A stretch of DNA of 64,000 bases from Gallionella sp. (GTDB taxonomy: Bacteria; Pseudomonadota; Gammaproteobacteria; Burkholderiales; Gallionellaceae), in contig JAQUAI010000003.1 in NCBI GenBank assembly GCA_028687335.1, positions 1 to 64,000 on the forward strand. Direction: 5' to 3'. Made by a program: the position numbers and the translations under genes. Every line of letters begins with the position of its first letter. The first letter of the stretch is position 1. Below, piece after piece: positions 1-64,000 of this stretch. Below the pieces are notes generated by a model, which made no database searches, was not told the DNA's origin, and saw nothing but the letters and a program-made list of their open reading frames with translations.

Positions 1-82
1 TCGTCTCGTCAGGCCACAGTTCAGGTAGGATTAGCATAGTGTCTGAGCTGCTTTAATGCCATTGCAAAGTTACGGTTATTCA

Positions 83-120
83 TTTACGACTTTAATAGTC
101 AATTTACGACAATAATTGTC
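83..120. promoter_or_regulatory. Two tandem 18-bp dyads (tttacGACtttaataGTC / tttacGACaataattGTC) upstream of rpoH
   Basis: Direct repeat with 20-bp period, each unit containing a GAC-N7-GTC inverted repeat; ~90 bp upstream of the rpoH start. Confidence 0.4.
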
Positions 121-209
121 TGGAACAGGCGCATGCTGGAGAACTTTTCGCACTATTGGCACTCCTATTCCGCGAGTGCTAGAATCATCCCATAAGGAGG
201 TACCAAACC

Positions 210-1058
210 ATGGTTACAACAATGAATCTGCCGATGCCGTCTGCCCTAGGTAGCTTGGATAGCTACGTTCAGGCGGTGAACCGCTTGCCGGTTTTGACGC
301 ACGAGGAAGAGTTGGCACTGGCTAACCGCTTCCATACCGAAAATGATTTGGATGCTGCACGCCAATTAGTGCTTTCGCACCTGCGTGTGGTGGTAAGTGT
401 GGCACGGGGCTATTCGGGCTACGGTTTACCGCAGGCCGATTTGATTCAGGAAGGCAACATTGGCCTGATGAAGGCGGTAAAACGCTACGATCCAGATCGC
501 GGCGTGCGCTTGGTTTCGTTCGCGCTGCACTGGATACGCGCCGAGATCCATGAGTACGTAGTGCGCAACTGGCGCATGGTAAAGATCGCAACCACGAAAG
601 CCCAACGCAAGTTGTTTTTCAATTTGCGCAGTATGAAGAAAGGCTTTGGGCCGCTCAAGCCGCAACAAGTGAGCGAAATTGCGCAGCAACTCAATGTCAG
701 CGAGCGCGATGTCGTGGAGATGGAAGCACGCTTCGCCGGGCATGATGTGGCGCTGGAATCCAGTGGTAGCGATGACGACGAGAGCTACGCACCGATTCAG
801 TATTTAGCCGACAGCGAGGAGCATGAGCCGTCGCGCATTCTTGAGACGCTGGAAAACGAACGGTTGCAGACTTCAGGCTTGGCCAGCGCATTGGCCAGCT
901 TGGACGAACGTAGCCGCCGAATCGTTGAAGCGCGCTGGTTGCGTGAGGATAATGCGGCGACGTTGCATGAGTTAGCCGCCGAATTCAATGTATCCGCCGA
1001 GCGTATTCGCCAAATCGAGCAAAAAGCACTAGGGAAAATGCAAGCTGCGCTCTCTTAA
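210..1058 (+). CDS. rpoH: RNA polymerase sigma-32 factor (heat shock)
   Basis: 282 aa; sigma-70 family region 2 (GNIGLMKAVKRYDPDRGVRLVSFALHWIRAEIHEYVVRNWRMVKIATTKAQRKLFFNLR) typical of RpoH; strong SD aaggagg. Confidence 0.97.
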   Translation: MVTTMNLPMPSALGSLDSYVQAVNRLPVLTHEEELALANRFHTENDLDAARQLVLSHLRVVVSVARGYSGYGLPQADLIQEGNIGLMKAVKRYDPDRGVRLVSFALHWIRAEIHEYVVRNWRMVKIATTKAQRKLFFNLRSMKKGFGPLKPQQVSEIAQQLNVSERDVVEMEARFAGHDVALESSGSDDDESYAPIQYLADSEEHEPSRILETLENERLQTSGLASALASLDERSRRIVEARWLREDNAATLHELAAEFNVSAERIRQIEQKALGKMQAALS

Positions 1059-1077
1059 TGCTCTCGCTTTGGTAGCC

Positions 1078-1110
1078 ATAAAAAAACCGCAGAATCTGCG
1101 GTTTTTTTAT
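1078..1110. terminator. Bidirectional terminator between rpoH and sspB
   Basis: aaaaaaccgcagaatctgcggttttttt hairpin with A and T tracts on both sides. Confidence 0.85.
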
Positions 1111-1484
1111 TTGACGATTTTAAGCTGAGGTCTTTGCGGTTTGGCGGGTTGTTCCGGCTCTGGCGGAAGTGTGTCTTCGCCTTGGAATACCAAGCCCTGC
1201 CCAGTTTCTTTAGCAAAAATACCAACCACCGCATCAATCGGCACAATCAGATCGAAAGACACACCGCCGAAACGGCCATTACAAGTGATGTAGTCGTTGC
1301 CCAGCTCAAGATTACGCACCGCACCAGTGCTGATGTTAAGCACAATCTCGCCATCTTTAACATAAGCATGCGGCACTTCGGTGCGCTCATTGACCCGCAC
1401 CGCGAGGTACGGAGTCAAGGCACTGTCCACGCACCATTCAAAAATCGCCCGGATCAAATACGGGCGCGTGGACAAGTCACTCAT
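1107..1484 (-). CDS. sspB: ClpXP protease specificity-enhancing factor
   Basis: MSDLSTRPYLIRAIFEWCVDSALTPYLAV...; adjacent to sspA. Confidence 0.93.
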   Translation of the reverse strand: MSDLSTRPYLIRAIFEWCVDSALTPYLAVRVNERTEVPHAYVKDGEIVLNISTGAVRNLELGNDYITCNGRFGGVSFDLIVPIDAVVGIFAKETGQGLVFQGEDTLPPEPEQPAKPQRPQLKIVK

Positions 1485-2077
1485 TTGCGCATCGCCCGCT
1501 CGGATGGAGTCAGCGCGTCAATGAAACCCTGACGCGAGAACATGCGCTCAGCGTACTTCATCAGTGGCGCAGCATCTTTGCTCAACTGAATGCCGTAGTG
1601 ATCCAAACGCCACAACAGTGGGGCGATGGCAACATCCAACATAGAGAATTCGTCACCCAGCAGGAATTTTTGCTTAGTCAGAATCTGCGCCAATTGAGTC
1701 AGGTTGTCGCGTATCGCCGCACGAGCCTTATCGGCAGTTTTGCCATTTTGCTCAATGATGTCGACTTGGCTATACAGCTCTTGCTCAAAACGATGCAGGA
1801 ACAAGCGAGCACGACCGCGCATGACAGGATCGGGCGGCATTAGTTGCGGATGCGGGAAGCGCTCGTCAACGTATTCGTTGATGATGTTGGCTTCGTACAG
1901 GATCAGATCACGCTCGACCATAACCGGTACTTCGTTATAGGGATTGATCACAGCGAGATCTTCGCTACGATTCAACAAATCCACATCAATCACTTCGAAG
2001 TCCATGCCCTTTTCGAACAGGACGATACGACAGCGGTGGGAATATGGGCAAGTGGTGCCCGAATACAGTTGCATCAT
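1481..2077 (-). CDS. sspA: Stringent starvation protein A (GST-like)
   Basis: LYSGTTCPYSHRCRIVLFEKGMDFEVIDVDL...; paired with sspB. Confidence 0.95.
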   Translation of the reverse strand: MMQLYSGTTCPYSHRCRIVLFEKGMDFEVIDVDLLNRSEDLAVINPYNEVPVMVERDLILYEANIINEYVDERFPHPQLMPPDPVMRGRARLFLHRFEQELYSQVDIIEQNGKTADKARAAIRDNLTQLAQILTKQKFLLGDEFSMLDVAIAPLLWRLDHYGIQLSKDAAPLMKYAERMFSRQGFIDALTPSERAMRK

Positions 2078-2111
2078 TGTGTTAACCCAATATCAAAACG
2101 TTAAAAAAATC

Positions 2112-2139
2112 AAAAGGCGGAGCTGAAGGCTCCGCCTTT
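2112..2139 (-). terminator. Terminator downstream of petC
   Basis: aaaggcggagctgaaggctccgccttt hairpin, T-run on the minus strand. Confidence 0.75.
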
Positions 2140-2195
2140 GATATTGCCAGCCGCTTGGAAGTTACCACAAACGAAACAGGAAATTCAACCCGTTA

Positions 2196-2927
2196 TCAGT
2201 GGATATCCTTCCAAATCTCCTTTTTAAGGGCATAAACCAGCACAAACAGGATAGACAAGAAACCCAGTACGATCCAGCCTAGCTCATGACGAACCAGCTT
2301 GGCTGGCTCGCTCATGAACACCAGATAGTTCACCAAATCGCCAACTGCTGCGTCGTATTCGGCGGGTTGCATCGAACCTGGCGTGGCCAGTTCGAGCTTT
2401 TTGGTCTCGTGCCCTTCATGGTTTTCCACCTTCAGATGCTGCTCCCCCTGAAGATCAGCTAAAACGTGCGGCATCCCCACATTGGGGAATGTCGTATTGT
2501 TCCAGCCACTCGGACGATTGGCATCCACGTGGAAGCTGCGTAGGTAGGTGTAAAGCCAGTCAGCACTGCGCGAACGAGCAATTACGCTCAGATCTGGCGG
2601 CGCAACACCGTACGCCATCTTGGCCGAGTTGGAGTCCATTGCAGCCTGCATGGTCGAGCCAACCTTAACGTCTTCCGGTAGTTGTAGATCTTTTTTGATC
2701 TGGTCATCGGACATGCCGATGTCGTTCAACCGGTTGTAACGCATGGAGGTGGCTGCATGACAAGCCAGACAACGCTCGGTAAACAGATGCGCGCCGCGTT
2801 GCAAAGAAACCTTGTCCTTCAGGTTAACCGGTGCCGTGTCCAAATGAACTTCCGCACCGCTGCCGAATGCCAGCGCGGGAAGCATCACCAGCAAGGCTGC
2901 CGCACATAGTTTTTTGATTGTTTTCAT
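2196..2927 (-). CDS. petC: Cytochrome c1
   Basis: CLACH heme motif, C-terminal TM anchor, next to cytochrome b. Confidence 0.95.
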   Translation of the reverse strand: MKTIKKLCAAALLVMLPALAFGSGAEVHLDTAPVNLKDKVSLQRGAHLFTERCLACHAATSMRYNRLNDIGMSDDQIKKDLQLPEDVKVGSTMQAAMDSNSAKMAYGVAPPDLSVIARSRSADWLYTYLRSFHVDANRPSGWNNTTFPNVGMPHVLADLQGEQHLKVENHEGHETKKLELATPGSMQPAEYDAAVGDLVNYLVFMSEPAKLVRHELGWIVLGFLSILFVLVYALKKEIWKDIH

Positions 2928-2946
2928 GTCAACGAACCTTTCTATT

Positions 2947-4182
2947 CTATTTGGACGTTACACGATCAGGCTCTGGCTTGCATTTATCGATCTTGGTGTA
3001 CCAAGGCATCAAGATGAAGAACGCGAAGTAAACCACGGCCAGAATTTGCGAGATCACGGTGTAAGTAGGTGTTGCAGGCATCAGGCCGAGGTAACCCAGA
3101 CCAACGAAGCTCACCACAAACGAAGCAAGGAACGCTTTGTACAGCGGGCCGCGATAACGAATCGACTTCACTTTGCCGCGATCCAGCCATGGCAAGAAGA
3201 AGAAGGCAACCGTCGCTACGCCCATCGCCACCACACCTGGGAACTGTGAACCAAACATCGGTGGCACAGCACGCAGAATCGCGTAGTAAGGCGTGAAGTA
3301 CCACACGGGAGCGATATGCTCTGGTGTCTTCATCGGGTTAGCCGGCACAAAGTTATTGTACTCAAGGAAGTAACCACCCATATCCGGCGCGAAGAACACG
3401 ATTGCGCTGAAGATGATGAGGAAGCCAACCACGCCCAAACCATCCTTGACGGTGTAGTAAGGGTGGAAAGGAATGCCATCCAGCGGAATACCGTTCGCAT
3501 CTTTATGTTTCTTGATCTCGATACCATCTGGGTTGTTGGAGCCAACTTCGTGCAAAGCCACGATGTGCGCGCCCACAATCAGCACCAGCACCAACGGAAT
3601 CGCGATTACGTGCAAAGCGAAGAAACGGTTCAGAGTAATGTCGGACACCACGAAGTCGCCACGAATCAGAATCGCCAAGTCATGTCCAATGAATGGCACG
3701 GACGAGAACAGATTCACAATCACCTGAGCACCCCAGAACGACATTTGCCCCCATGGCAACAGGTAGCCCATGAACGCCTCGCCCATCAGAGCAAGATAGA
3801 TAATCATGCCGATAATCCACAGCAACTCGCGCGGCTTACGATATGAGCCGTACATCAAGCCACGGAACATATGCAGGTAGATCACCACGAAAAACATCGA
3901 TGCACCGGTGGAGTGGATGTAACGCAGCAACCAGCCCCACTGCACGTCACGCATGATGTATTCGACCGAAGCAAAGGCGAACAAAGCATCTGGCTTGTAA
4001 TTCATGGTCAGGAAAATTCCGCTGACGATTTGAATCACCAACACTAGCAACGCCAGTGAACCAAAGAAATACCAGAAGTTAAAGTTTTTCGGTGCGTAGT
4101 ATTCGGAGACGTGTTCCTTCCACAATGCTATCAGGGGAAAGCGTTCGTCGATCCAACCGATCAATTTATTAATCAGATTCAT
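2947..4182 (-). CDS. petB: Cytochrome b of the bc1 complex
   Basis: Multi-TM; PVWYFTPYYAILRAVP (PEW-loop region), GYLLPWGQMSFWGAQVI. Confidence 0.97.
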   Translation of the reverse strand: MNLINKLIGWIDERFPLIALWKEHVSEYYAPKNFNFWYFFGSLALLVLVIQIVSGIFLTMNYKPDALFAFASVEYIMRDVQWGWLLRYIHSTGASMFFVVIYLHMFRGLMYGSYRKPRELLWIIGMIIYLALMGEAFMGYLLPWGQMSFWGAQVIVNLFSSVPFIGHDLAILIRGDFVVSDITLNRFFALHVIAIPLVLVLIVGAHIVALHEVGSNNPDGIEIKKHKDANGIPLDGIPFHPYYTVKDGLGVVGFLIIFSAIVFFAPDMGGYFLEYNNFVPANPMKTPEHIAPVWYFTPYYAILRAVPPMFGSQFPGVVAMGVATVAFFFLPWLDRGKVKSIRYRGPLYKAFLASFVVSFVGLGYLGLMPATPTYTVISQILAVVYFAFFILMPWYTKIDKCKPEPDRVTSK

Positions 4183-4784
4183 TATGCGTTCCCCTTGCTG
4201 TCATCACCGATCAACAAACGCGTCTCGCTCAGATATTTGTGCGGCGGAATGATTAGATTGGTCGGAGCAGGAACGCCCTTGAACACGCGAGCGGCCAAGT
4301 CGAAACGCGAACCATGGCAAGGGCAGAACCAGCCACCAGCCCAGTTACCCCCCAGGTCTGCCGGAGCGATTTCAGGGCGGAATGTCGGTGAACAACCCAA
4401 GTGAGTGCAAACCCCAAGAACCACCAAAAATTCGGGCTTAATGGAACGTGTCGGATTGTTGCAATACTCCGGTTGCTGGGGAACAGAAGAAGTTGGATCA
4501 GCCAACTCTTCATCGTGCTTGGCCAGCATATCGAGCATTTCTTTGGAACGGTGAACAATCCAAACTGGCTTACCTTGCCATTCCACGCTAATCATTGTGC
4601 CCGGCGCAACTGCGCTGACATCCACTTCAATCGGCGCACCGGCTGCTTTAGCACGCTCGCTCGGCATCAAGCTCAACACGAACGGTGCGCCCGCGCCAGC
4701 AGCTGCCACCCCACCTGCGGCGGTTGTCGCGGCGAGCAATAGTCGCCGCTTGCTGTGATCTACATTATCAGTCATGACCCTCAT
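4182..4784 (-). CDS. petA: Ubiquinol-cytochrome c reductase Rieske iron-sulfur subunit
   Basis: CTHLGC...CPCHGSRFD cluster-binding motifs; Tat-like RRR N-terminus. Confidence 0.97.
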   Translation of the reverse strand: MRVMTDNVDHSKRRLLLAATTAAGGVAAAGAGAPFVLSLMPSERAKAAGAPIEVDVSAVAPGTMISVEWQGKPVWIVHRSKEMLDMLAKHDEELADPTSSVPQQPEYCNNPTRSIKPEFLVVLGVCTHLGCSPTFRPEIAPADLGGNWAGGWFCPCHGSRFDLAARVFKGVPAPTNLIIPPHKYLSETRLLIGDDSKGNA

Positions 4785-4941
4785 CCCTTTTGGTTAGAAC
4801 ATATGCGTAATGACGAAGCTGGGCGCACATCGATTGCCCAGTCTTAGCGTCAAATGTAAGGAGGATGCTGCGACACCTGCCTGCCCGTTAATAGTTTTTT
4901 TGGCCAGACCGAGATTTGCTCCCCTAACAAACCTCATGCCA

Positions 4942-4974
4942 GCGCCGACCACTATTTCCCCTAGTGGTCGGCGC
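4942..4974. other. 13-bp-stem hairpin gcgccgaccacta / tagtggtcggcgc
   Basis: Inverted repeat followed by gatttttattt on the + strand; neighbouring genes are both on the minus strand. Confidence 0.6.
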
Positions 4975-4987
4975 GATTTTTATTTAT

Positions 4988-5494
4988 TTAGTTATTGCGG
5001 GCACCTTGCGCAACCCATTTCCTGAGAAGCAGGATGTATTGACGGTCCAATGTGCCGGTAGAATTAAGGCCCATCGGCATCTTCAGACCTTTATTGGTAC
5101 CAGTCAGCAACTTGGTGAAGGTACTCACCTCGCTGTTGCCCGGAATAACGACGGGACCGTATTTGGTTCCCTTCATCAGCGCCTCGTACGAAGTTAAATC
5201 CAGACCGCTTTTGACGTGACCTTTACCACCGGGTTGATGGCAGCTCACACAATAGTCGTGCAGAATGGGCTGAATATCATGTTTGAAGCTCACTTCTTCG
5301 TGTCCCAACACTTTGAGAGCACTATCTTGCGGTTGCACCGACAAACTCGATGCCGCTACGTTGAGCGAAAACGCGGCCAACACGACACCGCCCAGTAACA
5401 TTTTTATTCTCATTACAAACTCCCCCCAGAAATAGCCCACTAAAAAGATACGCTGAATCCTTGCCGCGTTCACAGAATTACTCACGCCAATCAA
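4988..5494 (-). CDS. Secreted c-type cytochrome-like protein (one CxxCH)
   Basis: Signal peptide region and HDIQPILHDYCVSCHQPGGKGHVKSGLDLTSYEALMKGT, a motif typical of planctomycete-type cytochrome c domains. Confidence 0.75.
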   Translation of the reverse strand: MIGVSNSVNAARIQRIFLVGYFWGEFVMRIKMLLGGVVLAAFSLNVAASSLSVQPQDSALKVLGHEEVSFKHDIQPILHDYCVSCHQPGGKGHVKSGLDLTSYEALMKGTKYGPVVIPGNSEVSTFTKLLTGTNKGLKMPMGLNSTGTLDRQYILLLRKWVAQGARNN

Positions 5495-5604
5495 ACACCC
5501 AAATTTTTTAAGGGATTACACGTTTGCGATGGCTAAGTAACGAACGCAGTGATGTTACGCAACGACTTCATAAAACGCAAATAAGGAGTTGCTGATTCAG
5601 CATG

Positions 5605-6351
5605 TTAGACCATGATGTCCTGATCGAAAAAGCGCTGTTCCAACTGAAACTGTTCAGCCAAATGCGCCGCCAATGCCTGTACACCGTAACGCTCGGTCGC
5701 GTGATGGCCTGCACTGATAAACGCAACACCCGTTTCGTGCGCAATGTGTACATTTTGTTCGGATATTTCACCAGTGATAAAAGCATCCACCCCCAACTCG
5801 ACCGCTTGCATAAAATAAGACTGTGCCGCGCCACTGCACCAAGCCACGCGCTTAATCTCACGCTGCAAATCGCCGATCACTTGCGGCTCGCGCTGCATGC
5901 TATCCGCTATATCTTTAGCCCACTCAGTCAGCAGTTTCGGCTGCGCCAAGCAGCCATGACAGGCAATATCCTGCTCACCGAATCGCCCTGCTTCGATCAA
6001 ACCCAAGCGCTGGGCAAGTTGAGTGTTATTTCCCCAAGTGCGATGCGCATCCAAGGGCAGATGGTAGGCCAACAGACTGACTTCATTTTGAAGTAAATAG
6101 GCGATACGGCGTTTTTTAATACCGGTGACTGTCGCATCTTCGCCACGCCAAAAATAACCGTGATGCACCAGAATCGCATCCGCCCCCCATGCAACCGCGC
6201 TTTCCAGCACGGCCTGCGAAGCAGTCACTGCACTGGCGATGCGATGAACTTCGGCACGACCTTCGACCTGCAAGCCGTTGGGACAGTAATCGCGAAAACG
6301 GTTAACCTCAAGTTCGCTTCCGATATAATCGCGCAGCTCTAACAATCGCAT
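5605..6351 (-). CDS. Nif3-like dinuclear metal center protein (YbgI family)
   Basis: PNGLQVEG...AVTASQAVLESAVAWGADAILVHHGYFW...GHHATERYGVQAL. Confidence 0.92.
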   Translation of the reverse strand: MRLLELRDYIGSELEVNRFRDYCPNGLQVEGRAEVHRIASAVTASQAVLESAVAWGADAILVHHGYFWRGEDATVTGIKKRRIAYLLQNEVSLLAYHLPLDAHRTWGNNTQLAQRLGLIEAGRFGEQDIACHGCLAQPKLLTEWAKDIADSMQREPQVIGDLQREIKRVAWCSGAAQSYFMQAVELGVDAFITGEISEQNVHIAHETGVAFISAGHHATERYGVQALAAHLAEQFQLEQRFFDQDIMV

Positions 6352-6389
6352 CAGCTTTCATCCATAACGTTATTTGCTGAAATCATATC

Positions 6390-7544
6390 ATGCGTAAACA
6401 TTGGCTCCTGTTCTCCCAAGCCGTCACCATTGCACTGGCACTGCTATTTGTTATTCATACGCTCAAACCCGAACTGCTGCCGAACGCGGCGCGCGGCGGC
6501 GTGGTGACGCTATACGAGAGCGCAACTAGCGGCGAGGACATCAAGCCACAACAATCAAGCATGAGTGTGGCCGCACAACGCGCCATGCCTGCCGTGGTGA
6601 ATATTTACACCAGCACCAGCGTCAAGCAGCAAGCCAATCCGTTCCGTGACGACCCCGTTTTCCGTTTTTTCTTCGGTGAACAAGGGGATATGGAACCGCA
6701 GAATAATTCCAGCCTCGGCTCGGGCGTAATCGTCAGCCCGGATGGTTACATTCTGACTAATCACCATGTAGTGGAAGCTGCCGACCAAATCGAAGTTGCG
6801 CTGGCCGACGGACGCAAAGCCAAAGCGCATGTCATCGGATCAGATCCAGAAACCGATCTCGCTGTTATCAAAATCGAACTCGCTGGCGCACTCCCAGCCA
6901 TCACTTTTGGCCATCCCGAAAAAGCATTGGTGGGAGATATGGTGCTCGCCATCGGAAATCCTTTCGGTGTAGGACAAACAGTAACCATGGGTATCGTCAG
7001 CGCACTCAAGCGCGACCATCTCGGTTTAAATACGTTTGAAAATTTTATTCAGACCGATGCCGCAATCAATCCTGGCAACTCCGGCGGCGCACTGGTTGAT
7101 GTGCATGGGGACTTGCTCGGCATCAACAGCGCGATCTACTCCCCCAACGGCGGTTCACTTGGTATTGGCTTCGCAATTCCCGCCACCACAGCCAAGAAAA
7201 CAATGGAGCAAATTATTCAAAACGGCTCAGTGACACGCGGTTGGATAGGTGCGGCGGTGCAGGAGCTCACCCCAGAACTAATCGAATCTTTTGGCCTGAA
7301 GTCCGAAACCGGCGTGCTGGTCACCGAAATTGTAGCTGGCAGCCCAGCAGAAAAAGCCGGTATTCAGGCGGGCGATGTTTTGCTGAATATCGACAGTAAT
7401 CCCATCACCGATTGGAGCAGTATGCTGGAAACTGTCGCCAACCTCCCCCCCGGAAAAATCGTAGCCGTTGCGTTTGCGCGCGATGGAAAAACGGTTTCAG
7501 TTCAAGTCAAGGTAGGTAAACGGCCTCTACCCAAAGCGCAATAA
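6390..7544 (+). CDS. DegS/HtrA-family trypsin-like serine protease with one PDZ domain
   Basis: Catalytic H (TNHHVV), D (DTDLAVIK), S (NPGNSGGAL); N-terminal TM; C-terminal PDZ. Confidence 0.93.
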   Translation: MRKHWLLFSQAVTIALALLFVIHTLKPELLPNAARGGVVTLYESATSGEDIKPQQSSMSVAAQRAMPAVVNIYTSTSVKQQANPFRDDPVFRFFFGEQGDMEPQNNSSLGSGVIVSPDGYILTNHHVVEAADQIEVALADGRKAKAHVIGSDPETDLAVIKIELAGALPAITFGHPEKALVGDMVLAIGNPFGVGQTVTMGIVSALKRDHLGLNTFENFIQTDAAINPGNSGGALVDVHGDLLGINSAIYSPNGGSLGIGFAIPATTAKKTMEQIIQNGSVTRGWIGAAVQELTPELIESFGLKSETGVLVTEIVAGSPAEKAGIQAGDVLLNIDSNPITDWSSMLETVANLPPGKIVAVAFARDGKTVSVQVKVGKRPLPKAQ

Positions 7545-7649
7545 TTTACCCATCGAAGAAAAAGATAATGTGTGCGGGATATTCGAACCTGCCCGAAAAT
7601 CACCGCACCGCCATTTCTTAATCGGGTGAAATACTAGAGCTAGTCGAAC

Positions 7650-9020
7650 TCACGGCTCTTGTATCGACTCGTCGAGTGCCTTGGTTAGCGGCCACAGCAA
7701 ATAGGAAATCACCGAGCGACTGCCTACTTTAATTTCCGCAGTTAGCGTCATGCCGGGCAATAAGCGGGTTTGTTCCGGCAGACGTTTTAGTTTCGACTTT
7801 CCGAAGTTAATGCGGCTCAAATAATAGGCATCGGCTCCCTGCCCTAAAGCGGCATCACGCCGAAAAGCGTCTTCGCTGATGGTGCGCAACTTTCCGTCGA
7901 GTGTACCGTGACGCTGAAACGGATAAGCATCAAACTTGAGTTGCACCGTATCTCCCGCCCTGACATATCCAACGTCAATGGAGTTGATCTGCACTTCTGC
8001 CTCCAGCTCCGCGCCCAACGGCACCAGCGTGAACATTGGCTCAGCACCTTTGACGACCGAACCCTGAGATAACTTGGCGATTTCCAGCACCACGGCATCT
8101 GCCGGTGAAGTCAGGGTCACCAGACGATGGCGTTTATCCGCCTTTTGTAGCTGTTCCCCGATGGCATCGCGATCACGCGAAGTGGACAATAAATCTTCCA
8201 TCGTCCGCTGCCGCCAACCTTTGACGAATGCGACTTTCTCTGCTTCCGCTGCCGACAGTTCGCTTTTGATTTCCTGTTCTCGGCTTTTTGCCAATTGCTG
8301 ATCTCGCTCCACTTCGAGACGTTTCTCGCGTGCCTCCAACAAGCGGATCGGCGCAGCAAATTTTTGTGCCACCAACCGCTCTTGCATCAGCTCAATCTCA
8401 CGCAAATCTTTTACCCGCGCCGCCAGCACCTGCTGGTCCAACTGGTTGGTACTCAGCGATGCGCGCAAACGCGCCACGCTTTCTTCCATTTTGCGCGATT
8501 GCGCACGATAACTTGCCTCACGCTCAGCCGTCAGCCGCGCCTGTAACTCGGCATCACCGCCGGTCGCCGCACCATCGGCAGCAGGCTTACCGGAAAGCTC
8601 GCCTTCCAAACGCCGCGTTTGCGTATCCAAACTTTGCAGGCGCGTGCGCAACTCACTCTCGTCAGCCTGCGCAAAAGTGGGATCCAGCATTGCCAATATC
8701 TCGCCTTTTTTTACGACTTGGCCAACGCGAACGTTGATGCTTTGGATGATCGCCGTATCCATCGGCTGCACAACAATATTTGGCAGCGGCGTAACCAGCT
8801 TGCCTTGGGCAACAACCACTTGGTCAATTTCAGAAAAAGTAGCCCACAGTAAAAAGATCAGCAGCAATGCCGCCAGCGAATGCACCACAATTTTTGCTGA
8901 CGGCGGATAGGGACGGCGTTCGATCTCGTCCGCATCCGGCAAAAAGTCAATCGCAGCGGCATCCTCTTTGTGCTTGCGCAACAAAGTTGCGATCACAGAT
9001 GGCTTGTCTGTTGGTTCCAT
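7650..9020 (-). CDS. Type I secretion membrane fusion protein, HlyD family
   Basis: Single N-terminal TM, long coiled coil, lipoyl-like halves; directly follows the T1SS ABC gene. Start at 9020 (MEPTDKPS) preferred over 9041. Confidence 0.9.
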   Translation of the reverse strand: MEPTDKPSVIATLLRKHKEDAAAIDFLPDADEIERRPYPPSAKIVVHSLAALLLIFLLWATFSEIDQVVVAQGKLVTPLPNIVVQPMDTAIIQSINVRVGQVVKKGEILAMLDPTFAQADESELRTRLQSLDTQTRRLEGELSGKPAADGAATGGDAELQARLTAEREASYRAQSRKMEESVARLRASLSTNQLDQQVLAARVKDLREIELMQERLVAQKFAAPIRLLEAREKRLEVERDQQLAKSREQEIKSELSAAEAEKVAFVKGWRQRTMEDLLSTSRDRDAIGEQLQKADKRHRLVTLTSPADAVVLEIAKLSQGSVVKGAEPMFTLVPLGAELEAEVQINSIDVGYVRAGDTVQLKFDAYPFQRHGTLDGKLRTISEDAFRRDAALGQGADAYYLSRINFGKSKLKRLPEQTRLLPGMTLTAEIKVGSRSVISYLLWPLTKALDESIQEP

Positions 9021-11128
9021 AAGTGTTGGTAAGTTGAACAACGTGTAAGCAACTCTTCATGGCGACCGCTATCCATCAGGCGGCCATTTTGCATCACCAA
9101 AATAGCATGCGCATTAACCAGTGTGGACAAACGGTGCGAAATCATAATGACCGTTTTACCTACCGCGATACGCGACAAGTTACGAATAAAAATTGCTTCG
9201 CTTTCCGGGTCGAGCGCACTGGCAGCTTCGTCCAAAATCAAAATACGCGGCTTGGAAAGCAGCGCGCGCGCAATCGACAAGCGCTGCTTCTGCCCGCCAC
9301 TCAGATTGCTGGCATTCTCCTCCAGCGGCGTGTCGTATCCCTGCGGCATGCGCTCGATAAACTCGTCCGCACCTGCCGCCTGCGCGACCTCGACTATTTC
9401 TTCAAACGAAGCATCGGGTCGGGTCATCGAAATATTCTCTCTCACGGTTCCGCGAAACAGAAAATTCTCCTGCAACACCACGCCAATTTGCTGCCGCAAA
9501 TGCGACAAGTCGATTTCGCGCGCGTCAACTCCGTCAAAACGTACAACACCTTCCTGCACACTGTACAAGCCCTGTATTAGCTTAGTCAGTGTCGTTTTAC
9601 CGGAACCGCTACGCCCCACAATACCCACGACAGTACCCGCCGGAATTTTGAAACTGGCGCGATCCAGTGCGGTCACGCTGGAGCCCGGATAGCGGAAAGT
9701 AACATCGTCGAACGATATTTCCCCCTGCAAGGCCGTACGCAAACCGCCCGCACCCACCCGCCCTTCCGGTGCGCGATTCATAATCTCGCCCAACATGCGT
9801 ACCGACAAGGCAGTTTGTTGATACTCGTTGATAAGTCCGACGATTTGAATCAGCGGCGATACCACGCGACCGGAGATCATTTGAAAGGCAATCAGCGCGC
9901 CTACCGACAGCGTCTGGTCAAACACATCCTGCGCACCAATCACGATCACGACGATAGGCAAAATCTTTTCAATGAAACCCGTCACCGCTCCGCCGCCAAT
10001 ACCCAGCGTTCCAACATGGAAGTGCGCGTTAATCGCTGCCGCTGAATTTTGATCCCACGCGCGCCGCTGCTTGGGCTCGATGGTCAACGCCTTCACCGTG
10101 CGCATCCCATGTATGGTTTCCACCAACATTGCCTGGCGCGCCCCTTCTGCCGCATACAAGCTATCCAGTCGCCGCCGATAAGTTGGCAGCAACACGGCGA
10201 TGACGCTCGCAATAGCAATGGCGAACACCAACACAATCAGCGCGAGTTTGAATGAGTAATAAAACAGGATGGGTAAAAAAATCAGCAATGCCGTGGTATC
10301 GAGCGCAGTAAAGAACAATCTGCCGGTTAGGAAATTGCGAATGCTCTCCAATTGTTGAACGTGCCGCACAATTACCCCTGCGGAATGCGTCTCAAAATAA
10401 TCGATAGGCAAGGACAACAAATGACTGAAGGTGCGCCGAGTCAGGCGGATGTCGATTTTATTGGTAGCTGCCAGCAGTAGCATTTGCCGCACATAACCGA
10501 ACAGCGACTCAAACACCATCGCAATGGTAATTCCAATTGCCAAGACCCACAGCGTGGATGAGCTTTGGTGCACCAGCACCTTATCGATCACTAGCTGGAA
10601 AAATATTGGCGAAGCGAGTGCCAAAATATGCAATGCCAACGCCGCAATGGCAATATCTCGGAACGCATTTCTTTGCTTAAGTATTTCGGGGATAAACCAG
10701 CGTAAACCGAAAGGCTGATTTTGGTCTGACAGTGCGTGCTGCCGCTTCAAAAAGATTGCTTCGCCCGCCCACCGACTACAAAACTGGTCGCGCCCCATGA
10801 CCATCACCGCATTCATATTTTCCAGCGGATCCAGCAGCGCAATTTTATTTTCTTCCACCACGCCCACGACAATGACACTGTTGCCGTTAGCCAGTCTCGC
10901 CATCATCGGAAACACACCTTTTTGCGCCAGCAATTGTTCCCAGCTAATCGTTTCCGACTTAGCCTTGAATCCAATTTCCGAGGCAATGCGCGTCAATGTC
11001 ACCGAGGTAGGCTCGGCTGCGGGCAGTGCATATTCATGTATCAACCGCTCAGGATTAACCTGCATGCCGTGATGCTGGGCAATCGCGGTAAGGCACTGAA
11101 TAGCGGTATGGGGGAATCGACTGTCCAT
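8993..11128 (-). CDS. Type I secretion ABC transporter (HlyB/PrtD class) with C39-like domain apparently lacking the catalytic Cys
   Basis: Walker A GRSGSGKTT, signature LSGGQKQR, Walker B ILILDEAAS; N-terminal HTAIQCLTAIAQHHG lacks the DCG motif of active C39 peptidases. Confidence 0.92.
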   Translation of the reverse strand: MDSRFPHTAIQCLTAIAQHHGMQVNPERLIHEYALPAAEPTSVTLTRIASEIGFKAKSETISWEQLLAQKGVFPMMARLANGNSVIVVGVVEENKIALLDPLENMNAVMVMGRDQFCSRWAGEAIFLKRQHALSDQNQPFGLRWFIPEILKQRNAFRDIAIAALALHILALASPIFFQLVIDKVLVHQSSSTLWVLAIGITIAMVFESLFGYVRQMLLLAATNKIDIRLTRRTFSHLLSLPIDYFETHSAGVIVRHVQQLESIRNFLTGRLFFTALDTTALLIFLPILFYYSFKLALIVLVFAIAIASVIAVLLPTYRRRLDSLYAAEGARQAMLVETIHGMRTVKALTIEPKQRRAWDQNSAAAINAHFHVGTLGIGGGAVTGFIEKILPIVVIVIGAQDVFDQTLSVGALIAFQMISGRVVSPLIQIVGLINEYQQTALSVRMLGEIMNRAPEGRVGAGGLRTALQGEISFDDVTFRYPGSSVTALDRASFKIPAGTVVGIVGRSGSGKTTLTKLIQGLYSVQEGVVRFDGVDAREIDLSHLRQQIGVVLQENFLFRGTVRENISMTRPDASFEEIVEVAQAAGADEFIERMPQGYDTPLEENASNLSGGQKQRLSIARALLSKPRILILDEAASALDPESEAIFIRNLSRIAVGKTVIMISHRLSTLVNAHAILVMQNGRLMDSGRHEELLTRCSTYQHLWNQQTSHL

Positions 11129-11132
11129 ATTC

Positions 11133-11885
11133 CTAACTCTGAATCAACGGCGGGGGCACGGGAAAATACTGTGCCCAAAATGCCGGTTCGTACTTTGTCC
11201 ATGCATGACACCCCATCGGCAGGCGCATGCCATTTACCGAATAGTAATACGAGGGTTTCAACTCCATCGAGAAAAGTGAAGCGGTAATTTCATTGGGCAA
11301 CACAAAATCGCCGGACAGCGGCCCCATCAAAGAAAAAAACAGGTCTTCACTCGACCCAGATAGATTGAAATATTCGGTTGCGTCAGGGAACTCACGCAAT
11401 AGCGAAATACATTTACGAATGCGGCGCAAACTCAACCCGCCGTTACCCACCATCGCACGTACGCGACGCCCTTTGTCACCAGCGAAACGTCCCAGATTAA
11501 CGAATAGCTCCACCCCTTCCGGCCAAGGTGCCCCCACATAATCGAATGGCTGATTGCACCAGTGATCCAACTCGTCGCGCAACACAACTGCATCCGTCTG
11601 CAAAATCAGCATAAATTCGGCTGCGGCAAAGTACTCGTAAAACTCCACGCTTAACAGCAGGCGGTTATAGCCCTGAATGGATGCAAAATATTCATCGGGA
11701 AACCGAACCTCAGGGATATGAGGGTAACGCGATGCGTAATATCCGTAATCCAAACTAGCTGGCCCGATAAAACGAATATCTCGGCTCGGCAAGGCAGCTA
11801 GCGAACATTCGAGCGAATATTGTTCCACCTCGTCTAACTCCGACTTGTAAACGGGGACCAGCGTAATCACGGATACGCCGCTCAT
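11133..11885 (-). CDS. DUF5672 family protein (putative glycosyltransferase-like)
   Basis: VITLVPVYKSELDEVEQYSLECSLAAL...LILQTDAVVL...FDYVGAPWPEG; start MSGVSV at 11885 overlaps the upstream stop (ATGA). Confidence 0.75.
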   Translation of the reverse strand: MSGVSVITLVPVYKSELDEVEQYSLECSLAALPSRDIRFIGPASLDYGYYASRYPHIPEVRFPDEYFASIQGYNRLLLSVEFYEYFAAAEFMLILQTDAVVLRDELDHWCNQPFDYVGAPWPEGVELFVNLGRFAGDKGRRVRAMVGNGGLSLRRIRKCISLLREFPDATEYFNLSGSSEDLFFSLMGPLSGDFVLPNEITASLFSMELKPSYYYSVNGMRLPMGCHAWTKYEPAFWAQYFPVPPPLIQS

Positions 11886-13057
11886 CAGCCCGCAACCTTT
11901 TCCAAAATTTTGGCTACCGTCTGCCCAACAGAGCACTTCGCGGCAAACTCTTCTGACATCTGGGCAACGATCTCTCTACGTTTTTCACGATTGGCTGGAG
12001 CCAGATAAAAATCAATTTTCTCATTGAGTTCATCCACCGTCGAATAAGCAATTTCTTCGGCGCAACTCGATAACTCGGATAACTGCGCCTTGCGGTCTGT
12101 CAGCATAAAACCACCCGCTGCGACGCAATCGATCACTCGGTTAATCATGGCAGAGTCAAACTGTAGCGAAGTGATGTTCAAGTTGATGGCTGAGGCATGG
12201 AATATATTGGCCACCTCGTTCCTGTCGAACACTGGCTTTTTGTTGGCAATGTGCTGCGCGGTAAAAGTTCTCGATGCATCAACACCGTGCATCCATGCCG
12301 GATCGCCGCCGTACAAGTCGATGCTGCAATTTTTTAGCGCTTGCAGCACGCCCCCCCGTAAGAATAGGGTGTAGTAATTGGCCAATTGAAGATACTGAAT
12401 TCTCGCGCTCAGCGAGGCAGCATCCAGCACGCTGCCTGCTTCGGGCAACGTGGCAGCAAAGTCCGCGCGCAGACTATGTTCAAAATTGGTTTTGCGCGCC
12501 TGATAAGACGCGAAGTACTGATAGTCATTCTGACCAAAACTCAGCACGCCATCCACTGGCGGAATGGCATGCCCAATAAAGGAAACCACGGGATTTTGGC
12601 CGTGGGTATTTTTTTCCAAATAAGGTATACCCAGCGTATTCATATGCTGAATGGGATAACACGTGATCCCCAGTTGGCTCAGTGCAAGCTGATCGCCAGC
12701 CTCGATTGTGAAGTGGATACTTTTGTCCTTAATGCGGACTAAACCGTTCACCTTTTCTAAAATCTCCTGATACTCATTGGATATATGAGACAGCGAGTCA
12801 TGGTGAAGAAAAATGATTTTGGCGGGGATTTGCTCGAACAGAAAGCTCTCGCCGATTTTTTGCGACATCAGGCAACTGTTGTTGGTCACAATCACCCAGT
12901 CGCATTTCGCATACAGGTTATAGAGTTCGACAACCGATTTAATCTTGCCAGACTGCACCACCATGCAATGATGACCAGCCGCATTCAGTCCCTCGATCAG
13001 CTCCAGAATAATCCGGTCATAAATTTTATTAGCTGATCTTTCCAATCCAAAAATCAT
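11885..13057 (-). CDS. Putative glycosyltransferase (CgeB/Glyco_trans_1_2-like)
   Basis: C-terminal DCVAAGGFMLTDRKAQLSEL...EIAYSTVDELNEKIDFYL typical of this class. Confidence 0.65.
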   Translation of the reverse strand: MIFGLERSANKIYDRIILELIEGLNAAGHHCMVVQSGKIKSVVELYNLYAKCDWVIVTNNSCLMSQKIGESFLFEQIPAKIIFLHHDSLSHISNEYQEILEKVNGLVRIKDKSIHFTIEAGDQLALSQLGITCYPIQHMNTLGIPYLEKNTHGQNPVVSFIGHAIPPVDGVLSFGQNDYQYFASYQARKTNFEHSLRADFAATLPEAGSVLDAASLSARIQYLQLANYYTLFLRGGVLQALKNCSIDLYGGDPAWMHGVDASRTFTAQHIANKKPVFDRNEVANIFHASAINLNITSLQFDSAMINRVIDCVAAGGFMLTDRKAQLSELSSCAEEIAYSTVDELNEKIDFYLAPANREKRREIVAQMSEEFAAKCSVGQTVAKILEKVAG

Positions 13058-13118
13058 GGTGATCGTCTTTCAGCGTTTCGGCATCAATGGTGTGGCATGA
13101 TCGAAATTCATATCTGGT

Positions 13119-13610
13119 CTATTGCACTTTCTGCATCTGCGTTACCAAACTACCATCCATCCATTCCTGCGCAAGAATCCTGAACTTTCCGGTGAAACCG
13201 TACATTCTGGCCCAGCAATACTGATCATCAAAATACTTGGGAAATGTCAGCTCGGTAATCACATTCACATGCGTCGGATCCTGAAACACTGAGGGATCGG
13301 GGTAGGCTGGCGTAACCGACAAAAAAACCCCGCCCACTTTCAGCACGCGATAGATTTCATTCATTAACTCGACAAATGAATTACGCCGCTGCGGCAAATA
13401 GACGACGCGCGGCACATGCTCCAAGAACTGATACGCGGTAACAAAATCAAAATAGTCGCTTTCAAAAGGAATGCCTTCCACCGCCAGATCGGCATAACCG
13501 ATATTGGGGCCCAAGCCCTCACGTATATCGACCCCGTACAACTCGTCTGCTTTGTACGGATTATTCGGATGAGGGCCACAACCCAAATCCAGTGATTTTG
13601 TTTTTGTCAT
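13119..13610 (-). CDS. Class I SAM-dependent methyltransferase (copy 1)
   Basis: LDLGCGPHPNNPY SAM motif; FLEHVPRV; paralogous to the next ORF. Confidence 0.8.
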   Translation of the reverse strand: MTKTKSLDLGCGPHPNNPYKADELYGVDIREGLGPNIGYADLAVEGIPFESDYFDFVTAYQFLEHVPRVVYLPQRRNSFVELMNEIYRVLKVGGVFLSVTPAYPDPSVFQDPTHVNVITELTFPKYFDDQYCWARMYGFTGKFRILAQEWMDGSLVTQMQKVQ

Positions 13611-13648
13611 TTACCTACCCCTGTCGTACTGATCGGCTGATTACATGC

Positions 13649-14143
13649 TCAAACGGGAACATCTACCTTCTGCATCACGGTCAGCAAGTGGGGGCCGCGC
13701 CACTCTTGCAACCGGATCAGGAACGCGCCCTTAAAGCCGTATGCACTCGCCCAGCGGTTGACGTTGTCAAAATAAGCCGGAAAAGTTTGGTCGGTGATGA
13801 TATTCACATGCGTCGGATCGCGGAATGCCTCAGGGTGCGGATGTGCAGGAGTCAGTGACAAGAACATGCCGCCCGGCTTCAACACCCGATACACCTCATT
13901 CATTAATTCAACGAAAGCGTTTCTGCGGGTCGGTGCGTAAATCACTCGTGGCACATGCTCAAGAAAATCATGCGCACTGACATATTCAAAGAAGTTGTCT
14001 TCAAATGGAATAGGCTCGACGACCAAATCCGCCTGCTTTATTTTCGCTTCCAAGTCTTCCCGAACATCAATGCCGTACAACTCGTCTGCATTAAACGGAT
14101 TTTTAGGCGTTGTGCCACAACCCAGATCCAAACTCTTTGTCAT
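13649..14143 (-). CDS. Class I SAM-dependent methyltransferase (copy 2)
   Basis: LDLGCGTTPKNPF; co-linear with copy 1 over its full length. Confidence 0.8.
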   Translation of the reverse strand: MTKSLDLGCGTTPKNPFNADELYGIDVREDLEAKIKQADLVVEPIPFEDNFFEYVSAHDFLEHVPRVIYAPTRRNAFVELMNEVYRVLKPGGMFLSLTPAHPHPEAFRDPTHVNIITDQTFPAYFDNVNRWASAYGFKGAFLIRLQEWRGPHLLTVMQKVDVPV

Positions 14144-14170
14144 CGCTATCCCCGTATGTGAACTGCTCGT

Positions 14171-16081
14171 TTATTTTTTACAGCCGCTCAACTCATCCAA
14201 CTGCTCGCCAAGTTGCGCCTGTCGCCACATCGCCATGTACGCAGTTTCAAGATTACGGGAAAAATTCTTCGTATCAAACAGTGAACAGGCCGACTTATTC
14301 AGCTTTAATCTGTCTTTCATGTCGCCCAATAACACTGGATTGAGCGCCAGCTGCAAGGCTCGCGTCTCGTATTCGGCATGGCTATGAGTGACCATCTCCG
14401 GTAGCCCCACGGCATACAGCAAACTGCCGGCAACTCTCGACGGGAACGATTCGCCCATATAGGTCAATACCGGCAGCCCTGCCATCAGCGCATCCGCCGT
14501 GGTGGTATGGCCATTATAGGGATGGGTATCAAGGAAAAGATCAGCCTGACGGTAACGCGCTAGGTGATCTTCCACCAGCGGTACCCGTTGAGCAAAAATC
14601 AGGCGGTCACTTGATACGCCGCGCGCTTCCGCTTCTTTGCGCAAATTGCGCTGCGACACCTCGTTGCGCGAGACCAGCCACAACACGCTGTTTGGCACCT
14701 GCACAAGCAAGCGCATCCAGATATTGAACACGTTTGGATTAATTTTGTAGTCATGGCAAAAAGCACAGAACACAAAGCCCTGATCCGGCAATCCGCACTC
14801 GGCACGGCTGGGCGTGCGCTCTGAAATTTGCACGCTACCGTCGGTAGGCAAATAAGCATCCGGCAGATAGACGACTTTTTCAGAATAGAACGGCAGATTT
14901 TGAGCCGGCACAATATAGCGGTCGGCCAGCAAATAGTCGTAATACTCCACGCCCATCGTGCCGGGATAACCCAGATAATTCACCTGCACGGGCACAGGGC
15001 GATAAGCCAAAATATCGGTGCGCGTATCCGAGGTGTAGCCGCCAAGATCGACCAGAATATCAATCTCCATCTCGCGCAACATTTGCGCCACTTGCAGCGA
15101 ACCCATGTCACGCACATCAATAAAGTGATCGAATGCCTTAAGCATGCGCGCGCGCAGGCGGCTGTTATCGTCGATCCCCAGAGAAATGGCATAGGTCTCG
15201 AAACGGGATTTGTCGTGATGCTCAAAAATCCCAGCGGTCAGATGTCCCACCGGATGCTCGCGAAAATCGGGAGAGATATAGGCCAAGCGAATTTTGTCGT
15301 GACGATAACGCTCGCCCTGCCAGATTTTTTTCGGATTGGGCGGGCAATAATTGCTACCAAACAATTGCGCCGCCTGAAAGTGGTCGCTGGCCGAATCTGA
15401 AATCGCCATCAACGCCAGCGTTTTGCAAGTGCGTTTCCCCGCGCGTATCCCCGCCACAATTTTTTGCGACGCAATTGCAAAATCAGTCCAGTCGCAAATA
15501 TGTAAACGCTCGTAGGCCAGTAAGCCAGGACCGTAGTCGTAATCAGGATTGATTTTGAGCAGCCGATCAAACATGGCGATGGCTTGTTCGCTTTGCTTAA
15601 ACTCGGTCAGCAGTATGCCGCTATTGGTCAATGCGGTTTGGTGGTTAGGGTCAATTGCAAGCACACGTTGAAATCGTTCCAGCGATTCTTTGTGCCGCAT
15701 CATATTGCGCAATAGCACGCCGCTATTGGTCAACACCTCAAGGTAATCCGGCTTCACTTGCAGTGCCTGGTCATAACTATCCAGCGCGCCTTGCTTGTCA
15801 CCCAGTGCCTGCAAAATTGCGCCGTGCACAAACCAAAGCGGCGCAAATCCCGCCTGAACTTGCACACCGTGACTGCTGTACTGTTTGGCCTGATCCAGTT
15901 CGCCCGCATTCATCATAATGAGGCTAAGCGAATATAGCGCGGCGGCATTAGCTGGCTCACTCCCCAGAATTTTTCGGAATAATTGCGCGGCCTGCGCCGT
16001 TTCGCCTTGGTTCTGTAAATCAAGTGCTTGGATTAACAATTTATTCACGCCCGTCGCTCCGATGTCGCTGACAAAAAACAA
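14171..16081 (-). CDS. TPR-containing O-GlcNAc transferase-like glycosyltransferase (GT41, SPINDLY/OGT type)
   Basis: N-terminal TPR units; C-terminal ISPDFREHPVGH, VDLGGYTSDTRTDILAYRPVPVQVNYLGYPGTMG, DTHPYNGHTTTADALMAGLPVLTYMGESFPSRVAGSLL. Confidence 0.92.
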   Translation of the reverse strand: MFFVSDIGATGVNKLLIQALDLQNQGETAQAAQLFRKILGSEPANAAALYSLSLIMMNAGELDQAKQYSSHGVQVQAGFAPLWFVHGAILQALGDKQGALDSYDQALQVKPDYLEVLTNSGVLLRNMMRHKESLERFQRVLAIDPNHQTALTNSGILLTEFKQSEQAIAMFDRLLKINPDYDYGPGLLAYERLHICDWTDFAIASQKIVAGIRAGKRTCKTLALMAISDSASDHFQAAQLFGSNYCPPNPKKIWQGERYRHDKIRLAYISPDFREHPVGHLTAGIFEHHDKSRFETYAISLGIDDNSRLRARMLKAFDHFIDVRDMGSLQVAQMLREMEIDILVDLGGYTSDTRTDILAYRPVPVQVNYLGYPGTMGVEYYDYLLADRYIVPAQNLPFYSEKVVYLPDAYLPTDGSVQISERTPSRAECGLPDQGFVFCAFCHDYKINPNVFNIWMRLLVQVPNSVLWLVSRNEVSQRNLRKEAEARGVSSDRLIFAQRVPLVEDHLARYRQADLFLDTHPYNGHTTTADALMAGLPVLTYMGESFPSRVAGSLLYAVGLPEMVTHSHAEYETRALQLALNPVLLGDMKDRLKLNKSACSLFDTKNFSRNLETAYMAMWRQAQLGEQLDELSGCKK

Positions 16082-16121
16082 ATACCCGCCCGTAATTTAG
16101 CATTAAATCGAACACCCAAAA

Positions 16122-16154
16122 GGAAAAGGCGACGGGTTTTCCGTCGCCTTTTCC
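16122..16154 (-). terminator. Terminator between the giant repeat gene and the OGT-like gene
   Basis: Perfect 14-bp stem ggaaaaggcgacgg/ccgtcgccttttcc; minus strand continues tttttggg. Confidence 0.8.
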
Positions 16155-16177
16155 GAGCTTTAAATGACAGCTATTAC

Positions 16178-19100
16178 TTACAGACCGCCACTCCCCAACA
16201 CGCCCTTCGTGTTCTCGGATTGACCGGTCACGCTCGTGTTTGTCAGGCCAGTGGTTACCCCCTGCGTGACAGACGTGGGCGGCAGATTGAGATTACCGCC
16301 CGCCACACTGGCATTGAACTGCGTCATTGCATCCACAATGGCACCGACACTGGACGACAGTGCTGCCCCAGAAACTCCCGCCAGCGGTGCAATCGCGCCA
16401 CCAACCCCTGATACGGCATTTGCTTGTGCCGCCGCGAAGGAGGTGATCGCCTGGGCCAACCCGCCCTGACCGCCGGTTTCAGAACCGTCCACTTGGAACC
16501 ACACGTCAGCCATTGCATTGGTCACACCGTCAACGGTGGTGTAGCCCGATGTCAGTCCGACCCAGTTACCATTACTGTTCAGCGAGGTCGCTTGAGCATT
16601 CAGATCGAGAGAGGCTATTCCCAACTCACCCAGCGACTTCAACTCGGCCGCTTGGCTGACACCATCGGAATTAGCATCGACCCACACTCGCAGACTGTCG
16701 AAACCACCGTCGGCACTACTGATGACACCGTCGGCATTACCATCCAGCGCAGCCAACGCTTGATAACCATCGGCCGCCTTCTGACCATCAGCCAACAGCG
16801 TTTGATCGCCGAACAACTCGGTGCCGTCATTGATCTGACCATCACCATTGACATCACGAACCAGCAAACCATCGGTCGGCGCAGCCCATCCGGTTGTTAC
16901 CTTCTGCCCTGTTGCCAGCAAATCGAATTGCACGCCATCGGCAACACTCATGGTGCTGATTCCGTCGCCGTTCAAATCGAGAACCAACGGAGTGTAGAGG
17001 CCATCCACATCTGGTGTGCCCGTCAACGCGGCCAACTGCGGAGCAGACATCCAAGCCAGTTGCGATGTGGACAATGCCATTTGCTGGGTCGTCGACAAGA
17101 CCGCCAAATCACCCACTTCAAGCGTACTCACACCAACCGCACCCAAGGATGCAATTTGAGTCGTGGTCAACGCGGCAGCCTGTGCGGTAGTCAAGACGGA
17201 CAGGTCGCCATAGTTCAAGTTTCTGATCTGCGCAGTGGAGAGGCTAGCCACTTGTACCGTGGTCAAACTAGCCACTTGATCCGTGGCCAAGTTGCGTATT
17301 TGTGTGGTGGTCAACACGCCAATTTGGGCTGTATTCATCACCACCAAATCTCGGGTTTCCAGGGCACCGAGCTGCGCACCAGTCATCACCGCCAACTGTG
17401 CAGTAGACAGGCTGGCGACCTGCGCCGTGGTCAATCCGATAATCTGCTCGCCCAACAGCTTAGTGAATTGCGTCGTCGTCAAGGCGGCCAACTGAGTCGT
17501 CGTCATGGCGGCGACATCGGTTGTTTCAAGCGTTACCAACTGAACATTGGTCAACGCCTGCACTTGCACCGTTGTCAATGCGGCCACTTGAGCGGTGGTT
17601 AGCACTGGTATTTGCTCCGGTGTCAGCGCTTGCAACTGCGTATCCGTCAAGGCGGCCACTTGCACCGTAGTCAGTGTTGGTACTTGCGCCGTGGTCAGAT
17701 AACGAACTTGGCTGCTGGTCAGCGCGGTAATTTGCGCCGTATCCATCACCACCAAGTCTCTCGTTTCCAACGCCATCAATTGCTGAACTTGCAAGCTGGC
17801 CACTTGCGCGGTGGTCAAAGCTGCCATCTGCGCAGTGGTCAGTGCCGCAATTTGCAGTTCGTCCAGGCCGCCGAATTGCGTCGTCGTCAACGCAGCCACC
17901 TGAGTTGTGGTCATAGCCGCCAAATCGCCCACCTCGATATAACGCACTTGAGAAACTGTAAGTGCCTGAACTTGGGTGGTCGTCAACGCGGCAGCCTGCG
18001 CTGTCGTCATGGCAACCACGTGATCCACCGTCAAAGCGGCCACTTGAGCAGTCGTCAGTGCGGCAATCTGCGTCGTCTTCATGCCGGCCACTTGCGTGGT
18101 CAGCAAGTTAGGCAACTGAGCAACGGTGAGTGCAGCAATCTGCGCAGTTGTCATGGTCGCCAAGTCTCCAGTTTCCATCGCCATCAACTGGTAAGACTTA
18201 AGGCTCTGCACCTGCTCAGTTGTTAAACCGGCGGCTTGTGCGGTGTTCAACGCCACCACTTGAACGTCGGTCAAGCGTACCACTTGATCAGTCGTCAACG
18301 CAGAGATTTGCTCCGTTGTCATTGCGGCCAAATCGCTTGTTTCGATGAAGCTGACTTGTGTCGGAGTCAAGCTCTGCACTTGCTCTGTGGTCAACGCCGC
18401 CACTTGCGCCGTAGTAAATGCCTCCACTTGTTGCTGAGTCAGTTTTTGCAACTGCGCACTGGTCAACACTTCGATCTGAGTAACCTTCAGCGCTGCCACT
18501 TGCGCAGTGCTCAGACTCACAATCTGGCTGGTTTTCAGTGCCACGGTTTGGGCCGTATCCAGCGCAGCCAAATCTTGTGTTTCCAAAGCTGCCACTTGCG
18601 TAGCAGTCAGCGCCTGAAGTTGCAGCGTGGTCAAGGCAGCCGCCTGAGCCGTCGTCAATGCTTCGACTTGCACCGTCGTCAAACCAGCCACTTGAGCCGT
18701 AGTCAACACCGCAACTTGCTCTACTGTTAGTTTCGGCAACTGTGCGGTGGTCAACGCAGTGATCTGCGTATTAGTCAGCCCTTGTACCTGCGTTGTAGTC
18801 AGGTTGGCAAGCTGGCTGGTGGTCAGCGCTTGTATCTGAGGCGTACCCAGCGCAGCCAAATCTTCCACTTCGATCACAGGTACTTGAATCAGCGCTGTCA
18901 AGCTGGCCACTTGGTCGGTAGTTAAAGCGGCGAACTGCTTAGTAGTCATTGCCGCAATTTGCTCCTCCGAGAGTTGTTTAACTTGTGTTGTTGTCAACGC
19001 TGCCACGGCTGCCGTATTCAACGCGGCCAGATCGGTTGTTTCCAATCCGGTGAACTGTGCGAACGACAGAACGGCGACTTGCTCGGCAGTCAGCGCAGCT

Positions 19101-22100
19101 GCCTGAGTTTCAGTCAGCGCCGTGATGTGATCCGGGAACAAGCTAGCCATTTGCTCAGTAGTCAGTGCAGCGACTTGCCTGCTAGTCAGACCCGCCAGTT
19201 GATCGGTATTCAAATTGCGAATACGCGCGGCAGTCATCGTCACAATCTGATCTGTATTCAACACAGCCAAGTCGCGCGTTTCCAGCCCCATGACTTGTGA
19301 TGCAGTCAGATTGAGCACCTGATCTGTCGTTAATGCCGCAGCTTGCGCGGTGGTCAACGCGGCGATTTGCGTTTCGGACAACTTGACGAACTGCGCGGTC
19401 GTCAACGCGGTCACTTGCGTGGTTGTCATAGCAGCTAGATCATCAGCTTCCAAATTCTGCACTTGCGTTGCTGTCAGTGCCTGAATTTGGTCAGTTGTCA
19501 GTGCTCGTGCCTGAGCGGTAGTCATGCCGGTAATCTCATCCACCGACAGTACCTGAACTTGTGTAGTTGTAAGCGCAACAAGCTGAGCCGTTGTGAGGCT
19601 GGCAAACTGGTCGCTACTCAGGAAACGTACCTGCTGAGTCGTCAAAGCGGCAATCTGAGCAGTATTCATCGCAGCCAGATCAGTCGTTTCCAATGCCGGT
19701 AATTGTACAAATGGAGTGAGTTTAGCCACTTGCGCAGTAGTCAATGCGGCAGCTTGCGCGGTAGTCAATGCGACAATCTGAGCATCCGTCAAATTGGTGA
19801 TTTGTGCCGTTGTGATTCCAGCGATTTGTGCGGTACTCATCACCACCAAATCGGTTGTTTGCAACGCCTGCAACTGCAACCCCGTTAAACTTTGCACCTG
19901 CACCACCGACAATGCCGCCGCCTGTGCTGTGGTCAATGCCACGATTTCGGCATCGGTCAGCTTGCTAATCTGGGCGGTCGTCATTGCCGCGATCTGAGCC
20001 GTACTCATCACGACTAGGTCAGTCGTTTCCAGCGCCGCCACTTGCGCGGTCGTCAACGCTTGCACTTGGCTAGTCGTCAATGCCAAAGCCTGTGCCGTAG
20101 TCAGGCTGGGCACTTGCGCAAGACTCAACCCAGCAATTTGTGCAGTGGTCATTGCGGCCAATTGCGCCGTTGTTAGCTTGGCCAATTGTGCCGTGGTCAA
20201 AGCCTGAAGCTGACTGCTGGTCAACGCAGCGACTTGAGCGGTACTCATCGCCACCAAATCGGTGGTTTCAAACGCCACCAACTGCTCAGCCGTAAACTTA
20301 GTGACTTGAGCCGTCGTCAACGCAGCAACTTGCGCTGTCGTCAAAGCCACCACTTCAGCCGTTGTCAGATTCGCTACCTGAGCTGTCGTTAGCGCGGCAA
20401 CTTGTGCCGTGGACAATGCGACCAATTGAGTCGTCGTCAGCCCAGCCACCTGAGCCGTCGACAAACCAGCCACTTGGGCTGTCGTCAATGCAGCCACATA
20501 AGTCGCCGACAATTTGGACAATTGCGCATCTGTCAGCGCGGCAACTTGCACCGTAGTCAATACAGCAAGTTGGGCTGTACTAAGCGGAGCAGCTACCGAT
20601 GCTGTTGTCAGCGGAGCAAATTGAGTTGTCGACAGGGATGCCAATTGAGCGGTCGTCAGCGCCACTACTTGTGCCGTCGTCAACTGCGCTATTTGCGCTG
20701 TTGTCAAACTCGATACCTGATCTACCGCCAGAGCAGCTACCTGAGTCGTCTTCAATGCCGCCAAGTCCGACATTTCCAAATTCACCAATTGGGTTGTCGT
20801 CAAACTGGTAATCTGCGCCGTTGTCAACGCAGCAGCCTGAGTGGAACTCAATGCCACTACTTGCGCTGTCGTCAAACTGGACACCTGCGCAGTCGTCATC
20901 GCTGCGATTTGCGTAGTCTTCATAACAACCACATCCCTAGTTTCCAACGCAACAATTTGGCTTGTAGTCAACGCTGCAACTTGGGCCGTGGTCAGATTTG
21001 CCGCTTGCACTTGCGACAAGCCTGCAATCTGACTCGTGGTTAGTGCGGCGACTTGTGACGTGTTTAATACTCCCATTTGAGTCGTCGTCAGCACAGCAAA
21101 ATCCACCACTTCCATTGCAATCAGTTGATCTGTCTTTAATGCAGCAACCTGTGTCGTTTTTAGACTGGGCACTTGCCAAGCCGCCAATGCAGCAATTTGT
21201 GCCGTCGTCATTGCTCCAAGCTGCTCCGTCGTTAGTGCTTGAAGATTCGAAGCACTTAGCACGGCCATATCGCGTGTTTCCACAGCGGCAACCTGCGTAG
21301 TTGACAATGCAACAACTTGAGCAGTTGTCAATGAAGTAATTTGCATTGTCGTTAACGACTCAATCTGCGCCGTATCAAGCGCATGTATTTGTGCCGTTCC
21401 CATTACCGAAACTTGCCAATTTTTAAGTGCGACAATCTGGTCTGTACTTAATGCCATAACTTGCTCAGATGACATTGCCGCGACACGCAACACGTTAAGC
21501 GATGCAACTTGCGTAGTTGATAGTGCGCCGATCTGTTCAGTCGTTAGACCATTTCTCAACTGCGTTGTACTTAGTGCATTAAGCTGACTACTTGTCAGTG
21601 CAGCAACATCGGTCGTTTCCAATGCGGCCAGTTGGGTTGTTGTCAACGCGCCGATTTGCTGATTGGTCAACGCAATAACCTGCGCCGTAGTTAACGCGCT
21701 CACTTGATCTGTGTTCAGTACCGCAATCTGGGTTGTTTTCAATGCCCTCAACTGCGCAGAATTCAAAGTTGCTAAATCTGCCGTCTCCATCGCAACAATC
21801 TGGCTGGTCGTCAACGAAAACAATTGATTGTTGGTCAAAGCCGATACCTGCAACGTGCTCAGCGCGACAATCTGAGCCGTCGATAGCGTGTTCAGCTTGG
21901 CAGTTTCCAAAACCATTAAATCTCGAGTTTCCAGTGCAGCAATTTGCTCAGTTGTCATTACTGCTAGTTGACTTGTCGTCATACCTTTAGTTTGCACTTG
22001 CGACAAGCCTGCAATCTGACTCGTGGTTAGTGCGGCGACTTGTGACGTGTTTAATACTCCCATTTGAGTCGTCGTCAGCACAGCAAAATCCACCACTTCC

Positions 22101-25100
22101 ATTGCAATCAGTTGATCTGTCTTTAATGCAGCAACCTGTGTCGTTTTTAGACTGGGCACTTGCCAAGCCGCCAATGCAGCAATTTGTGCCGTCGTCATTG
22201 CTCCAAGCTGCTCCGTCGTTAGTGCTTGAAGATTCGAAGCACTTAGCACGGCCATATCGCGTGTTTCCACAGCGGCAACCTGCGTAGTTGACAATGCAAC
22301 AACTTGAGCAGTTGTCAATGAAGTAATTTGCATTGTCGTTAACGACTCAATCTGCGCCGTATCAAGCGCATGTATTTGTGCCGTTCCCATTACCGAAACT
22401 TGCCAATTTTTAAGTGCGACAATCTGGTCTGTACTTAATGCCATAACTTGCTCAGATGACATTGCCGCGACACGCAACACGTTAAGCGATGCAACTTGCG
22501 TAGTTGATAGTGCGCCGATCTGTTCAGTCGTTAGACCATTTCTCAACTGCGTTGTACTTAGTGCATTAAGCTGACTACTTGTCAGTGCAGCAACATCGGT
22601 CGTTTCCAATGCGGCCAGTTGGGTTGTTGTCAACGCGCCGATTTGCTGATTGGTCAACGCAATAACCTGCGCCGTAGTTAACGCGCTCACTTGATCTGTG
22701 TTCAGTACCGCAATCTGGGTTGTTTTCAATGCCCTCAACTGCGCAGAATTCAAAGTTGCTAAATCTGCCGTCTCCATCGCAACAATCTGGCTGGTCGTCA
22801 ACGAAAACAATTGATTGTTGGTCAAAGCCGATACCTGCAACGTGCTCAGCGTGGCAATTTGATCGGTAGTTAGCGCAGCAATTTGCGCTACTTTCAAGGC
22901 CTGAAGCTGAATTGACGTTAGTAAGACAACATCATCTGTGGTCAGCGCAGCAATTTGTGCGGTAGTCAGCCCTGCAAGCTGAGCTGTATTGAAGTCAGTT
23001 GCGCCAATTGAGGCGACTTGTTCCGTGCTCATCGCGGTTAGCTGGCTTGTGGTCAAAGCACGTACTTGAGTCGAAGTCAGCGACCCAAGCTGATCAGTGG
23101 TGAGACCTGATATTTGCGTCGATTTTAGTGCTGCCACTTGCGCTGTCGTCAACACCGCCAAGTCGGAAGTCTCTATAGCAGCCAATTGGGTCGTCAGCAA
23201 CGCGGTTAATTGTGTCGTTTTGAGTGCCGAAACTTGCGCTGTCGTCAGCGCAACCATTTGATCGACAGTCAATGCAGCGACTTGCGCTGTCGTCATTGCA
23301 ACCACTTGTGCTGTCGTCAATGCAGACAACTGGTCTGTCGTCAACGCGGCCGTCAGTCGCGTCTGCATGGCAGCAATTTGAGTCGTGCCCAATACGATCA
23401 GATCATTGGTTTCTAACACTTCAAGTTGCGCAGTTGTTAATGCATTTAATTGAACTGCGGTTAGTCGCTCAACTTGAGTACTTGTCAACGACACCATCTG
23501 ATCTGTAGTCAGCGCCGCCATTTGTTTCGTATTAAGCACGGCAAGTTGAGTTGTTTTCAACTCAGCCACAGCCCCCAACTCCAACGCGCCGATTTGTACC
23601 GTAGTTAACGCACCAATCTGCACATTGGTTAGCGATGTCACTTGGCTCGATGTCAGGGAAGCAATTTGATCAGTGGCTAATATCGCAATTTGATTAGTTT
23701 TCAATCCTGCAATCTGCCGAGTTGTCATGGCGACAACATCCTCTAACTCCAACGCCGCAATTTGTTTGGTAGTTAATCCAGCCAATTGCGCTGTTGTTAA
23801 TGCCTGCATTTGTGCTGTCGTTAGCGCTGCAACTTGCTCGGTGTTTATGGCTACAATTTGCGCCAACGTCAACGCAGCGACTTGAGTAGTGGTCATACTA
23901 GGAATATCAACCACTTCCAACGCGGCCACTTGTTTGGTAGTCAAAGCCACCAATTGTGCTGTAGTTAAGGCTTGCAACTGTGCTGCACCGGAATCGTTCA
24001 GCGCGCCAATTTGCGTGGTCGTCAACGCCGCCACTTGCGTTGCTCTCAGCGCGGAGATTTCATAGGTCGACAAAGCAAGCACATCCAGTGCTACTACTTC
24101 AGTGGTAGTCAATGCCGCGATTGCCGCCATTTGTTGTGTAATCGCCTGTGCAGCCGAAAGGGCAGTCAATTGCGCAGTATCAAGCGCGGCGAGCTGAGTT
24201 GTACTCCAACTGGATAGACTAGTCAGCGCAGCGACATCATCCGGTTCCATTGCGGCAATCTGATCCGTTGTTAAACCCGTCATTTGCAACGCTCTCAATG
24301 CTTGCGCCTGCGCGGTGGTCAAGGCCACAATTTGGGCGGTACTCAAAGCTTGAACTTGATTGGAACTCAACCCGACAACCTGCGTTGTTTTAATAGCCGC
24401 GATCTGCGCTGTACTCAAAGCAGCGACTTGCGTGGTTTTCATCGCCGAAATCAGCGTCGGACTCAGAGCTGCGACATCCGCCGTCTCAAGTGCACTAACC
24501 TGCTGGGTATCCATCGCATTGAGTTGAATGGCACTCATTGCAGTTGCTTGAGCAGTAGTCAGGGAAACAATCTGGTTTGTAGTCAATGCAGCCACTTGCC
24601 GGGTTGTCAACCCACCCATCGTCATCGATGCCAAATCCGTAGTTTCCAGTGCAATTACCTGATCCGTACTCAAAGTGGCAATTTGACTGGCAACCAGTGC
24701 TTTAGCCTGCGCAGTGGTCAATGCAGCCACCTGCTCCGTGGTCAACGCGGCGATATGGCGCGTTGACAATCCTCCAACGCTGCTTAGCGCAGCCCAATCT
24801 GTCATTTCCAGCGCTGCAACTTGTGCCGTTGTTAATGCAGCGACTTGAGCAACGCTTAGTACTTTTACCTGTGCAGTATTTAGGGCAACCACTTGATCTG
24901 TCGTCAGTGCCGCCACCTGATTTGCTTTTAATCCTATAACTTGGCTTGTCTTCAGTGAGCCAATTTGGTTCGCATCCAGCGCAACCAGCTGACTCGTTTT
25001 AAACGCCCCTATCTGAACCGCGCTGAACGCAGCCAAATCCGTCGTTTCCAACGCCGCAACCTGCGCTGTCGTCAATGCCTGCAACTGCGCAGAAGTCAGT

Positions 25101-26794
25101 GCGGTAAGCTGCGCAGTGGTCAGCGCGGCCATAAAAGTAGGACTCAAGTCGACAATCTGACTTGTCGTTAATCCAATCAGACTTAAAACGGCAACGCCTG
25201 TCGTTTCCATTGCCGCAATCTGAGATGTGCTTAACGCCGCCAATTGAGTTGCCGTTAATGCTTTGGCTTGTGCTGTCGTCAAAGCAGCAACTTGGGCCGT
25301 GGTCAGCGATGCAATTTGACTTGTTGTAAAGCCGCTCAGACCTGTCAAGGCAGCGACATCCTGAACCTCCATCGCCGCAATCTGGGCAGTGGTCAAACCT
25401 TTCACTTGAGCAGCGGTTAATGCTTTGGCTTGCACCGTATTCAGCGCAACAACTTGATCAGTAGTCATTGCCCCAAGTTGGCTACTGGTCAGCCCAACAA
25501 CTTGCGTTGCCTTGAGTGCTGCCACCTGAGTCGTAAGCAATGCTGCCACTTGATTCGAGTAAAGCGTGCCAAGTTGAACCGCGCTTAATGCAGCCAAGTC
25601 AGCCGTCTCCATAACAACCAATTGCTCCGTAGTCAATGTTCGCAACTGGCTGGCACCCATAGCCGCAGCTTGAGCAGTGGATAGCGCTGCAATTTGCCCT
25701 GTCGTCAGGGCAGCAATTTGCCCTGTCGTCAAACCACTCATAGTCAACACAGCCAAATCGCTATTTTCCATGGCAGCAATCTGCGCTGTAGTCAGTCTCG
25801 ACAACTGCGTCACCGTCAATGCAGCCGCTTGCTTAGTTGTCAGGGCGGCGATTTGAGCAGTTGTCATAGCAGCAAGCTGAGCCGTGGTCATACCTACCAT
25901 GCCACTTAACGCCTCAACATCAACCGATTCCAAAGCAACAACTTGAGCGGTAGTTAATCCCGCCAACTGAACTGCAGTCAACGCTTTCGCCTGCGCTGTC
26001 GTCAGCGCAACAATCTGACTCGTGCTGAGCGCAGCGATTTGATTAGTCTTGAGTCCGGTAATTTGAGTGGTTTTAAAAGCAGCAAATTGATTGGTATCCA
26101 GTGCCGCAATTTGCGTCGTTTTTAGCACCCCCATTTGCACTGCACTCAATGCGGTCAAATCCGTTGTTTCCATCACCGCAATTTGAGCGGTACTAAGTGC
26201 TTGCAACTGCATCGAATTCAGAGCGGCAACCTGCGCGGTACTCAAAGCCACGATCTGAGCTGTACTCAACACCGCGATTTGATTCGTTTTCATCCCGCTC
26301 ATGCCCGTCAACACGGCCAAATCACGCGTTTCGAGTGCAACGACTTGGGCTGTAGTCAACGCCCCTACTTGAGCTGCTGTTAACAACTTTGCCTGAACCG
26401 TTGTTAGCGCAGTCAGTTGATTGGTGTTCAATGCCGCGACTTGACTAGTACTCAACACATTGAAGCCGCCCAATACGGCGACATCATCGACTTCCAACGC
26501 GGCCATCTGCGCCGTTGTCAGCGCCTTAACCTGAGTAATACCCAGCTTTTCCACCTGACTTGTTGTCAGCGCAACCACCTGAGCCGTACTCAACGCAGCA
26601 ATTTGCGCAGTGGTTAGATAAGGAATTCGGGTACTCAATATGGCAGCGAGATCAGTCGTCTCCAAAACAGCAAGCTGAGTCGTTGTAAACGCGGCGACTT
26701 GCGCCGTCGTCAGCGACGCCATCTCGGCGGTGGTTAGGGCGACGATTTCGGCTGTCGTTAACGCTGCAATAGAAGTTGTGGTGGAGATTGCCAT
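16178..26794 (-). CDS. Giant (3538 aa) octapeptide-repeat secreted protein, (L-T-T-A-Q-[VI]-A-A)n, with C-terminal calcium-binding-type domain; putative T1SS substrate
   Basis: Continuous ORF; period-8 repeats over most of the length; C-terminus DLNGDGISTM...GLLVRDVNGDGQINDGTELFGDQT...DGNADGVISSADGGFDSLRVWVDANSDGVSQAAELKSL typical of T1SS-exported proteins; no signal peptide. Confidence 0.93.
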   Translation of the reverse strand: MAISTTTSIAALTTAEIVALTTAEMASLTTAQVAAFTTTQLAVLETTDLAAILSTRIPYLTTAQIAALSTAQVVALTTSQVEKLGITQVKALTTAQMAALEVDDVAVLGGFNVLSTSQVAALNTNQLTALTTVQAKLLTAAQVGALTTAQVVALETRDLAVLTGMSGMKTNQIAVLSTAQIVALSTAQVAALNSMQLQALSTAQIAVMETTDLTALSAVQMGVLKTTQIAALDTNQFAAFKTTQITGLKTNQIAALSTSQIVALTTAQAKALTAVQLAGLTTAQVVALESVDVEALSGMVGMTTAQLAAMTTAQIAALTTKQAAALTVTQLSRLTTAQIAAMENSDLAVLTMSGLTTGQIAALTTGQIAALSTAQAAAMGASQLRTLTTEQLVVMETADLAALSAVQLGTLYSNQVAALLTTQVAALKATQVVGLTSSQLGAMTTDQVVALNTVQAKALTAAQVKGLTTAQIAAMEVQDVAALTGLSGFTTSQIASLTTAQVAALTTAQAKALTATQLAALSTSQIAAMETTGVAVLSLIGLTTSQIVDLSPTFMAALTTAQLTALTSAQLQALTTAQVAALETTDLAAFSAVQIGAFKTSQLVALDANQIGSLKTSQVIGLKANQVAALTTDQVVALNTAQVKVLSVAQVAALTTAQVAALEMTDWAALSSVGGLSTRHIAALTTEQVAALTTAQAKALVASQIATLSTDQVIALETTDLASMTMGGLTTRQVAALTTNQIVSLTTAQATAMSAIQLNAMDTQQVSALETADVAALSPTLISAMKTTQVAALSTAQIAAIKTTQVVGLSSNQVQALSTAQIVALTTAQAQALRALQMTGLTTDQIAAMEPDDVAALTSLSSWSTTQLAALDTAQLTALSAAQAITQQMAAIAALTTTEVVALDVLALSTYEISALRATQVAALTTTQIGALNDSGAAQLQALTTAQLVALTTKQVAALEVVDIPSMTTTQVAALTLAQIVAINTEQVAALTTAQMQALTTAQLAGLTTKQIAALELEDVVAMTTRQIAGLKTNQIAILATDQIASLTSSQVTSLTNVQIGALTTVQIGALELGAVAELKTTQLAVLNTKQMAALTTDQMVSLTSTQVERLTAVQLNALTTAQLEVLETNDLIVLGTTQIAAMQTRLTAALTTDQLSALTTAQVVAMTTAQVAALTVDQMVALTTAQVSALKTTQLTALLTTQLAAIETSDLAVLTTAQVAALKSTQISGLTTDQLGSLTSTQVRALTTSQLTAMSTEQVASIGATDFNTAQLAGLTTAQIAALTTDDVVLLTSIQLQALKVAQIAALTTDQIATLSTLQVSALTNNQLFSLTTSQIVAMETADLATLNSAQLRALKTTQIAVLNTDQVSALTTAQVIALTNQQIGALTTTQLAALETTDVAALTSSQLNALSTTQLRNGLTTEQIGALSTTQVASLNVLRVAAMSSEQVMALSTDQIVALKNWQVSVMGTAQIHALDTAQIESLTTMQITSLTTAQVVALSTTQVAAVETRDMAVLSASNLQALTTEQLGAMTTAQIAALAAWQVPSLKTTQVAALKTDQLIAMEVVDFAVLTTTQMGVLNTSQVAALTTSQIAGLSQVQTKGMTTSQLAVMTTEQIAALETRDLMVLETAKLNTLSTAQIVALSTLQVSALTNNQLFSLTTSQIVAMETADLATLNSAQLRALKTTQIAVLNTDQVSALTTAQVIALTNQQIGALTTTQLAALETTDVAALTSSQLNALSTTQLRNGLTTEQIGALSTTQVASLNVLRVAAMSSEQVMALSTDQIVALKNWQVSVMGTAQIHALDTAQIESLTTMQITSLTTAQVVALSTTQVAAVETRDMAVLSASNLQALTTEQLGAMTTAQIAALAAWQVPSLKTTQVAALKTDQLIAMEVVDFAVLTTTQMGVLNTSQVAALTTSQIAGLSQVQAANLTTAQVAALTTSQIVALETRDVVVMKTTQIAAMTTAQVSSLTTAQVVALSSTQAAALTTAQITSLTTTQLVNLEMSDLAALKTTQVAALAVDQVSSLTTAQIAQLTTAQVVALTTAQLASLSTTQFAPLTTASVAAPLSTAQLAVLTTVQVAALTDAQLSKLSATYVAALTTAQVAGLSTAQVAGLTTTQLVALSTAQVAALTTAQVANLTTAEVVALTTAQVAALTTAQVTKFTAEQLVAFETTDLVAMSTAQVAALTSSQLQALTTAQLAKLTTAQLAAMTTAQIAGLSLAQVPSLTTAQALALTTSQVQALTTAQVAALETTDLVVMSTAQIAAMTTAQISKLTDAEIVALTTAQAAALSVVQVQSLTGLQLQALQTTDLVVMSTAQIAGITTAQITNLTDAQIVALTTAQAAALTTAQVAKLTPFVQLPALETTDLAAMNTAQIAALTTQQVRFLSSDQFASLTTAQLVALTTTQVQVLSVDEITGMTTAQARALTTDQIQALTATQVQNLEADDLAAMTTTQVTALTTAQFVKLSETQIAALTTAQAAALTTDQVLNLTASQVMGLETRDLAVLNTDQIVTMTAARIRNLNTDQLAGLTSRQVAALTTEQMASLFPDHITALTETQAAALTAEQVAVLSFAQFTGLETTDLAALNTAAVAALTTTQVKQLSEEQIAAMTTKQFAALTTDQVASLTALIQVPVIEVEDLAALGTPQIQALTTSQLANLTTTQVQGLTNTQITALTTAQLPKLTVEQVAVLTTAQVAGLTTVQVEALTTAQAAALTTLQLQALTATQVAALETQDLAALDTAQTVALKTSQIVSLSTAQVAALKVTQIEVLTSAQLQKLTQQQVEAFTTAQVAALTTEQVQSLTPTQVSFIETSDLAAMTTEQISALTTDQVVRLTDVQVVALNTAQAAGLTTEQVQSLKSYQLMAMETGDLATMTTAQIAALTVAQLPNLLTTQVAGMKTTQIAALTTAQVAALTVDHVVAMTTAQAAALTTTQVQALTVSQVRYIEVGDLAAMTTTQVAALTTTQFGGLDELQIAALTTAQMAALTTAQVASLQVQQLMALETRDLVVMDTAQITALTSSQVRYLTTAQVPTLTTVQVAALTDTQLQALTPEQIPVLTTAQVAALTTVQVQALTNVQLVTLETTDVAAMTTTQLAALTTTQFTKLLGEQIIGLTTAQVASLSTAQLAVMTGAQLGALETRDLVVMNTAQIGVLTTTQIRNLATDQVASLTTVQVASLSTAQIRNLNYGDLSVLTTAQAAALTTTQIASLGAVGVSTLEVGDLAVLSTTQQMALSTSQLAWMSAPQLAALTGTPDVDGLYTPLVLDLNGDGISTMSVADGVQFDLLATGQKVTTGWAAPTDGLLVRDVNGDGQINDGTELFGDQTLLADGQKAADGYQALAALDGNADGVISSADGGFDSLRVWVDANSDGVSQAAELKSLGELGIASLDLNAQATSLNSNGNWVGLTSGYTTVDGVTNAMADVWFQVDGSETGGQGGLAQAITSFAAAQANAVSGVGGAIAPLAGVSGAALSSSVGAIVDAMTQFNASVAGGNLNLPPTSVTQGVTTGLTNTSVTGQSENTKGVLGSGGL
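21005..21864. repeat. 860-bp perfect direct repeat, copy A (inside the giant gene)
   Basis: Appears identical base-for-base to 21992..22851 (offset 987 bp). Confidence 0.93.
21992..22851. repeat. 860-bp perfect direct repeat, copy B (inside the giant gene)
   Basis: See copy A; encodes the same ~286-aa stretch. Confidence 0.93.
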
Positions 26795-26989
26795 TTTCGT
26801 ACCCTTTCAAAACATGCCATTGGGACTAGCGTGATATTCATAACCGGATATTTCAGCCATTCCGGCCCATATCCTTAGTTACCCTAGGTGCAAAGCACCC
26901 CAAAAACCTAAAAAGATTCATTTCACCCAGATAGAAGCTGCAATTACATCAAGCAAGCCGTAACTCTATCTACAGGTCGTCAATGCCTA

Positions 26990-27016
26990 ATATCGGCCAA
27001 ATTGGATGAAACTTTA
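26990..27016 (-). promoter_or_regulatory. Sigma-28 (FliA)-type promoter upstream of the giant repeat gene
   Basis: Minus strand TAAAGTTTCATCCAATTTGGCCGATAT; consensus TAAAGTTT-N11-GCCGATAA, one mismatch, exact spacing; ~195 bp upstream of the ATG. Confidence 0.75.
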
Positions 27017-27164
27017 GTGTGAGGTTCAAGAGAAAGAGGCGGGAAGCCTGCCCTCAATCACGAAGATGCACCCGTACCGTAAACGTACCATGCACATCCG
27101 ACAACAACGCCGCGAAAAGAACAGGATTTCCCTGCCTTATCTTGGGTTATAGCATTTGAGGGTT

Positions 27165-27887
27165 CTAATCCTTGGGTTTTACGGCGAGCCAGGCGGCCAC
27201 CACGATTCCAGACTCGTAAAGCAGCCAAAGTGGGATCGCCAGCATGAACTGGGAGACAACATCAGGGGGAGTAAAAATTGCACCGACGACGAATGCGCCG
27301 ACAATGACGTAAGAGCGAACCTCACGAAGCTTCTCCACGGAAACTACGCCCATGCGTACCAGCACCACGACCGCCACCGGCACCTGAAAGGTAACGCCAA
27401 AGGCCATGAACATCCCCAGCACAAAGCTAAGGTATTTATCAATATCAGTCATCACAGCCACACCTTGCGGTGCAGCGGCGGTAATAAAGCCGAATACGAT
27501 GGGGAATACCGCAAAGTAGGCAAACGCCATTCCGCTAAAAAACAGCAAGGTACTGGCAATAATGAGAGGAAGTACCAGTGTTTTTTCGTGCGCATACAAG
27601 CCCGGCGCAACGAAACTCCACATCTGATACAAGATATAAGGAAGGGCAATTAACAACGCCGTCATCATCGCCACTTTAAGCGGCACAAAGAACGGTGTGG
27701 TGACATCGGTCGCAATCATCTGGCCTCCCGCCGGTAACTTCGCCAGCATGGGCTGCGCCAACAAAGCGTACAGATCAGAAGCCCAAGGAAATAAACAGAT
27801 AAACACCAGTAGCAACGCGATGACCGAATTCATCAGGCGTGAGCGCAACTCAAGCAAGTGCGCAATAAAGGTATCGCTGGTACTCAT
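27165..27887 (-). CDS. tatC: Sec-independent protein translocase TatC
   Basis: HLLELRSRLMNS..., six-TM pattern, operon with tatAB. Confidence 0.96.
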   Translation of the reverse strand: MSTSDTFIAHLLELRSRLMNSVIALLLVFICLFPWASDLYALLAQPMLAKLPAGGQMIATDVTTPFFVPLKVAMMTALLIALPYILYQMWSFVAPGLYAHEKTLVLPLIIASTLLFFSGMAFAYFAVFPIVFGFITAAAPQGVAVMTDIDKYLSFVLGMFMAFGVTFQVPVAVVVLVRMGVVSVEKLREVRSYVIVGAFVVGAIFTPPDVVSQFMLAIPLWLLYESGIVVAAWLAVKPKD

Positions 27888-28228
27888 CAGGCAGAAGGTG
27901 GGGGAGTAGATGAGGCCGTAGAAACTGTTTGATCAGCCGCTAATTTTTTGTGATGCGCCTGCAACAACTCTTGCTCTAAGGTCAACTGTGTTTCTTTCAT
28001 CACCTGCTCAACAGAAGCCACTTCCTGCTGGATGCTGCTTTGCATCTTGCGTGCTTCTTCCACCACCATATCGTTGGCGATGTCGTTTTTTACGTTGCTG
28101 ACGTAGCGCTGCAATCGCCCCCATAAATGACCAGCAGTACGCGCCACTTTGGGCAGTCGTTCGGGGCCGACGACAATGAGTGCCACCAGCGCAACCACAA
28201 CCAGCTCAGAAAAGGCAATGTCGAACAT
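27887..28228 (-). CDS. tatB: Sec-independent protein translocase TatB
   Basis: MFDIAFSELVVVALVALIVVGPERLPKVART. Confidence 0.96.
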   Translation of the reverse strand: MFDIAFSELVVVALVALIVVGPERLPKVARTAGHLWGRLQRYVSNVKNDIANDMVVEEARKMQSSIQQEVASVEQVMKETQLTLEQELLQAHHKKLAADQTVSTASSTPPPSA

Positions 28229-28233
28229 AAGGA

Positions 28234-28446
28234 CTAGTGCGCTCTATCCTTTTCCCGTGCTTCACCCTCAATCACCTTGGCGTCAGCGGCTTGAGTGGCA
28301 GCGTCATCCGCGCCCTTCATACCCTCCTTAAACCCCTTCACTGCGCCGCCCAGATCACTACCGACGTTACGCAGCTTTTTGGTACCGAACACCAGCACCA
28401 CCACCAACAAGACAATCAGCCAATGCCAGATACTCAATGAACCCAT
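28234..28446 (-). CDS. tatA: Sec-independent protein translocase TatA
   Basis: [43 protein letters not shown]. Confidence 0.96.
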
Positions 28447-28463
28447 GATGCGCTCCTTATCGA

Positions 28464-28814
28464 TTAACTGCGTTTAACCATAGGCGGAATATTACCGCCG
28501 CCGATGATGTGAATATGCAAATGAAAGACTTCCTGCCCGCCACCTTTGCCGCTATTGATGACGGTTCTAAAACCACTTTCCAAGCCCTGTTCACGCGCCA
28601 GCTTGGGAGCCAGCAGCAGCATTTTTCCCAACAAAGCGGCATGCTCGACCTCCGCTTCCAGCAAGGAGGACAGATGCAACTTGGGGATCAGCATGAAGTG
28701 TACCGGCGCAACCGGATTAATGTCATGAAAAGCAAACACCTCTTCGTCTTCGTAAACTTTTTTGCTCGGAATATCCCCGCGCGCAATCTTGCAAAACAAG
28801 CAGTTATCGCTCAT
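28464..28814 (-). CDS. hinT: HIT family purine nucleoside phosphoramidase-like protein
   Basis: [19 protein letters not shown]...[11 protein letters not shown]. Confidence 0.93.
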
Positions 28815-29128
28815 TTCCGGCTCGCTTTCTCGGCGATACCTGACACACCCTCGCGACGCGCCAATTCTTGCAACACATCATTTGCACTCAGGTCTTTGTG
28901 CTGCAACAACACCATGCAGTGAAACCATAAATCCGCCACTTCATAAACCAGATGTGACTTATCACCATCCTTAGCGGCCAGCAACACCTCGCCCGCCTCT
29001 TCGATCACTTTTTTCAGAATCGCGTCATCGCCTTTGCTGAACAACTTGGCAACATATGACGATTCTGCCGCAGCACCTTTGCGCGAAGCAATCGTCTCGG
29101 TCAGTCGTTGCAGAATATCGTCACTCAT
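28811..29128 (-). CDS. hisE: Phosphoribosyl-ATP pyrophosphatase
   Basis: [36 protein letters not shown]. Confidence 0.95.
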
Positions 29129-29514
29129 TTCTTGTATATCTCATCGGGATTTTTCAACACGGGGTCGGATTCAACCCACTCATCATTGGCCAACTTGCTG
29201 AAAAAACAACTTTCGCGTCCTGTATGGCAGGCGATACCGCCCTGCTGCTCGATTTGCAGCAAAATCACATCGCTGTCGCAATCAAGCCGGATTTCTTTGA
29301 CTTTCTGAATATGACCGGACTCTTCACCTTTGTGCCACAACTTTTTGCGCGAGCGCGACCAGTAAACTGCTTCGTTCTTTTGCCAAGTCAGCTTCAGTGC
29401 CTCACGATTCATCCATGCCACCATCAGCACCCGCCCCGTCACCGCATCCTGCGCAATCGCGGGAACTAGGCCGTCATCCGACCAGTTGACCCTATTCAAC
29501 CAGACATCACTCAC
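29125..29514 (-). CDS. hisI: Phosphoribosyl-AMP cyclohydrolase
   Basis: [37 protein letters not shown]...[10 protein letters not shown]. Confidence 0.96.
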
Positions 29515-30269
29515 AGGCGCACCTCGATACCTTGTGCCGCCATGTGTTCTTTGGCCTGACGTACCGTATATTCCCCAAAATGGAAAATGCTCGCTGCCAA
29601 GACAGCATCCGCACCGCCCTGAGTCACCCCGTCAGCCAAGTGTTGCAAATTACCCACACCACCGCTGGCAATAACGGGAATCTCTAGCGCGTGCGTCACA
29701 GCACGAGTCAGCGCCAAATCAAAACCGATCTTCTGCCCATCCCTGTCCATGCTAGTCAGCAGAATCTCACCCGCGCCCAATTGCTGCATCTTGGTCGCCC
29801 ACTCGATCACATCCAAACCGGTAGCTTTGCGTCCGCCGTGAGTAAACACTTCCCACTTACCCGGTGAGACTTGCTTGGCATCAATAGCCACAACGATACA
29901 TTGGGAGCCGTAACGGGAGGCCGCATCTGCCACCAACCGCGGATTGACGACCGCCGACGTGTTAATGCTAACTTTATCTGCGCCCGCGTTAAGCAGATTG
30001 CGCACATCCTGCACTTCACGCACCCCCCCACCGACGGTAAGTGGAATGAATACTTGTGCAGCCACCTGCTCAATGATGTGAAAGATAATGCTGCGATCAT
30101 CAGAGCTTGCGGTGATGTCGAGGAAGGTCAGTTCATCTGCGCCTTGCTCGTCATAGCGACGGGCGATTTCGACCGGATCGCCCGCGTCGCGAAGTTCGAC
30201 AAAACTCACGCCCTTGACGACGCGACCGGCCGTCACGTCCAGACAGGGAATAATCCGTTTGGCAAGCAT
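29511..30269 (-). CDS. hisF: Imidazole glycerol phosphate synthase cyclase subunit
   Basis: [36 protein letters not shown]. Confidence 0.97.
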
Positions 30270-30273
30270 CGGA

Positions 30274-31032
30274 TTAACGCGTGGACAATTTGACTGGAGT
30301 CAATTCGTCCGCCAGCGCTTGTGCCGCACGCAAATCAAGCGTGCCTTCGTAGATTGCGCGTCCGGTAATCGCGCCGGTAATACCTTCTTGATACACCGCA
30401 GCCAAAGCGCGCACATCATCCAGATTGGTGATGCCGCCGCTAGCGATAACCGGCACATGCAGCGGGCGCGCCAACTCGACTGTCGCCTCGATATTCACGC
30501 CGGACATCATGCCGTCACGGCCAATGTCGGTGTAAATAATCGCCTCCACGCCGTAACCTTCAAAGCGCTGAGCAAGATCACCCACGTCATGTCCAGTCAG
30601 CTTCGACCAGCCATCTACCGCAACCTTGCCACCCTTAGCATCCAAGCCAACCATGATATGACCGGGGAACGCGTCGCAAGCCTCATGCAAAAAGCCGGGC
30701 ACTTTGACTGCTGCCGTACCGATAATGACGTAGGTCACACCGCTATCGAGATAACGCTCGATGGTTTCCAGATCGCGAATACCGCCGCCCAGTTGCACCG
30801 GCACGTCGTTACCCACCGCCTCCACAATGGCACGCACGGCTTCGGCATTTTTGGGTTTACCGGCAAAAGCACCGTTCAAATCCACCAAGTGCAAACGGCG
30901 CGCACCTTGAGCTAGCCAGTGTTGCGCCATAGCAGCAGGGTCTTCGGAAAATACGGTGGCATCTTCCATTAAGCCTTGACGCAGGCGTACACAATGACCG
31001 TCTTTTAAATCTATCGCAGGAATAATCAGCAT
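30274..31032 (-). CDS. hisA: HisA isomerase (ProFAR isomerase)
   Basis: [20 protein letters not shown]. Confidence 0.97.
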
Positions 31033-31066
31033 GGCATCACTAATCGAACGAGGTTAAGTAAAAAAA

Positions 31067-31702
31067 TCAAACAGGATTCCAAACTACAAAGTTTTTCAGC
31101 AACCGCAAACCGTCGCTCGCGCTTTTCTCGGGGTGGAATTGCACGGCAAACAAATTATCTCGGGCAACCGCGCCAACGAAAGGCTGCGGATATTCGCTTG
31201 TTGCCTGCACCAATGTCGCATCTTGCGGACGCACATAGTAGCTGTGTACATAATAAAAGCGAGCATCTTGGGCAATGCCGTCCCACAACACGTGTTCGGC
31301 ATGGCGAACTTGATTCCACCCCATGTGCGGCACTTTAAGCTTATTACCCTGCCCGTCCTGCAAATGATGCTCAAAACGCACCACATCACCCGGCAATACC
31401 CCCAGACCTGCCACATCCCCCTCGGCGCTATGCTCAAACAACATTTGCAAGCCAATACAGATACCCAGAAAAGGCTTGTTGTACGCGGCATCCAGCACCG
31501 CCTGCCGCAAACCGCGCGCATCCAGTTCGCGCATACAATCTGGCATCGCCCCCTGACCGGGGAAAATCACTCGCGCAGCTTTGGCAACCACAAGTGCATC
31601 GTCCGTCACTACCACATCGGCATTGGGAGCTACTTTGCGCACAGCCTGCTCGACCGAGCGCAAATTGCCCATACCGTAATCAATTATCGCGACATCAACC
31701 AT
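31067..31702 (-). CDS. hisH: Imidazole glycerol phosphate synthase glutamine amidotransferase subunit
   Basis: [15 protein letters not shown]...[14 protein letters not shown]...AVQFHPEKS. Confidence 0.97.
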
Positions 31703-31708
31703 AACGAT

Positions 31709-32296
31709 TTATAGCGTGCCCTTGGTTGATGGCATCACGCCCGCCATGCGCGGATCAAGCTCCAGTGCCATACGTAGCGCACGACCAAAAGCCTTGAAGA
31801 TTGTTTCCGCCTGATGGTGGGCGTTGTCGCCCGCCAGATTGTCGATGTGCAAGGTCACCAACGCATGATTGACAAAGCCTTGGAAGAATTCGCGCACGAG
31901 ATCCACATCAAAGTCGCCTATCATGGCACGTACGAAATCGCAATTAAAAGTCAGCCCCGGGCGGCCGGAAATATCCAGCACCACGCGCGATAAAGCCTCA
32001 TCCAGCGGAACATAAGCATGACCGTAACGGCGGATTCCCTTTTTATCGCCGATTGTCTGAGCAAAAGCCTGCCCGAGAGTGATGCCGATATCTTCTACGG
32101 TGTGGTGAGCATCAATATGCAAATCACCTTTGGCAAGCAGATTGATGTCAATCAATCCATGCCGCGCGATCTGATCCAGCATGTGATCCAAAAAGGGCAC
32201 ACCGGTCTCAAACGAGGCCGCGCCTGTACCATCCAGATTGAGTGTCACGCTGATCTGCGTTTCCAAGGTATTACGGGTGACGTTTGCGTTACGCAT
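31709..32296 (-). CDS. hisB: Imidazoleglycerol-phosphate dehydratase
   Basis: Start [10 protein letters not shown] at 32296; [16 protein letters not shown]...[11 protein letters not shown]. Confidence 0.96.
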
Positions 32297-32304
32297 TGTT
32301 CGCC

Positions 32305-33411
32305 TTATGCCGATTGGTTGATGGTGTCTTGCAAACTTTCTTTCAGCGCGGCGATAAAACACGCGTTTTCCGCCGCTGCCCCCACTGTGACGCGCAAACA
32401 GTCTGCCAAAGCCGGATGTGCGCCGTTCAAGTTTTTAATCAACACGCCGCGCTGCTTCAAACCGTTGAATACGGTCGTCGCATTTGCCACCCGGAACAAA
32501 ATAAAATTTGCTTCGCTGGCAAAAGCGGTAATGCCGCTCACTGCACGCAAAGCCGCTAGCAACACTGCTCTATCGCACTTAATCTGCTCAGCCTGACGCA
32601 GCAGTTCATCATGATGCGCCAATAGCACTGTTGCCACGATCTGCGGCAATACGCCAACATTATACGGCAAGCGCAGCTTCTCCAACTGCGTCAACCAGTC
32701 CGTCGATCCGGCCAAAAACCCAAGACGCAAACCGGCCATACCCAATTTTGAAAAAGTACGCATCACCAGCAGATTTGGATAGTCCGGCAAACGACTCATA
32801 AAGCTATCACTTGCAAACGCATAATAAGCCTCGTCCACCACGACCAAACCTTCCGATGCCTCGATGATTTGGCATATTGCCTCAGCATCAAAAGCATTAC
32901 CGGTGGGGTTGTTGGGGTAAGCGAGAAACACCAGCGCGGGCTGTTCGCGGCGGATCGCCGCCAGCGTGGCGGTCAAATCCAGTGAAAAATCAGGTGCCAG
33001 CGGCACGGCAATGTGACGCATCCCAGCAAACGTGGCAATCATGCGATACATCACGAACGAGGGTTCGACACTCAGCAACGCCGCGCCGGGTTTATTCAGT
33101 GCGATTGCCAGCAACTGAATCAGCTCGTCGGAACCGTTACCCAGCAGCACATCCATTCCCTGAGGTAACCCCAGCGTCGTGCGAATCGCAGCACGCAGTG
33201 TCGTCGCGGCGGGATCGGGATAGCGGTTAATAGCGGCATCAGCCACCAGATGCGCGATTTCATCGCGCACATCGGCAGGCAAACCATACGGATTTTCCAT
33301 CGCATCCAGCTTGACCAGCCCCGCACTCGGCGGCACATGGTAGGCATGGAGATCAAGAATCTCTTGGCGCATCAGTTTTTCGACGCGTGAAGTAGGCAAA
33401 ACAGAGGACAT
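32305..33411 (-). CDS. hisC: Histidinol-phosphate aminotransferase
   Basis: Start [11 protein letters not shown] at 33411; [11 protein letters not shown]...[15 protein letters not shown]. Confidence 0.95.
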
Positions 33412-33561
33412 GAAACGTGCTGCTCGCTGGTAATGAATAGGGTTCTGCAACGGCGCGAAGCTTACCACAGGGCATCTCGAAAAACCTACTGCGCGACCAG
33501 ATTGCTGCGTCTGCCGCCAATGTAGTAAGCTCCGGCTATATCCCCAAAGGAATCTGGACTG

Positions 33562-34839
33562 ATGCATAAAAAACGCCGCATCCTGCTGATTGAACCTACC
33601 GTGGAATATGCACGCGCAGCGATTGAAAAGCTGAAATCCACCCTCTCCCAGCTTGAGCGCCGCTGTGTCGCCGATGATGCCTCGCTGGAACACGTGCTAA
33701 ATGAAGAGCGCAGGGATGCCGTCGTGTGCGGCAACAGCCTGCCGGAGACAGCTGCCCTCCACTCCTTCTTTGCCAACCTGCCGGGTATGGCCTGCCAGAT
33801 TCGGCTCGAAGCAGACGAGTCGATTTACTTTCCCTACGTCAGCGAAGGCTGTTTCGCGCTGCTGGGTATCCCGCCGATTGAAGTGGAACTCAATCCGCAA
33901 CTGCTGCTGGACATGATCCATCACGATGACTGCGAAAGCTTCTACGAATCCATGCGCGACTCGGTCGCTCAAGCAACCCATTGGAACTGGGAAGGCCGCA
34001 TCCTGTTACCGCCCGGCGGTGAAGTCAAATGGGTCAATCTGCGCGCCACTCGGCGCGACAGCAATTCGCGCCATATCACTTGGGAAGGCTTCATCGTCAA
34101 TATCACCCAGAGCAAGCTGGCTGAAATGGAAGTGCGTAAATCGCGCGAACGTCTACGCGAACTTTCGTCCCACGTTGAAAACATCAAAGAAAATGAACGC
34201 ATGCGCATCGCGCGCGAAATTCACGATGACATCGGCGTATTGCTAACCGCGCTTAAGATGGACTTATCTTGGCTTACCCAGCGCCTGCCAAAAGGTGAGG
34301 ACAAACTCCTCGAAAAAGCACGCTCAATGAGCAGCCTATTGGATACCGCTGGTGTCTCGGCCAATAACTTGGTGCACAGCTTGCGCCCCGGATTTCTAGA
34401 CTGTTTTGGCTTGGTCGCAGCTATCGAGATCGAGGCCAACGAATTCAGCAAGCGCACCGGCATCCCCTGCAAAATCGAAAAATCCGATGACAACATCGAG
34501 CTAGACGAAGAACAATCCATCACACTGTTCCGTGTTTTCCAAGAAACACTGAACAACATCATGAAGCACGCTTCCGCCAAACGCGTGGAAATCGAAATCA
34601 TGCGTGGCGACAATTGCGTTGACCTAATCGTCAGCGACGACGGTAAGGGCTTCGACACCAAAGACCGTTACAAACCGCGCTCCTTCGGTTTACGCGGCAT
34701 TCAGGAACGCATCGGCCATATGGGCGGCACAGTCAAAATTTCCAGCCAACTCGGCAAAGGTGCCAGCATCGCCGTGTGCGTGCCGCTGGAAAAACAAGGT
34801 GCTGCGGTAGAAGACAAACCCCAACAAAACCTTTTCTAA
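33562..34839 (+). CDS. Cytoplasmic PAS-containing sensor histidine kinase (NarX/HisKA_3 type)
   Basis: PAS-like domain; [24 protein letters not shown]; HATPase VSDDGKGFD...[15 protein letters not shown]. Confidence 0.92.
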
Positions 34840-34850
34840 AGCGAAACACC

Positions 34851-35495
34851 ATGAAACGCATCTTAGTAGTAGACGACCACGGACTGATCCGCAAGGGGCT
34901 TCGGCAATTACTGGAAGATCAGCCCGACTTTCAAGTCAGCGGCGAAGCCGAAAATGGCTTGCAGGCAATCAATAAATTGCGCGAGCAGCACTACGATCTG
35001 GTCTTGCTCGACATCGCCCTGCCGGACAAACATGGCATTGATGTACTCAAGCAAATTCGCGTCGAACACCCCGATACCAAAGTCATCGTGTTAAGCATGT
35101 ACCCGGAAGACCAATACGGCGTGCGTGCGCTGAAATCCGGCGCGATGGGCTATATCAATAAACAAAGCGCCCCCGACAACCTGCTCGAAGCCGTGCGCCA
35201 AGTATTGAGTGGCAAAAAATACATCACCGAAGTTGTCGCCGAACAACTACTCAACAACCTGATCGGTGAATCACAAGACTTGATGCACCAAAGCCTGTCC
35301 AACCGCGAATATCAAACCCTGTGCCTGATGGCATCAGGGAAATCGCTGACAGAAATTGCCGAAATCATGCTGCTCAGCCCCAAAACCGTCAGCGTCTACC
35401 GTGCACGCATGCTGGAAAAAATGGGGTTCAAAAATAACGCAGAAGCGGTTCATTACGCGATTTCGCATCACTTGGTCGAAGCGGATAACAAATAG
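34851..35495 (+). CDS. NarL/FixJ-family response regulator
   Basis: MKRILVVDDHGLIRKGLRQLL receiver and LuxR HTH SNREYQTLCLMASGKSLTEIAEIMLLSPKTVSVYRARMLEKM. Confidence 0.95.
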   Translation: MKRILVVDDHGLIRKGLRQLLEDQPDFQVSGEAENGLQAINKLREQHYDLVLLDIALPDKHGIDVLKQIRVEHPDTKVIVLSMYPEDQYGVRALKSGAMGYINKQSAPDNLLEAVRQVLSGKKYITEVVAEQLLNNLIGESQDLMHQSLSNREYQTLCLMASGKSLTEIAEIMLLSPKTVSVYRARMLEKMGFKNNAEAVHYAISHHLVEADNK

Positions 35496-35588
35496 AGCCG
35501 AAACTGCACCGCTATTCGGCACTTTGCTAACAGCTTAATTTGCGGATAATTCACTCAACCCACCGCCATCCGGTGAAATTAGCCAAAT

Positions 35589-37421
35589 ATGAATAAACCC
35601 AGCAATCCCACCGAATTTGCCCGCGAGACTTTCAAAGTGCTCGTGCAACGCAAATTGCCGCCGACACCGGACAACTACGCCAAGCTGTACGCGGAGATCA
35701 GCGGCTCGGCCACCGCCGACAACAATGGGGCAGAAAAGCTTCTGCGCCAGCTTGCCGAAAACTTGAGTGGCGACACTGCCTCCCGTACCACGGGAACCGC
35801 ACTAATCAAGAGCATTGATGCGGAAGACTGGATCAGCTGCGAAAAAGAATTGAATAAATTACTCGGTGGCGAAAATGCCGCCGAGAAAAAACCTTGGGGT
35901 GAGCTAATCCGAAATTTGCTGCGTCAAATCGAAATGCCACACAAAGGCATCACGGTTGCACGCAAAAAAGAGGGACTGGAAACTGTCCTCACACGCTTTG
36001 GCAGCAACCCAGACAGCTTGTTTGAAAAAGTTCAAAACCTAACTCGCTCTTGGGCGGGCACACCCACCAGCGAAAGCATGGTGGATGCAGTTGCAGCCCT
36101 CCCCGCAAGTAGCAGCCAGCCGACCGTCGCGCCTGCCGCGCCAGGAGTAAGTGCGCCAAGCAACAAAAGCACCTCCGGTAATAATGAGGCGTTATTGCAC
36201 CTGTCCGAGCTTTTGGCTCAAACGCTGGAAAGCTTCCTAAGCGCGCAGCCAGAATTAGAGATCGAAGTTCACGCATTGTCCAAACAAGTGCGCGCCATCA
36301 AGACTCATGAGGAAGTTACCGCACTAGCGCGCCAATTGCGTCAATTCTGGATCAAAGCCGAGTTGCGCGGCGGTGATAAAGCAAAAATCCACGAGGGCTT
36401 AGTACGCCTCTTACGCCTACTGGTCGAAAACGTGGGCGAAATGGTCGAAGACGAAGAATGGCTACACGGCCAGATCGTCATCCTGCAAGAAATCATCTCC
36501 AGCCCGATTGATAAAAACGTCATCGCTGATGCCGAGCGCAGTCTGCGCGATGCCATCATCAAGCAGGGCATACTCAAGCAAAGCCTGATGGAGGCGAAAA
36601 CCACACTCAAAAGCCTGATGACCAGCTTCATTGATCGCCTCGGTGAGTTGACCGAAAGTACCGGCGATTACCATCAAAAAATCGAAGGCTACAGCCAAAA
36701 AATCAGCAAAACCAACAATCTCACCGATCTCAGCCACCTGCTCGACGACATCATGCAGGACACTCGCGTCATCCAAGCCAGCGCTTTGCGCTCGCATGAG
36801 GAACTGGTCGAAACGCGCCAGCAAGTACAACTGTCCGAAGCGAAGATCAAGCAACTGGAACAAGAACTCACGCAAGTCAGCGAACTGGTACGCGAAGACC
36901 AACTCACCGGCGCACTCAATCGACGCGGTATGGATGCCGCCTTTGAAAACGAGGCAACTCGCGCCGACCGCAACCAAACCACCCTGTGCGTTGCATTGCT
37001 GGACATAGATAATTTCAAACGACTCAACGACACCTTGGGCCACCAAGCCGGTGACAGCGCACTCAAACACCTAAGCAGCGTCATCAAGGATGCTCTGCGC
37101 CCCAGCGACTCGGTCGCCCGCTACGGCGGCGAGGAGTTCGTTATTCTGCTACCCGACTTGGGCTTGGCCGAGGCCACTGCAACAGTTGAACGCCTGCAAC
37201 GCGAACTGACCAAAAAATTCTTCATGCACGAAAATGATCGCATCCTAATCACCTTTAGCGCCGGGGTTGCCCAGCGCACGCCACAGGAACCGCAAGACGA
37301 AGTCATTGGTCGCGCCGACAAAGCTATGTATCAAGCCAAAAAGAGCGGCAAAAACCGAGTGATTGCAGCGGAAACCGTCCCGCAAGGTTTCGCCACATCA
37401 CCAGCCAATGCAGCAAACTAG
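35589..37421 (+). CDS. Diguanylate cyclase (GGDEF) with RxxD I-site
   Basis: RYGGEEFVILLPD active site; RPSD located 5 residues before GGEEF. Confidence 0.93.
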   Translation: MNKPSNPTEFARETFKVLVQRKLPPTPDNYAKLYAEISGSATADNNGAEKLLRQLAENLSGDTASRTTGTALIKSIDAEDWISCEKELNKLLGGENAAEKKPWGELIRNLLRQIEMPHKGITVARKKEGLETVLTRFGSNPDSLFEKVQNLTRSWAGTPTSESMVDAVAALPASSSQPTVAPAAPGVSAPSNKSTSGNNEALLHLSELLAQTLESFLSAQPELEIEVHALSKQVRAIKTHEEVTALARQLRQFWIKAELRGGDKAKIHEGLVRLLRLLVENVGEMVEDEEWLHGQIVILQEIISSPIDKNVIADAERSLRDAIIKQGILKQSLMEAKTTLKSLMTSFIDRLGELTESTGDYHQKIEGYSQKISKTNNLTDLSHLLDDIMQDTRVIQASALRSHEELVETRQQVQLSEAKIKQLEQELTQVSELVREDQLTGALNRRGMDAAFENEATRADRNQTTLCVALLDIDNFKRLNDTLGHQAGDSALKHLSSVIKDALRPSDSVARYGGEEFVILLPDLGLAEATATVERLQRELTKKFFMHENDRILITFSAGVAQRTPQEPQDEVIGRADKAMYQAKKSGKNRVIAAETVPQGFATSPANAAN

Positions 37422-37441
37422 ACAAAAATAAACGAACGGAC

Positions 37442-37468
37442 TAAAGATTTTGACAAACCATCCGATAA
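37442..37468 (+). promoter_or_regulatory. Sigma-28 (FliA) promoter of fliC
   Basis: TAAA-N15-TCCGATAA, exact spacing, ~100 bp upstream of the flagellin start. Confidence 0.8.
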
Positions 37469-37566
37469 CTGGACTAACGGCGGTTGATAAGCTTACTGAA
37501 ACAAAGCCAACCAACGTCAACGGCGGTAAAGCCGGAGAAGTAAGATCTAGTTAAAGGAGAATTAAA

Positions 37567-38373
37567 ATGGCTGCCTACATCAATACAAACATCGCTTCCC
37601 TGAACGCTCAACGTAACCTGAACAGTTCACAGAGCGCCTTGCAAGTTTCCTTGCAACGCCTGTCTTCCGGTTTGCGTGTAAACAGCGCTAAGGACGATGC
37701 TGCCGGGCTGGCAATTTCTGAAAAAATGGGCGCGCAAATTCGCGGCCTGAACCAAGCCGCCCGCAATGCCGCCGATGGTATTTCGCTTGCGCAAACAGCT
37801 GAAGGCGCCTTGGGCAACATTGGCAACAACTTGCAGCGTATGCGCGAGCTTGCCGTTCAAGCCAGCAACTTTACTTCGACCAACGATATTGCTTCGATTG
37901 ATGCAGAATATGCGCAACTCCACGCGGAAAACCTGCGCATTATTGCTCAGACCAGTTTTAACGGCACTTCGTTGCTGAGTGCTGCATTGACTGCCGATTT
38001 CCAAATCGGTGCCAATAACGGCCAAACCATCACCGTTGCAACTACAGCCGCAACCGCAATGACTGCTGCCGCAACACTGGGGGCTACACCAACCACTGCT
38101 GCAGCAGAACTGTTGACTCTGGATGTCGATATTGCTGCTGTCAATGCAACCCGTGCCACATTCGGTGCAACACAGTCGCGTTTTGAAGCAGTTATCGGCA
38201 ACGTGCAAAACACCGCAGAAAACTTGACCGCATCCCGCAGCCGCATCGTGGATGCCGATTACGCAGCTGAAACTGCGCAATTGACCCGCAACCAAATCTT
38301 GCAACAAGCAGGTACAGCGATGCTGGCGCAAGCGAACCAATTGCCCAACACCGTGTTGACCCTGTTGCGTTAA
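37567..38373 (+). CDS. fliC: Flagellin
   Basis: MAAYINTNIASLNAQRNLNSSQSALQVSLQRLSSGLRVNSAKDDAAGLAISEKM; C-terminal DYAAETAQLTRNQILQQAGTAMLAQANQLPNTVLTLLR; short central domain. Confidence 0.98.
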   Translation: MAAYINTNIASLNAQRNLNSSQSALQVSLQRLSSGLRVNSAKDDAAGLAISEKMGAQIRGLNQAARNAADGISLAQTAEGALGNIGNNLQRMRELAVQASNFTSTNDIASIDAEYAQLHAENLRIIAQTSFNGTSLLSAALTADFQIGANNGQTITVATTAATAMTAAATLGATPTTAAAELLTLDVDIAAVNATRATFGATQSRFEAVIGNVQNTAENLTASRSRIVDADYAAETAQLTRNQILQQAGTAMLAQANQLPNTVLTLLR

Positions 38374-38383
38374 GTAGAGTGAC

Positions 38384-38409
38384 TCCCGGTCGGCGCAATC
38401 CGACCGGGA
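38384..38409 (+). terminator. fliC terminator-like hairpin
   Basis: tcccggtcgg/ccgaccggga stem; weak T-tract. Confidence 0.6.
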
Positions 38410-38432
38410 ATTTGAGATAAAGGAGAGGCAAA

Positions 38433-38906
38433 ATGCTCATCCAAAACGTAAGCAACATGACTCAGGCTTCACCGCCTGTTAAGCCCGCCAGCGATGGTGC
38501 GCCTAATGTCGCCGTTGCCACGAGCTCAAATGTCGCCGCTCAACCCAAGGTAACAGCGTCGCAATCGCCCGCACCTGATGAAGCAAAACAGGTAACCGAG
38601 AAAAAACAGGCGGCAGCGGCAGCACAGCTGCAAAATGTGGTTGAGAACATTAACAAAGCATTGAAGCAGTCCAATAAAAATCTGGAATTTACCGTGGATG
38701 GCGACACGAATCGTGCCGTCGTCAAACTGGTGGATTCAGAGACAGGTGATGTCATTCGCCAATTCCCCTCGGAAGAGATGCTGGCGATTTCACGGGCTGT
38801 CTCACAAATGCAAGAGAGACTGCAACAAACATCATTGCAACAGGCGGCATTAGTAAAAGGGCAAGCGCAAAGTACGCAGGGTTTGCTGGTCAAACAACAA
38901 GCCTAA
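38433..38906 (+). CDS. flaG: FlaG family protein
   Basis: LEFTVDGDTNRAVVKLVDSETGDVIRQFPSEEMLAI. Confidence 0.93.
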   Translation: MLIQNVSNMTQASPPVKPASDGAPNVAVATSSNVAAQPKVTASQSPAPDEAKQVTEKKQAAAAAQLQNVVENINKALKQSNKNLEFTVDGDTNRAVVKLVDSETGDVIRQFPSEEMLAISRAVSQMQERLQQTSLQQAALVKGQAQSTQGLLVKQQA

Positions 38907-38929
38907 CTTAACGAGCGCACGCACTCATC

Positions 38930-40354
38930 ATGGCTACGACAACTTCGGCAACGACCTCGACCAACATTGACGTCAACAGCATCGTTTCACAGTTGATGAC
39001 GGTCGAGCGTCAGCCAATTACCAAGCTCAATACCAAGGAAGCTAGCTACCAAGCCAAGCTTTCTGCCTATGGCACGGTCAAATCAGCCGTATCAAGTTTT
39101 CAAACCGCATTACAAAGTTTGGGAACCAGTAATTTTCAAAAACGTACTGCAACTGCTTCGGACAGTACCGTCGTTTCCGCCGTCGCCGCCAGTTCATCGG
39201 TGACCGGCACTTATTCCTTGGAAGTGTCCGCACTGGCCCAGTCGCAAAAACTGGTCGCCGCCGGACAAACCAGCAGCACCGATGCCATCGGAACCGGTGC
39301 CAGCACCACAATCACTTTCGATTTTGGCACCATCAGCAACGGCACACTGACTAATGGCGTTTATAGCGGCGCATCATTCACCTCGAATGGTGCTACAACG
39401 CAGAGCATCACCATAGACAGTAGCAACAATACGCTTGAGGGTATTCGCAATGCCATCAACGCGGCCGACATGGGCGTTTCCGCCACCATCGTCAACGACG
39501 GCTCGGGCACACCTTATCGCTTGGCACTTAGTTCCGACAATAGTGGCATCAGCAACAGCATCAAAATCAGCACCGACGGTGCCGATGCGGCAATCGACAC
39601 CCTGCTGGCACACGACCCAGCTGGCGTACAACACTTTGCCGAAACCGCAACCGCACAAAATGCCGCTTTCAAAGTAAATGGTGTCTCTATTTCCAAGACA
39701 TCCAACACGGTCACCGATGCCATCCAAGGTGTCACCATGACCTTGAGCAAATTGACCACATCACCAGTCACGCTGTCGATTGCCAACGATGGTGCGGCGG
39801 TCAGCACGGCGGTTTCCGGCTTCGTCAAAGCGTATAACGACCTGAATTCGACACTAAAAACACTGTCTGCTTATAACAGCACCACCAAAACCGGTGCCAC
39901 CTTACAAGGCGACGCAACCGTACGCACAATACAGTCGCAATTGCGCGGACTTTTGGCTTCTGCCGTCACCGGCGCAGGTAGCTTGAGCACACTAACGGAT
40001 ATTGGCGTGACTTTCCAAACGGACGGATCGCTCGCGGTTAACCAAACCAAACTGGACTCAAAAATCAGCACTAATTTTGCCGATATTGCCAGCCTGTTCA
40101 CGTCCACCACTGGTTACTCCACCACCTTGGGTAGTTGGGCGACCAATGTGTTGTCCAGCGACGGCCTCATCGCCAGCCGAACCGACGGTCTAGGACGTTC
40201 GATCAAAGACATCGGCACGCGTCGCGCCGAACTTGAAGCGCGCATGATCAGCATTGAAAGACGCTACCGCACACAATTTACCAATCTCGATACGATGCTG
40301 AGCAGCATGAACCAGACCAGCACCTATTTAACTCAACAACTCGCCAATCTCTAA
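38930..40354 (+). CDS. fliD: Flagellar filament cap protein
   Basis: VNSIVSQLMTVERQPITKLNTKEASYQAKLSAYGTVKSAVSSF; FliD C-terminus. Confidence 0.96.
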   Translation: MATTTSATTSTNIDVNSIVSQLMTVERQPITKLNTKEASYQAKLSAYGTVKSAVSSFQTALQSLGTSNFQKRTATASDSTVVSAVAASSSVTGTYSLEVSALAQSQKLVAAGQTSSTDAIGTGASTTITFDFGTISNGTLTNGVYSGASFTSNGATTQSITIDSSNNTLEGIRNAINAADMGVSATIVNDGSGTPYRLALSSDNSGISNSIKISTDGADAAIDTLLAHDPAGVQHFAETATAQNAAFKVNGVSISKTSNTVTDAIQGVTMTLSKLTTSPVTLSIANDGAAVSTAVSGFVKAYNDLNSTLKTLSAYNSTTKTGATLQGDATVRTIQSQLRGLLASAVTGAGSLSTLTDIGVTFQTDGSLAVNQTKLDSKISTNFADIASLFTSTTGYSTTLGSWATNVLSSDGLIASRTDGLGRSIKDIGTRRAELEARMISIERRYRTQFTNLDTMLSSMNQTSTYLTQQLANL

Positions 40355-40369
40355 CCGGAGGCAAGTATC

Positions 40370-40822
40370 ATGAACGCAACTACCGCTCTTAAATCCTACG
40401 CCAATGTCAGTGTACAGTCCGGCGTGGCAGCGGCCGATCCGCACAAGCTGATCGCGATGCTGTATCAGGGCGCCCTGCTGGCTATCGCCAACGCCAAAAA
40501 TGCCATTTTGCGCAAAGACATCCCAGCCAAAGGCACCGCCATTTCTAAAGCGATTCTCATCATTGACGAAGGCCTGAAAGCCAGTCTAGACAAAGATGTC
40601 GGCGGTGAATTGGCGCACAATCTGGCCGCGCTGTATGACTACATGAACAACCGTTTGCTGATGGCCAACATGAAAAATGACCTCGATGCACTGGATGAAG
40701 TCGCTCGTTTGTTGACCGACTTAAAGGGCGCATGGGACAGTATTCGCCCCGTCGGCGCAGGCCAAGCAATGGCGCAAGCCGCCCCCAAAGCTGAAGCGCA
40801 ACTCGTTTACGGGAGAGCATGA
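40370..40822 (+). CDS. fliS: Flagellar export chaperone FliS
   Basis: ADPHKLIAMLYQGALLAIANAKNAI...LYDYMNNRLLMANMKND. Confidence 0.96.
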   Translation: MNATTALKSYANVSVQSGVAAADPHKLIAMLYQGALLAIANAKNAILRKDIPAKGTAISKAILIIDEGLKASLDKDVGGELAHNLAALYDYMNNRLLMANMKNDLDALDEVARLLTDLKGAWDSIRPVGAGQAMAQAAPKAEAQLVYGRA

Positions 40823-41145
40823 TGAATGCCGCAGCTGTCGTGACCAACTATGAGTCGCTCTCGGCCATCACCGAGCAAATGCGTGCCGCCGCCAATCAAG
40901 GCGAATGGGACAAGCTAGTCGATCTGGAAAAAAAATGCAGTCATCACGTTGCAACAATGAAAGCTGCCGATGCTAGTGCCAAACTGGACGAATCGGCACG
41001 CCAACGCAAAATTCAGCTGATTAAAAAAATCCTGGCCGACGATGCCGATATCCGCAGTCACACCGAAGTGTGGATGGGGCAGTTGCAACGTATCATGCAA
41101 AGTAACCGTCAGGAGCAACGGCTGCACCAAGCTTACGGCTATTGA
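40819..41145 (+). CDS. fliT: FliT-like flagellar chaperone
   Basis: Small helical protein overlapping the fliS stop; YESLSAITEQMRAAANQGEWDKLVDLEKKCS. Confidence 0.75.
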   Translation: MMNAAAVVTNYESLSAITEQMRAAANQGEWDKLVDLEKKCSHHVATMKAADASAKLDESARQRKIQLIKKILADDADIRSHTEVWMGQLQRIMQSNRQEQRLHQAYGY

Positions 41146-41163
41146 TTTTCAACTCCCAGCGCG

Positions 41164-42294
41164 ATGCTTCCGGCTAATCTGATCAACGCGCTACAGGCCC
41201 TTTCTCGCTCGGACAAGCCGCTCATTCAAGCGGCGACCGACGCACCCAAAAACCTGCCCAAGCTGCAAGTTGGCCAAGAAGTTCAAGGCACGATCCAGAG
41301 CAAAGTCAACGAAGGAATGTTCAAGGTGCAAGTCGCCGGACAGTCCTTGCAAATGAAACTGCCCGGCAGTGTGCAACCGGGTGACGCAATCAGGCTGCAA
41401 GTCGCCTCGCTTAATCCGCGACTGACTTTCAACATCATCACCTCGCAAAATCCGATTTCCACCCCCGATAAAATTGGCTCCGCCGCCAGACTGATCGCCA
41501 ATTTAGCCGAGCAACCGCTGGAACGTCCGGTAGTGCGGCACGCCGAACGCGGTGCGGTATGGGCCGCCGTCGACCAACCGCCCCCGCCCAAACAACTGGC
41601 AGGCGCACTGCGCGAGGCATTAGCTAGCAGCGGTTTGTTTTACGAATCGCACCAAGCCCAGTGGGTACGCGGTGAACGCAGCACCATTCAACTCCTGATC
41701 GAGCCGCAAAACCGACTTACTGGCAAACAAGAGCCGCTCGCCTATGCGTCACCCGCGCATGATTCTGCTGCGCCACCGCAACGCACCGACAACATCGCCG
41801 CACCGCGCCTAACACCGCAAGGCGCGCTGATTGAGGATGCGGTGATCAACCAAACACGTGATATTGCCGCACAAGCCAATTCCGGCAACACCGTCGCTGC
41901 ACACAAGCCAAGCGAGCCAGGTTTGCCCGTTCCGCGCGACCTTGTTCCACTGGTTCAACAACAATTACACACGTTGGAAACGCACCATCTCGCTTGGGTT
42001 GGTCAAGTTTGGCCTGGCCAAGAGATGCAATGGGAAATACAAGGACAGCCGGAACATACCAAGCGTACCGCCAGCGACGAGGAACGGCAGTGGAGCACCG
42101 AAATGGAGTTGGCTTTGCCGCATCTAGGCGATGTGCATGCCCGCCTGATACTCACCCATGACGGCCTAAAAATGCAATTGCGCGCAGCCGATTCATCCAC
42201 CGCCGCGCTCTTCACCCGCAAGCTGCCCGAACTCAGCGATGCAATGGAAGGTGCTGGCATCACAATCAGTTCAGCGCAGGTAAACCAAACATGA
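41164..42294 (+). CDS. Flagellar hook-length control-like protein (FliK C-terminal domain)
   Basis: C-terminal LPHLGDVHARLILTHDGLKMQLRAADSSTAALFTRKLPELSDAMEGAGI. Confidence 0.75.
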   Translation: MLPANLINALQALSRSDKPLIQAATDAPKNLPKLQVGQEVQGTIQSKVNEGMFKVQVAGQSLQMKLPGSVQPGDAIRLQVASLNPRLTFNIITSQNPISTPDKIGSAARLIANLAEQPLERPVVRHAERGAVWAAVDQPPPPKQLAGALREALASSGLFYESHQAQWVRGERSTIQLLIEPQNRLTGKQEPLAYASPAHDSAAPPQRTDNIAAPRLTPQGALIEDAVINQTRDIAAQANSGNTVAAHKPSEPGLPVPRDLVPLVQQQLHTLETHHLAWVGQVWPGQEMQWEIQGQPEHTKRTASDEERQWSTEMELALPHLGDVHARLILTHDGLKMQLRAADSSTAALFTRKLPELSDAMEGAGITISSAQVNQT

Positions 42295-42581
42295 GCACGC
42301 CAACGCGACAAAGTGCAGTCGCACTCGCCTACGGTCAGCATCAGGGCGCGCCAAAAGTCGTAGCGAAAGGCCGTGGCCTAATTGCCCAAGCCATCATTGA
42401 ACGTGCCAAAACGCATGGGGTGTTTGTACACGAATCAGCCGATTTGGTCGGCCTACTCATGCAAGTAGAGCTTGATCAGGAGATACCACCCCAGCTTTAT
42501 TTGGCCGTCGCCGAATTACTTGCCTGGCTATATCGACTTGAACACGACGAAAATGGTGCAATTCCACCTTTCAACAAATGA
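42291..42581 (+). CDS. FlhB cytoplasmic-domain-like protein (FhlB family)
   Basis: SAVALAYGQHQGAPKVVAKGRGLIAQAIIERAKTHGVFVHESADLVGLLMQVELDQEIPPQLYLAVAELLAWLY. Confidence 0.9.
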   Translation: MSTPTRQSAVALAYGQHQGAPKVVAKGRGLIAQAIIERAKTHGVFVHESADLVGLLMQVELDQEIPPQLYLAVAELLAWLYRLEHDENGAIPPFNK

Positions 42582-42614
42582 TCCTTTTGCTATGATGCCG
42601 ACATAACAAACTCA

Positions 42615-43379
42615 TTGGCTGCAAGCATTATGGAAAAGGATATCCCGTTGCGCTTCGAAGTACTTTCCACAGAAGAAAATGACCGTCACCGCGTTAGTCA
42701 ACGCAAAGAGATCGAATTCATCCTCGAACAAATCATTGCGCGCAATTCACGCGTGGTGCTGTATTACGGCGACGAAAACGAATTCATCCTAACCACACTA
42801 CTCAGCTTCTCCGATGATGCAGTGTGGCTGGAACAGGGGCAAAGCAGCCAGATCAACCAGCGTGTTAGCGATAGCGGCAAACTGATCTTTGTCAGCGCGC
42901 ACCTCAATGTCAAAGTGCAGTTCGAAGTCTTCACTTCCACCAGCGAAGTGCATGGCAGCCGTCCCGCATTCCGCCTGCCATTCCCCGCCAGCATCTACCG
43001 CTTGCAACGGCGCGAGTACTACCGCCTTACCGCACCAGTAGAAAACCCCTTGCGTTGCATTGTCTCCGTCGGCCACCCGCCAAAAATTACACCGCGCGAA
43101 GTCACCATCATGGATATCAGCGGCGGCGGTATCGGATTAACCTGTGCCGAAACAGACACCGAACTCACACCCGGCACTGTTTACCCCAATTGTGCGATTG
43201 AGCTACCCGACTTCGGCTCCATCTCAACCGCCATCGAAGTTAAAAACCTAGTACGCGTCACCACATCCAACGGTAACGACATACTGCGCGCGGGCTGTGA
43301 ATTTAAGAATTTAGACGGCAGCTCGCAGATTCAGCTGCAACGTTACGTCACCGCCATGCAACGTCTGGCAAACCGTTAA
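42615..43379 (+). CDS. YcgR-like flagellar brake protein (PilZ)
   Basis: YcgR N-terminal domain and PilZ RREYYRLTAPVENPL...DISGGGIGL. Confidence 0.9.
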   Translation: MAASIMEKDIPLRFEVLSTEENDRHRVSQRKEIEFILEQIIARNSRVVLYYGDENEFILTTLLSFSDDAVWLEQGQSSQINQRVSDSGKLIFVSAHLNVKVQFEVFTSTSEVHGSRPAFRLPFPASIYRLQRREYYRLTAPVENPLRCIVSVGHPPKITPREVTIMDISGGGIGLTCAETDTELTPGTVYPNCAIELPDFGSISTAIEVKNLVRVTTSNGNDILRAGCEFKNLDGSSQIQLQRYVTAMQRLANR

Positions 43380-43401
43380 ACCTACCCGATGGCCATCTCT
43401 T

Positions 43402-43433
43402 CCCCGTTCCCATCACAACTGGGAACGGCGGGG
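43402..43433. terminator. Hairpin downstream of ycgR-like gene
   Basis: ccccgttccca...tgggaacggcgggg stem. Confidence 0.55.
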
Positions 43434-43511
43434 CAAGAATGACAACTTAAATCAAAGCTTGACCACAAAGCCCTTCGACAAGCCTAGGACGAACGGGTTA
43501 AATCAGCGCGC

Positions 43512-43784
43512 CTAAGCCTTCCACAGCGTCCACAAACCAATGATGACAAAACCTGCACCAGCAACGTAGTGCAGCGTTTTCTCGCTCACATAGTTAGACA
43601 GCGCACTCCCCACCAGCACGCCAATACCAGAGGCCGCAATCAGCGCGAGTGACGCACCCAGAAAAATCGTCCACTTACTCACCTCTTTATCAGAAGCAAA
43701 CAACATGGTCGCAAGTTGCGTTTTATCGCCCATCTCCGCGATAAAAACCGAAATAAAAACCGTAGCGAGAATCTTCCAATCCAT
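43512..43784 (-). CDS. TMEM165/GDT1 (UPF0016) family transporter, single-domain
   Basis: VFISVFIAEMGDKTQLATMLFA (E-x-G-D-K-T motif). Confidence 0.9.
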   Translation of the reverse strand: MDWKILATVFISVFIAEMGDKTQLATMLFASDKEVSKWTIFLGASLALIAASGIGVLVGSALSNYVSEKTLHYVAGAGFVIIGLWTLWKA

Positions 43785-43927
43785 AACTTAATTCCTTAAT
43801 AAACACTAATGAATCGTCTTTGATGAAACAACCAGCCATTTCACTAAGCCGCAAAATATGCGGCAAGAGATTGCTTATGTGAGGAGCACAGCGAAGTGGT
43901 GAGCCAGCGTTTATTAAGATCAACAAA

Positions 43928-44300
43928 CTGGATTGCCGCGCTTCGCTCGCAAAGACAAGCAACCCCACTGGATTGCCGCGCTGCGCTCGCAATGACAAGT
44001 AACCCAACTAGATCGCTGCGCTCGCAACAACATCCGCGTGCGGCAAACTCCCTCAACACTGTCATTGCGAGGAGCAACGCGACGTGGCAATCCAGATGCT
44101 TTAATCAAAATGCTCTTTGATACACTGGATTGCCACGCTACGCTCGCAATGACAAGTAACCCCACTGGATTGTCGCGCTACGCTCGCAATGACAAGTAAG
44201 CCAACTAGATCACTGCGCTCGCAACAACATCCGCGTGCGGCAGATTCCCTCAACACTGTCATTGCGAGGAGCAACGCGACGTGGCAATCCAGATGCTTTA
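43928..44300. repeat. REP-like palindromic repeat array
   Basis: Four ctggattgccRcgctNcgctcgcaatgacaag units (43928, 43968, 44125, 44165) and two inverted units gtcattgcgaggagcaacgcgacgtggcaatccag (~44060, ~44257); ~135-bp direct duplication with 197-bp offset. Confidence 0.88.
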
Positions 44301-44329
44301 AAAACTCAAATGCATGATTCCGGTGAGCG

Positions 44330-45142
<813 letters not shown>

Positions 45143-46264
45143 TTATTTTGCAGCTTGTTCCGCAACGATCAACCACGCACCGCCGATCTTCTCCAGCTTC
45201 AGCAGTTTGCGCGTACTGTCGTGGTAGGAATCAGAGCGATAGTCCTGCTTAAACGTCGCACTGGCGTGAGTGTCATCTGCCTGCGTGATCGTCAGCGCGC
45301 TGATGTCCACGCTAATCGAATTCGCCTTGCCGATGCGCTGCTCACGCTGTTGCTGCCATTTCGCTTTGCTCATGCCAGCGGGCTTGAAAGTATCGGCATA
45401 GCTCGCCAGATATTGCGCCACGTCGCGTGCCGCCCATGCTTCGGCCCAATGCTTGATTGCACCGCCCACATCGGCATCCCCAGCCGCTGCTTGCGCAGCC
45501 GGTTTGGCGGCAGATTGAGCAGCCGCCTGCGGTTTGCCCGCACGTTCGCTGGCGATTAGCCAAGCGTCGCCGCGTTTAACCAACTCTAGTGTCTTGCCCA
45601 CCACATCCCGATAGTTGTCAGAACGATAACGTTGGGTAAACGATACGGTCGCATGTTCAGCATCCGCCAGCGATACCTGAATATCGTCCAAGCCGATTTC
45701 GATTTCCTTAGGACGGCTAATACGATCCAGACGTTGTTTTTCCCACGCGGCATGGCTCATGTTGTCCGGCTTAAAGTCAGGCGTATAGGCCGCAAAATAA
45801 TCGTGGGCATTTTTGGCCGACCACGCAGTTGCCCAGGCTTTGACATGCGTCAACACATCCACTGCCGGATCTGCCTTGGCAACGACTTGCTCCACTGGCG
45901 CTTCCGCAACAACCACTGGCGGCTCAGCAGGCACGTCCATGATGGTTTTGCCGCTCTCGATCACGCGCGTCAGATTGTCGCCATTGAAGTACAGCGTCAT
46001 ATCCTGCTTTTCGACGATCTCACCGCGCCGCTCCAGACGGTAGGTGTAATCCCAGCGATTACCGTGGAATGCGTCGTAAATCAACGGTGTGCCCAGCACG
46101 TAGCGCACTTGCGATTTAGTCATACCCGGCTTGAGCTGTTCGCGCATCTCGGGCGTAATGAAGTTACCCTGACGAATATCCATCTTGTAGGGCGACAGCA
46201 CCGGCGTATCCAGATAACTACAGGAAGTCAGCAGCGCGGAGAGCAAAACCAGTTTGTTACGCAT
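45143..46264 (-). CDS. BamE/SmpA lipoprotein fused to two NTF2-like (Cds6-type) repeats
   Basis: N-terminal IRQGNFITPEMREQLKPGMTKSQVRYVLGTPLIYDAFHGNRWDYTYRLER (BamE) followed by two homologous ~105-aa units. Confidence 0.88.
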   Translation of the reverse strand: MRNKLVLLSALLTSCSYLDTPVLSPYKMDIRQGNFITPEMREQLKPGMTKSQVRYVLGTPLIYDAFHGNRWDYTYRLERRGEIVEKQDMTLYFNGDNLTRVIESGKTIMDVPAEPPVVVAEAPVEQVVAKADPAVDVLTHVKAWATAWSAKNAHDYFAAYTPDFKPDNMSHAAWEKQRLDRISRPKEIEIGLDDIQVSLADAEHATVSFTQRYRSDNYRDVVGKTLELVKRGDAWLIASERAGKPQAAAQSAAKPAAQAAAGDADVGGAIKHWAEAWAARDVAQYLASYADTFKPAGMSKAKWQQQREQRIGKANSISVDISALTITQADDTHASATFKQDYRSDSYHDSTRKLLKLEKIGGAWLIVAEQAAK

Positions 46265-46312
46265 AGGGGAGTCTCTTTAATGTGTGTGGATCGAAGCCGG
46301 ACGGATAATACC

Positions 46313-47974
46313 TCAAGCGGAAATTCCCAGCATTTCAGCCGCATGTTTGCGCGTGGTATCGGTAATTTTTGCACCGCCCAACATGCGCGCGATTTCGTCG
46401 ATACGCTGCCCCGCATCCAACGCCTGAATATGGCTTAGCGTAATACCGTTTTCTACCGCTTTGCTGACTTGCCAATGCTGATCGGCGCAGGCCGCGACTT
46501 GCGGCAAATGGGTCACGCACAACACCTGATAACGCTTGCCCAGCCGTTGCAGCAACTGCCCGACAATCTCGGCCACGTGTCCGCCGATGCCGCTATCTAC
46601 CTCGTCGAAAATCAGCGTTGGCACACTGGCAATCTCGCTGGTGGCCACCTGAATCGCCAGACTGATGCGCGACAACTCACCGCCCGACGCAACCTTGGCC
46701 AGGCTGCGCGTCGGCACGCCAGGGTTAGCCGCAACTTGAAACTCAATATTTTCCAGACCGCTGATATTGCCTTCCGGCAAGGGCTGCAACGCCACGGCAA
46801 AGCTACCGCCCTGCATCGCCAGCGTTTGCATCGCCGTGGTGATTTCGCGCGCCAGCTTGTCTGCCGCCTGCTTGCGCGCCTTGCTCAAACGCTGCGCAGC
46901 GGCGAGATAACTTTGCTGCGCGACCAGCTCCTGACGCGCCAACTCAGCGAGGTCTGCCCCGCCACCCAAAGCCGTCAGACGCGACTCAACATCGCGCAAG
47001 GCTTCATCCAAACGCTCCGGGGTAACGCGATATTTTCGCGCTGCGTCCATCACGTTTTGAATGCGCTGCTCCTGCTCGCGCAAACGCTGCGGATCACTAT
47101 CCAAACGTTGCTGATAATGGCGCAACGCATACACCGCCTCTTGCAACTCGGCTTGCGCACTTTCCAACATCTTCAGGGTGTCACCCAAACTGGCATCGTG
47201 AGCCATACCGTCACGCAAGCGCACCACCAGCGCATTCAACTGCGCCAAACACGCAGTGTCGGATTCACTCAAACTCTCGATACCAAACGCAGCAGTCTCC
47301 AGCAGACTCGCCGCATGGGCAAGGCGCGCATGATCGGCCTGAGTTTCCACCCAATCCGTCGCGCTGAAATTTAAACCCTGCAACTCATCGCGTTGAAATT
47401 GCAACAGCTCGCGCTCGGCGGCCACCGCCTCAGCGTTTTCGCTCAAACTAATACGACTGCGCCGCAGCGACTGCCAATCGCGATACAACACCGCGACCTT
47501 GTCGGCCTCATCCAACGCACCCGCATAACCATCCAAAAGCACACGCTGCGTATCCGAACGTAGCAACGACTGATGCGCGTGCTGCCCATGAATATCAAGC
47601 AAATGATCGCCCGCCTCGCGCATCTGCTGCAAAGTGGCACTGCGCCCGTTGATAAAACCGCGCGAACGCCCAGATGCATCCAGCACGCGGCGCATCAAAC
47701 ACACGCCCTCGTCGCCTTCCAGCTCCTGCTCGCGCAGCCACTCGCCCAGCTCGGACAAAGCGGCAATATCAAACTCTGCCGCAATCTCGGCACGCTCGCA
47801 GCCATTGCGCACCACCGTGGCATCGCCACGCCCGCCCAAAGCCAGCGTCAGCGCATCAATCAAAATGGATTTACCCGCACCCGTCTCGCCGGTCAGCGCG
47901 GTAAAGCCCGAACTGAAGTCCAGCTCAAGCGAAGAAACGATTACGAAATCGCGGATACTCAGAAACTTAAGCAT
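46313..47974 (-). CDS. recN: DNA repair protein RecN
   Basis: MLKFLSIRDFVIVSSLELDFSSGFTALTGETGAGKSILIDALTLALGGR. Confidence 0.97.
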   Translation of the reverse strand: MLKFLSIRDFVIVSSLELDFSSGFTALTGETGAGKSILIDALTLALGGRGDATVVRNGCERAEIAAEFDIAALSELGEWLREQELEGDEGVCLMRRVLDASGRSRGFINGRSATLQQMREAGDHLLDIHGQHAHQSLLRSDTQRVLLDGYAGALDEADKVAVLYRDWQSLRRSRISLSENAEAVAAERELLQFQRDELQGLNFSATDWVETQADHARLAHAASLLETAAFGIESLSESDTACLAQLNALVVRLRDGMAHDASLGDTLKMLESAQAELQEAVYALRHYQQRLDSDPQRLREQEQRIQNVMDAARKYRVTPERLDEALRDVESRLTALGGGADLAELARQELVAQQSYLAAAQRLSKARKQAADKLAREITTAMQTLAMQGGSFAVALQPLPEGNISGLENIEFQVAANPGVPTRSLAKVASGGELSRISLAIQVATSEIASVPTLIFDEVDSGIGGHVAEIVGQLLQRLGKRYQVLCVTHLPQVAACADQHWQVSKAVENGITLSHIQALDAGQRIDEIARMLGGAKITDTTRKHAAEMLGISA

Positions 47975-48847
47975 TTATAGCGTTTGATTCCAGAGCAGTT
48001 TTTCACGCAAGGTGCGATAGTAACTATGCCCCTCAGGATGCAGCAGACATACCGGCTCAGGCAGGCGCGTCACCAGCAACTTGTCATGTAACTCCATATC
48101 AAAGTTGGTGTGACTATCGTAGCGGACACAAATATCGCCCGTGCGATGCATCAACAGCTCTAGCTCCGAACTGCTCTTCACCACCAGCGGACGATTACTC
48201 AATGTATGCGGACACACCGGCACCAGCGCCAGCACATCCAGACTAGGATGCAAAATCGGCCCGCCCGCCGACATCGCATACGCGGTCGAGCCAGTCGGCG
48301 TAGCGACAATCAAACCATCGGCACGCTGGTTATACAAATACTCGCCATCAACGCGCACCTCAAACTCAATCATGCTGCTGATATTGCTGCGATGCACCAC
48401 CACCTCATTCAAGGCCGAGCCGCTAAACACCTCAACACCATCACGCATCACCCGCGCCGACAACAACAAACGCTGCTCAGTGACAAACTTGCCATCCAGC
48501 ATCGCCGCAATACTTTCCTGCATATTTTCCAGCGACAAATCAGTCAAAAAGCCCAATCGCCCCTGATTCACACCAATCACCGGCACACGCTGCGGCGCCA
48601 TCACCCGCGCGATATTCAACATCGTGCCGTCGCCGCCGATCACAATCGCCAAATCCACCGCATGCGCGATTTCATCCAAATTCAGCGACTCATAATTACA
48701 ACTCCCGATACGCTCGGCAGAAAGCGAATCCAACACCACCTGCAAACCGCGCGCAGCCAAAAAATCGGCTAACTGCACCATCGGCACAGCCACCTCGGCA
48801 GACTTTTGTTTGCCAATCAACGCAACGTTTTGGAAGGGAAATTTCAT
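47975..48847 (-). CDS. nadK: NAD kinase
   Basis: Start MKFPFQNVALIGK at 48847; VIGGDGTMLNIAR, GVNQGRLGFLTD, TPTGSTAYAMSAGGPI. Confidence 0.95.
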   Translation of the reverse strand: MKFPFQNVALIGKQKSAEVAVPMVQLADFLAARGLQVVLDSLSAERIGSCNYESLNLDEIAHAVDLAIVIGGDGTMLNIARVMAPQRVPVIGVNQGRLGFLTDLSLENMQESIAAMLDGKFVTEQRLLLSARVMRDGVEVFSGSALNEVVVHRSNISSMIEFEVRVDGEYLYNQRADGLIVATPTGSTAYAMSAGGPILHPSLDVLALVPVCPHTLSNRPLVVKSSSELELLMHRTGDICVRYDSHTNFDMELHDKLLVTRLPEPVCLLHPEGHSYYRTLREKLLWNQTL

Positions 48848-49091
48848 GGACAGGATTAAACCACATCGCCCATGCAATCACCAAGCCGCACAAGCCAGCC
48901 AAACCCACCCCGCCGCCGTTAAACCTCGGCTACAATTCCGCCAGCATCACCACGGCTGCACACCCACCACAATAAGCGCGCCCAAGCACGCAACCGCAGC
49001 CCTTCCTGAATGGAAGCCCGAGGAGAGTAGCGAAGAACCGTCGCTCTAATGCATATAGAGCACGCTTGGTCGAGCGTCGTTTCCGCCTGCA

Positions 49092-49184
49092 CAAAAAGAA
49101 ACGGACACCGAAGTGTCCGTTCCGTATCGGTGGGCTTTAAAGCCCTTGTTGCCGACAGTCCCCACCATCGGAATACTTGATACG
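49092..49184 (-). ncRNA. Type II-C tracrRNA
   Basis: Minus strand: anti-repeat TATCAAGTATTCCGATGGTGGGGACTGTCGGCAAC (49148-49184), nexus-like GGGCTTTAAAGCCC, terminator ACGGACAC-TTCG-GTGTCCGT with T-rich tail. Confidence 0.85.
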
Positions 49185-49225
49185 GCTCGCATCGTAACGA
49201 ACAACAACAAAAGGAGCAAGCAGCT

Positions 49226-52200
49226 ATGGCGGTGAAATATAGACTTGGGCTGGATGTAGGAACTGCATCTGTCGGTGCAGCGGCGGTTTCGCTGGATAGC
49301 AACGGCCAGCCGGATGGCTTGATCTGGCATCACGTCAGAATTTTCAATGAGCCATTGGAAAATGGACAGGCAGGCTTGGTCTCAAAAAAGGCTGGACGAC
49401 GTAGGGCACGAATGCAACGCCGCCAAATTGATCGTCGGGCATCTCGCTTGCGTCACATTGCTCATCTCTCCAACTTACTCGGCTTAAAACGAGAAGAGGT
49501 TGCACCAGATGACGGCAGCACCCTCCCTTATCTGCGCGCCCGATCAGCAACAGAACGTGTCGCACTGGACGACTTGTTCCGCATCCTCCTGCGCCTTTCT
49601 AAAAGGCGCGGCTACAAAGGCGAATTCAAAGCCAAGAAAAAGGGGGAGGTAGCAGAAGGATCGAATGAACTCAGCCTCGCTATGCGTGCACTCGCAGAAC
49701 AACGTGGCATCACTTTAAAAGATGAGAACGACACGGGAATCACGTTAGGGCAATATCTATTGCATCGCATGGAAAGCGGCTTCCCCACCAAGCTCAAGAT
49801 CAAAGAAATCAGCGACGAACCCAAGAACAAAAAAATTGAAGATGCAAATGTGCCAAAAAATCTCTATGCACTTCGTAGAATGGTTGAGCATGAGTTTAAT
49901 ACCATCTGGGATACGCAAGCCAGTTACCACGACACCCTCAACGGCAAGCACGCCGGAAAATCCATCCGCGAACATTTTTATGAGGCTCTGTTTTTTCAGC
50001 GCCCGCTGAAATCCTCCGCAGACCTTGTGGCGCAATGCTGTCTTGAGCCGACGCTGCCACGCGCTCCTCGCGCACAAATGGCCTTTCAACGTTTTCGTAT
50101 CGAAAAAACATTGGCTGATTTGCGCTGGGGTGCAGGCAAACGCGCTGAGCCGCTGATGCCTGCCCAGAAAAAAATTATCCGCGACTTGCTTGACCGCAAC
50201 GACAAGGTGAAATTCGAGGACATCTACGAAGCACTGGAAGACTCAGGATGCGGGAGGCCACAAGGCAAAGGATTAAATCTAGACCGCGCCAGCCGTGAAG
50301 AATTACCCGGCAATTGCACACTTGCAGCACTCCGCAAGCTGGACAGGTACAGTACAAAACATCACCCGGAACGCGCCGCCAACTTAGAACAAACATTCCT
50401 CTCGCTCGCCAAGAAAACAATAGTTGATGGGCGTAGCGTAATTGATAGAAGAGAGCAAATCGCCGTCATCAACTTCCTTGCAGAACTCGGCTCACCGGAA
50501 CAACTGGATGATCCTGCATGGCACACCAGCTTCGTCAAACGCGATGGCAAGCCGCGCCAATTTAGCGACACACTGATCGGCTTCGTCAACCTCATCAAAG
50601 AACATGACAACTTCGACCGTCTCGGGAAAATGGATTTTGATGGCGGGCGCGCCTCTTATTCCGTAAAAGCGTTGAACGCGCTTTCGGACTGGCTAGAAGA
50701 ACCAAACTGGCCGGGCGATTGGAAAGATGACATGAGACGCATGGATGAAGAAGCCGCCATCCGCGTGTGTTACCCAAAATCGCTCAACCTTGAAACAAAA
50801 CGTCTGGATAAACTTCCCGCGCCAGAATCCACTGGCAATGCCGTTGTGGACGGCTCACTACGCCAGATTCGCTGGACAGTGAATCGGATGATTGCCGAAC
50901 TTGGCGTACCTCCAGAAGAAATCGTAGTTGAAATGGCGCGCGAAATGAGCTTAGGCATCAGCCGCCGCAACGAACGCGAGGTCGATAACACCAAGCAACA
51001 AAAAGCGCGGCGCGAAGCGGAAAAAGAAATTCGTTTGCACGGCAAAGCACCAACACCACCCAATATTCGCCGCTACTTGCTTTGGGCAGAACAAGACAAA
51101 AGCTTCTGCCCCTACTGCAACAAAACCATCAGCCTTGCTGAGGTGTTATCTGCCGACACAGAGTTCGAGCACATCCTCCCGAAAAAACTAACGCAAGTGG
51201 GTTTGAAGCGTTCTGAAATCGTGCTTGCACACTACAACTGCAATCAAGAAAAAGGAGATCGCACACCTTGGGATGCGTGGGGGGGAGGTCAAAACAACGC
51301 GCGCTGGCAATCTGTGGAAGCTGCCGCCGCAAGATTTGATACCAAGAAAAATTATCGCAAAGCCAAACTGCTGCGCCTCAAGGATTTTGAACGAGAGGTA
51401 TTAACCGACGAGTCCATTGATGGCTTTGCTGATAGCCAGTTTCATCACACATCATGGATTGCCAAGGAAGCCACACAATGGCTGGAATGCCTTTGCCCCA
51501 ATAAAGTATCTGTATCTCGCGGCGAACTTACCTCCATGTTGCGGCGAAGCTGGAAACTGGAAACGGTAATTCCAGAAGTGCGATATGAAAACAATCTTCC
51601 CGTACTAGACACGGGCGGAAAAGTTGATGACAAAGGCAAAGCTTTGTCTTCGCAACCCATCACACCAGATGAGTTTGCCTCCCTCAAAAAATATCTCGAA
51701 GGACATCCGGTCAGACGCGAAGATCGCAAAGCGAATCCCGATTTTGATTTCAACCGCCGCCCGGATAAGCGCCTCGATCATCGCCATCACCTAATTGATG
51801 CCATCACACTGGCACTCACCTCGCGCGGACTCTTTCAACAAATGGCAAAGAACTACAAAGCCGCCGCCGAAAAAATGCTACCGCGTGATGGAGAGACCGC
51901 AGAAGAACGTGAGTGCCGCATCAAAACTCATACGCGATTGCGCCTCGAAGTTCCAGAACCACCACTGCGCAATGTGCGTGCAGCCGCACTTAGTGCAGCG
52001 CGCGAATGCCACATCTCCATCAAGCCGGATCGTTACCCCGACGGTGCGCTATTCAAGGGCACTGCTTATGGAGTAGCTCAACGCAATGACGAAGAAAAAT
52101 TGCGACTTACTCTGCGCCAGCCGATTGCCGAATTAGGTAAGGTTAAGGGGAAAACCAGCCTAGAAGCCGCACGTAAAGCAATTGCCAATATTGTGAGCAA

Positions 52201-52753
52201 TGATGTGCGGCGCATTGTTAGTGATGCATTCGAAAATCGCATCAACAGCGGCATAGATGCAGGTGTCGCACTCTCATTGCCTTTCCAGCATCCACTCTAT
52301 GCCACCCCAATCCGCAAAATACGTTGCTTTGAAAATTACGCTGAAGACACGCACCCCGTCTCATTTGCCAATCGCGATGACGTTTCACAAAAAAGAGAGC
52401 CAAAGAAAATTGGCTCATTCCGCAAATACCTCGTCAATGAAGGGTATTCTTATCTGGAGCTATCCACAGATTATTCAAGAGAGCCACGGCTAGTGAAAAT
52501 ACGCGATGCAATGCGCGATAAATATGAATATCCACCACTTGGCACAACACGACTCTCCAAGGGAGACACGATTAAAGATTCCAAGGATGGAAAAATGTAT
52601 CGGGTAGGCTATTTCACGGCAGAAGGTAATATCTTTTTAATTCCAATTTTCGACCCCCGCTCTTTCGACAAAATTACCGAAGCTGGCTCCAGCAAAAAGA
52701 AGGTGGCTTTTAGCCAAGCAATAAAGCGGCTTTCGTTAGTTATTCAAGCTTAG
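49226..52753 (+). CDS. cas9: Type II-C CRISPR-associated endonuclease Cas9 (1175 aa)
   Basis: RuvC-I GLDVGTASVG with Asp10; Arg-rich bridge helix; RuvC-II EEIVVEMAREM; HNH CPYCNKTISLAEVLSADTEFEHILPKK...NCNQEKGD; RuvC-III HHLIDAITLAL. Confidence 0.97.
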   Translation: MAVKYRLGLDVGTASVGAAAVSLDSNGQPDGLIWHHVRIFNEPLENGQAGLVSKKAGRRRARMQRRQIDRRASRLRHIAHLSNLLGLKREEVAPDDGSTLPYLRARSATERVALDDLFRILLRLSKRRGYKGEFKAKKKGEVAEGSNELSLAMRALAEQRGITLKDENDTGITLGQYLLHRMESGFPTKLKIKEISDEPKNKKIEDANVPKNLYALRRMVEHEFNTIWDTQASYHDTLNGKHAGKSIREHFYEALFFQRPLKSSADLVAQCCLEPTLPRAPRAQMAFQRFRIEKTLADLRWGAGKRAEPLMPAQKKIIRDLLDRNDKVKFEDIYEALEDSGCGRPQGKGLNLDRASREELPGNCTLAALRKLDRYSTKHHPERAANLEQTFLSLAKKTIVDGRSVIDRREQIAVINFLAELGSPEQLDDPAWHTSFVKRDGKPRQFSDTLIGFVNLIKEHDNFDRLGKMDFDGGRASYSVKALNALSDWLEEPNWPGDWKDDMRRMDEEAAIRVCYPKSLNLETKRLDKLPAPESTGNAVVDGSLRQIRWTVNRMIAELGVPPEEIVVEMAREMSLGISRRNEREVDNTKQQKARREAEKEIRLHGKAPTPPNIRRYLLWAEQDKSFCPYCNKTISLAEVLSADTEFEHILPKKLTQVGLKRSEIVLAHYNCNQEKGDRTPWDAWGGGQNNARWQSVEAAAARFDTKKNYRKAKLLRLKDFEREVLTDESIDGFADSQFHHTSWIAKEATQWLECLCPNKVSVSRGELTSMLRRSWKLETVIPEVRYENNLPVLDTGGKVDDKGKALSSQPITPDEFASLKKYLEGHPVRREDRKANPDFDFNRRPDKRLDHRHHLIDAITLALTSRGLFQQMAKNYKAAAEKMLPRDGETAEERECRIKTHTRLRLEVPEPPLRNVRAAALSAARECHISIKPDRYPDGALFKGTAYGVAQRNDEEKLRLTLRQPIAELGKVKGKTSLEAARKAIANIVSNDVRRIVSDAFENRINSGIDAGVALSLPFQHPLYATPIRKIRCFENYAEDTHPVSFANRDDVSQKREPKKIGSFRKYLVNEGYSYLELSTDYSREPRLVKIRDAMRDKYEYPPLGTTRLSKGDTIKDSKDGKMYRVGYFTAEGNIFLIPIFDPRSFDKITEAGSSKKKVAFSQAIKRLSLVIQA

Positions 52754-52757
52754 TGCC

Positions 52758-53705
52758 ATGTCAGAACAGCGCGTCCTCGTTATTGAAAATCCTGCTCACC
52801 TGCGTATCGACACTGGGCGCTTGAAAATTGAACGCGAAGGATTCAATCATGCTTTTGTCTCGCCCAAAGACATTGCCGTACTCTGCCTAGAACATCACAC
52901 CGCCACGCTCTCGGTCGCCGTATTGCGCGCACTCGCCGAAGCTGGAGCTGCCGTGATAGTTACCGATGCGCGCCACATGCCCTGCGCCATACAAATACCC
53001 CTCGCCGCCACCGGATTGGATGCAGGCAGATTGCGCCAGCAGATTACCTTAGATGCCAGCGAGAAACGCGGTGAACTATGGCAGCAATTGATTTCCACCA
53101 AGCTTGCCACACAGGCGCACGCCTTGCGCAGACTCAAACGCAATGGGGCATTACGTCTTGAGCGGCTTGCAACCCAGGTACTGCATGGCGATAAAAGCAA
53201 TGCCGAGGGTCAAGGTGCCAAGCATTACTGGATCAATCTGTTCCCGGATACATTCAGGCGCAGCAAAGAGGGGGCGGAAGACCCGCTGAACATCCGCCTC
53301 AATTACGGCTATGCAGTGCTGCGCTCCATGATCGCCCGCGCACTGGTTGCTTCCGGCCTCAACGGCACGTTGGGTTTGGGGCACTGCAATGCAGGCAATG
53401 CTTTCAATTTAGCGGATGACTTCATTGAGCCTTATCGCTTTCTCGTGGACGTACACCTTGCGGATGATGCCGACACATGGAGCGAAGCTCCGGAATTCGA
53501 TAGCCGAGCCAAGCGGTATCTGCTTGGATTTGTCGAGCGCCCTGTACGCATTGCAGGACAAGACATGCGACTTCATGCCGCAATTGATACCAGCATTGCC
53601 AGCTTCGTGCGCATTCTGGATGGTAAGGGTAAAAAGCTGGTGCTACCCGAAGGTTCGACAATTGCCGAGGATAATGAAGCATGGGCATCAACGGATGGCG
53701 AGTGA
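52758..53705 (+). CDS. cas1: CRISPR-associated endonuclease Cas1 (type II)
   Basis: RVLVIENPAHLRIDTGRLKIEREG...GLNGTLGLGHCNAGNAFNLADDFIEPYR. Confidence 0.96.
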   Translation: MSEQRVLVIENPAHLRIDTGRLKIEREGFNHAFVSPKDIAVLCLEHHTATLSVAVLRALAEAGAAVIVTDARHMPCAIQIPLAATGLDAGRLRQQITLDASEKRGELWQQLISTKLATQAHALRRLKRNGALRLERLATQVLHGDKSNAEGQGAKHYWINLFPDTFRRSKEGAEDPLNIRLNYGYAVLRSMIARALVASGLNGTLGLGHCNAGNAFNLADDFIEPYRFLVDVHLADDADTWSEAPEFDSRAKRYLLGFVERPVRIAGQDMRLHAAIDTSIASFVRILDGKGKKLVLPEGSTIAEDNEAWASTDGE

Positions 53706-54013
53706 TGTGGGTCATCGCGGTATATGACTGTCCGATGATCGAGCGTGAAGAACGGCGCGACTACGCGATATTCCGCAAAAGCTTGCTGCAAGAGAATTTC
53801 TGCCAACTGCAAAACTCACTCTACGTGCGCCACTTCCCCACTATGGCGGTCGCCGAAGCCACCATTCAACGTCTTCGATTGGGTATCCCGGCAGGCGCTC
53901 AAGTCGCCTTTTTCCTCGTAACCGACAAGCAATACGGTATGACCCGTGAGTTTTTCGGCCCCAAACCCACAAGAAAAAAGCCCAACCAGCCGGAGCAAGT
54001 TGAGCTTTTTTAA
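53705..54013 (+). CDS. cas2: CRISPR-associated endoribonuclease Cas2
   Basis: MWVIAVYDCPMIEREERRDYAIFRKSLLQENFCQLQNSLYVR; TGATG overlap with cas1. Confidence 0.95.
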   Translation: MWVIAVYDCPMIEREERRDYAIFRKSLLQENFCQLQNSLYVRHFPTMAVAEATIQRLRLGIPAGAQVAFFLVTDKQYGMTREFFGPKPTRKKPNQPEQVELF

Positions 54014-54052
54014 GACTACTTCACAATCAAAACAACCGATTGCGTGCGACCT

Positions 54053-54220
54053 AGTGTAACAAGCATTCCGATGGTGGGGTGTCGGAACACGGCGAGGGTG
54101 ATCGCGGTGCATTCGGAGAGTGTAACAAGCATTCCGATGGTGGGGTGTCGGAACAGGAAGAGAGGGGAGGTCATAATCTCTACTAGTGTAACAAGCATTC
54201 CGATGGTGGGGTGTCGGAAC
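54053..54220 (-). CRISPR. Short type II-C CRISPR array: three identical 36-bp repeats, two 30-bp spacers
   Basis: agtgtaacaagcattccgatggtggggtgtcggaac at 54053, 54119, 54185; crRNA sense inferred on the minus strand from GTT-start and tracr complementarity. Confidence 0.96.
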
Positions 54221-54224
54221 GTAA

Positions 54225-54263
54225 CCCTAAAATGAAGCCCCACAAGGGGGCGTCATTTTAGGG
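54225..54263. other. Strong hairpin abutting the CRISPR array
   Basis: ccctaaaatga-a-gcccc-acaag-ggggc-g-tcattttaggg, 11+5 bp stem with one mismatch, 4 nt from the last repeat. Confidence 0.8.
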
Positions 54264-54405
54264 TCGCGCTTCGCGCGGCTTAGCAGGAGTCGGGCCCATT
54301 CGCGATAACCGTGTCGAGCCTAGAAAAAACCTCAAACCAAGATCGTTTTTCCCGCGTCATTAGGAGCAATCATCCCCAGACTTACACACAAAAACTGTGG
54401 GTAAC

Positions 54406-54438
54406 AAAAAACCCTCCGAAGAGGGCTTTGTTTTTTCT
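54406..54438 (-). terminator. Terminator downstream of brnA
   Basis: aaaaaaccctccgaagagggctttgtttttt hairpin. Confidence 0.75.
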
Positions 54439-54447
54439 CGATCATCG

Positions 54448-54738
54448 TTACGCATGTTCTGCGATGTACTCCTTCAGTGCCTCATCCATCCGGGTTTGCC
54501 AGCCGGTTCCCTTTGACTTGAAGTAATTCACAACCTCTGGGCTTACGCGCATCGACACTTGAACTTTGGTAGGACTCTTTTGCCGCCCACGTTGACCAGG
54601 TAAGCGTTTGAGTTGTGCGAACTCCGCCTTATTCAATTCGTATGTATCGGGATCTGCATCAATGCCCGCATTGATGGCCAAGTTCTCTTCCGGCGTTGGT
54701 AGCTTGAATACTCTTCCAGACTTAGATTTCACTTGCAT
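54448..54738 (-). CDS. brnA: BrnA-family antitoxin
   Basis: SPTKVQVSMRVSPEVVNYFKSKGTGWQTRMDEALKEYIAEHA. Confidence 0.85.
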   Translation of the reverse strand: MQVKSKSGRVFKLPTPEENLAINAGIDADPDTYELNKAEFAQLKRLPGQRGRQKSPTKVQVSMRVSPEVVNYFKSKGTGWQTRMDEALKEYIAEHA

Positions 54739-54808
54739 AGTGTTTTACCTCCCTATCATTTGCCTTGCGTAGGCTAATAATGCGCCGTTCTTCATTTCGA
54801 TCAACCCT
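54722..54808 (-). pseudogene. brnT: C-terminal remnant of brnT toxin gene
   Basis: Minus-strand frame reads RVDRNEERRIISLRKANDREVKHYASEI* overlapping brnA start; in-frame TAG immediately upstream (54809-54811). Confidence 0.75.
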
Positions 54809-54901
54809 CTACATGATGATTCCCATCAGTTACTTCCATCTGGGGAACGAAGGAGTCAATCAGTTTCAGCTGCAAAGCTCACCATGAGGCAATGATTCAA
54901 C

Positions 54902-57900
54902 TCACTCCTCTCTCACCTTAAACCACGCCGCATACAGCGCGGGTAGAAACAAGCAGGTCAGCAGGGTGGCGACGATGAGGCCGCCCATGATGCTGACGGC
55001 CATTGGGCCCCAGAACACTTGGCGGGTGAGCGGGATCATTGCCAGTATCGCGGCGGCGGCGGTCAGGGTGATGGGGCGGAAGCGGCGCACGGTGGAGCCG
55101 ATGATGGCCTCCCACGAGGGTTTGCCTGCCGCTTCGTCCTGCCTGATCTGGTCAACCAAGATCACTGAGTTGCGCATAATCATGCCGGCCAGCGCGATGA
55201 AGCCTAGGTTGGCAACAAAGCCGAATGGCACTTGGAATACGAGCAGCGCCAGTGCCACGCCAATCAAGCCGAGCGGTGCGGTGAGTAGCACGATGATGGT
55301 GCGACTCATGCTTTGCAGTTGGATCATCAGCAGCGTAATTACGCCCACCAGCATCAAGGGCACCACGGCGGCAATTGCGGTCGAGCCTTTGGCGGATTCT
55401 TCGATGCTGCCGCCCATTTCGATGCGATAGCCCGTGGGTAATTTGGCGCGCAGCTCGTCGAGTTTTGCGTTTAGTTCGACCGAGATGGTGGCGGGCTGCA
55501 TTTTGTCGGACATGTCGGCACGCACGGTCATGGTGGGCAAGCGGTCACGTCGCCAGATCAAGCCTTCTTCTTGTGCGGGCACAAGTTTGGCCACTTGTGC
55601 GAGTGGCACATGGCGGCCTCCCGCAAGCGGGATGTCGATGTCGGGCAGTGCATCCAGCGAACGGGTTTCTCCGCCGCGCCACATCACGTCAATCAATTGG
55701 TCGGCTTCGCGATATTGCGTGAGTGCAATGCCGTTGAGCCAGCCCTGCAAAGCTTGCGCCACTTCTTGGCTGGATGTGCCGAGCTGTCGCGCGCGTTCTT
55801 GGTTGACTTCGATGTGTACGCTTTTTACTTTTTCGTTCCAGTCAAAATTAACGTTCTGCAAATGCGGGTTGGCCTGCATCAACGTTGCCACTTGTTCGGC
55901 GATGCCGCGCAGTGTGGTTACGTCTTCGCCCATCACGCGGAACTGCACGGGATAGCCAATCGGCGGGCCGTTTTCCAGCCGCACCACGCGCACGCGCAGG
56001 TGGCTGTATTCGGGCTTGGCAAATTCAGCTTCGAGGCGACTCTTAACTGCTTCGCGTTCATCCAGCCCTTTAGTCACGATGACGAACTGGGCAAAGTTGT
56101 CCGCGAACAATTGCTGGTCTAGCGAAAGGAAGAAACGCGGTGCGCCGTTGCCGATGTAGTCAGAGTAATAATCGACGGCTGTATCGCCCTTGAGCAATGC
56201 TTCGATACGCTTTACTTCATGCTCGGTTGCTTTGAGCGATGCGGTTTGCGGCAACCATACATCCACCATCAATTCCAAACGGCTGGCCGAGGGGAAAAAT
56301 TGCTTTTGTACGAACTTGCCGAAAGCGAAGATAGACAGCATGAAGATCAGCACAGTGGCGATTATCACTTTCCAACGGTTGCGCAAACACCAAGTGACCA
56401 GCGTGCGGAAGCGGCGGTAAAACGGCGTGTCGTAAATATCTTCGCCGTGCCGTTGCGCTTTTGCGATCAGCGCTTTTTGGTCGAGCAGTTTGTAGCCGAT
56501 GTAGGGGGTAAACACCACGGCAACAATCCACGACACCAGCAAAGCGATGGTCACCACTTGAAAGATGGAGATGGTGTATTCGCTCGCCGCCGATTTGGAG
56601 AACCCCACTGGGGTAAATGCCGCAGCGGTAATGAGTGTGCCTGTCAGCATCGGGAAAGCGGTCGAGGTATAGGCATAGGTTGCCGCCTTGAAGCGGTCCC
56701 AGCCTTGCTCCATTTTCACCACCATCATTTCCACCGCGATGATGGCATCGTCCACCAGCAGACCGAGCGCAATCACCAGCGCACCGAGTGAGATACGTTG
56801 CAAGTCGATGCCTAACACTTTCATCAAAAAGAAGGTGATCACCAGCACGAGTGGAATAGACAAAGCCACCACGGTGCCAGTACGCCAGCCAAGGCTAATG
56901 AAAGACACCGCCAGCACAATGAGTATCGCTTCGGTCAGCGAGTTTTCAAACAAACTGATCGAGCCTTTAACCACCGACGGTTGATTAGCCACAACATGCA
57001 GCTCAATGCCTGCGGGCAAATCGGCCACCAGCCGTTTCATCGTCGCGTCGAGATTTTTGCCGAGGTCGATGACGTTGCCGCCCTTGTCCATTACCACGCC
57101 AATGCCGATGGCCTGCTGTCCGGCCACGCGCATACGCGGCGCAGGCGGATCAGCCAAGCCGCGACTGACGTTGGCAATGTCGCCCAAGCGGAAGTGCTGG
57201 CCGTTTACCAGCAGGTCAGTGTCGCGCACGCGCTGCACCGTGTCGAACGCGCCGCTGACGCGCAGGCGAATGCGCTCTTGTTCTGTCTCGATAAAACCAG
57301 AAGGGCTTACCGCATTTTGTTTCTGCAAAGCATCGGCGACTTGCACCGGTGTGATGCCCAAACTCGCCAGCCGGTTGGGCGGTATATCGATATAAATTTT
57401 TTCATCCTGCACGCCGATCAATTCGACTTTTTTTACATCCGGCACACGCTTCAACTCCAGCGCGAGCCGGTCGGCATAGCGGCGCAAAGCAGGCAGATCA
57501 AAACCGTCTCCGGTTAGCGCGAAGATGTTGATTTGCACATCGCCAAATTCATCGTTGGGAAACGGCCCTTGCACGCCTGCCGGTAATGTGTGGCGTATAT
57601 CGTCCAGTTTTTTGCGCACCTGCCGCCACGACTCCGGCACTTCCTGCTTGGGTGTGTAGTCTTTGAGTGTGATGAAGATCATCGACTCGCCCGGTTTAGA
57701 AGCCGAGCGCAGCATGTCCACCCAAGGCGTTTCTTGCAGTTTTTTCTCAATGCGCTCGGTCAGCTCGCGCTCGACTTCGGCTGCCGTTGCACCCGGCCAC
57801 AGGGTGCGTACCACCATCACTTTAACGGTGAAGTCGGGGTCTTCGGCGCGACCCAAATTGATATAGGAAAGTATGCCCGCCACCGTGAACACGATGATGA

Positions 57901-57958
57901 GATACAGCACCATTTGCTGGTGCTTGAGTGCCCACGAGGAAAGGTTAGGCATTTTCAT
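54902..57958 (-). CDS. Efflux RND transporter permease (AcrB/HAE family)
   Basis: ~1018 aa; LGRAEDPDFTVKVMVV, ALVIALGLLVDDAIIAVEMM, two large loops. Confidence 0.94.
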   Translation of the reverse strand: MKMPNLSSWALKHQQMVLYLIIVFTVAGILSYINLGRAEDPDFTVKVMVVRTLWPGATAAEVERELTERIEKKLQETPWVDMLRSASKPGESMIFITLKDYTPKQEVPESWRQVRKKLDDIRHTLPAGVQGPFPNDEFGDVQINIFALTGDGFDLPALRRYADRLALELKRVPDVKKVELIGVQDEKIYIDIPPNRLASLGITPVQVADALQKQNAVSPSGFIETEQERIRLRVSGAFDTVQRVRDTDLLVNGQHFRLGDIANVSRGLADPPAPRMRVAGQQAIGIGVVMDKGGNVIDLGKNLDATMKRLVADLPAGIELHVVANQPSVVKGSISLFENSLTEAILIVLAVSFISLGWRTGTVVALSIPLVLVITFFLMKVLGIDLQRISLGALVIALGLLVDDAIIAVEMMVVKMEQGWDRFKAATYAYTSTAFPMLTGTLITAAAFTPVGFSKSAASEYTISIFQVVTIALLVSWIVAVVFTPYIGYKLLDQKALIAKAQRHGEDIYDTPFYRRFRTLVTWCLRNRWKVIIATVLIFMLSIFAFGKFVQKQFFPSASRLELMVDVWLPQTASLKATEHEVKRIEALLKGDTAVDYYSDYIGNGAPRFFLSLDQQLFADNFAQFVIVTKGLDEREAVKSRLEAEFAKPEYSHLRVRVVRLENGPPIGYPVQFRVMGEDVTTLRGIAEQVATLMQANPHLQNVNFDWNEKVKSVHIEVNQERARQLGTSSQEVAQALQGWLNGIALTQYREADQLIDVMWRGGETRSLDALPDIDIPLAGGRHVPLAQVAKLVPAQEEGLIWRRDRLPTMTVRADMSDKMQPATISVELNAKLDELRAKLPTGYRIEMGGSIEESAKGSTAIAAVVPLMLVGVITLLMIQLQSMSRTIIVLLTAPLGLIGVALALLVFQVPFGFVANLGFIALAGMIMRNSVILVDQIRQDEAAGKPSWEAIIGSTVRRFRPITLTAAAAILAMIPLTRQVFWGPMAVSIMGGLIVATLLTCLFLPALYAAWFKVREE

Positions 57959-58995
57959 CGTGCGGCACCGCTGTCGAGGGCGCGCACTTTTTCGCCCGCG
58001 CTAAGTTTATGCACACCAGCAATGACGATGCGCTCGCCAGCTTTTAAGCCGCCACTAATGAGTGCGCCCTCGTCGCGGTACGCGCTAATCTGCACCGGAC
58101 GCAAACTGACACTGTGATCCGCCGCGACAACCCACACTGCGGCTTTGTCACCCTGCTGAAAAATCGCGCTGTTCGACACCAGTAACTCACCGTCTTGCGC
58201 GGGTGCGTTCAAGCGCACTTGCGCCGTCATGCCGAGCGCGATGTTGGCATCGCTTGGAGCGAGTGCGATGCGCACCGCATAAGTGCGGCTAGCGGCATCG
58301 GCCATGGGCGACAGTTCGCGCAAGCGTCCAGCCAGATGCGCACTTTCGCTGCCGTTGCTCCACAAACTCACTTCGGCGGCATCGCCGACTTTAATGTGAT
58401 TGATCTGACTTTCAGGAATGGCAATCGCCACTTCGCGCTCGCCCGCTTGCGCCACGCGCAGCACGGGTTGTCCGGCACTCACCACCTGCCCCACTTCCGC
58501 CAGTGTCGCGGCCACCACACCAGCGCGGTCAGCACGCAACACGGTGTAAGACGCTTGATTGCGGCTTAGCCCGGCTTGCGCCGCAGCGGCGGTAAGCGCG
58601 GTTTCTTTGGCATCCAGTGCGGCTTGGCTAACGAAGCCCTTGCCGCGCAATTCGCGGTAACGTTTCGCTTCAGCTTCGGCCAACTGAAATTGCGCATCCG
58701 TCGCACTCGCTTGCAAGCTGGTATCAGCCGCATCTAAACGCGCCAGAATTTGCCCCGCTTTGACTTGAGCCCCGGCATCAACGAGGCGTTCGATCAACTT
58801 GCCGCCGATTCGAAATCCCAGTGCGGCTTCGTGCCGTGCGCGAATTTCCCCGCTGTAGCGATTGCTACCCGCTCCTGCCTGCGCACCGACGATCTGCGTC
58901 AAAGCCGGACGCTCAACCACTGCGGCCTCAGGCGGTGCTTCTTTGTTGCACGCAGCAAGTGCAAGCAGCGACAAAAACAGGGGGATATGTTTCAT
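57955..58995 (-). CDS. RND efflux periplasmic adaptor lipoprotein
   Basis: Start MKHIPLFLSLLALAACNKE (lipobox) at 58995; SGEIRARHEAALGFRIGGKLIERLVDAGAQVKAGQILARLD. Confidence 0.93.
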   Translation of the reverse strand: MKHIPLFLSLLALAACNKEAPPEAAVVERPALTQIVGAQAGAGSNRYSGEIRARHEAALGFRIGGKLIERLVDAGAQVKAGQILARLDAADTSLQASATDAQFQLAEAEAKRYRELRGKGFVSQAALDAKETALTAAAAQAGLSRNQASYTVLRADRAGVVAATLAEVGQVVSAGQPVLRVAQAGEREVAIAIPESQINHIKVGDAAEVSLWSNGSESAHLAGRLRELSPMADAASRTYAVRIALAPSDANIALGMTAQVRLNAPAQDGELLVSNSAIFQQGDKAAVWVVAADHSVSLRPVQISAYRDEGALISGGLKAGERIVIAGVHKLSAGEKVRALDSGAAR

Positions 58996-59636
58996 AACTT
59001 TTTCTCCAATAAACCGTTCAACGTCAAATCCAAATGCGTATTCAAATAGAGTGTGGGGTCTTGCTGGCCACAAGCGCACGGGCCCAAAGAGTAACGCCAA
59101 ATCGCCAGCATCAACATCGGGGCAAACACAACATCAATGGTGGGCTCAATGTCCAGCGCACGAAATTCGCCTGCGGCAATGCCGCGCTGCAATACCTGAC
59201 GCATCAACTCACGTCCGCGCACGATAACGTTTTCGTAGTAATACTGCGCCACATCGGGAAAGTTGCCCGCTTCCGAAATCATCAGTTTGACCACCCCAGC
59301 TAGCGGTGTTGCACCGATCAGCTCCCACCAACGCAACAACATCAGCCGCAGCAGCGAAGCCGCATCGCCCTGATGCTGCGCCAGCATTTCCGCCCCCTGA
59401 TCGAGCACCGGCACGATGCCTTGCTGGATCACCGCTTTGAACAAGCCTTCCTTGCTGGCGAAATACAGGTACAGCGTGCCTTTCGACACCCCTGCTCGCG
59501 CCGCGATGTCGTCCAGCTTGGTGGCAGAAAAACCACGCTCGACAAAAAGATCGAGGGCCGCCGCCAATAGCTCGGCGGGACGCGCCTCTTTGCGCCGCTG
59601 GCGGCTGGGCATATTGGGGAATAGTGGGTTTTCCAT
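58992..59636 (-). CDS. TetR family transcriptional regulator
   Basis: AALDLFVERGFSATKLDDIAARAGVSKGTLYLYFASKEGLFKAVI; start MENPLFPN at 59636. Confidence 0.93.
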   Translation of the reverse strand: MENPLFPNMPSRQRRKEARPAELLAAALDLFVERGFSATKLDDIAARAGVSKGTLYLYFASKEGLFKAVIQQGIVPVLDQGAEMLAQHQGDAASLLRLMLLRWWELIGATPLAGVVKLMISEAGNFPDVAQYYYENVIVRGRELMRQVLQRGIAAGEFRALDIEPTIDVVFAPMLMLAIWRYSLGPCACGQQDPTLYLNTHLDLTLNGLLEKKL

Positions 59637-59647
59637 GCTGAAAACGC

Positions 59648-59667
59648 TACTGACTGACGGGTCAGTA
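59648..59667. promoter_or_regulatory. Probable TetR-family operator
   Basis: TACTGACtgacggGTCAGTA inverted repeat 12 bp upstream of the tetR-type start. Confidence 0.65.
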
Positions 59668-59745
59668 ATGTAATTTGGGAGCGCGATAAAGGCAAGCGCA
59701 ACAGTGAACAAGCCTCGCCTCTTGGCGCGATGTTAGAATCCACGC

Positions 59746-60765
59746 ATGCTCAATGATCGCGCTCAAATTCTGCTTAAAACCCTGATGGAACGGTATATCA
59801 GCGACGGCCAGCCAGTCGGCTCACGTGCGTTACTGCAATATTCCGGCCTCGAACTCAGCTCGGCCACCATCCGCAATGTCATGGCTGATCTGGAAGACAT
59901 CGGGCTGGTGCGCAGCCCGCACACCTCTGCCGGACGCGTGCCTACCGCATTGGCCTACCGTTTGTTCATCGACACCATGCTAGTGACCAAGCCACTGGAT
60001 AACGCGAAGGTGCAAAAAATGGAGCAGCAGTTGCAGCCGGACAATCCTTCGCGCCTGATCGCGCAAGCCTCCAATATGCTCTCCGAACTCACGCAGTTTG
60101 CCGGCGTGGTCGCCACGTCGCGGCGCGATGTCGTCACCGTGCGCCAAATCGAATTTCTGCGTCTGGGCGAAAAACGCGTGCTGCTCATCATCGTGATGCC
60201 AGACGGCGAAGTGGAAAACCGCGTATTGCTGATGGAGCGCGATTACACCCAATCGCAACTGACCGAAGCAGGCAACTTTCTCAACCAGCATTACACCGGT
60301 TGCAACTTCACCCAGATACGCGAAAAGCTGCGCGGCGAGTTGCGCCAACTGCATCAGGACATGAGCGCGCTAATGGCGGCGGCACTGGCGGCTGGCGACG
60401 AAGCGGCAGCAAAACAGTCCAACGATTACGTCATCAGCGGCGAACATAACCTACTGCATATTGATGATCTTTCCACCGACATGAATCGCTTGCGCGGACT
60501 ATTTAACCTGTTCGAACAAAAGACCGAATTAATGCAATTGCTGGAGGCTGGGCGCAAAGGGCAAGGCATACACATTTTCGTCGGCAGCGAATCTGGGCTC
60601 GCTTCGCTGGAAGCATGCAGCGTCATCACCGCCCCCTACTCCGCCGACGGCCAAGTCATCGGCACCCTCGCCGTCGTCGGCCCGAAACGCATGGACTACG
60701 AACGCGTCATCCCCATCGTCGACCTCACCGCGCGCCTGCTTGGCAATGCGTTGTCGCATAATTAG
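59746..60765 (+). CDS. hrcA: Heat-inducible transcription repressor HrcA
   Basis: MLNDRAQILLKTLMERYISDGQPVGSRALLQYSGLELSSATIRNVMADLEDIGLVRSPHTSAGRVPT. Confidence 0.97.
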   Translation: MLNDRAQILLKTLMERYISDGQPVGSRALLQYSGLELSSATIRNVMADLEDIGLVRSPHTSAGRVPTALAYRLFIDTMLVTKPLDNAKVQKMEQQLQPDNPSRLIAQASNMLSELTQFAGVVATSRRDVVTVRQIEFLRLGEKRVLLIIVMPDGEVENRVLLMERDYTQSQLTEAGNFLNQHYTGCNFTQIREKLRGELRQLHQDMSALMAAALAAGDEAAAKQSNDYVISGEHNLLHIDDLSTDMNRLRGLFNLFEQKTELMQLLEAGRKGQGIHIFVGSESGLASLEACSVITAPYSADGQVIGTLAVVGPKRMDYERVIPIVDLTARLLGNALSHN

Positions 60766-60831
60766 TCATACCTTGTGTCCACGAAAAACACGAAACAATG
60801 AGCCGCGACGTTTTATTTAAATCAGAAAACT

Positions 60832-60949
60832 CAAACCCCTCCCAACCTCCCCTTGTCAGGGGAGGAGCAGGCTCTGCTCTCCCCCTGACAAGGGGGAGTT
60901 GGAGGGGGTTTGGGTCTAAAACTTCAAACTTCACTTGGCCGGATCAATG
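60832..60949. repeat. MITE-like palindromic element, left copy
   Basis: cctccccttgtcaggggagg...ccccctgacaagggggagttggagggggtttgggtctaaaacttcaaacttcacttggccggatcaat; near-identical inverted copy at 62128. Confidence 0.88.
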
Positions 60950-61023
60950 ACGTTTGATTTTTTTCGTGTTTGTTCGTGTTTTTCGTGGACAATCGTTTTT
61001 TCAAAATACTTAAATCTCACTTT

Positions 61024-62112
61024 ATGACTTACCAAATCGAACCCGCTTTCGCCCACGGCACGCCAGAAAAAACCGGTATTTTGCTGATCAATCTGGGCAC
61101 ACCGGATGAGCCAACCACGTCGGCTGTGCGGCGTTATTTGAAAGAGTTTTTAGGGGACGCGCGCGTGGTGGAAATTCCCAAGCCGATCTGGTGGCTGATT
61201 CTCAACGGCATCATTTTGAATGTGCGCCCGAAAAAGTCAGCGGCGAAATACGCCAGCATCTGGATGAAGGAAGGCTCGCCTTTGCGCGTGTACACCGAAA
61301 AACAAGCCGTTCTGTTGCAGGGCTATCTGGGGGAACGCAGCAAGGCGGATTTCGTTGTGGAGTATGCGATGCGTTACGGCAACCCTTCCATTCCCGATGT
61401 CTTGCGCAAACTGAAAGCACAAAATTGCCAGCGTATTCTTGTTGTGCCGATGTACCCGCAGTACGCGGCCAGCACCACCGCGACGGCAACCGACATCGTA
61501 TTCCGCGAATTGCAGCAAATGCGCAATACACCCGCCATTCGCACCATCAAGCACTATCACGATGATGCCGGTTACATCAAAGCACTGGCGCAAAGTATCA
61601 ACGACTATTGGATGAAGAATGGCCGTCCCGAAAAGTTGGTGATGAGCTTTCACGGCCTGCCCAAATACACGTTGGAAAAAGGCGACCCCTATCACTGCGA
61701 ATGCCTAAAAACGGGACGCTTACTGGCCGAACAACTAGGCTTGGGTAAAGACCAATATGCAGTCAGCTTTCAATCGCGCTTCGGCAAGGCGGAATGGCTA
61801 CAGCCCTACACCACCGCCACACTGAAAGCGCTGGGCGCGAAAAAAACCGCGCGCGTCGATGTCGTCTGCCCCGGCTTTGTTGCGGATTGTTTGGAAACGC
61901 TGGAAGAGATCGCGCAGGAAGGTAAGGAAGATTTTCAGCATGCGGGCGGCGGCGAGTATCACTACATCCCATGCATGAATGACCGCAACGACTGGATGCA
62001 CGCGCTCACCGACCTAGTGCTGGAAAATCTGCACGGCTGGTTACCGGAAAAAGATGCGGCAGGTTTGGAGCAAAGCCGCTTACGCGCGCTCGCCGCCGGG
62101 ACTCGGATTTAA
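61024..62112 (+). CDS. hemH: Ferrochelatase
   Basis: [35 protein letters not shown]...MSFHGLPKY...[19 protein letters not shown]. Confidence 0.96.
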
Positions 62113-62127
62113 CCCAAACTTTCCATT

Positions 62128-62246
62128 ATTGATTCGGCCAAGTGAAGTTTGAAGTTTTAGACCCAAACCCCCTCCAACTCCCCCTTGTCAGGGGGAGAGC
62201 AGAGCCTGCTCCTCCCCTGACAAGGGGAGGCTGGGAGGGGTTTGGG
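62128..62246. repeat. MITE-like palindromic element, right copy (inverted relative to left)
   Basis: Reverse complement of 60832..60949 with a few mismatches. Confidence 0.88.
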
Positions 62247-62460
62247 CTAGTGAGCATCTGAGTTCAAACATAATCTGGCCGGATCAATAGTGAAGAAATT
62301 CATTCCGGCGGAAGCCGAAATCCAGATGATTAAAATCCCCACAAAAATGGGATGAAATACGGATTTTGTCCACTTCGCGGTGATTTTTTCACTACCAGAT
62401 ACCGACCTTCACCTGTATGACGAATCTGGCCTAATGGCCACGCAAACACGACACGGCGTG

Positions 62461-62739
62461 TTATGCAGGATACTGTTGCCGTGCATGCAATACGTTGATG
62501 ATCTCAATAGCAGATGCAGCCACTCTATAAATCACCAAATAATTAGGATGGACAACCAGCTCGCGTGTACCGGGAACACGTCCAAGCCGGTAGAGGTAGG
62601 GATGAAAGGGAAGCTGTGAAACCGCGTATTCGATTGATTCGTGTAAATTTAACGCCGCAAGCAGGTTACGGTCTTCGATATACGCAAGGATCTGATCTAA
62701 ATCTTGACTTGCTGTTTCAAGCCAGATGACGTGCTGCAT
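62461..62739 (-). CDS. ParE/RelE-family toxin
   Basis: VIWLETASQDLDQILAYIEDRN...LGRVPGTRELVVHPNYLVIYRVAASAIEIINVLHARQQYP. Confidence 0.9.
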   Translation of the reverse strand: MQHVIWLETASQDLDQILAYIEDRNLLAALNLHESIEYAVSQLPFHPYLYRLGRVPGTRELVVHPNYLVIYRVAASAIEIINVLHARQQYPA

Positions 62740-62929
62740 TCTCTGTCAGTTTGGCTTCGATTCTGGCGCGAGCTTTGGACATAACTTCGTCGTGCGGAAT
62801 ACGAACCGCATCAGGCATATCCGCTAATTTCAGCGACTTTTCCACCTTTTCTCGAAACCAAACATCATAAGCCTCGGCCTCGTCGGTCGTGGCGAATTGA
62901 GATTCAATGGGGGATAGGGTTGTACTCAT
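62717..62929 (-). CDS. RelB-like antitoxin
   Basis: Small ORF overlapping toxin start; FREKVEKSLKLADMPDAVRIPHDEVMSKARARIEAKL. Confidence 0.8.
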   Translation of the reverse strand: MSTTLSPIESQFATTDEAEAYDVWFREKVEKSLKLADMPDAVRIPHDEVMSKARARIEAKLTENAARHLA

Positions 62930-63053
62930 GGGTTTATTCTAGGTGTGCGTAATTCAAAGAGCAAATAGAATTTTGCTGAAAATTGCCACACCAAACTCAT
63001 GTATCGGCAATAACTCAGGGCATATGACCACTATTCGCGCACAACGAAAAAAC

Positions 63054-64000
63054 TCATAGCTTGTTGCCACTACAAAGTAATTCGTACAGCACCGCCGCCG
63101 CTTCTTCGTCACCGTTTCCTAACGGGATTTGCGGTTTTGTCTGCGTCCACAAGCTATCCAATGCACCTGCCAAATCGCCGCGTTGTAGTTGGGTATCATC
63201 CACCGCCGCGCACACGCCGTGCTGTTGCAGCCAGTCGATCAGGTACGGTTGCTCCGGCCAATTCACACGCGGCACATACAGCACGGGAATACCGGTGCAC
63301 GCGGCTTCGGCAAACATGCCGTAACCGGGCTTGGTGAGTACCGCATCTACCGAGGCCAGTACATCGCTGAACGGCATCGCCAGCGCATCCAGCGCGGTGA
63401 CGTCCGCGCGCTGCACACCCCAGGCAGCGGGGACTATCCAATGCACGTCCAGCTGTACCGGCCAATTTTGCATCGGCAAGGCGTATTCGATTCCGCCCAT
63501 ACCAACCAGCACCAGCTTATCTGCCTGACTTAAAGCAAGTAGCTGTGCAACTTCTTCGCGCCGATTGCATCCCATTTGTGCGATGGGAGCAATGGTTTTT
63601 GCGTATTCAAGCCCCGGCATTGGCATGGTTGGCTGCACCTTTAGAAAGCACGATGCGCTGTTGTATGCTGCCAGCATTTGCGCGTGGATTGCATCGCACT
63701 CGGCTGCGTCGATTGCATAGTGGCGATAGAGGTCAGCCCAGTTGAGGCAGCACATCGCCACGGCGGGAATACCCGCATGCTGGGCAGCAGCAAGGGAAAG
63801 ATAGGGGACGTTAGCGAGTAACAAATCAGGTTCGAGTGCTGCCATCGCAGCTGCCGCCTGTGCCACTTTATCTGCCCAGTTGGTGTGATATGCGCGGTAC
63901 TCGGCCAAGCTTCGCGCGACATCGACTTCGACAGCATTCACCATGGACATGCCGAAATCGAGCGCGACAGAGATATGCCGAAATTCGCACTGAAAGCGTT
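63054..64000 (-). CDS. Glycosyltransferase-like protein, truncated by window end
   Basis: Frame stays open to the window edge (RFQCEFRHISVALDFGMSMVNAVEVDVARSL...); KPGYGMFAEAACTGIPVLYVPR is GT-B-like. Confidence 0.7.
   Translation of the reverse strand, partial: RFQCEFRHISVALDFGMSMVNAVEVDVARSLAEYRAYHTNWADKVAQAAAAMAALEPDLLLANVPYLSLAAAQHAGIPAVAMCCLNWADLYRHYAIDAAECDAIHAQMLAAYNSASCFLKVQPTMPMPGLEYAKTIAPIAQMGCNRREEVAQLLALSQADKLVLVGMGGIEYALPMQNWPVQLDVHWIVPAAWGVQRADVTALDALAMPFSDVLASVDAVLTKPGYGMFAEAACTGIPVLYVPRVNWPEQPYLIDWLQQHGVCAAVDDTQLQRGDLAGALDSLWTQTKPQIPLGNGDEEAAAVLYELLCSGNKL

Follow-up and report, generated by a model that had tools for sequence, protein, structure and literature searches.

A FliA (sigma-28)-type promoter in front of giant ALTTAQ-repeat genes, with linked glycosyltransferase and type I secretion genes

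What is a promoter of the flagellar late type doing in front of a gene that is neither flagellar nor chemotactic? The question is raised by a 64,000-nucleotide stretch of the genome of a Gallionella sp. (contig JAQUAI010000003.1, positions 1 to 64,000; hereafter "the window"), in which a FliA (sigma-28)-type site lies in the gap between tatC and a gene for a giant protein of the ALTTAQ-repeat kind (Table 1). The explanation that we consider probable, taken as a whole, is that the giant gene is controlled by sigma-28 and that its product is a glycosylated, type I-secreted protein that swimming cells carry on their surface or release.

Table 1. Location of features discussed in the text (window coordinates)
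Feature	Position	Strand	Details or basis
FliA (sigma-28) promoter, putative, giant gene	26990..27016	-	-35 TAAAGTTT 27016-27009, 11-nt spacer, -10 GCCGATAT 26997-26990
FliA promoter of flagellin, putative (internal positive control)	37442..37468	+	5' of flagellin ORF 37567-38373
ALTTAQ-repeat giant protein	16178..26794	-	3538 aa, no Cys, 8-aa period; PF20080, 1913.2 bits
Repeat region, Thr/Ser-rich, one short helix per 8 residues (predicted)	17045..26767	-	AlphaFold2; PDB 9zem sequence match
C-terminal Ca-binding-type domain, homologue of FrpC self-processing module, Thr for scissile Asp	16481..16993	-	PDB 6sjw/6sjx
Intrinsic terminator-like hairpin, strong, between giant and GT41 genes	16122..16154	-	14-pair stem + T run
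TPR + GT41 (SPINDLY/OGT-type) glycosyltransferase	14171..16081	-	PF13844, E 4e-84
Two small methyltransferases (13649-14143, 13119-13610)	13119..14143	-	PF08241
Glycosyltransferase	11885-13057	-	PF13524
DUF5672 protein	11133-11936	-	PF18922
Type I secretion ABC transporter, HlyB-like, C39-like domain	8993..11128	-	TIGR01846
HlyD-type periplasmic adaptor	7650..9041	-	TIGR01843, E 1.6e-88, above cut-off

The site itself is readily described. The minus strand from 27016 to 26990 reads TAAAGTTT-CATCCAATTTG-GCCGATAT, departing at a single position from the pattern of FliA class III flagellar promoters, TAAAGTTT-N11-GCCGATAA, with the exact spacing and 195 bp from the ATG of the giant ORF. An earlier, sequence-only reading of the window had proposed just this near-consensus site, together with one of the same class before the flagellin gene; both proposals are borne out, the latter by a pattern match, TAAAGATT-N11-TCCGATAA. 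One consensus match alone is no proof of function, and the motif might be a chance resemblance, with the giant gene driven by another promoter. That this should be so is very improbable, for several reasons: 1) only two matches to the strict core, T[AC]AAG-N15-CCGATA, turn up in 64 kb, one 5' of the giant gene and the other 5' of flagellin, where 0.03 are expected (the full pattern, with up to three mismatches allowed, is matched three times in the window, 0.42 being expected); 2) no sigma-70-like site was detected in 26700-27300; 3) the FliA site is conserved in relatives and enriched throughout the ALTTAQ family, as set out next. (An Rfam scan of 26600-27300 found no RNA element.)

Giant ALTTAQ genes are present in four of the 61 Gallionellaceae genomes, and a coding-strand FliA site stands ~100-195 bp upstream of all four. 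Searches at the level of family, order and class, and of named genomes, yielded 72 non-redundant ALTTAQ upstream regions, which were scored alongside 303 control genes taken from the same loci. A score of at least 18 is reached by 30 of the 72 (dinucleotide shuffles, 1.35; antisense, 0; other genes, 7/303; Fisher 4e-18) and a score of at least 19 by 23 (shuffles, 0.2; antisense, 0; other genes, 5/303; Fisher 6e-14). The five controls at the higher threshold are four flagellin-like ORFs, identified as such by N-terminal sequence, and the window's own fliK; thus, even the control matches are flagellar. (A technical note: the weights of the promoter score were set by hand, before the control comparisons; start codons were picked by rule; and the loci, apart from passing the redundancy filter, are not independent of one another phylogenetically.) A dyad count, which presupposes no motif and is independent of these weights, places at its top pieces of T[AC]AAGTT-N11-GCCGATA, the sigma-28 consensus. 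The genes with a site belong to Gallionellaceae, many other Betaproteobacteria, a Pseudomonas, Iodobacter, Oryzomonas and a metagenome-assembled Riflebacteria genome. The remaining 42 of the 72 regions score below 18; the link to sigma-28 is therefore common rather than universal, or else some of the starts are wrong or variants of the consensus have been missed. The ALTTAQ genes of Alphaproteobacteria and of one Acidobacterium are without the site (scores 13.7-17.0; Mann-Whitney p 0.012); a canonical FliA is, to our knowledge, missing from most members of these lineages. Within the order, a strong FliA match is found in 14 of 15 genomes with ALTTAQ genes and in 255 of 385 others (Fisher 0.02), the 14 having been counted by E-value (<1e-60) and the rest against the curated threshold, on the assumption that the two are equivalent.

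The Gallionella genome is equipped to use such a promoter: it encodes FliA (match E 3.6e-80), the anti-sigma factor FlgM (PF04316) and FlhDC. Genome-wide, the full pattern with up to two mismatches is matched 11 times, and its reversed control twice. Apart from the site of the giant gene, those with one mismatch precede flgM/flgN, flgK and flhDC, a type I secretion ATPase gene, and a small gene that has a FlaG-family gene behind it, so that the majority stand 5' of flagellar genes. Membership of the giant gene in the flagellar late (FliA) regulon, already suggested by the sequence-only reading, is supported by more than the one motif: each of the family's four giant genes has a site upstream, the sites are enriched across genera, the prior-free dyads return them, and the genome has FliA together with a set of flagellar genes bearing like sites. 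We regard it as highly probable, on computational evidence and without expression data. What sets the giant gene apart from known class III promoter targets is that it is itself neither a flagellar nor a chemotaxis gene.

The site before flhDC (267 bp 5' of it; L005, G000:C15:89963-89989) is a separate matter, which suggests feedback on the flagellar master regulator.

What, then, does this promoter serve? The protein is a member of Pfam family PF20080 (ALTTAQ) far above the curated cut-off of 26.4 bits, with 96 matched stretches; its regulation and its gene cassette are worked out in the present analysis. The repeats are enriched in Ala, Thr, Leu and Gln with a period of 8 residues. AlphaFold2, applied to a 321-residue repeat stretch with 16 aligned segments, places one short helix in every 8 residues (pLDDT 93.6), and the repeats are thus predicted by modeling to form a superhelical screw of 8-residue helical units. 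A fold search gave only weak matches, the best being mesothelin (TM ~0.35). A PDB entry, 9zem ("HeliScrew4"), matches residues 2509-2617 (window 18944-19270) by sequence, and to judge from that match the structure of this type of repeat appears to have been solved already. A literature search for HeliScrew found no paper on 9zem; an open-access search found none in which the ALTTAQ name or motif carries this meaning; and a search combining sigma-28 with type I secretion turned up nothing on the family.

Two observations on the repeats may be added. Within the giant ORF (window ~21014-22969), repeat matches of identical score lie 987 bp apart (21686/22673; 21182/22169), which suggests that this part was recently duplicated in tandem. 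In a congener that has no giant gene there is a short ALTTAQ frame of ~346 aa (G028:C14:23999-24499, L013), possibly a remnant.

The C-terminal domain is homologous to the self-processing module of FrpC/ApxIVA-type RTX proteins (E 1.4e-42 against 6sjw/6sjx), with EF-hand-like Ca sites in the alignment. Its AlphaFold model is poor (pLDDT 56), and the assignment consequently rests on sequence alone. In FrpC, the Asp414-Pro415 bond is cleaved and Asp414 makes the crosslink (PMC7078468). The giant protein lacks this Asp-Pro: it has Thr-Pro, and in all 46 family members compared, itself included, Thr or Ser occupies the position ahead of Pro. Clip-and-link processing of the FrpC type is therefore not expected in the ALTTAQ family. 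Nor is the module universal, some ALTTAQ proteins ending directly after their last repeat.

Behind the giant gene stands a strong terminator-like hairpin, also found 3' of the ALTTAQ stop codon in most relatives examined, and beyond it a run of genes, from GT41 to HlyD, separated by short gaps or overlapping. The run thus supplies one of the things looked for with a type I substrate, an adjacent ABC transporter and HlyD adaptor, with the reservation that the ABC protein scores 667.8 bits against TIGR01846, under the curated cut-off of 725.6, and is therefore to be called HlyB-like rather than a formal member. The pair GT41 and ABC is retained in the other three carriers (G029, G036, G042); the genes between them vary and, by eye, resemble nucleotide-sugar or glycan genes, and homologs of the methyltransferases adjoin GT41 at two loci (L094 and L191). 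Close orthologs of GT41 (66-77%; next best 46%) and of the type I ABC (79-83%; next best 38%) are confined to the same four of 61 family genomes that carry the giant gene. The associated p of 1.9e-6 overstates independence, the four carriers being related.

Farther afield, GT41 also lies directly 3' of ALTTAQ genes in Pseudomonas, Caballeronia, Undibacterium, Oryzomonas and Riflebacteria loci; in those of Gallionellaceae, Pseudomonas, Caballeronia, Oryzomonas and Riflebacteria it starts 113-507 bp past the ALTTAQ gene. This arrangement is not the rule: where enough flanking sequence is available, the majority of ALTTAQ loci lack a GT41 right behind the gene; at other loci a type I ABC gene comes next, and at many there is neither.

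Does the glycosyltransferase act on the giant protein at all? It is well established that glycosylation islands can lie close to flagellin genes, and both in the window and in G036 flagellin is encoded ~11 kb off; GT41 and the glycan genes might modify flagellin, the giant gene merely adjoining its glycosylation island. We think this unlikely, because close GT41 orthologs track the giant gene (4/4 carriers, 0/57 others) whereas flagellin is found in 48 of the 61 genomes, and because GT41 directly follows ALTTAQ genes in distant phyla. The route of export invites a similar doubt: FliA timing would suit a protein that leaves the cell through the flagellar type III apparatus as a late substrate and ends up in the flagellum or attached to it, and the members that stop right past the last repeat, lacking the C-terminal module, fit that possibility. 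To this we give still less credence, since the type I ABC/HlyD pair lies in the same gene run and is co-inherited with the giant gene, whose C-terminal domain is moreover of the kind found in an RTX protein secreted by a type I system.

The preferred reading, of a sigma-28-controlled, glycosylated and type I-secreted protein, brings to mind LapA and other giant type I-secreted adhesins, which are likewise very large, repetitive and encoded beside ABC and HlyD genes; the giant ALTTAQ protein, too, is probably at the surface or extracellular. It differs from them in its all-alpha 8-residue repeats, its FliA promoter and its adjacent GT41, and no LapA-type retention module is seen at its N-terminus. 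The sequence of events might be as follows: 1) FliA would transcribe the giant gene among the late flagellar genes, on flagellin's schedule. 2) The terminator would probably keep the giant protein abundant while allowing limited read-through to GT41, the glycan genes and the type I exporter (co-transcription being an inference). 3) The Thr/Ser-rich repeats would probably be O-glycosylated in the cytoplasm, as inferred from the neighboring enzymes. 4) Secretion would probably proceed through the ABC/HlyD pair, also by inference. 5) Outside the cell, the protein would fold into a long helical screw capped by the calcium-binding domain. 6) Its inferred role would most likely be to serve swimming cells as a coat or adhesin, on the surface or outside the cell. 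The sequence-only reading had linked the protein to motility or surface behavior; the link remains plausible, and is strengthened by the co-inherited glycosyltransferase and exporter, but has not been demonstrated.

One can generalize further, on shakier footing: ALTTAQ proteins as a whole may be widespread, flagellum-coupled, screw-shaped giant glycoproteins, each with a dedicated GT41 and a dedicated type I system, that are produced in step with sigma-28 and either cover swimming cells or ready them for contact with surfaces. We offer this tentatively, at somewhat less than even confidence. Short of that, a regulator, a modifying enzyme and an exporter, all of them probable, can be named for an uncharacterized repeat family; the flagellar late regulon is extended to a class of giant proteins; and what swimming cells carry on their surface becomes testable in cultured carriers (Duganella, Undibacterium, Massilia and environmental Pseudomonas species).

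The type I secretion ATPase gene mentioned above belongs to a second type I system of the same genome (L043, G000:C13, ~1-5214). Its FliA-like site, TAAAGTTT-N11-GTCGATAA, lies 91 bp before the gene; an HlyD protein and a LuxR-type regulator are encoded there as well, and an ORF at the contig end has an N-terminus that, by eye, is similar to LapA-type retention modules.
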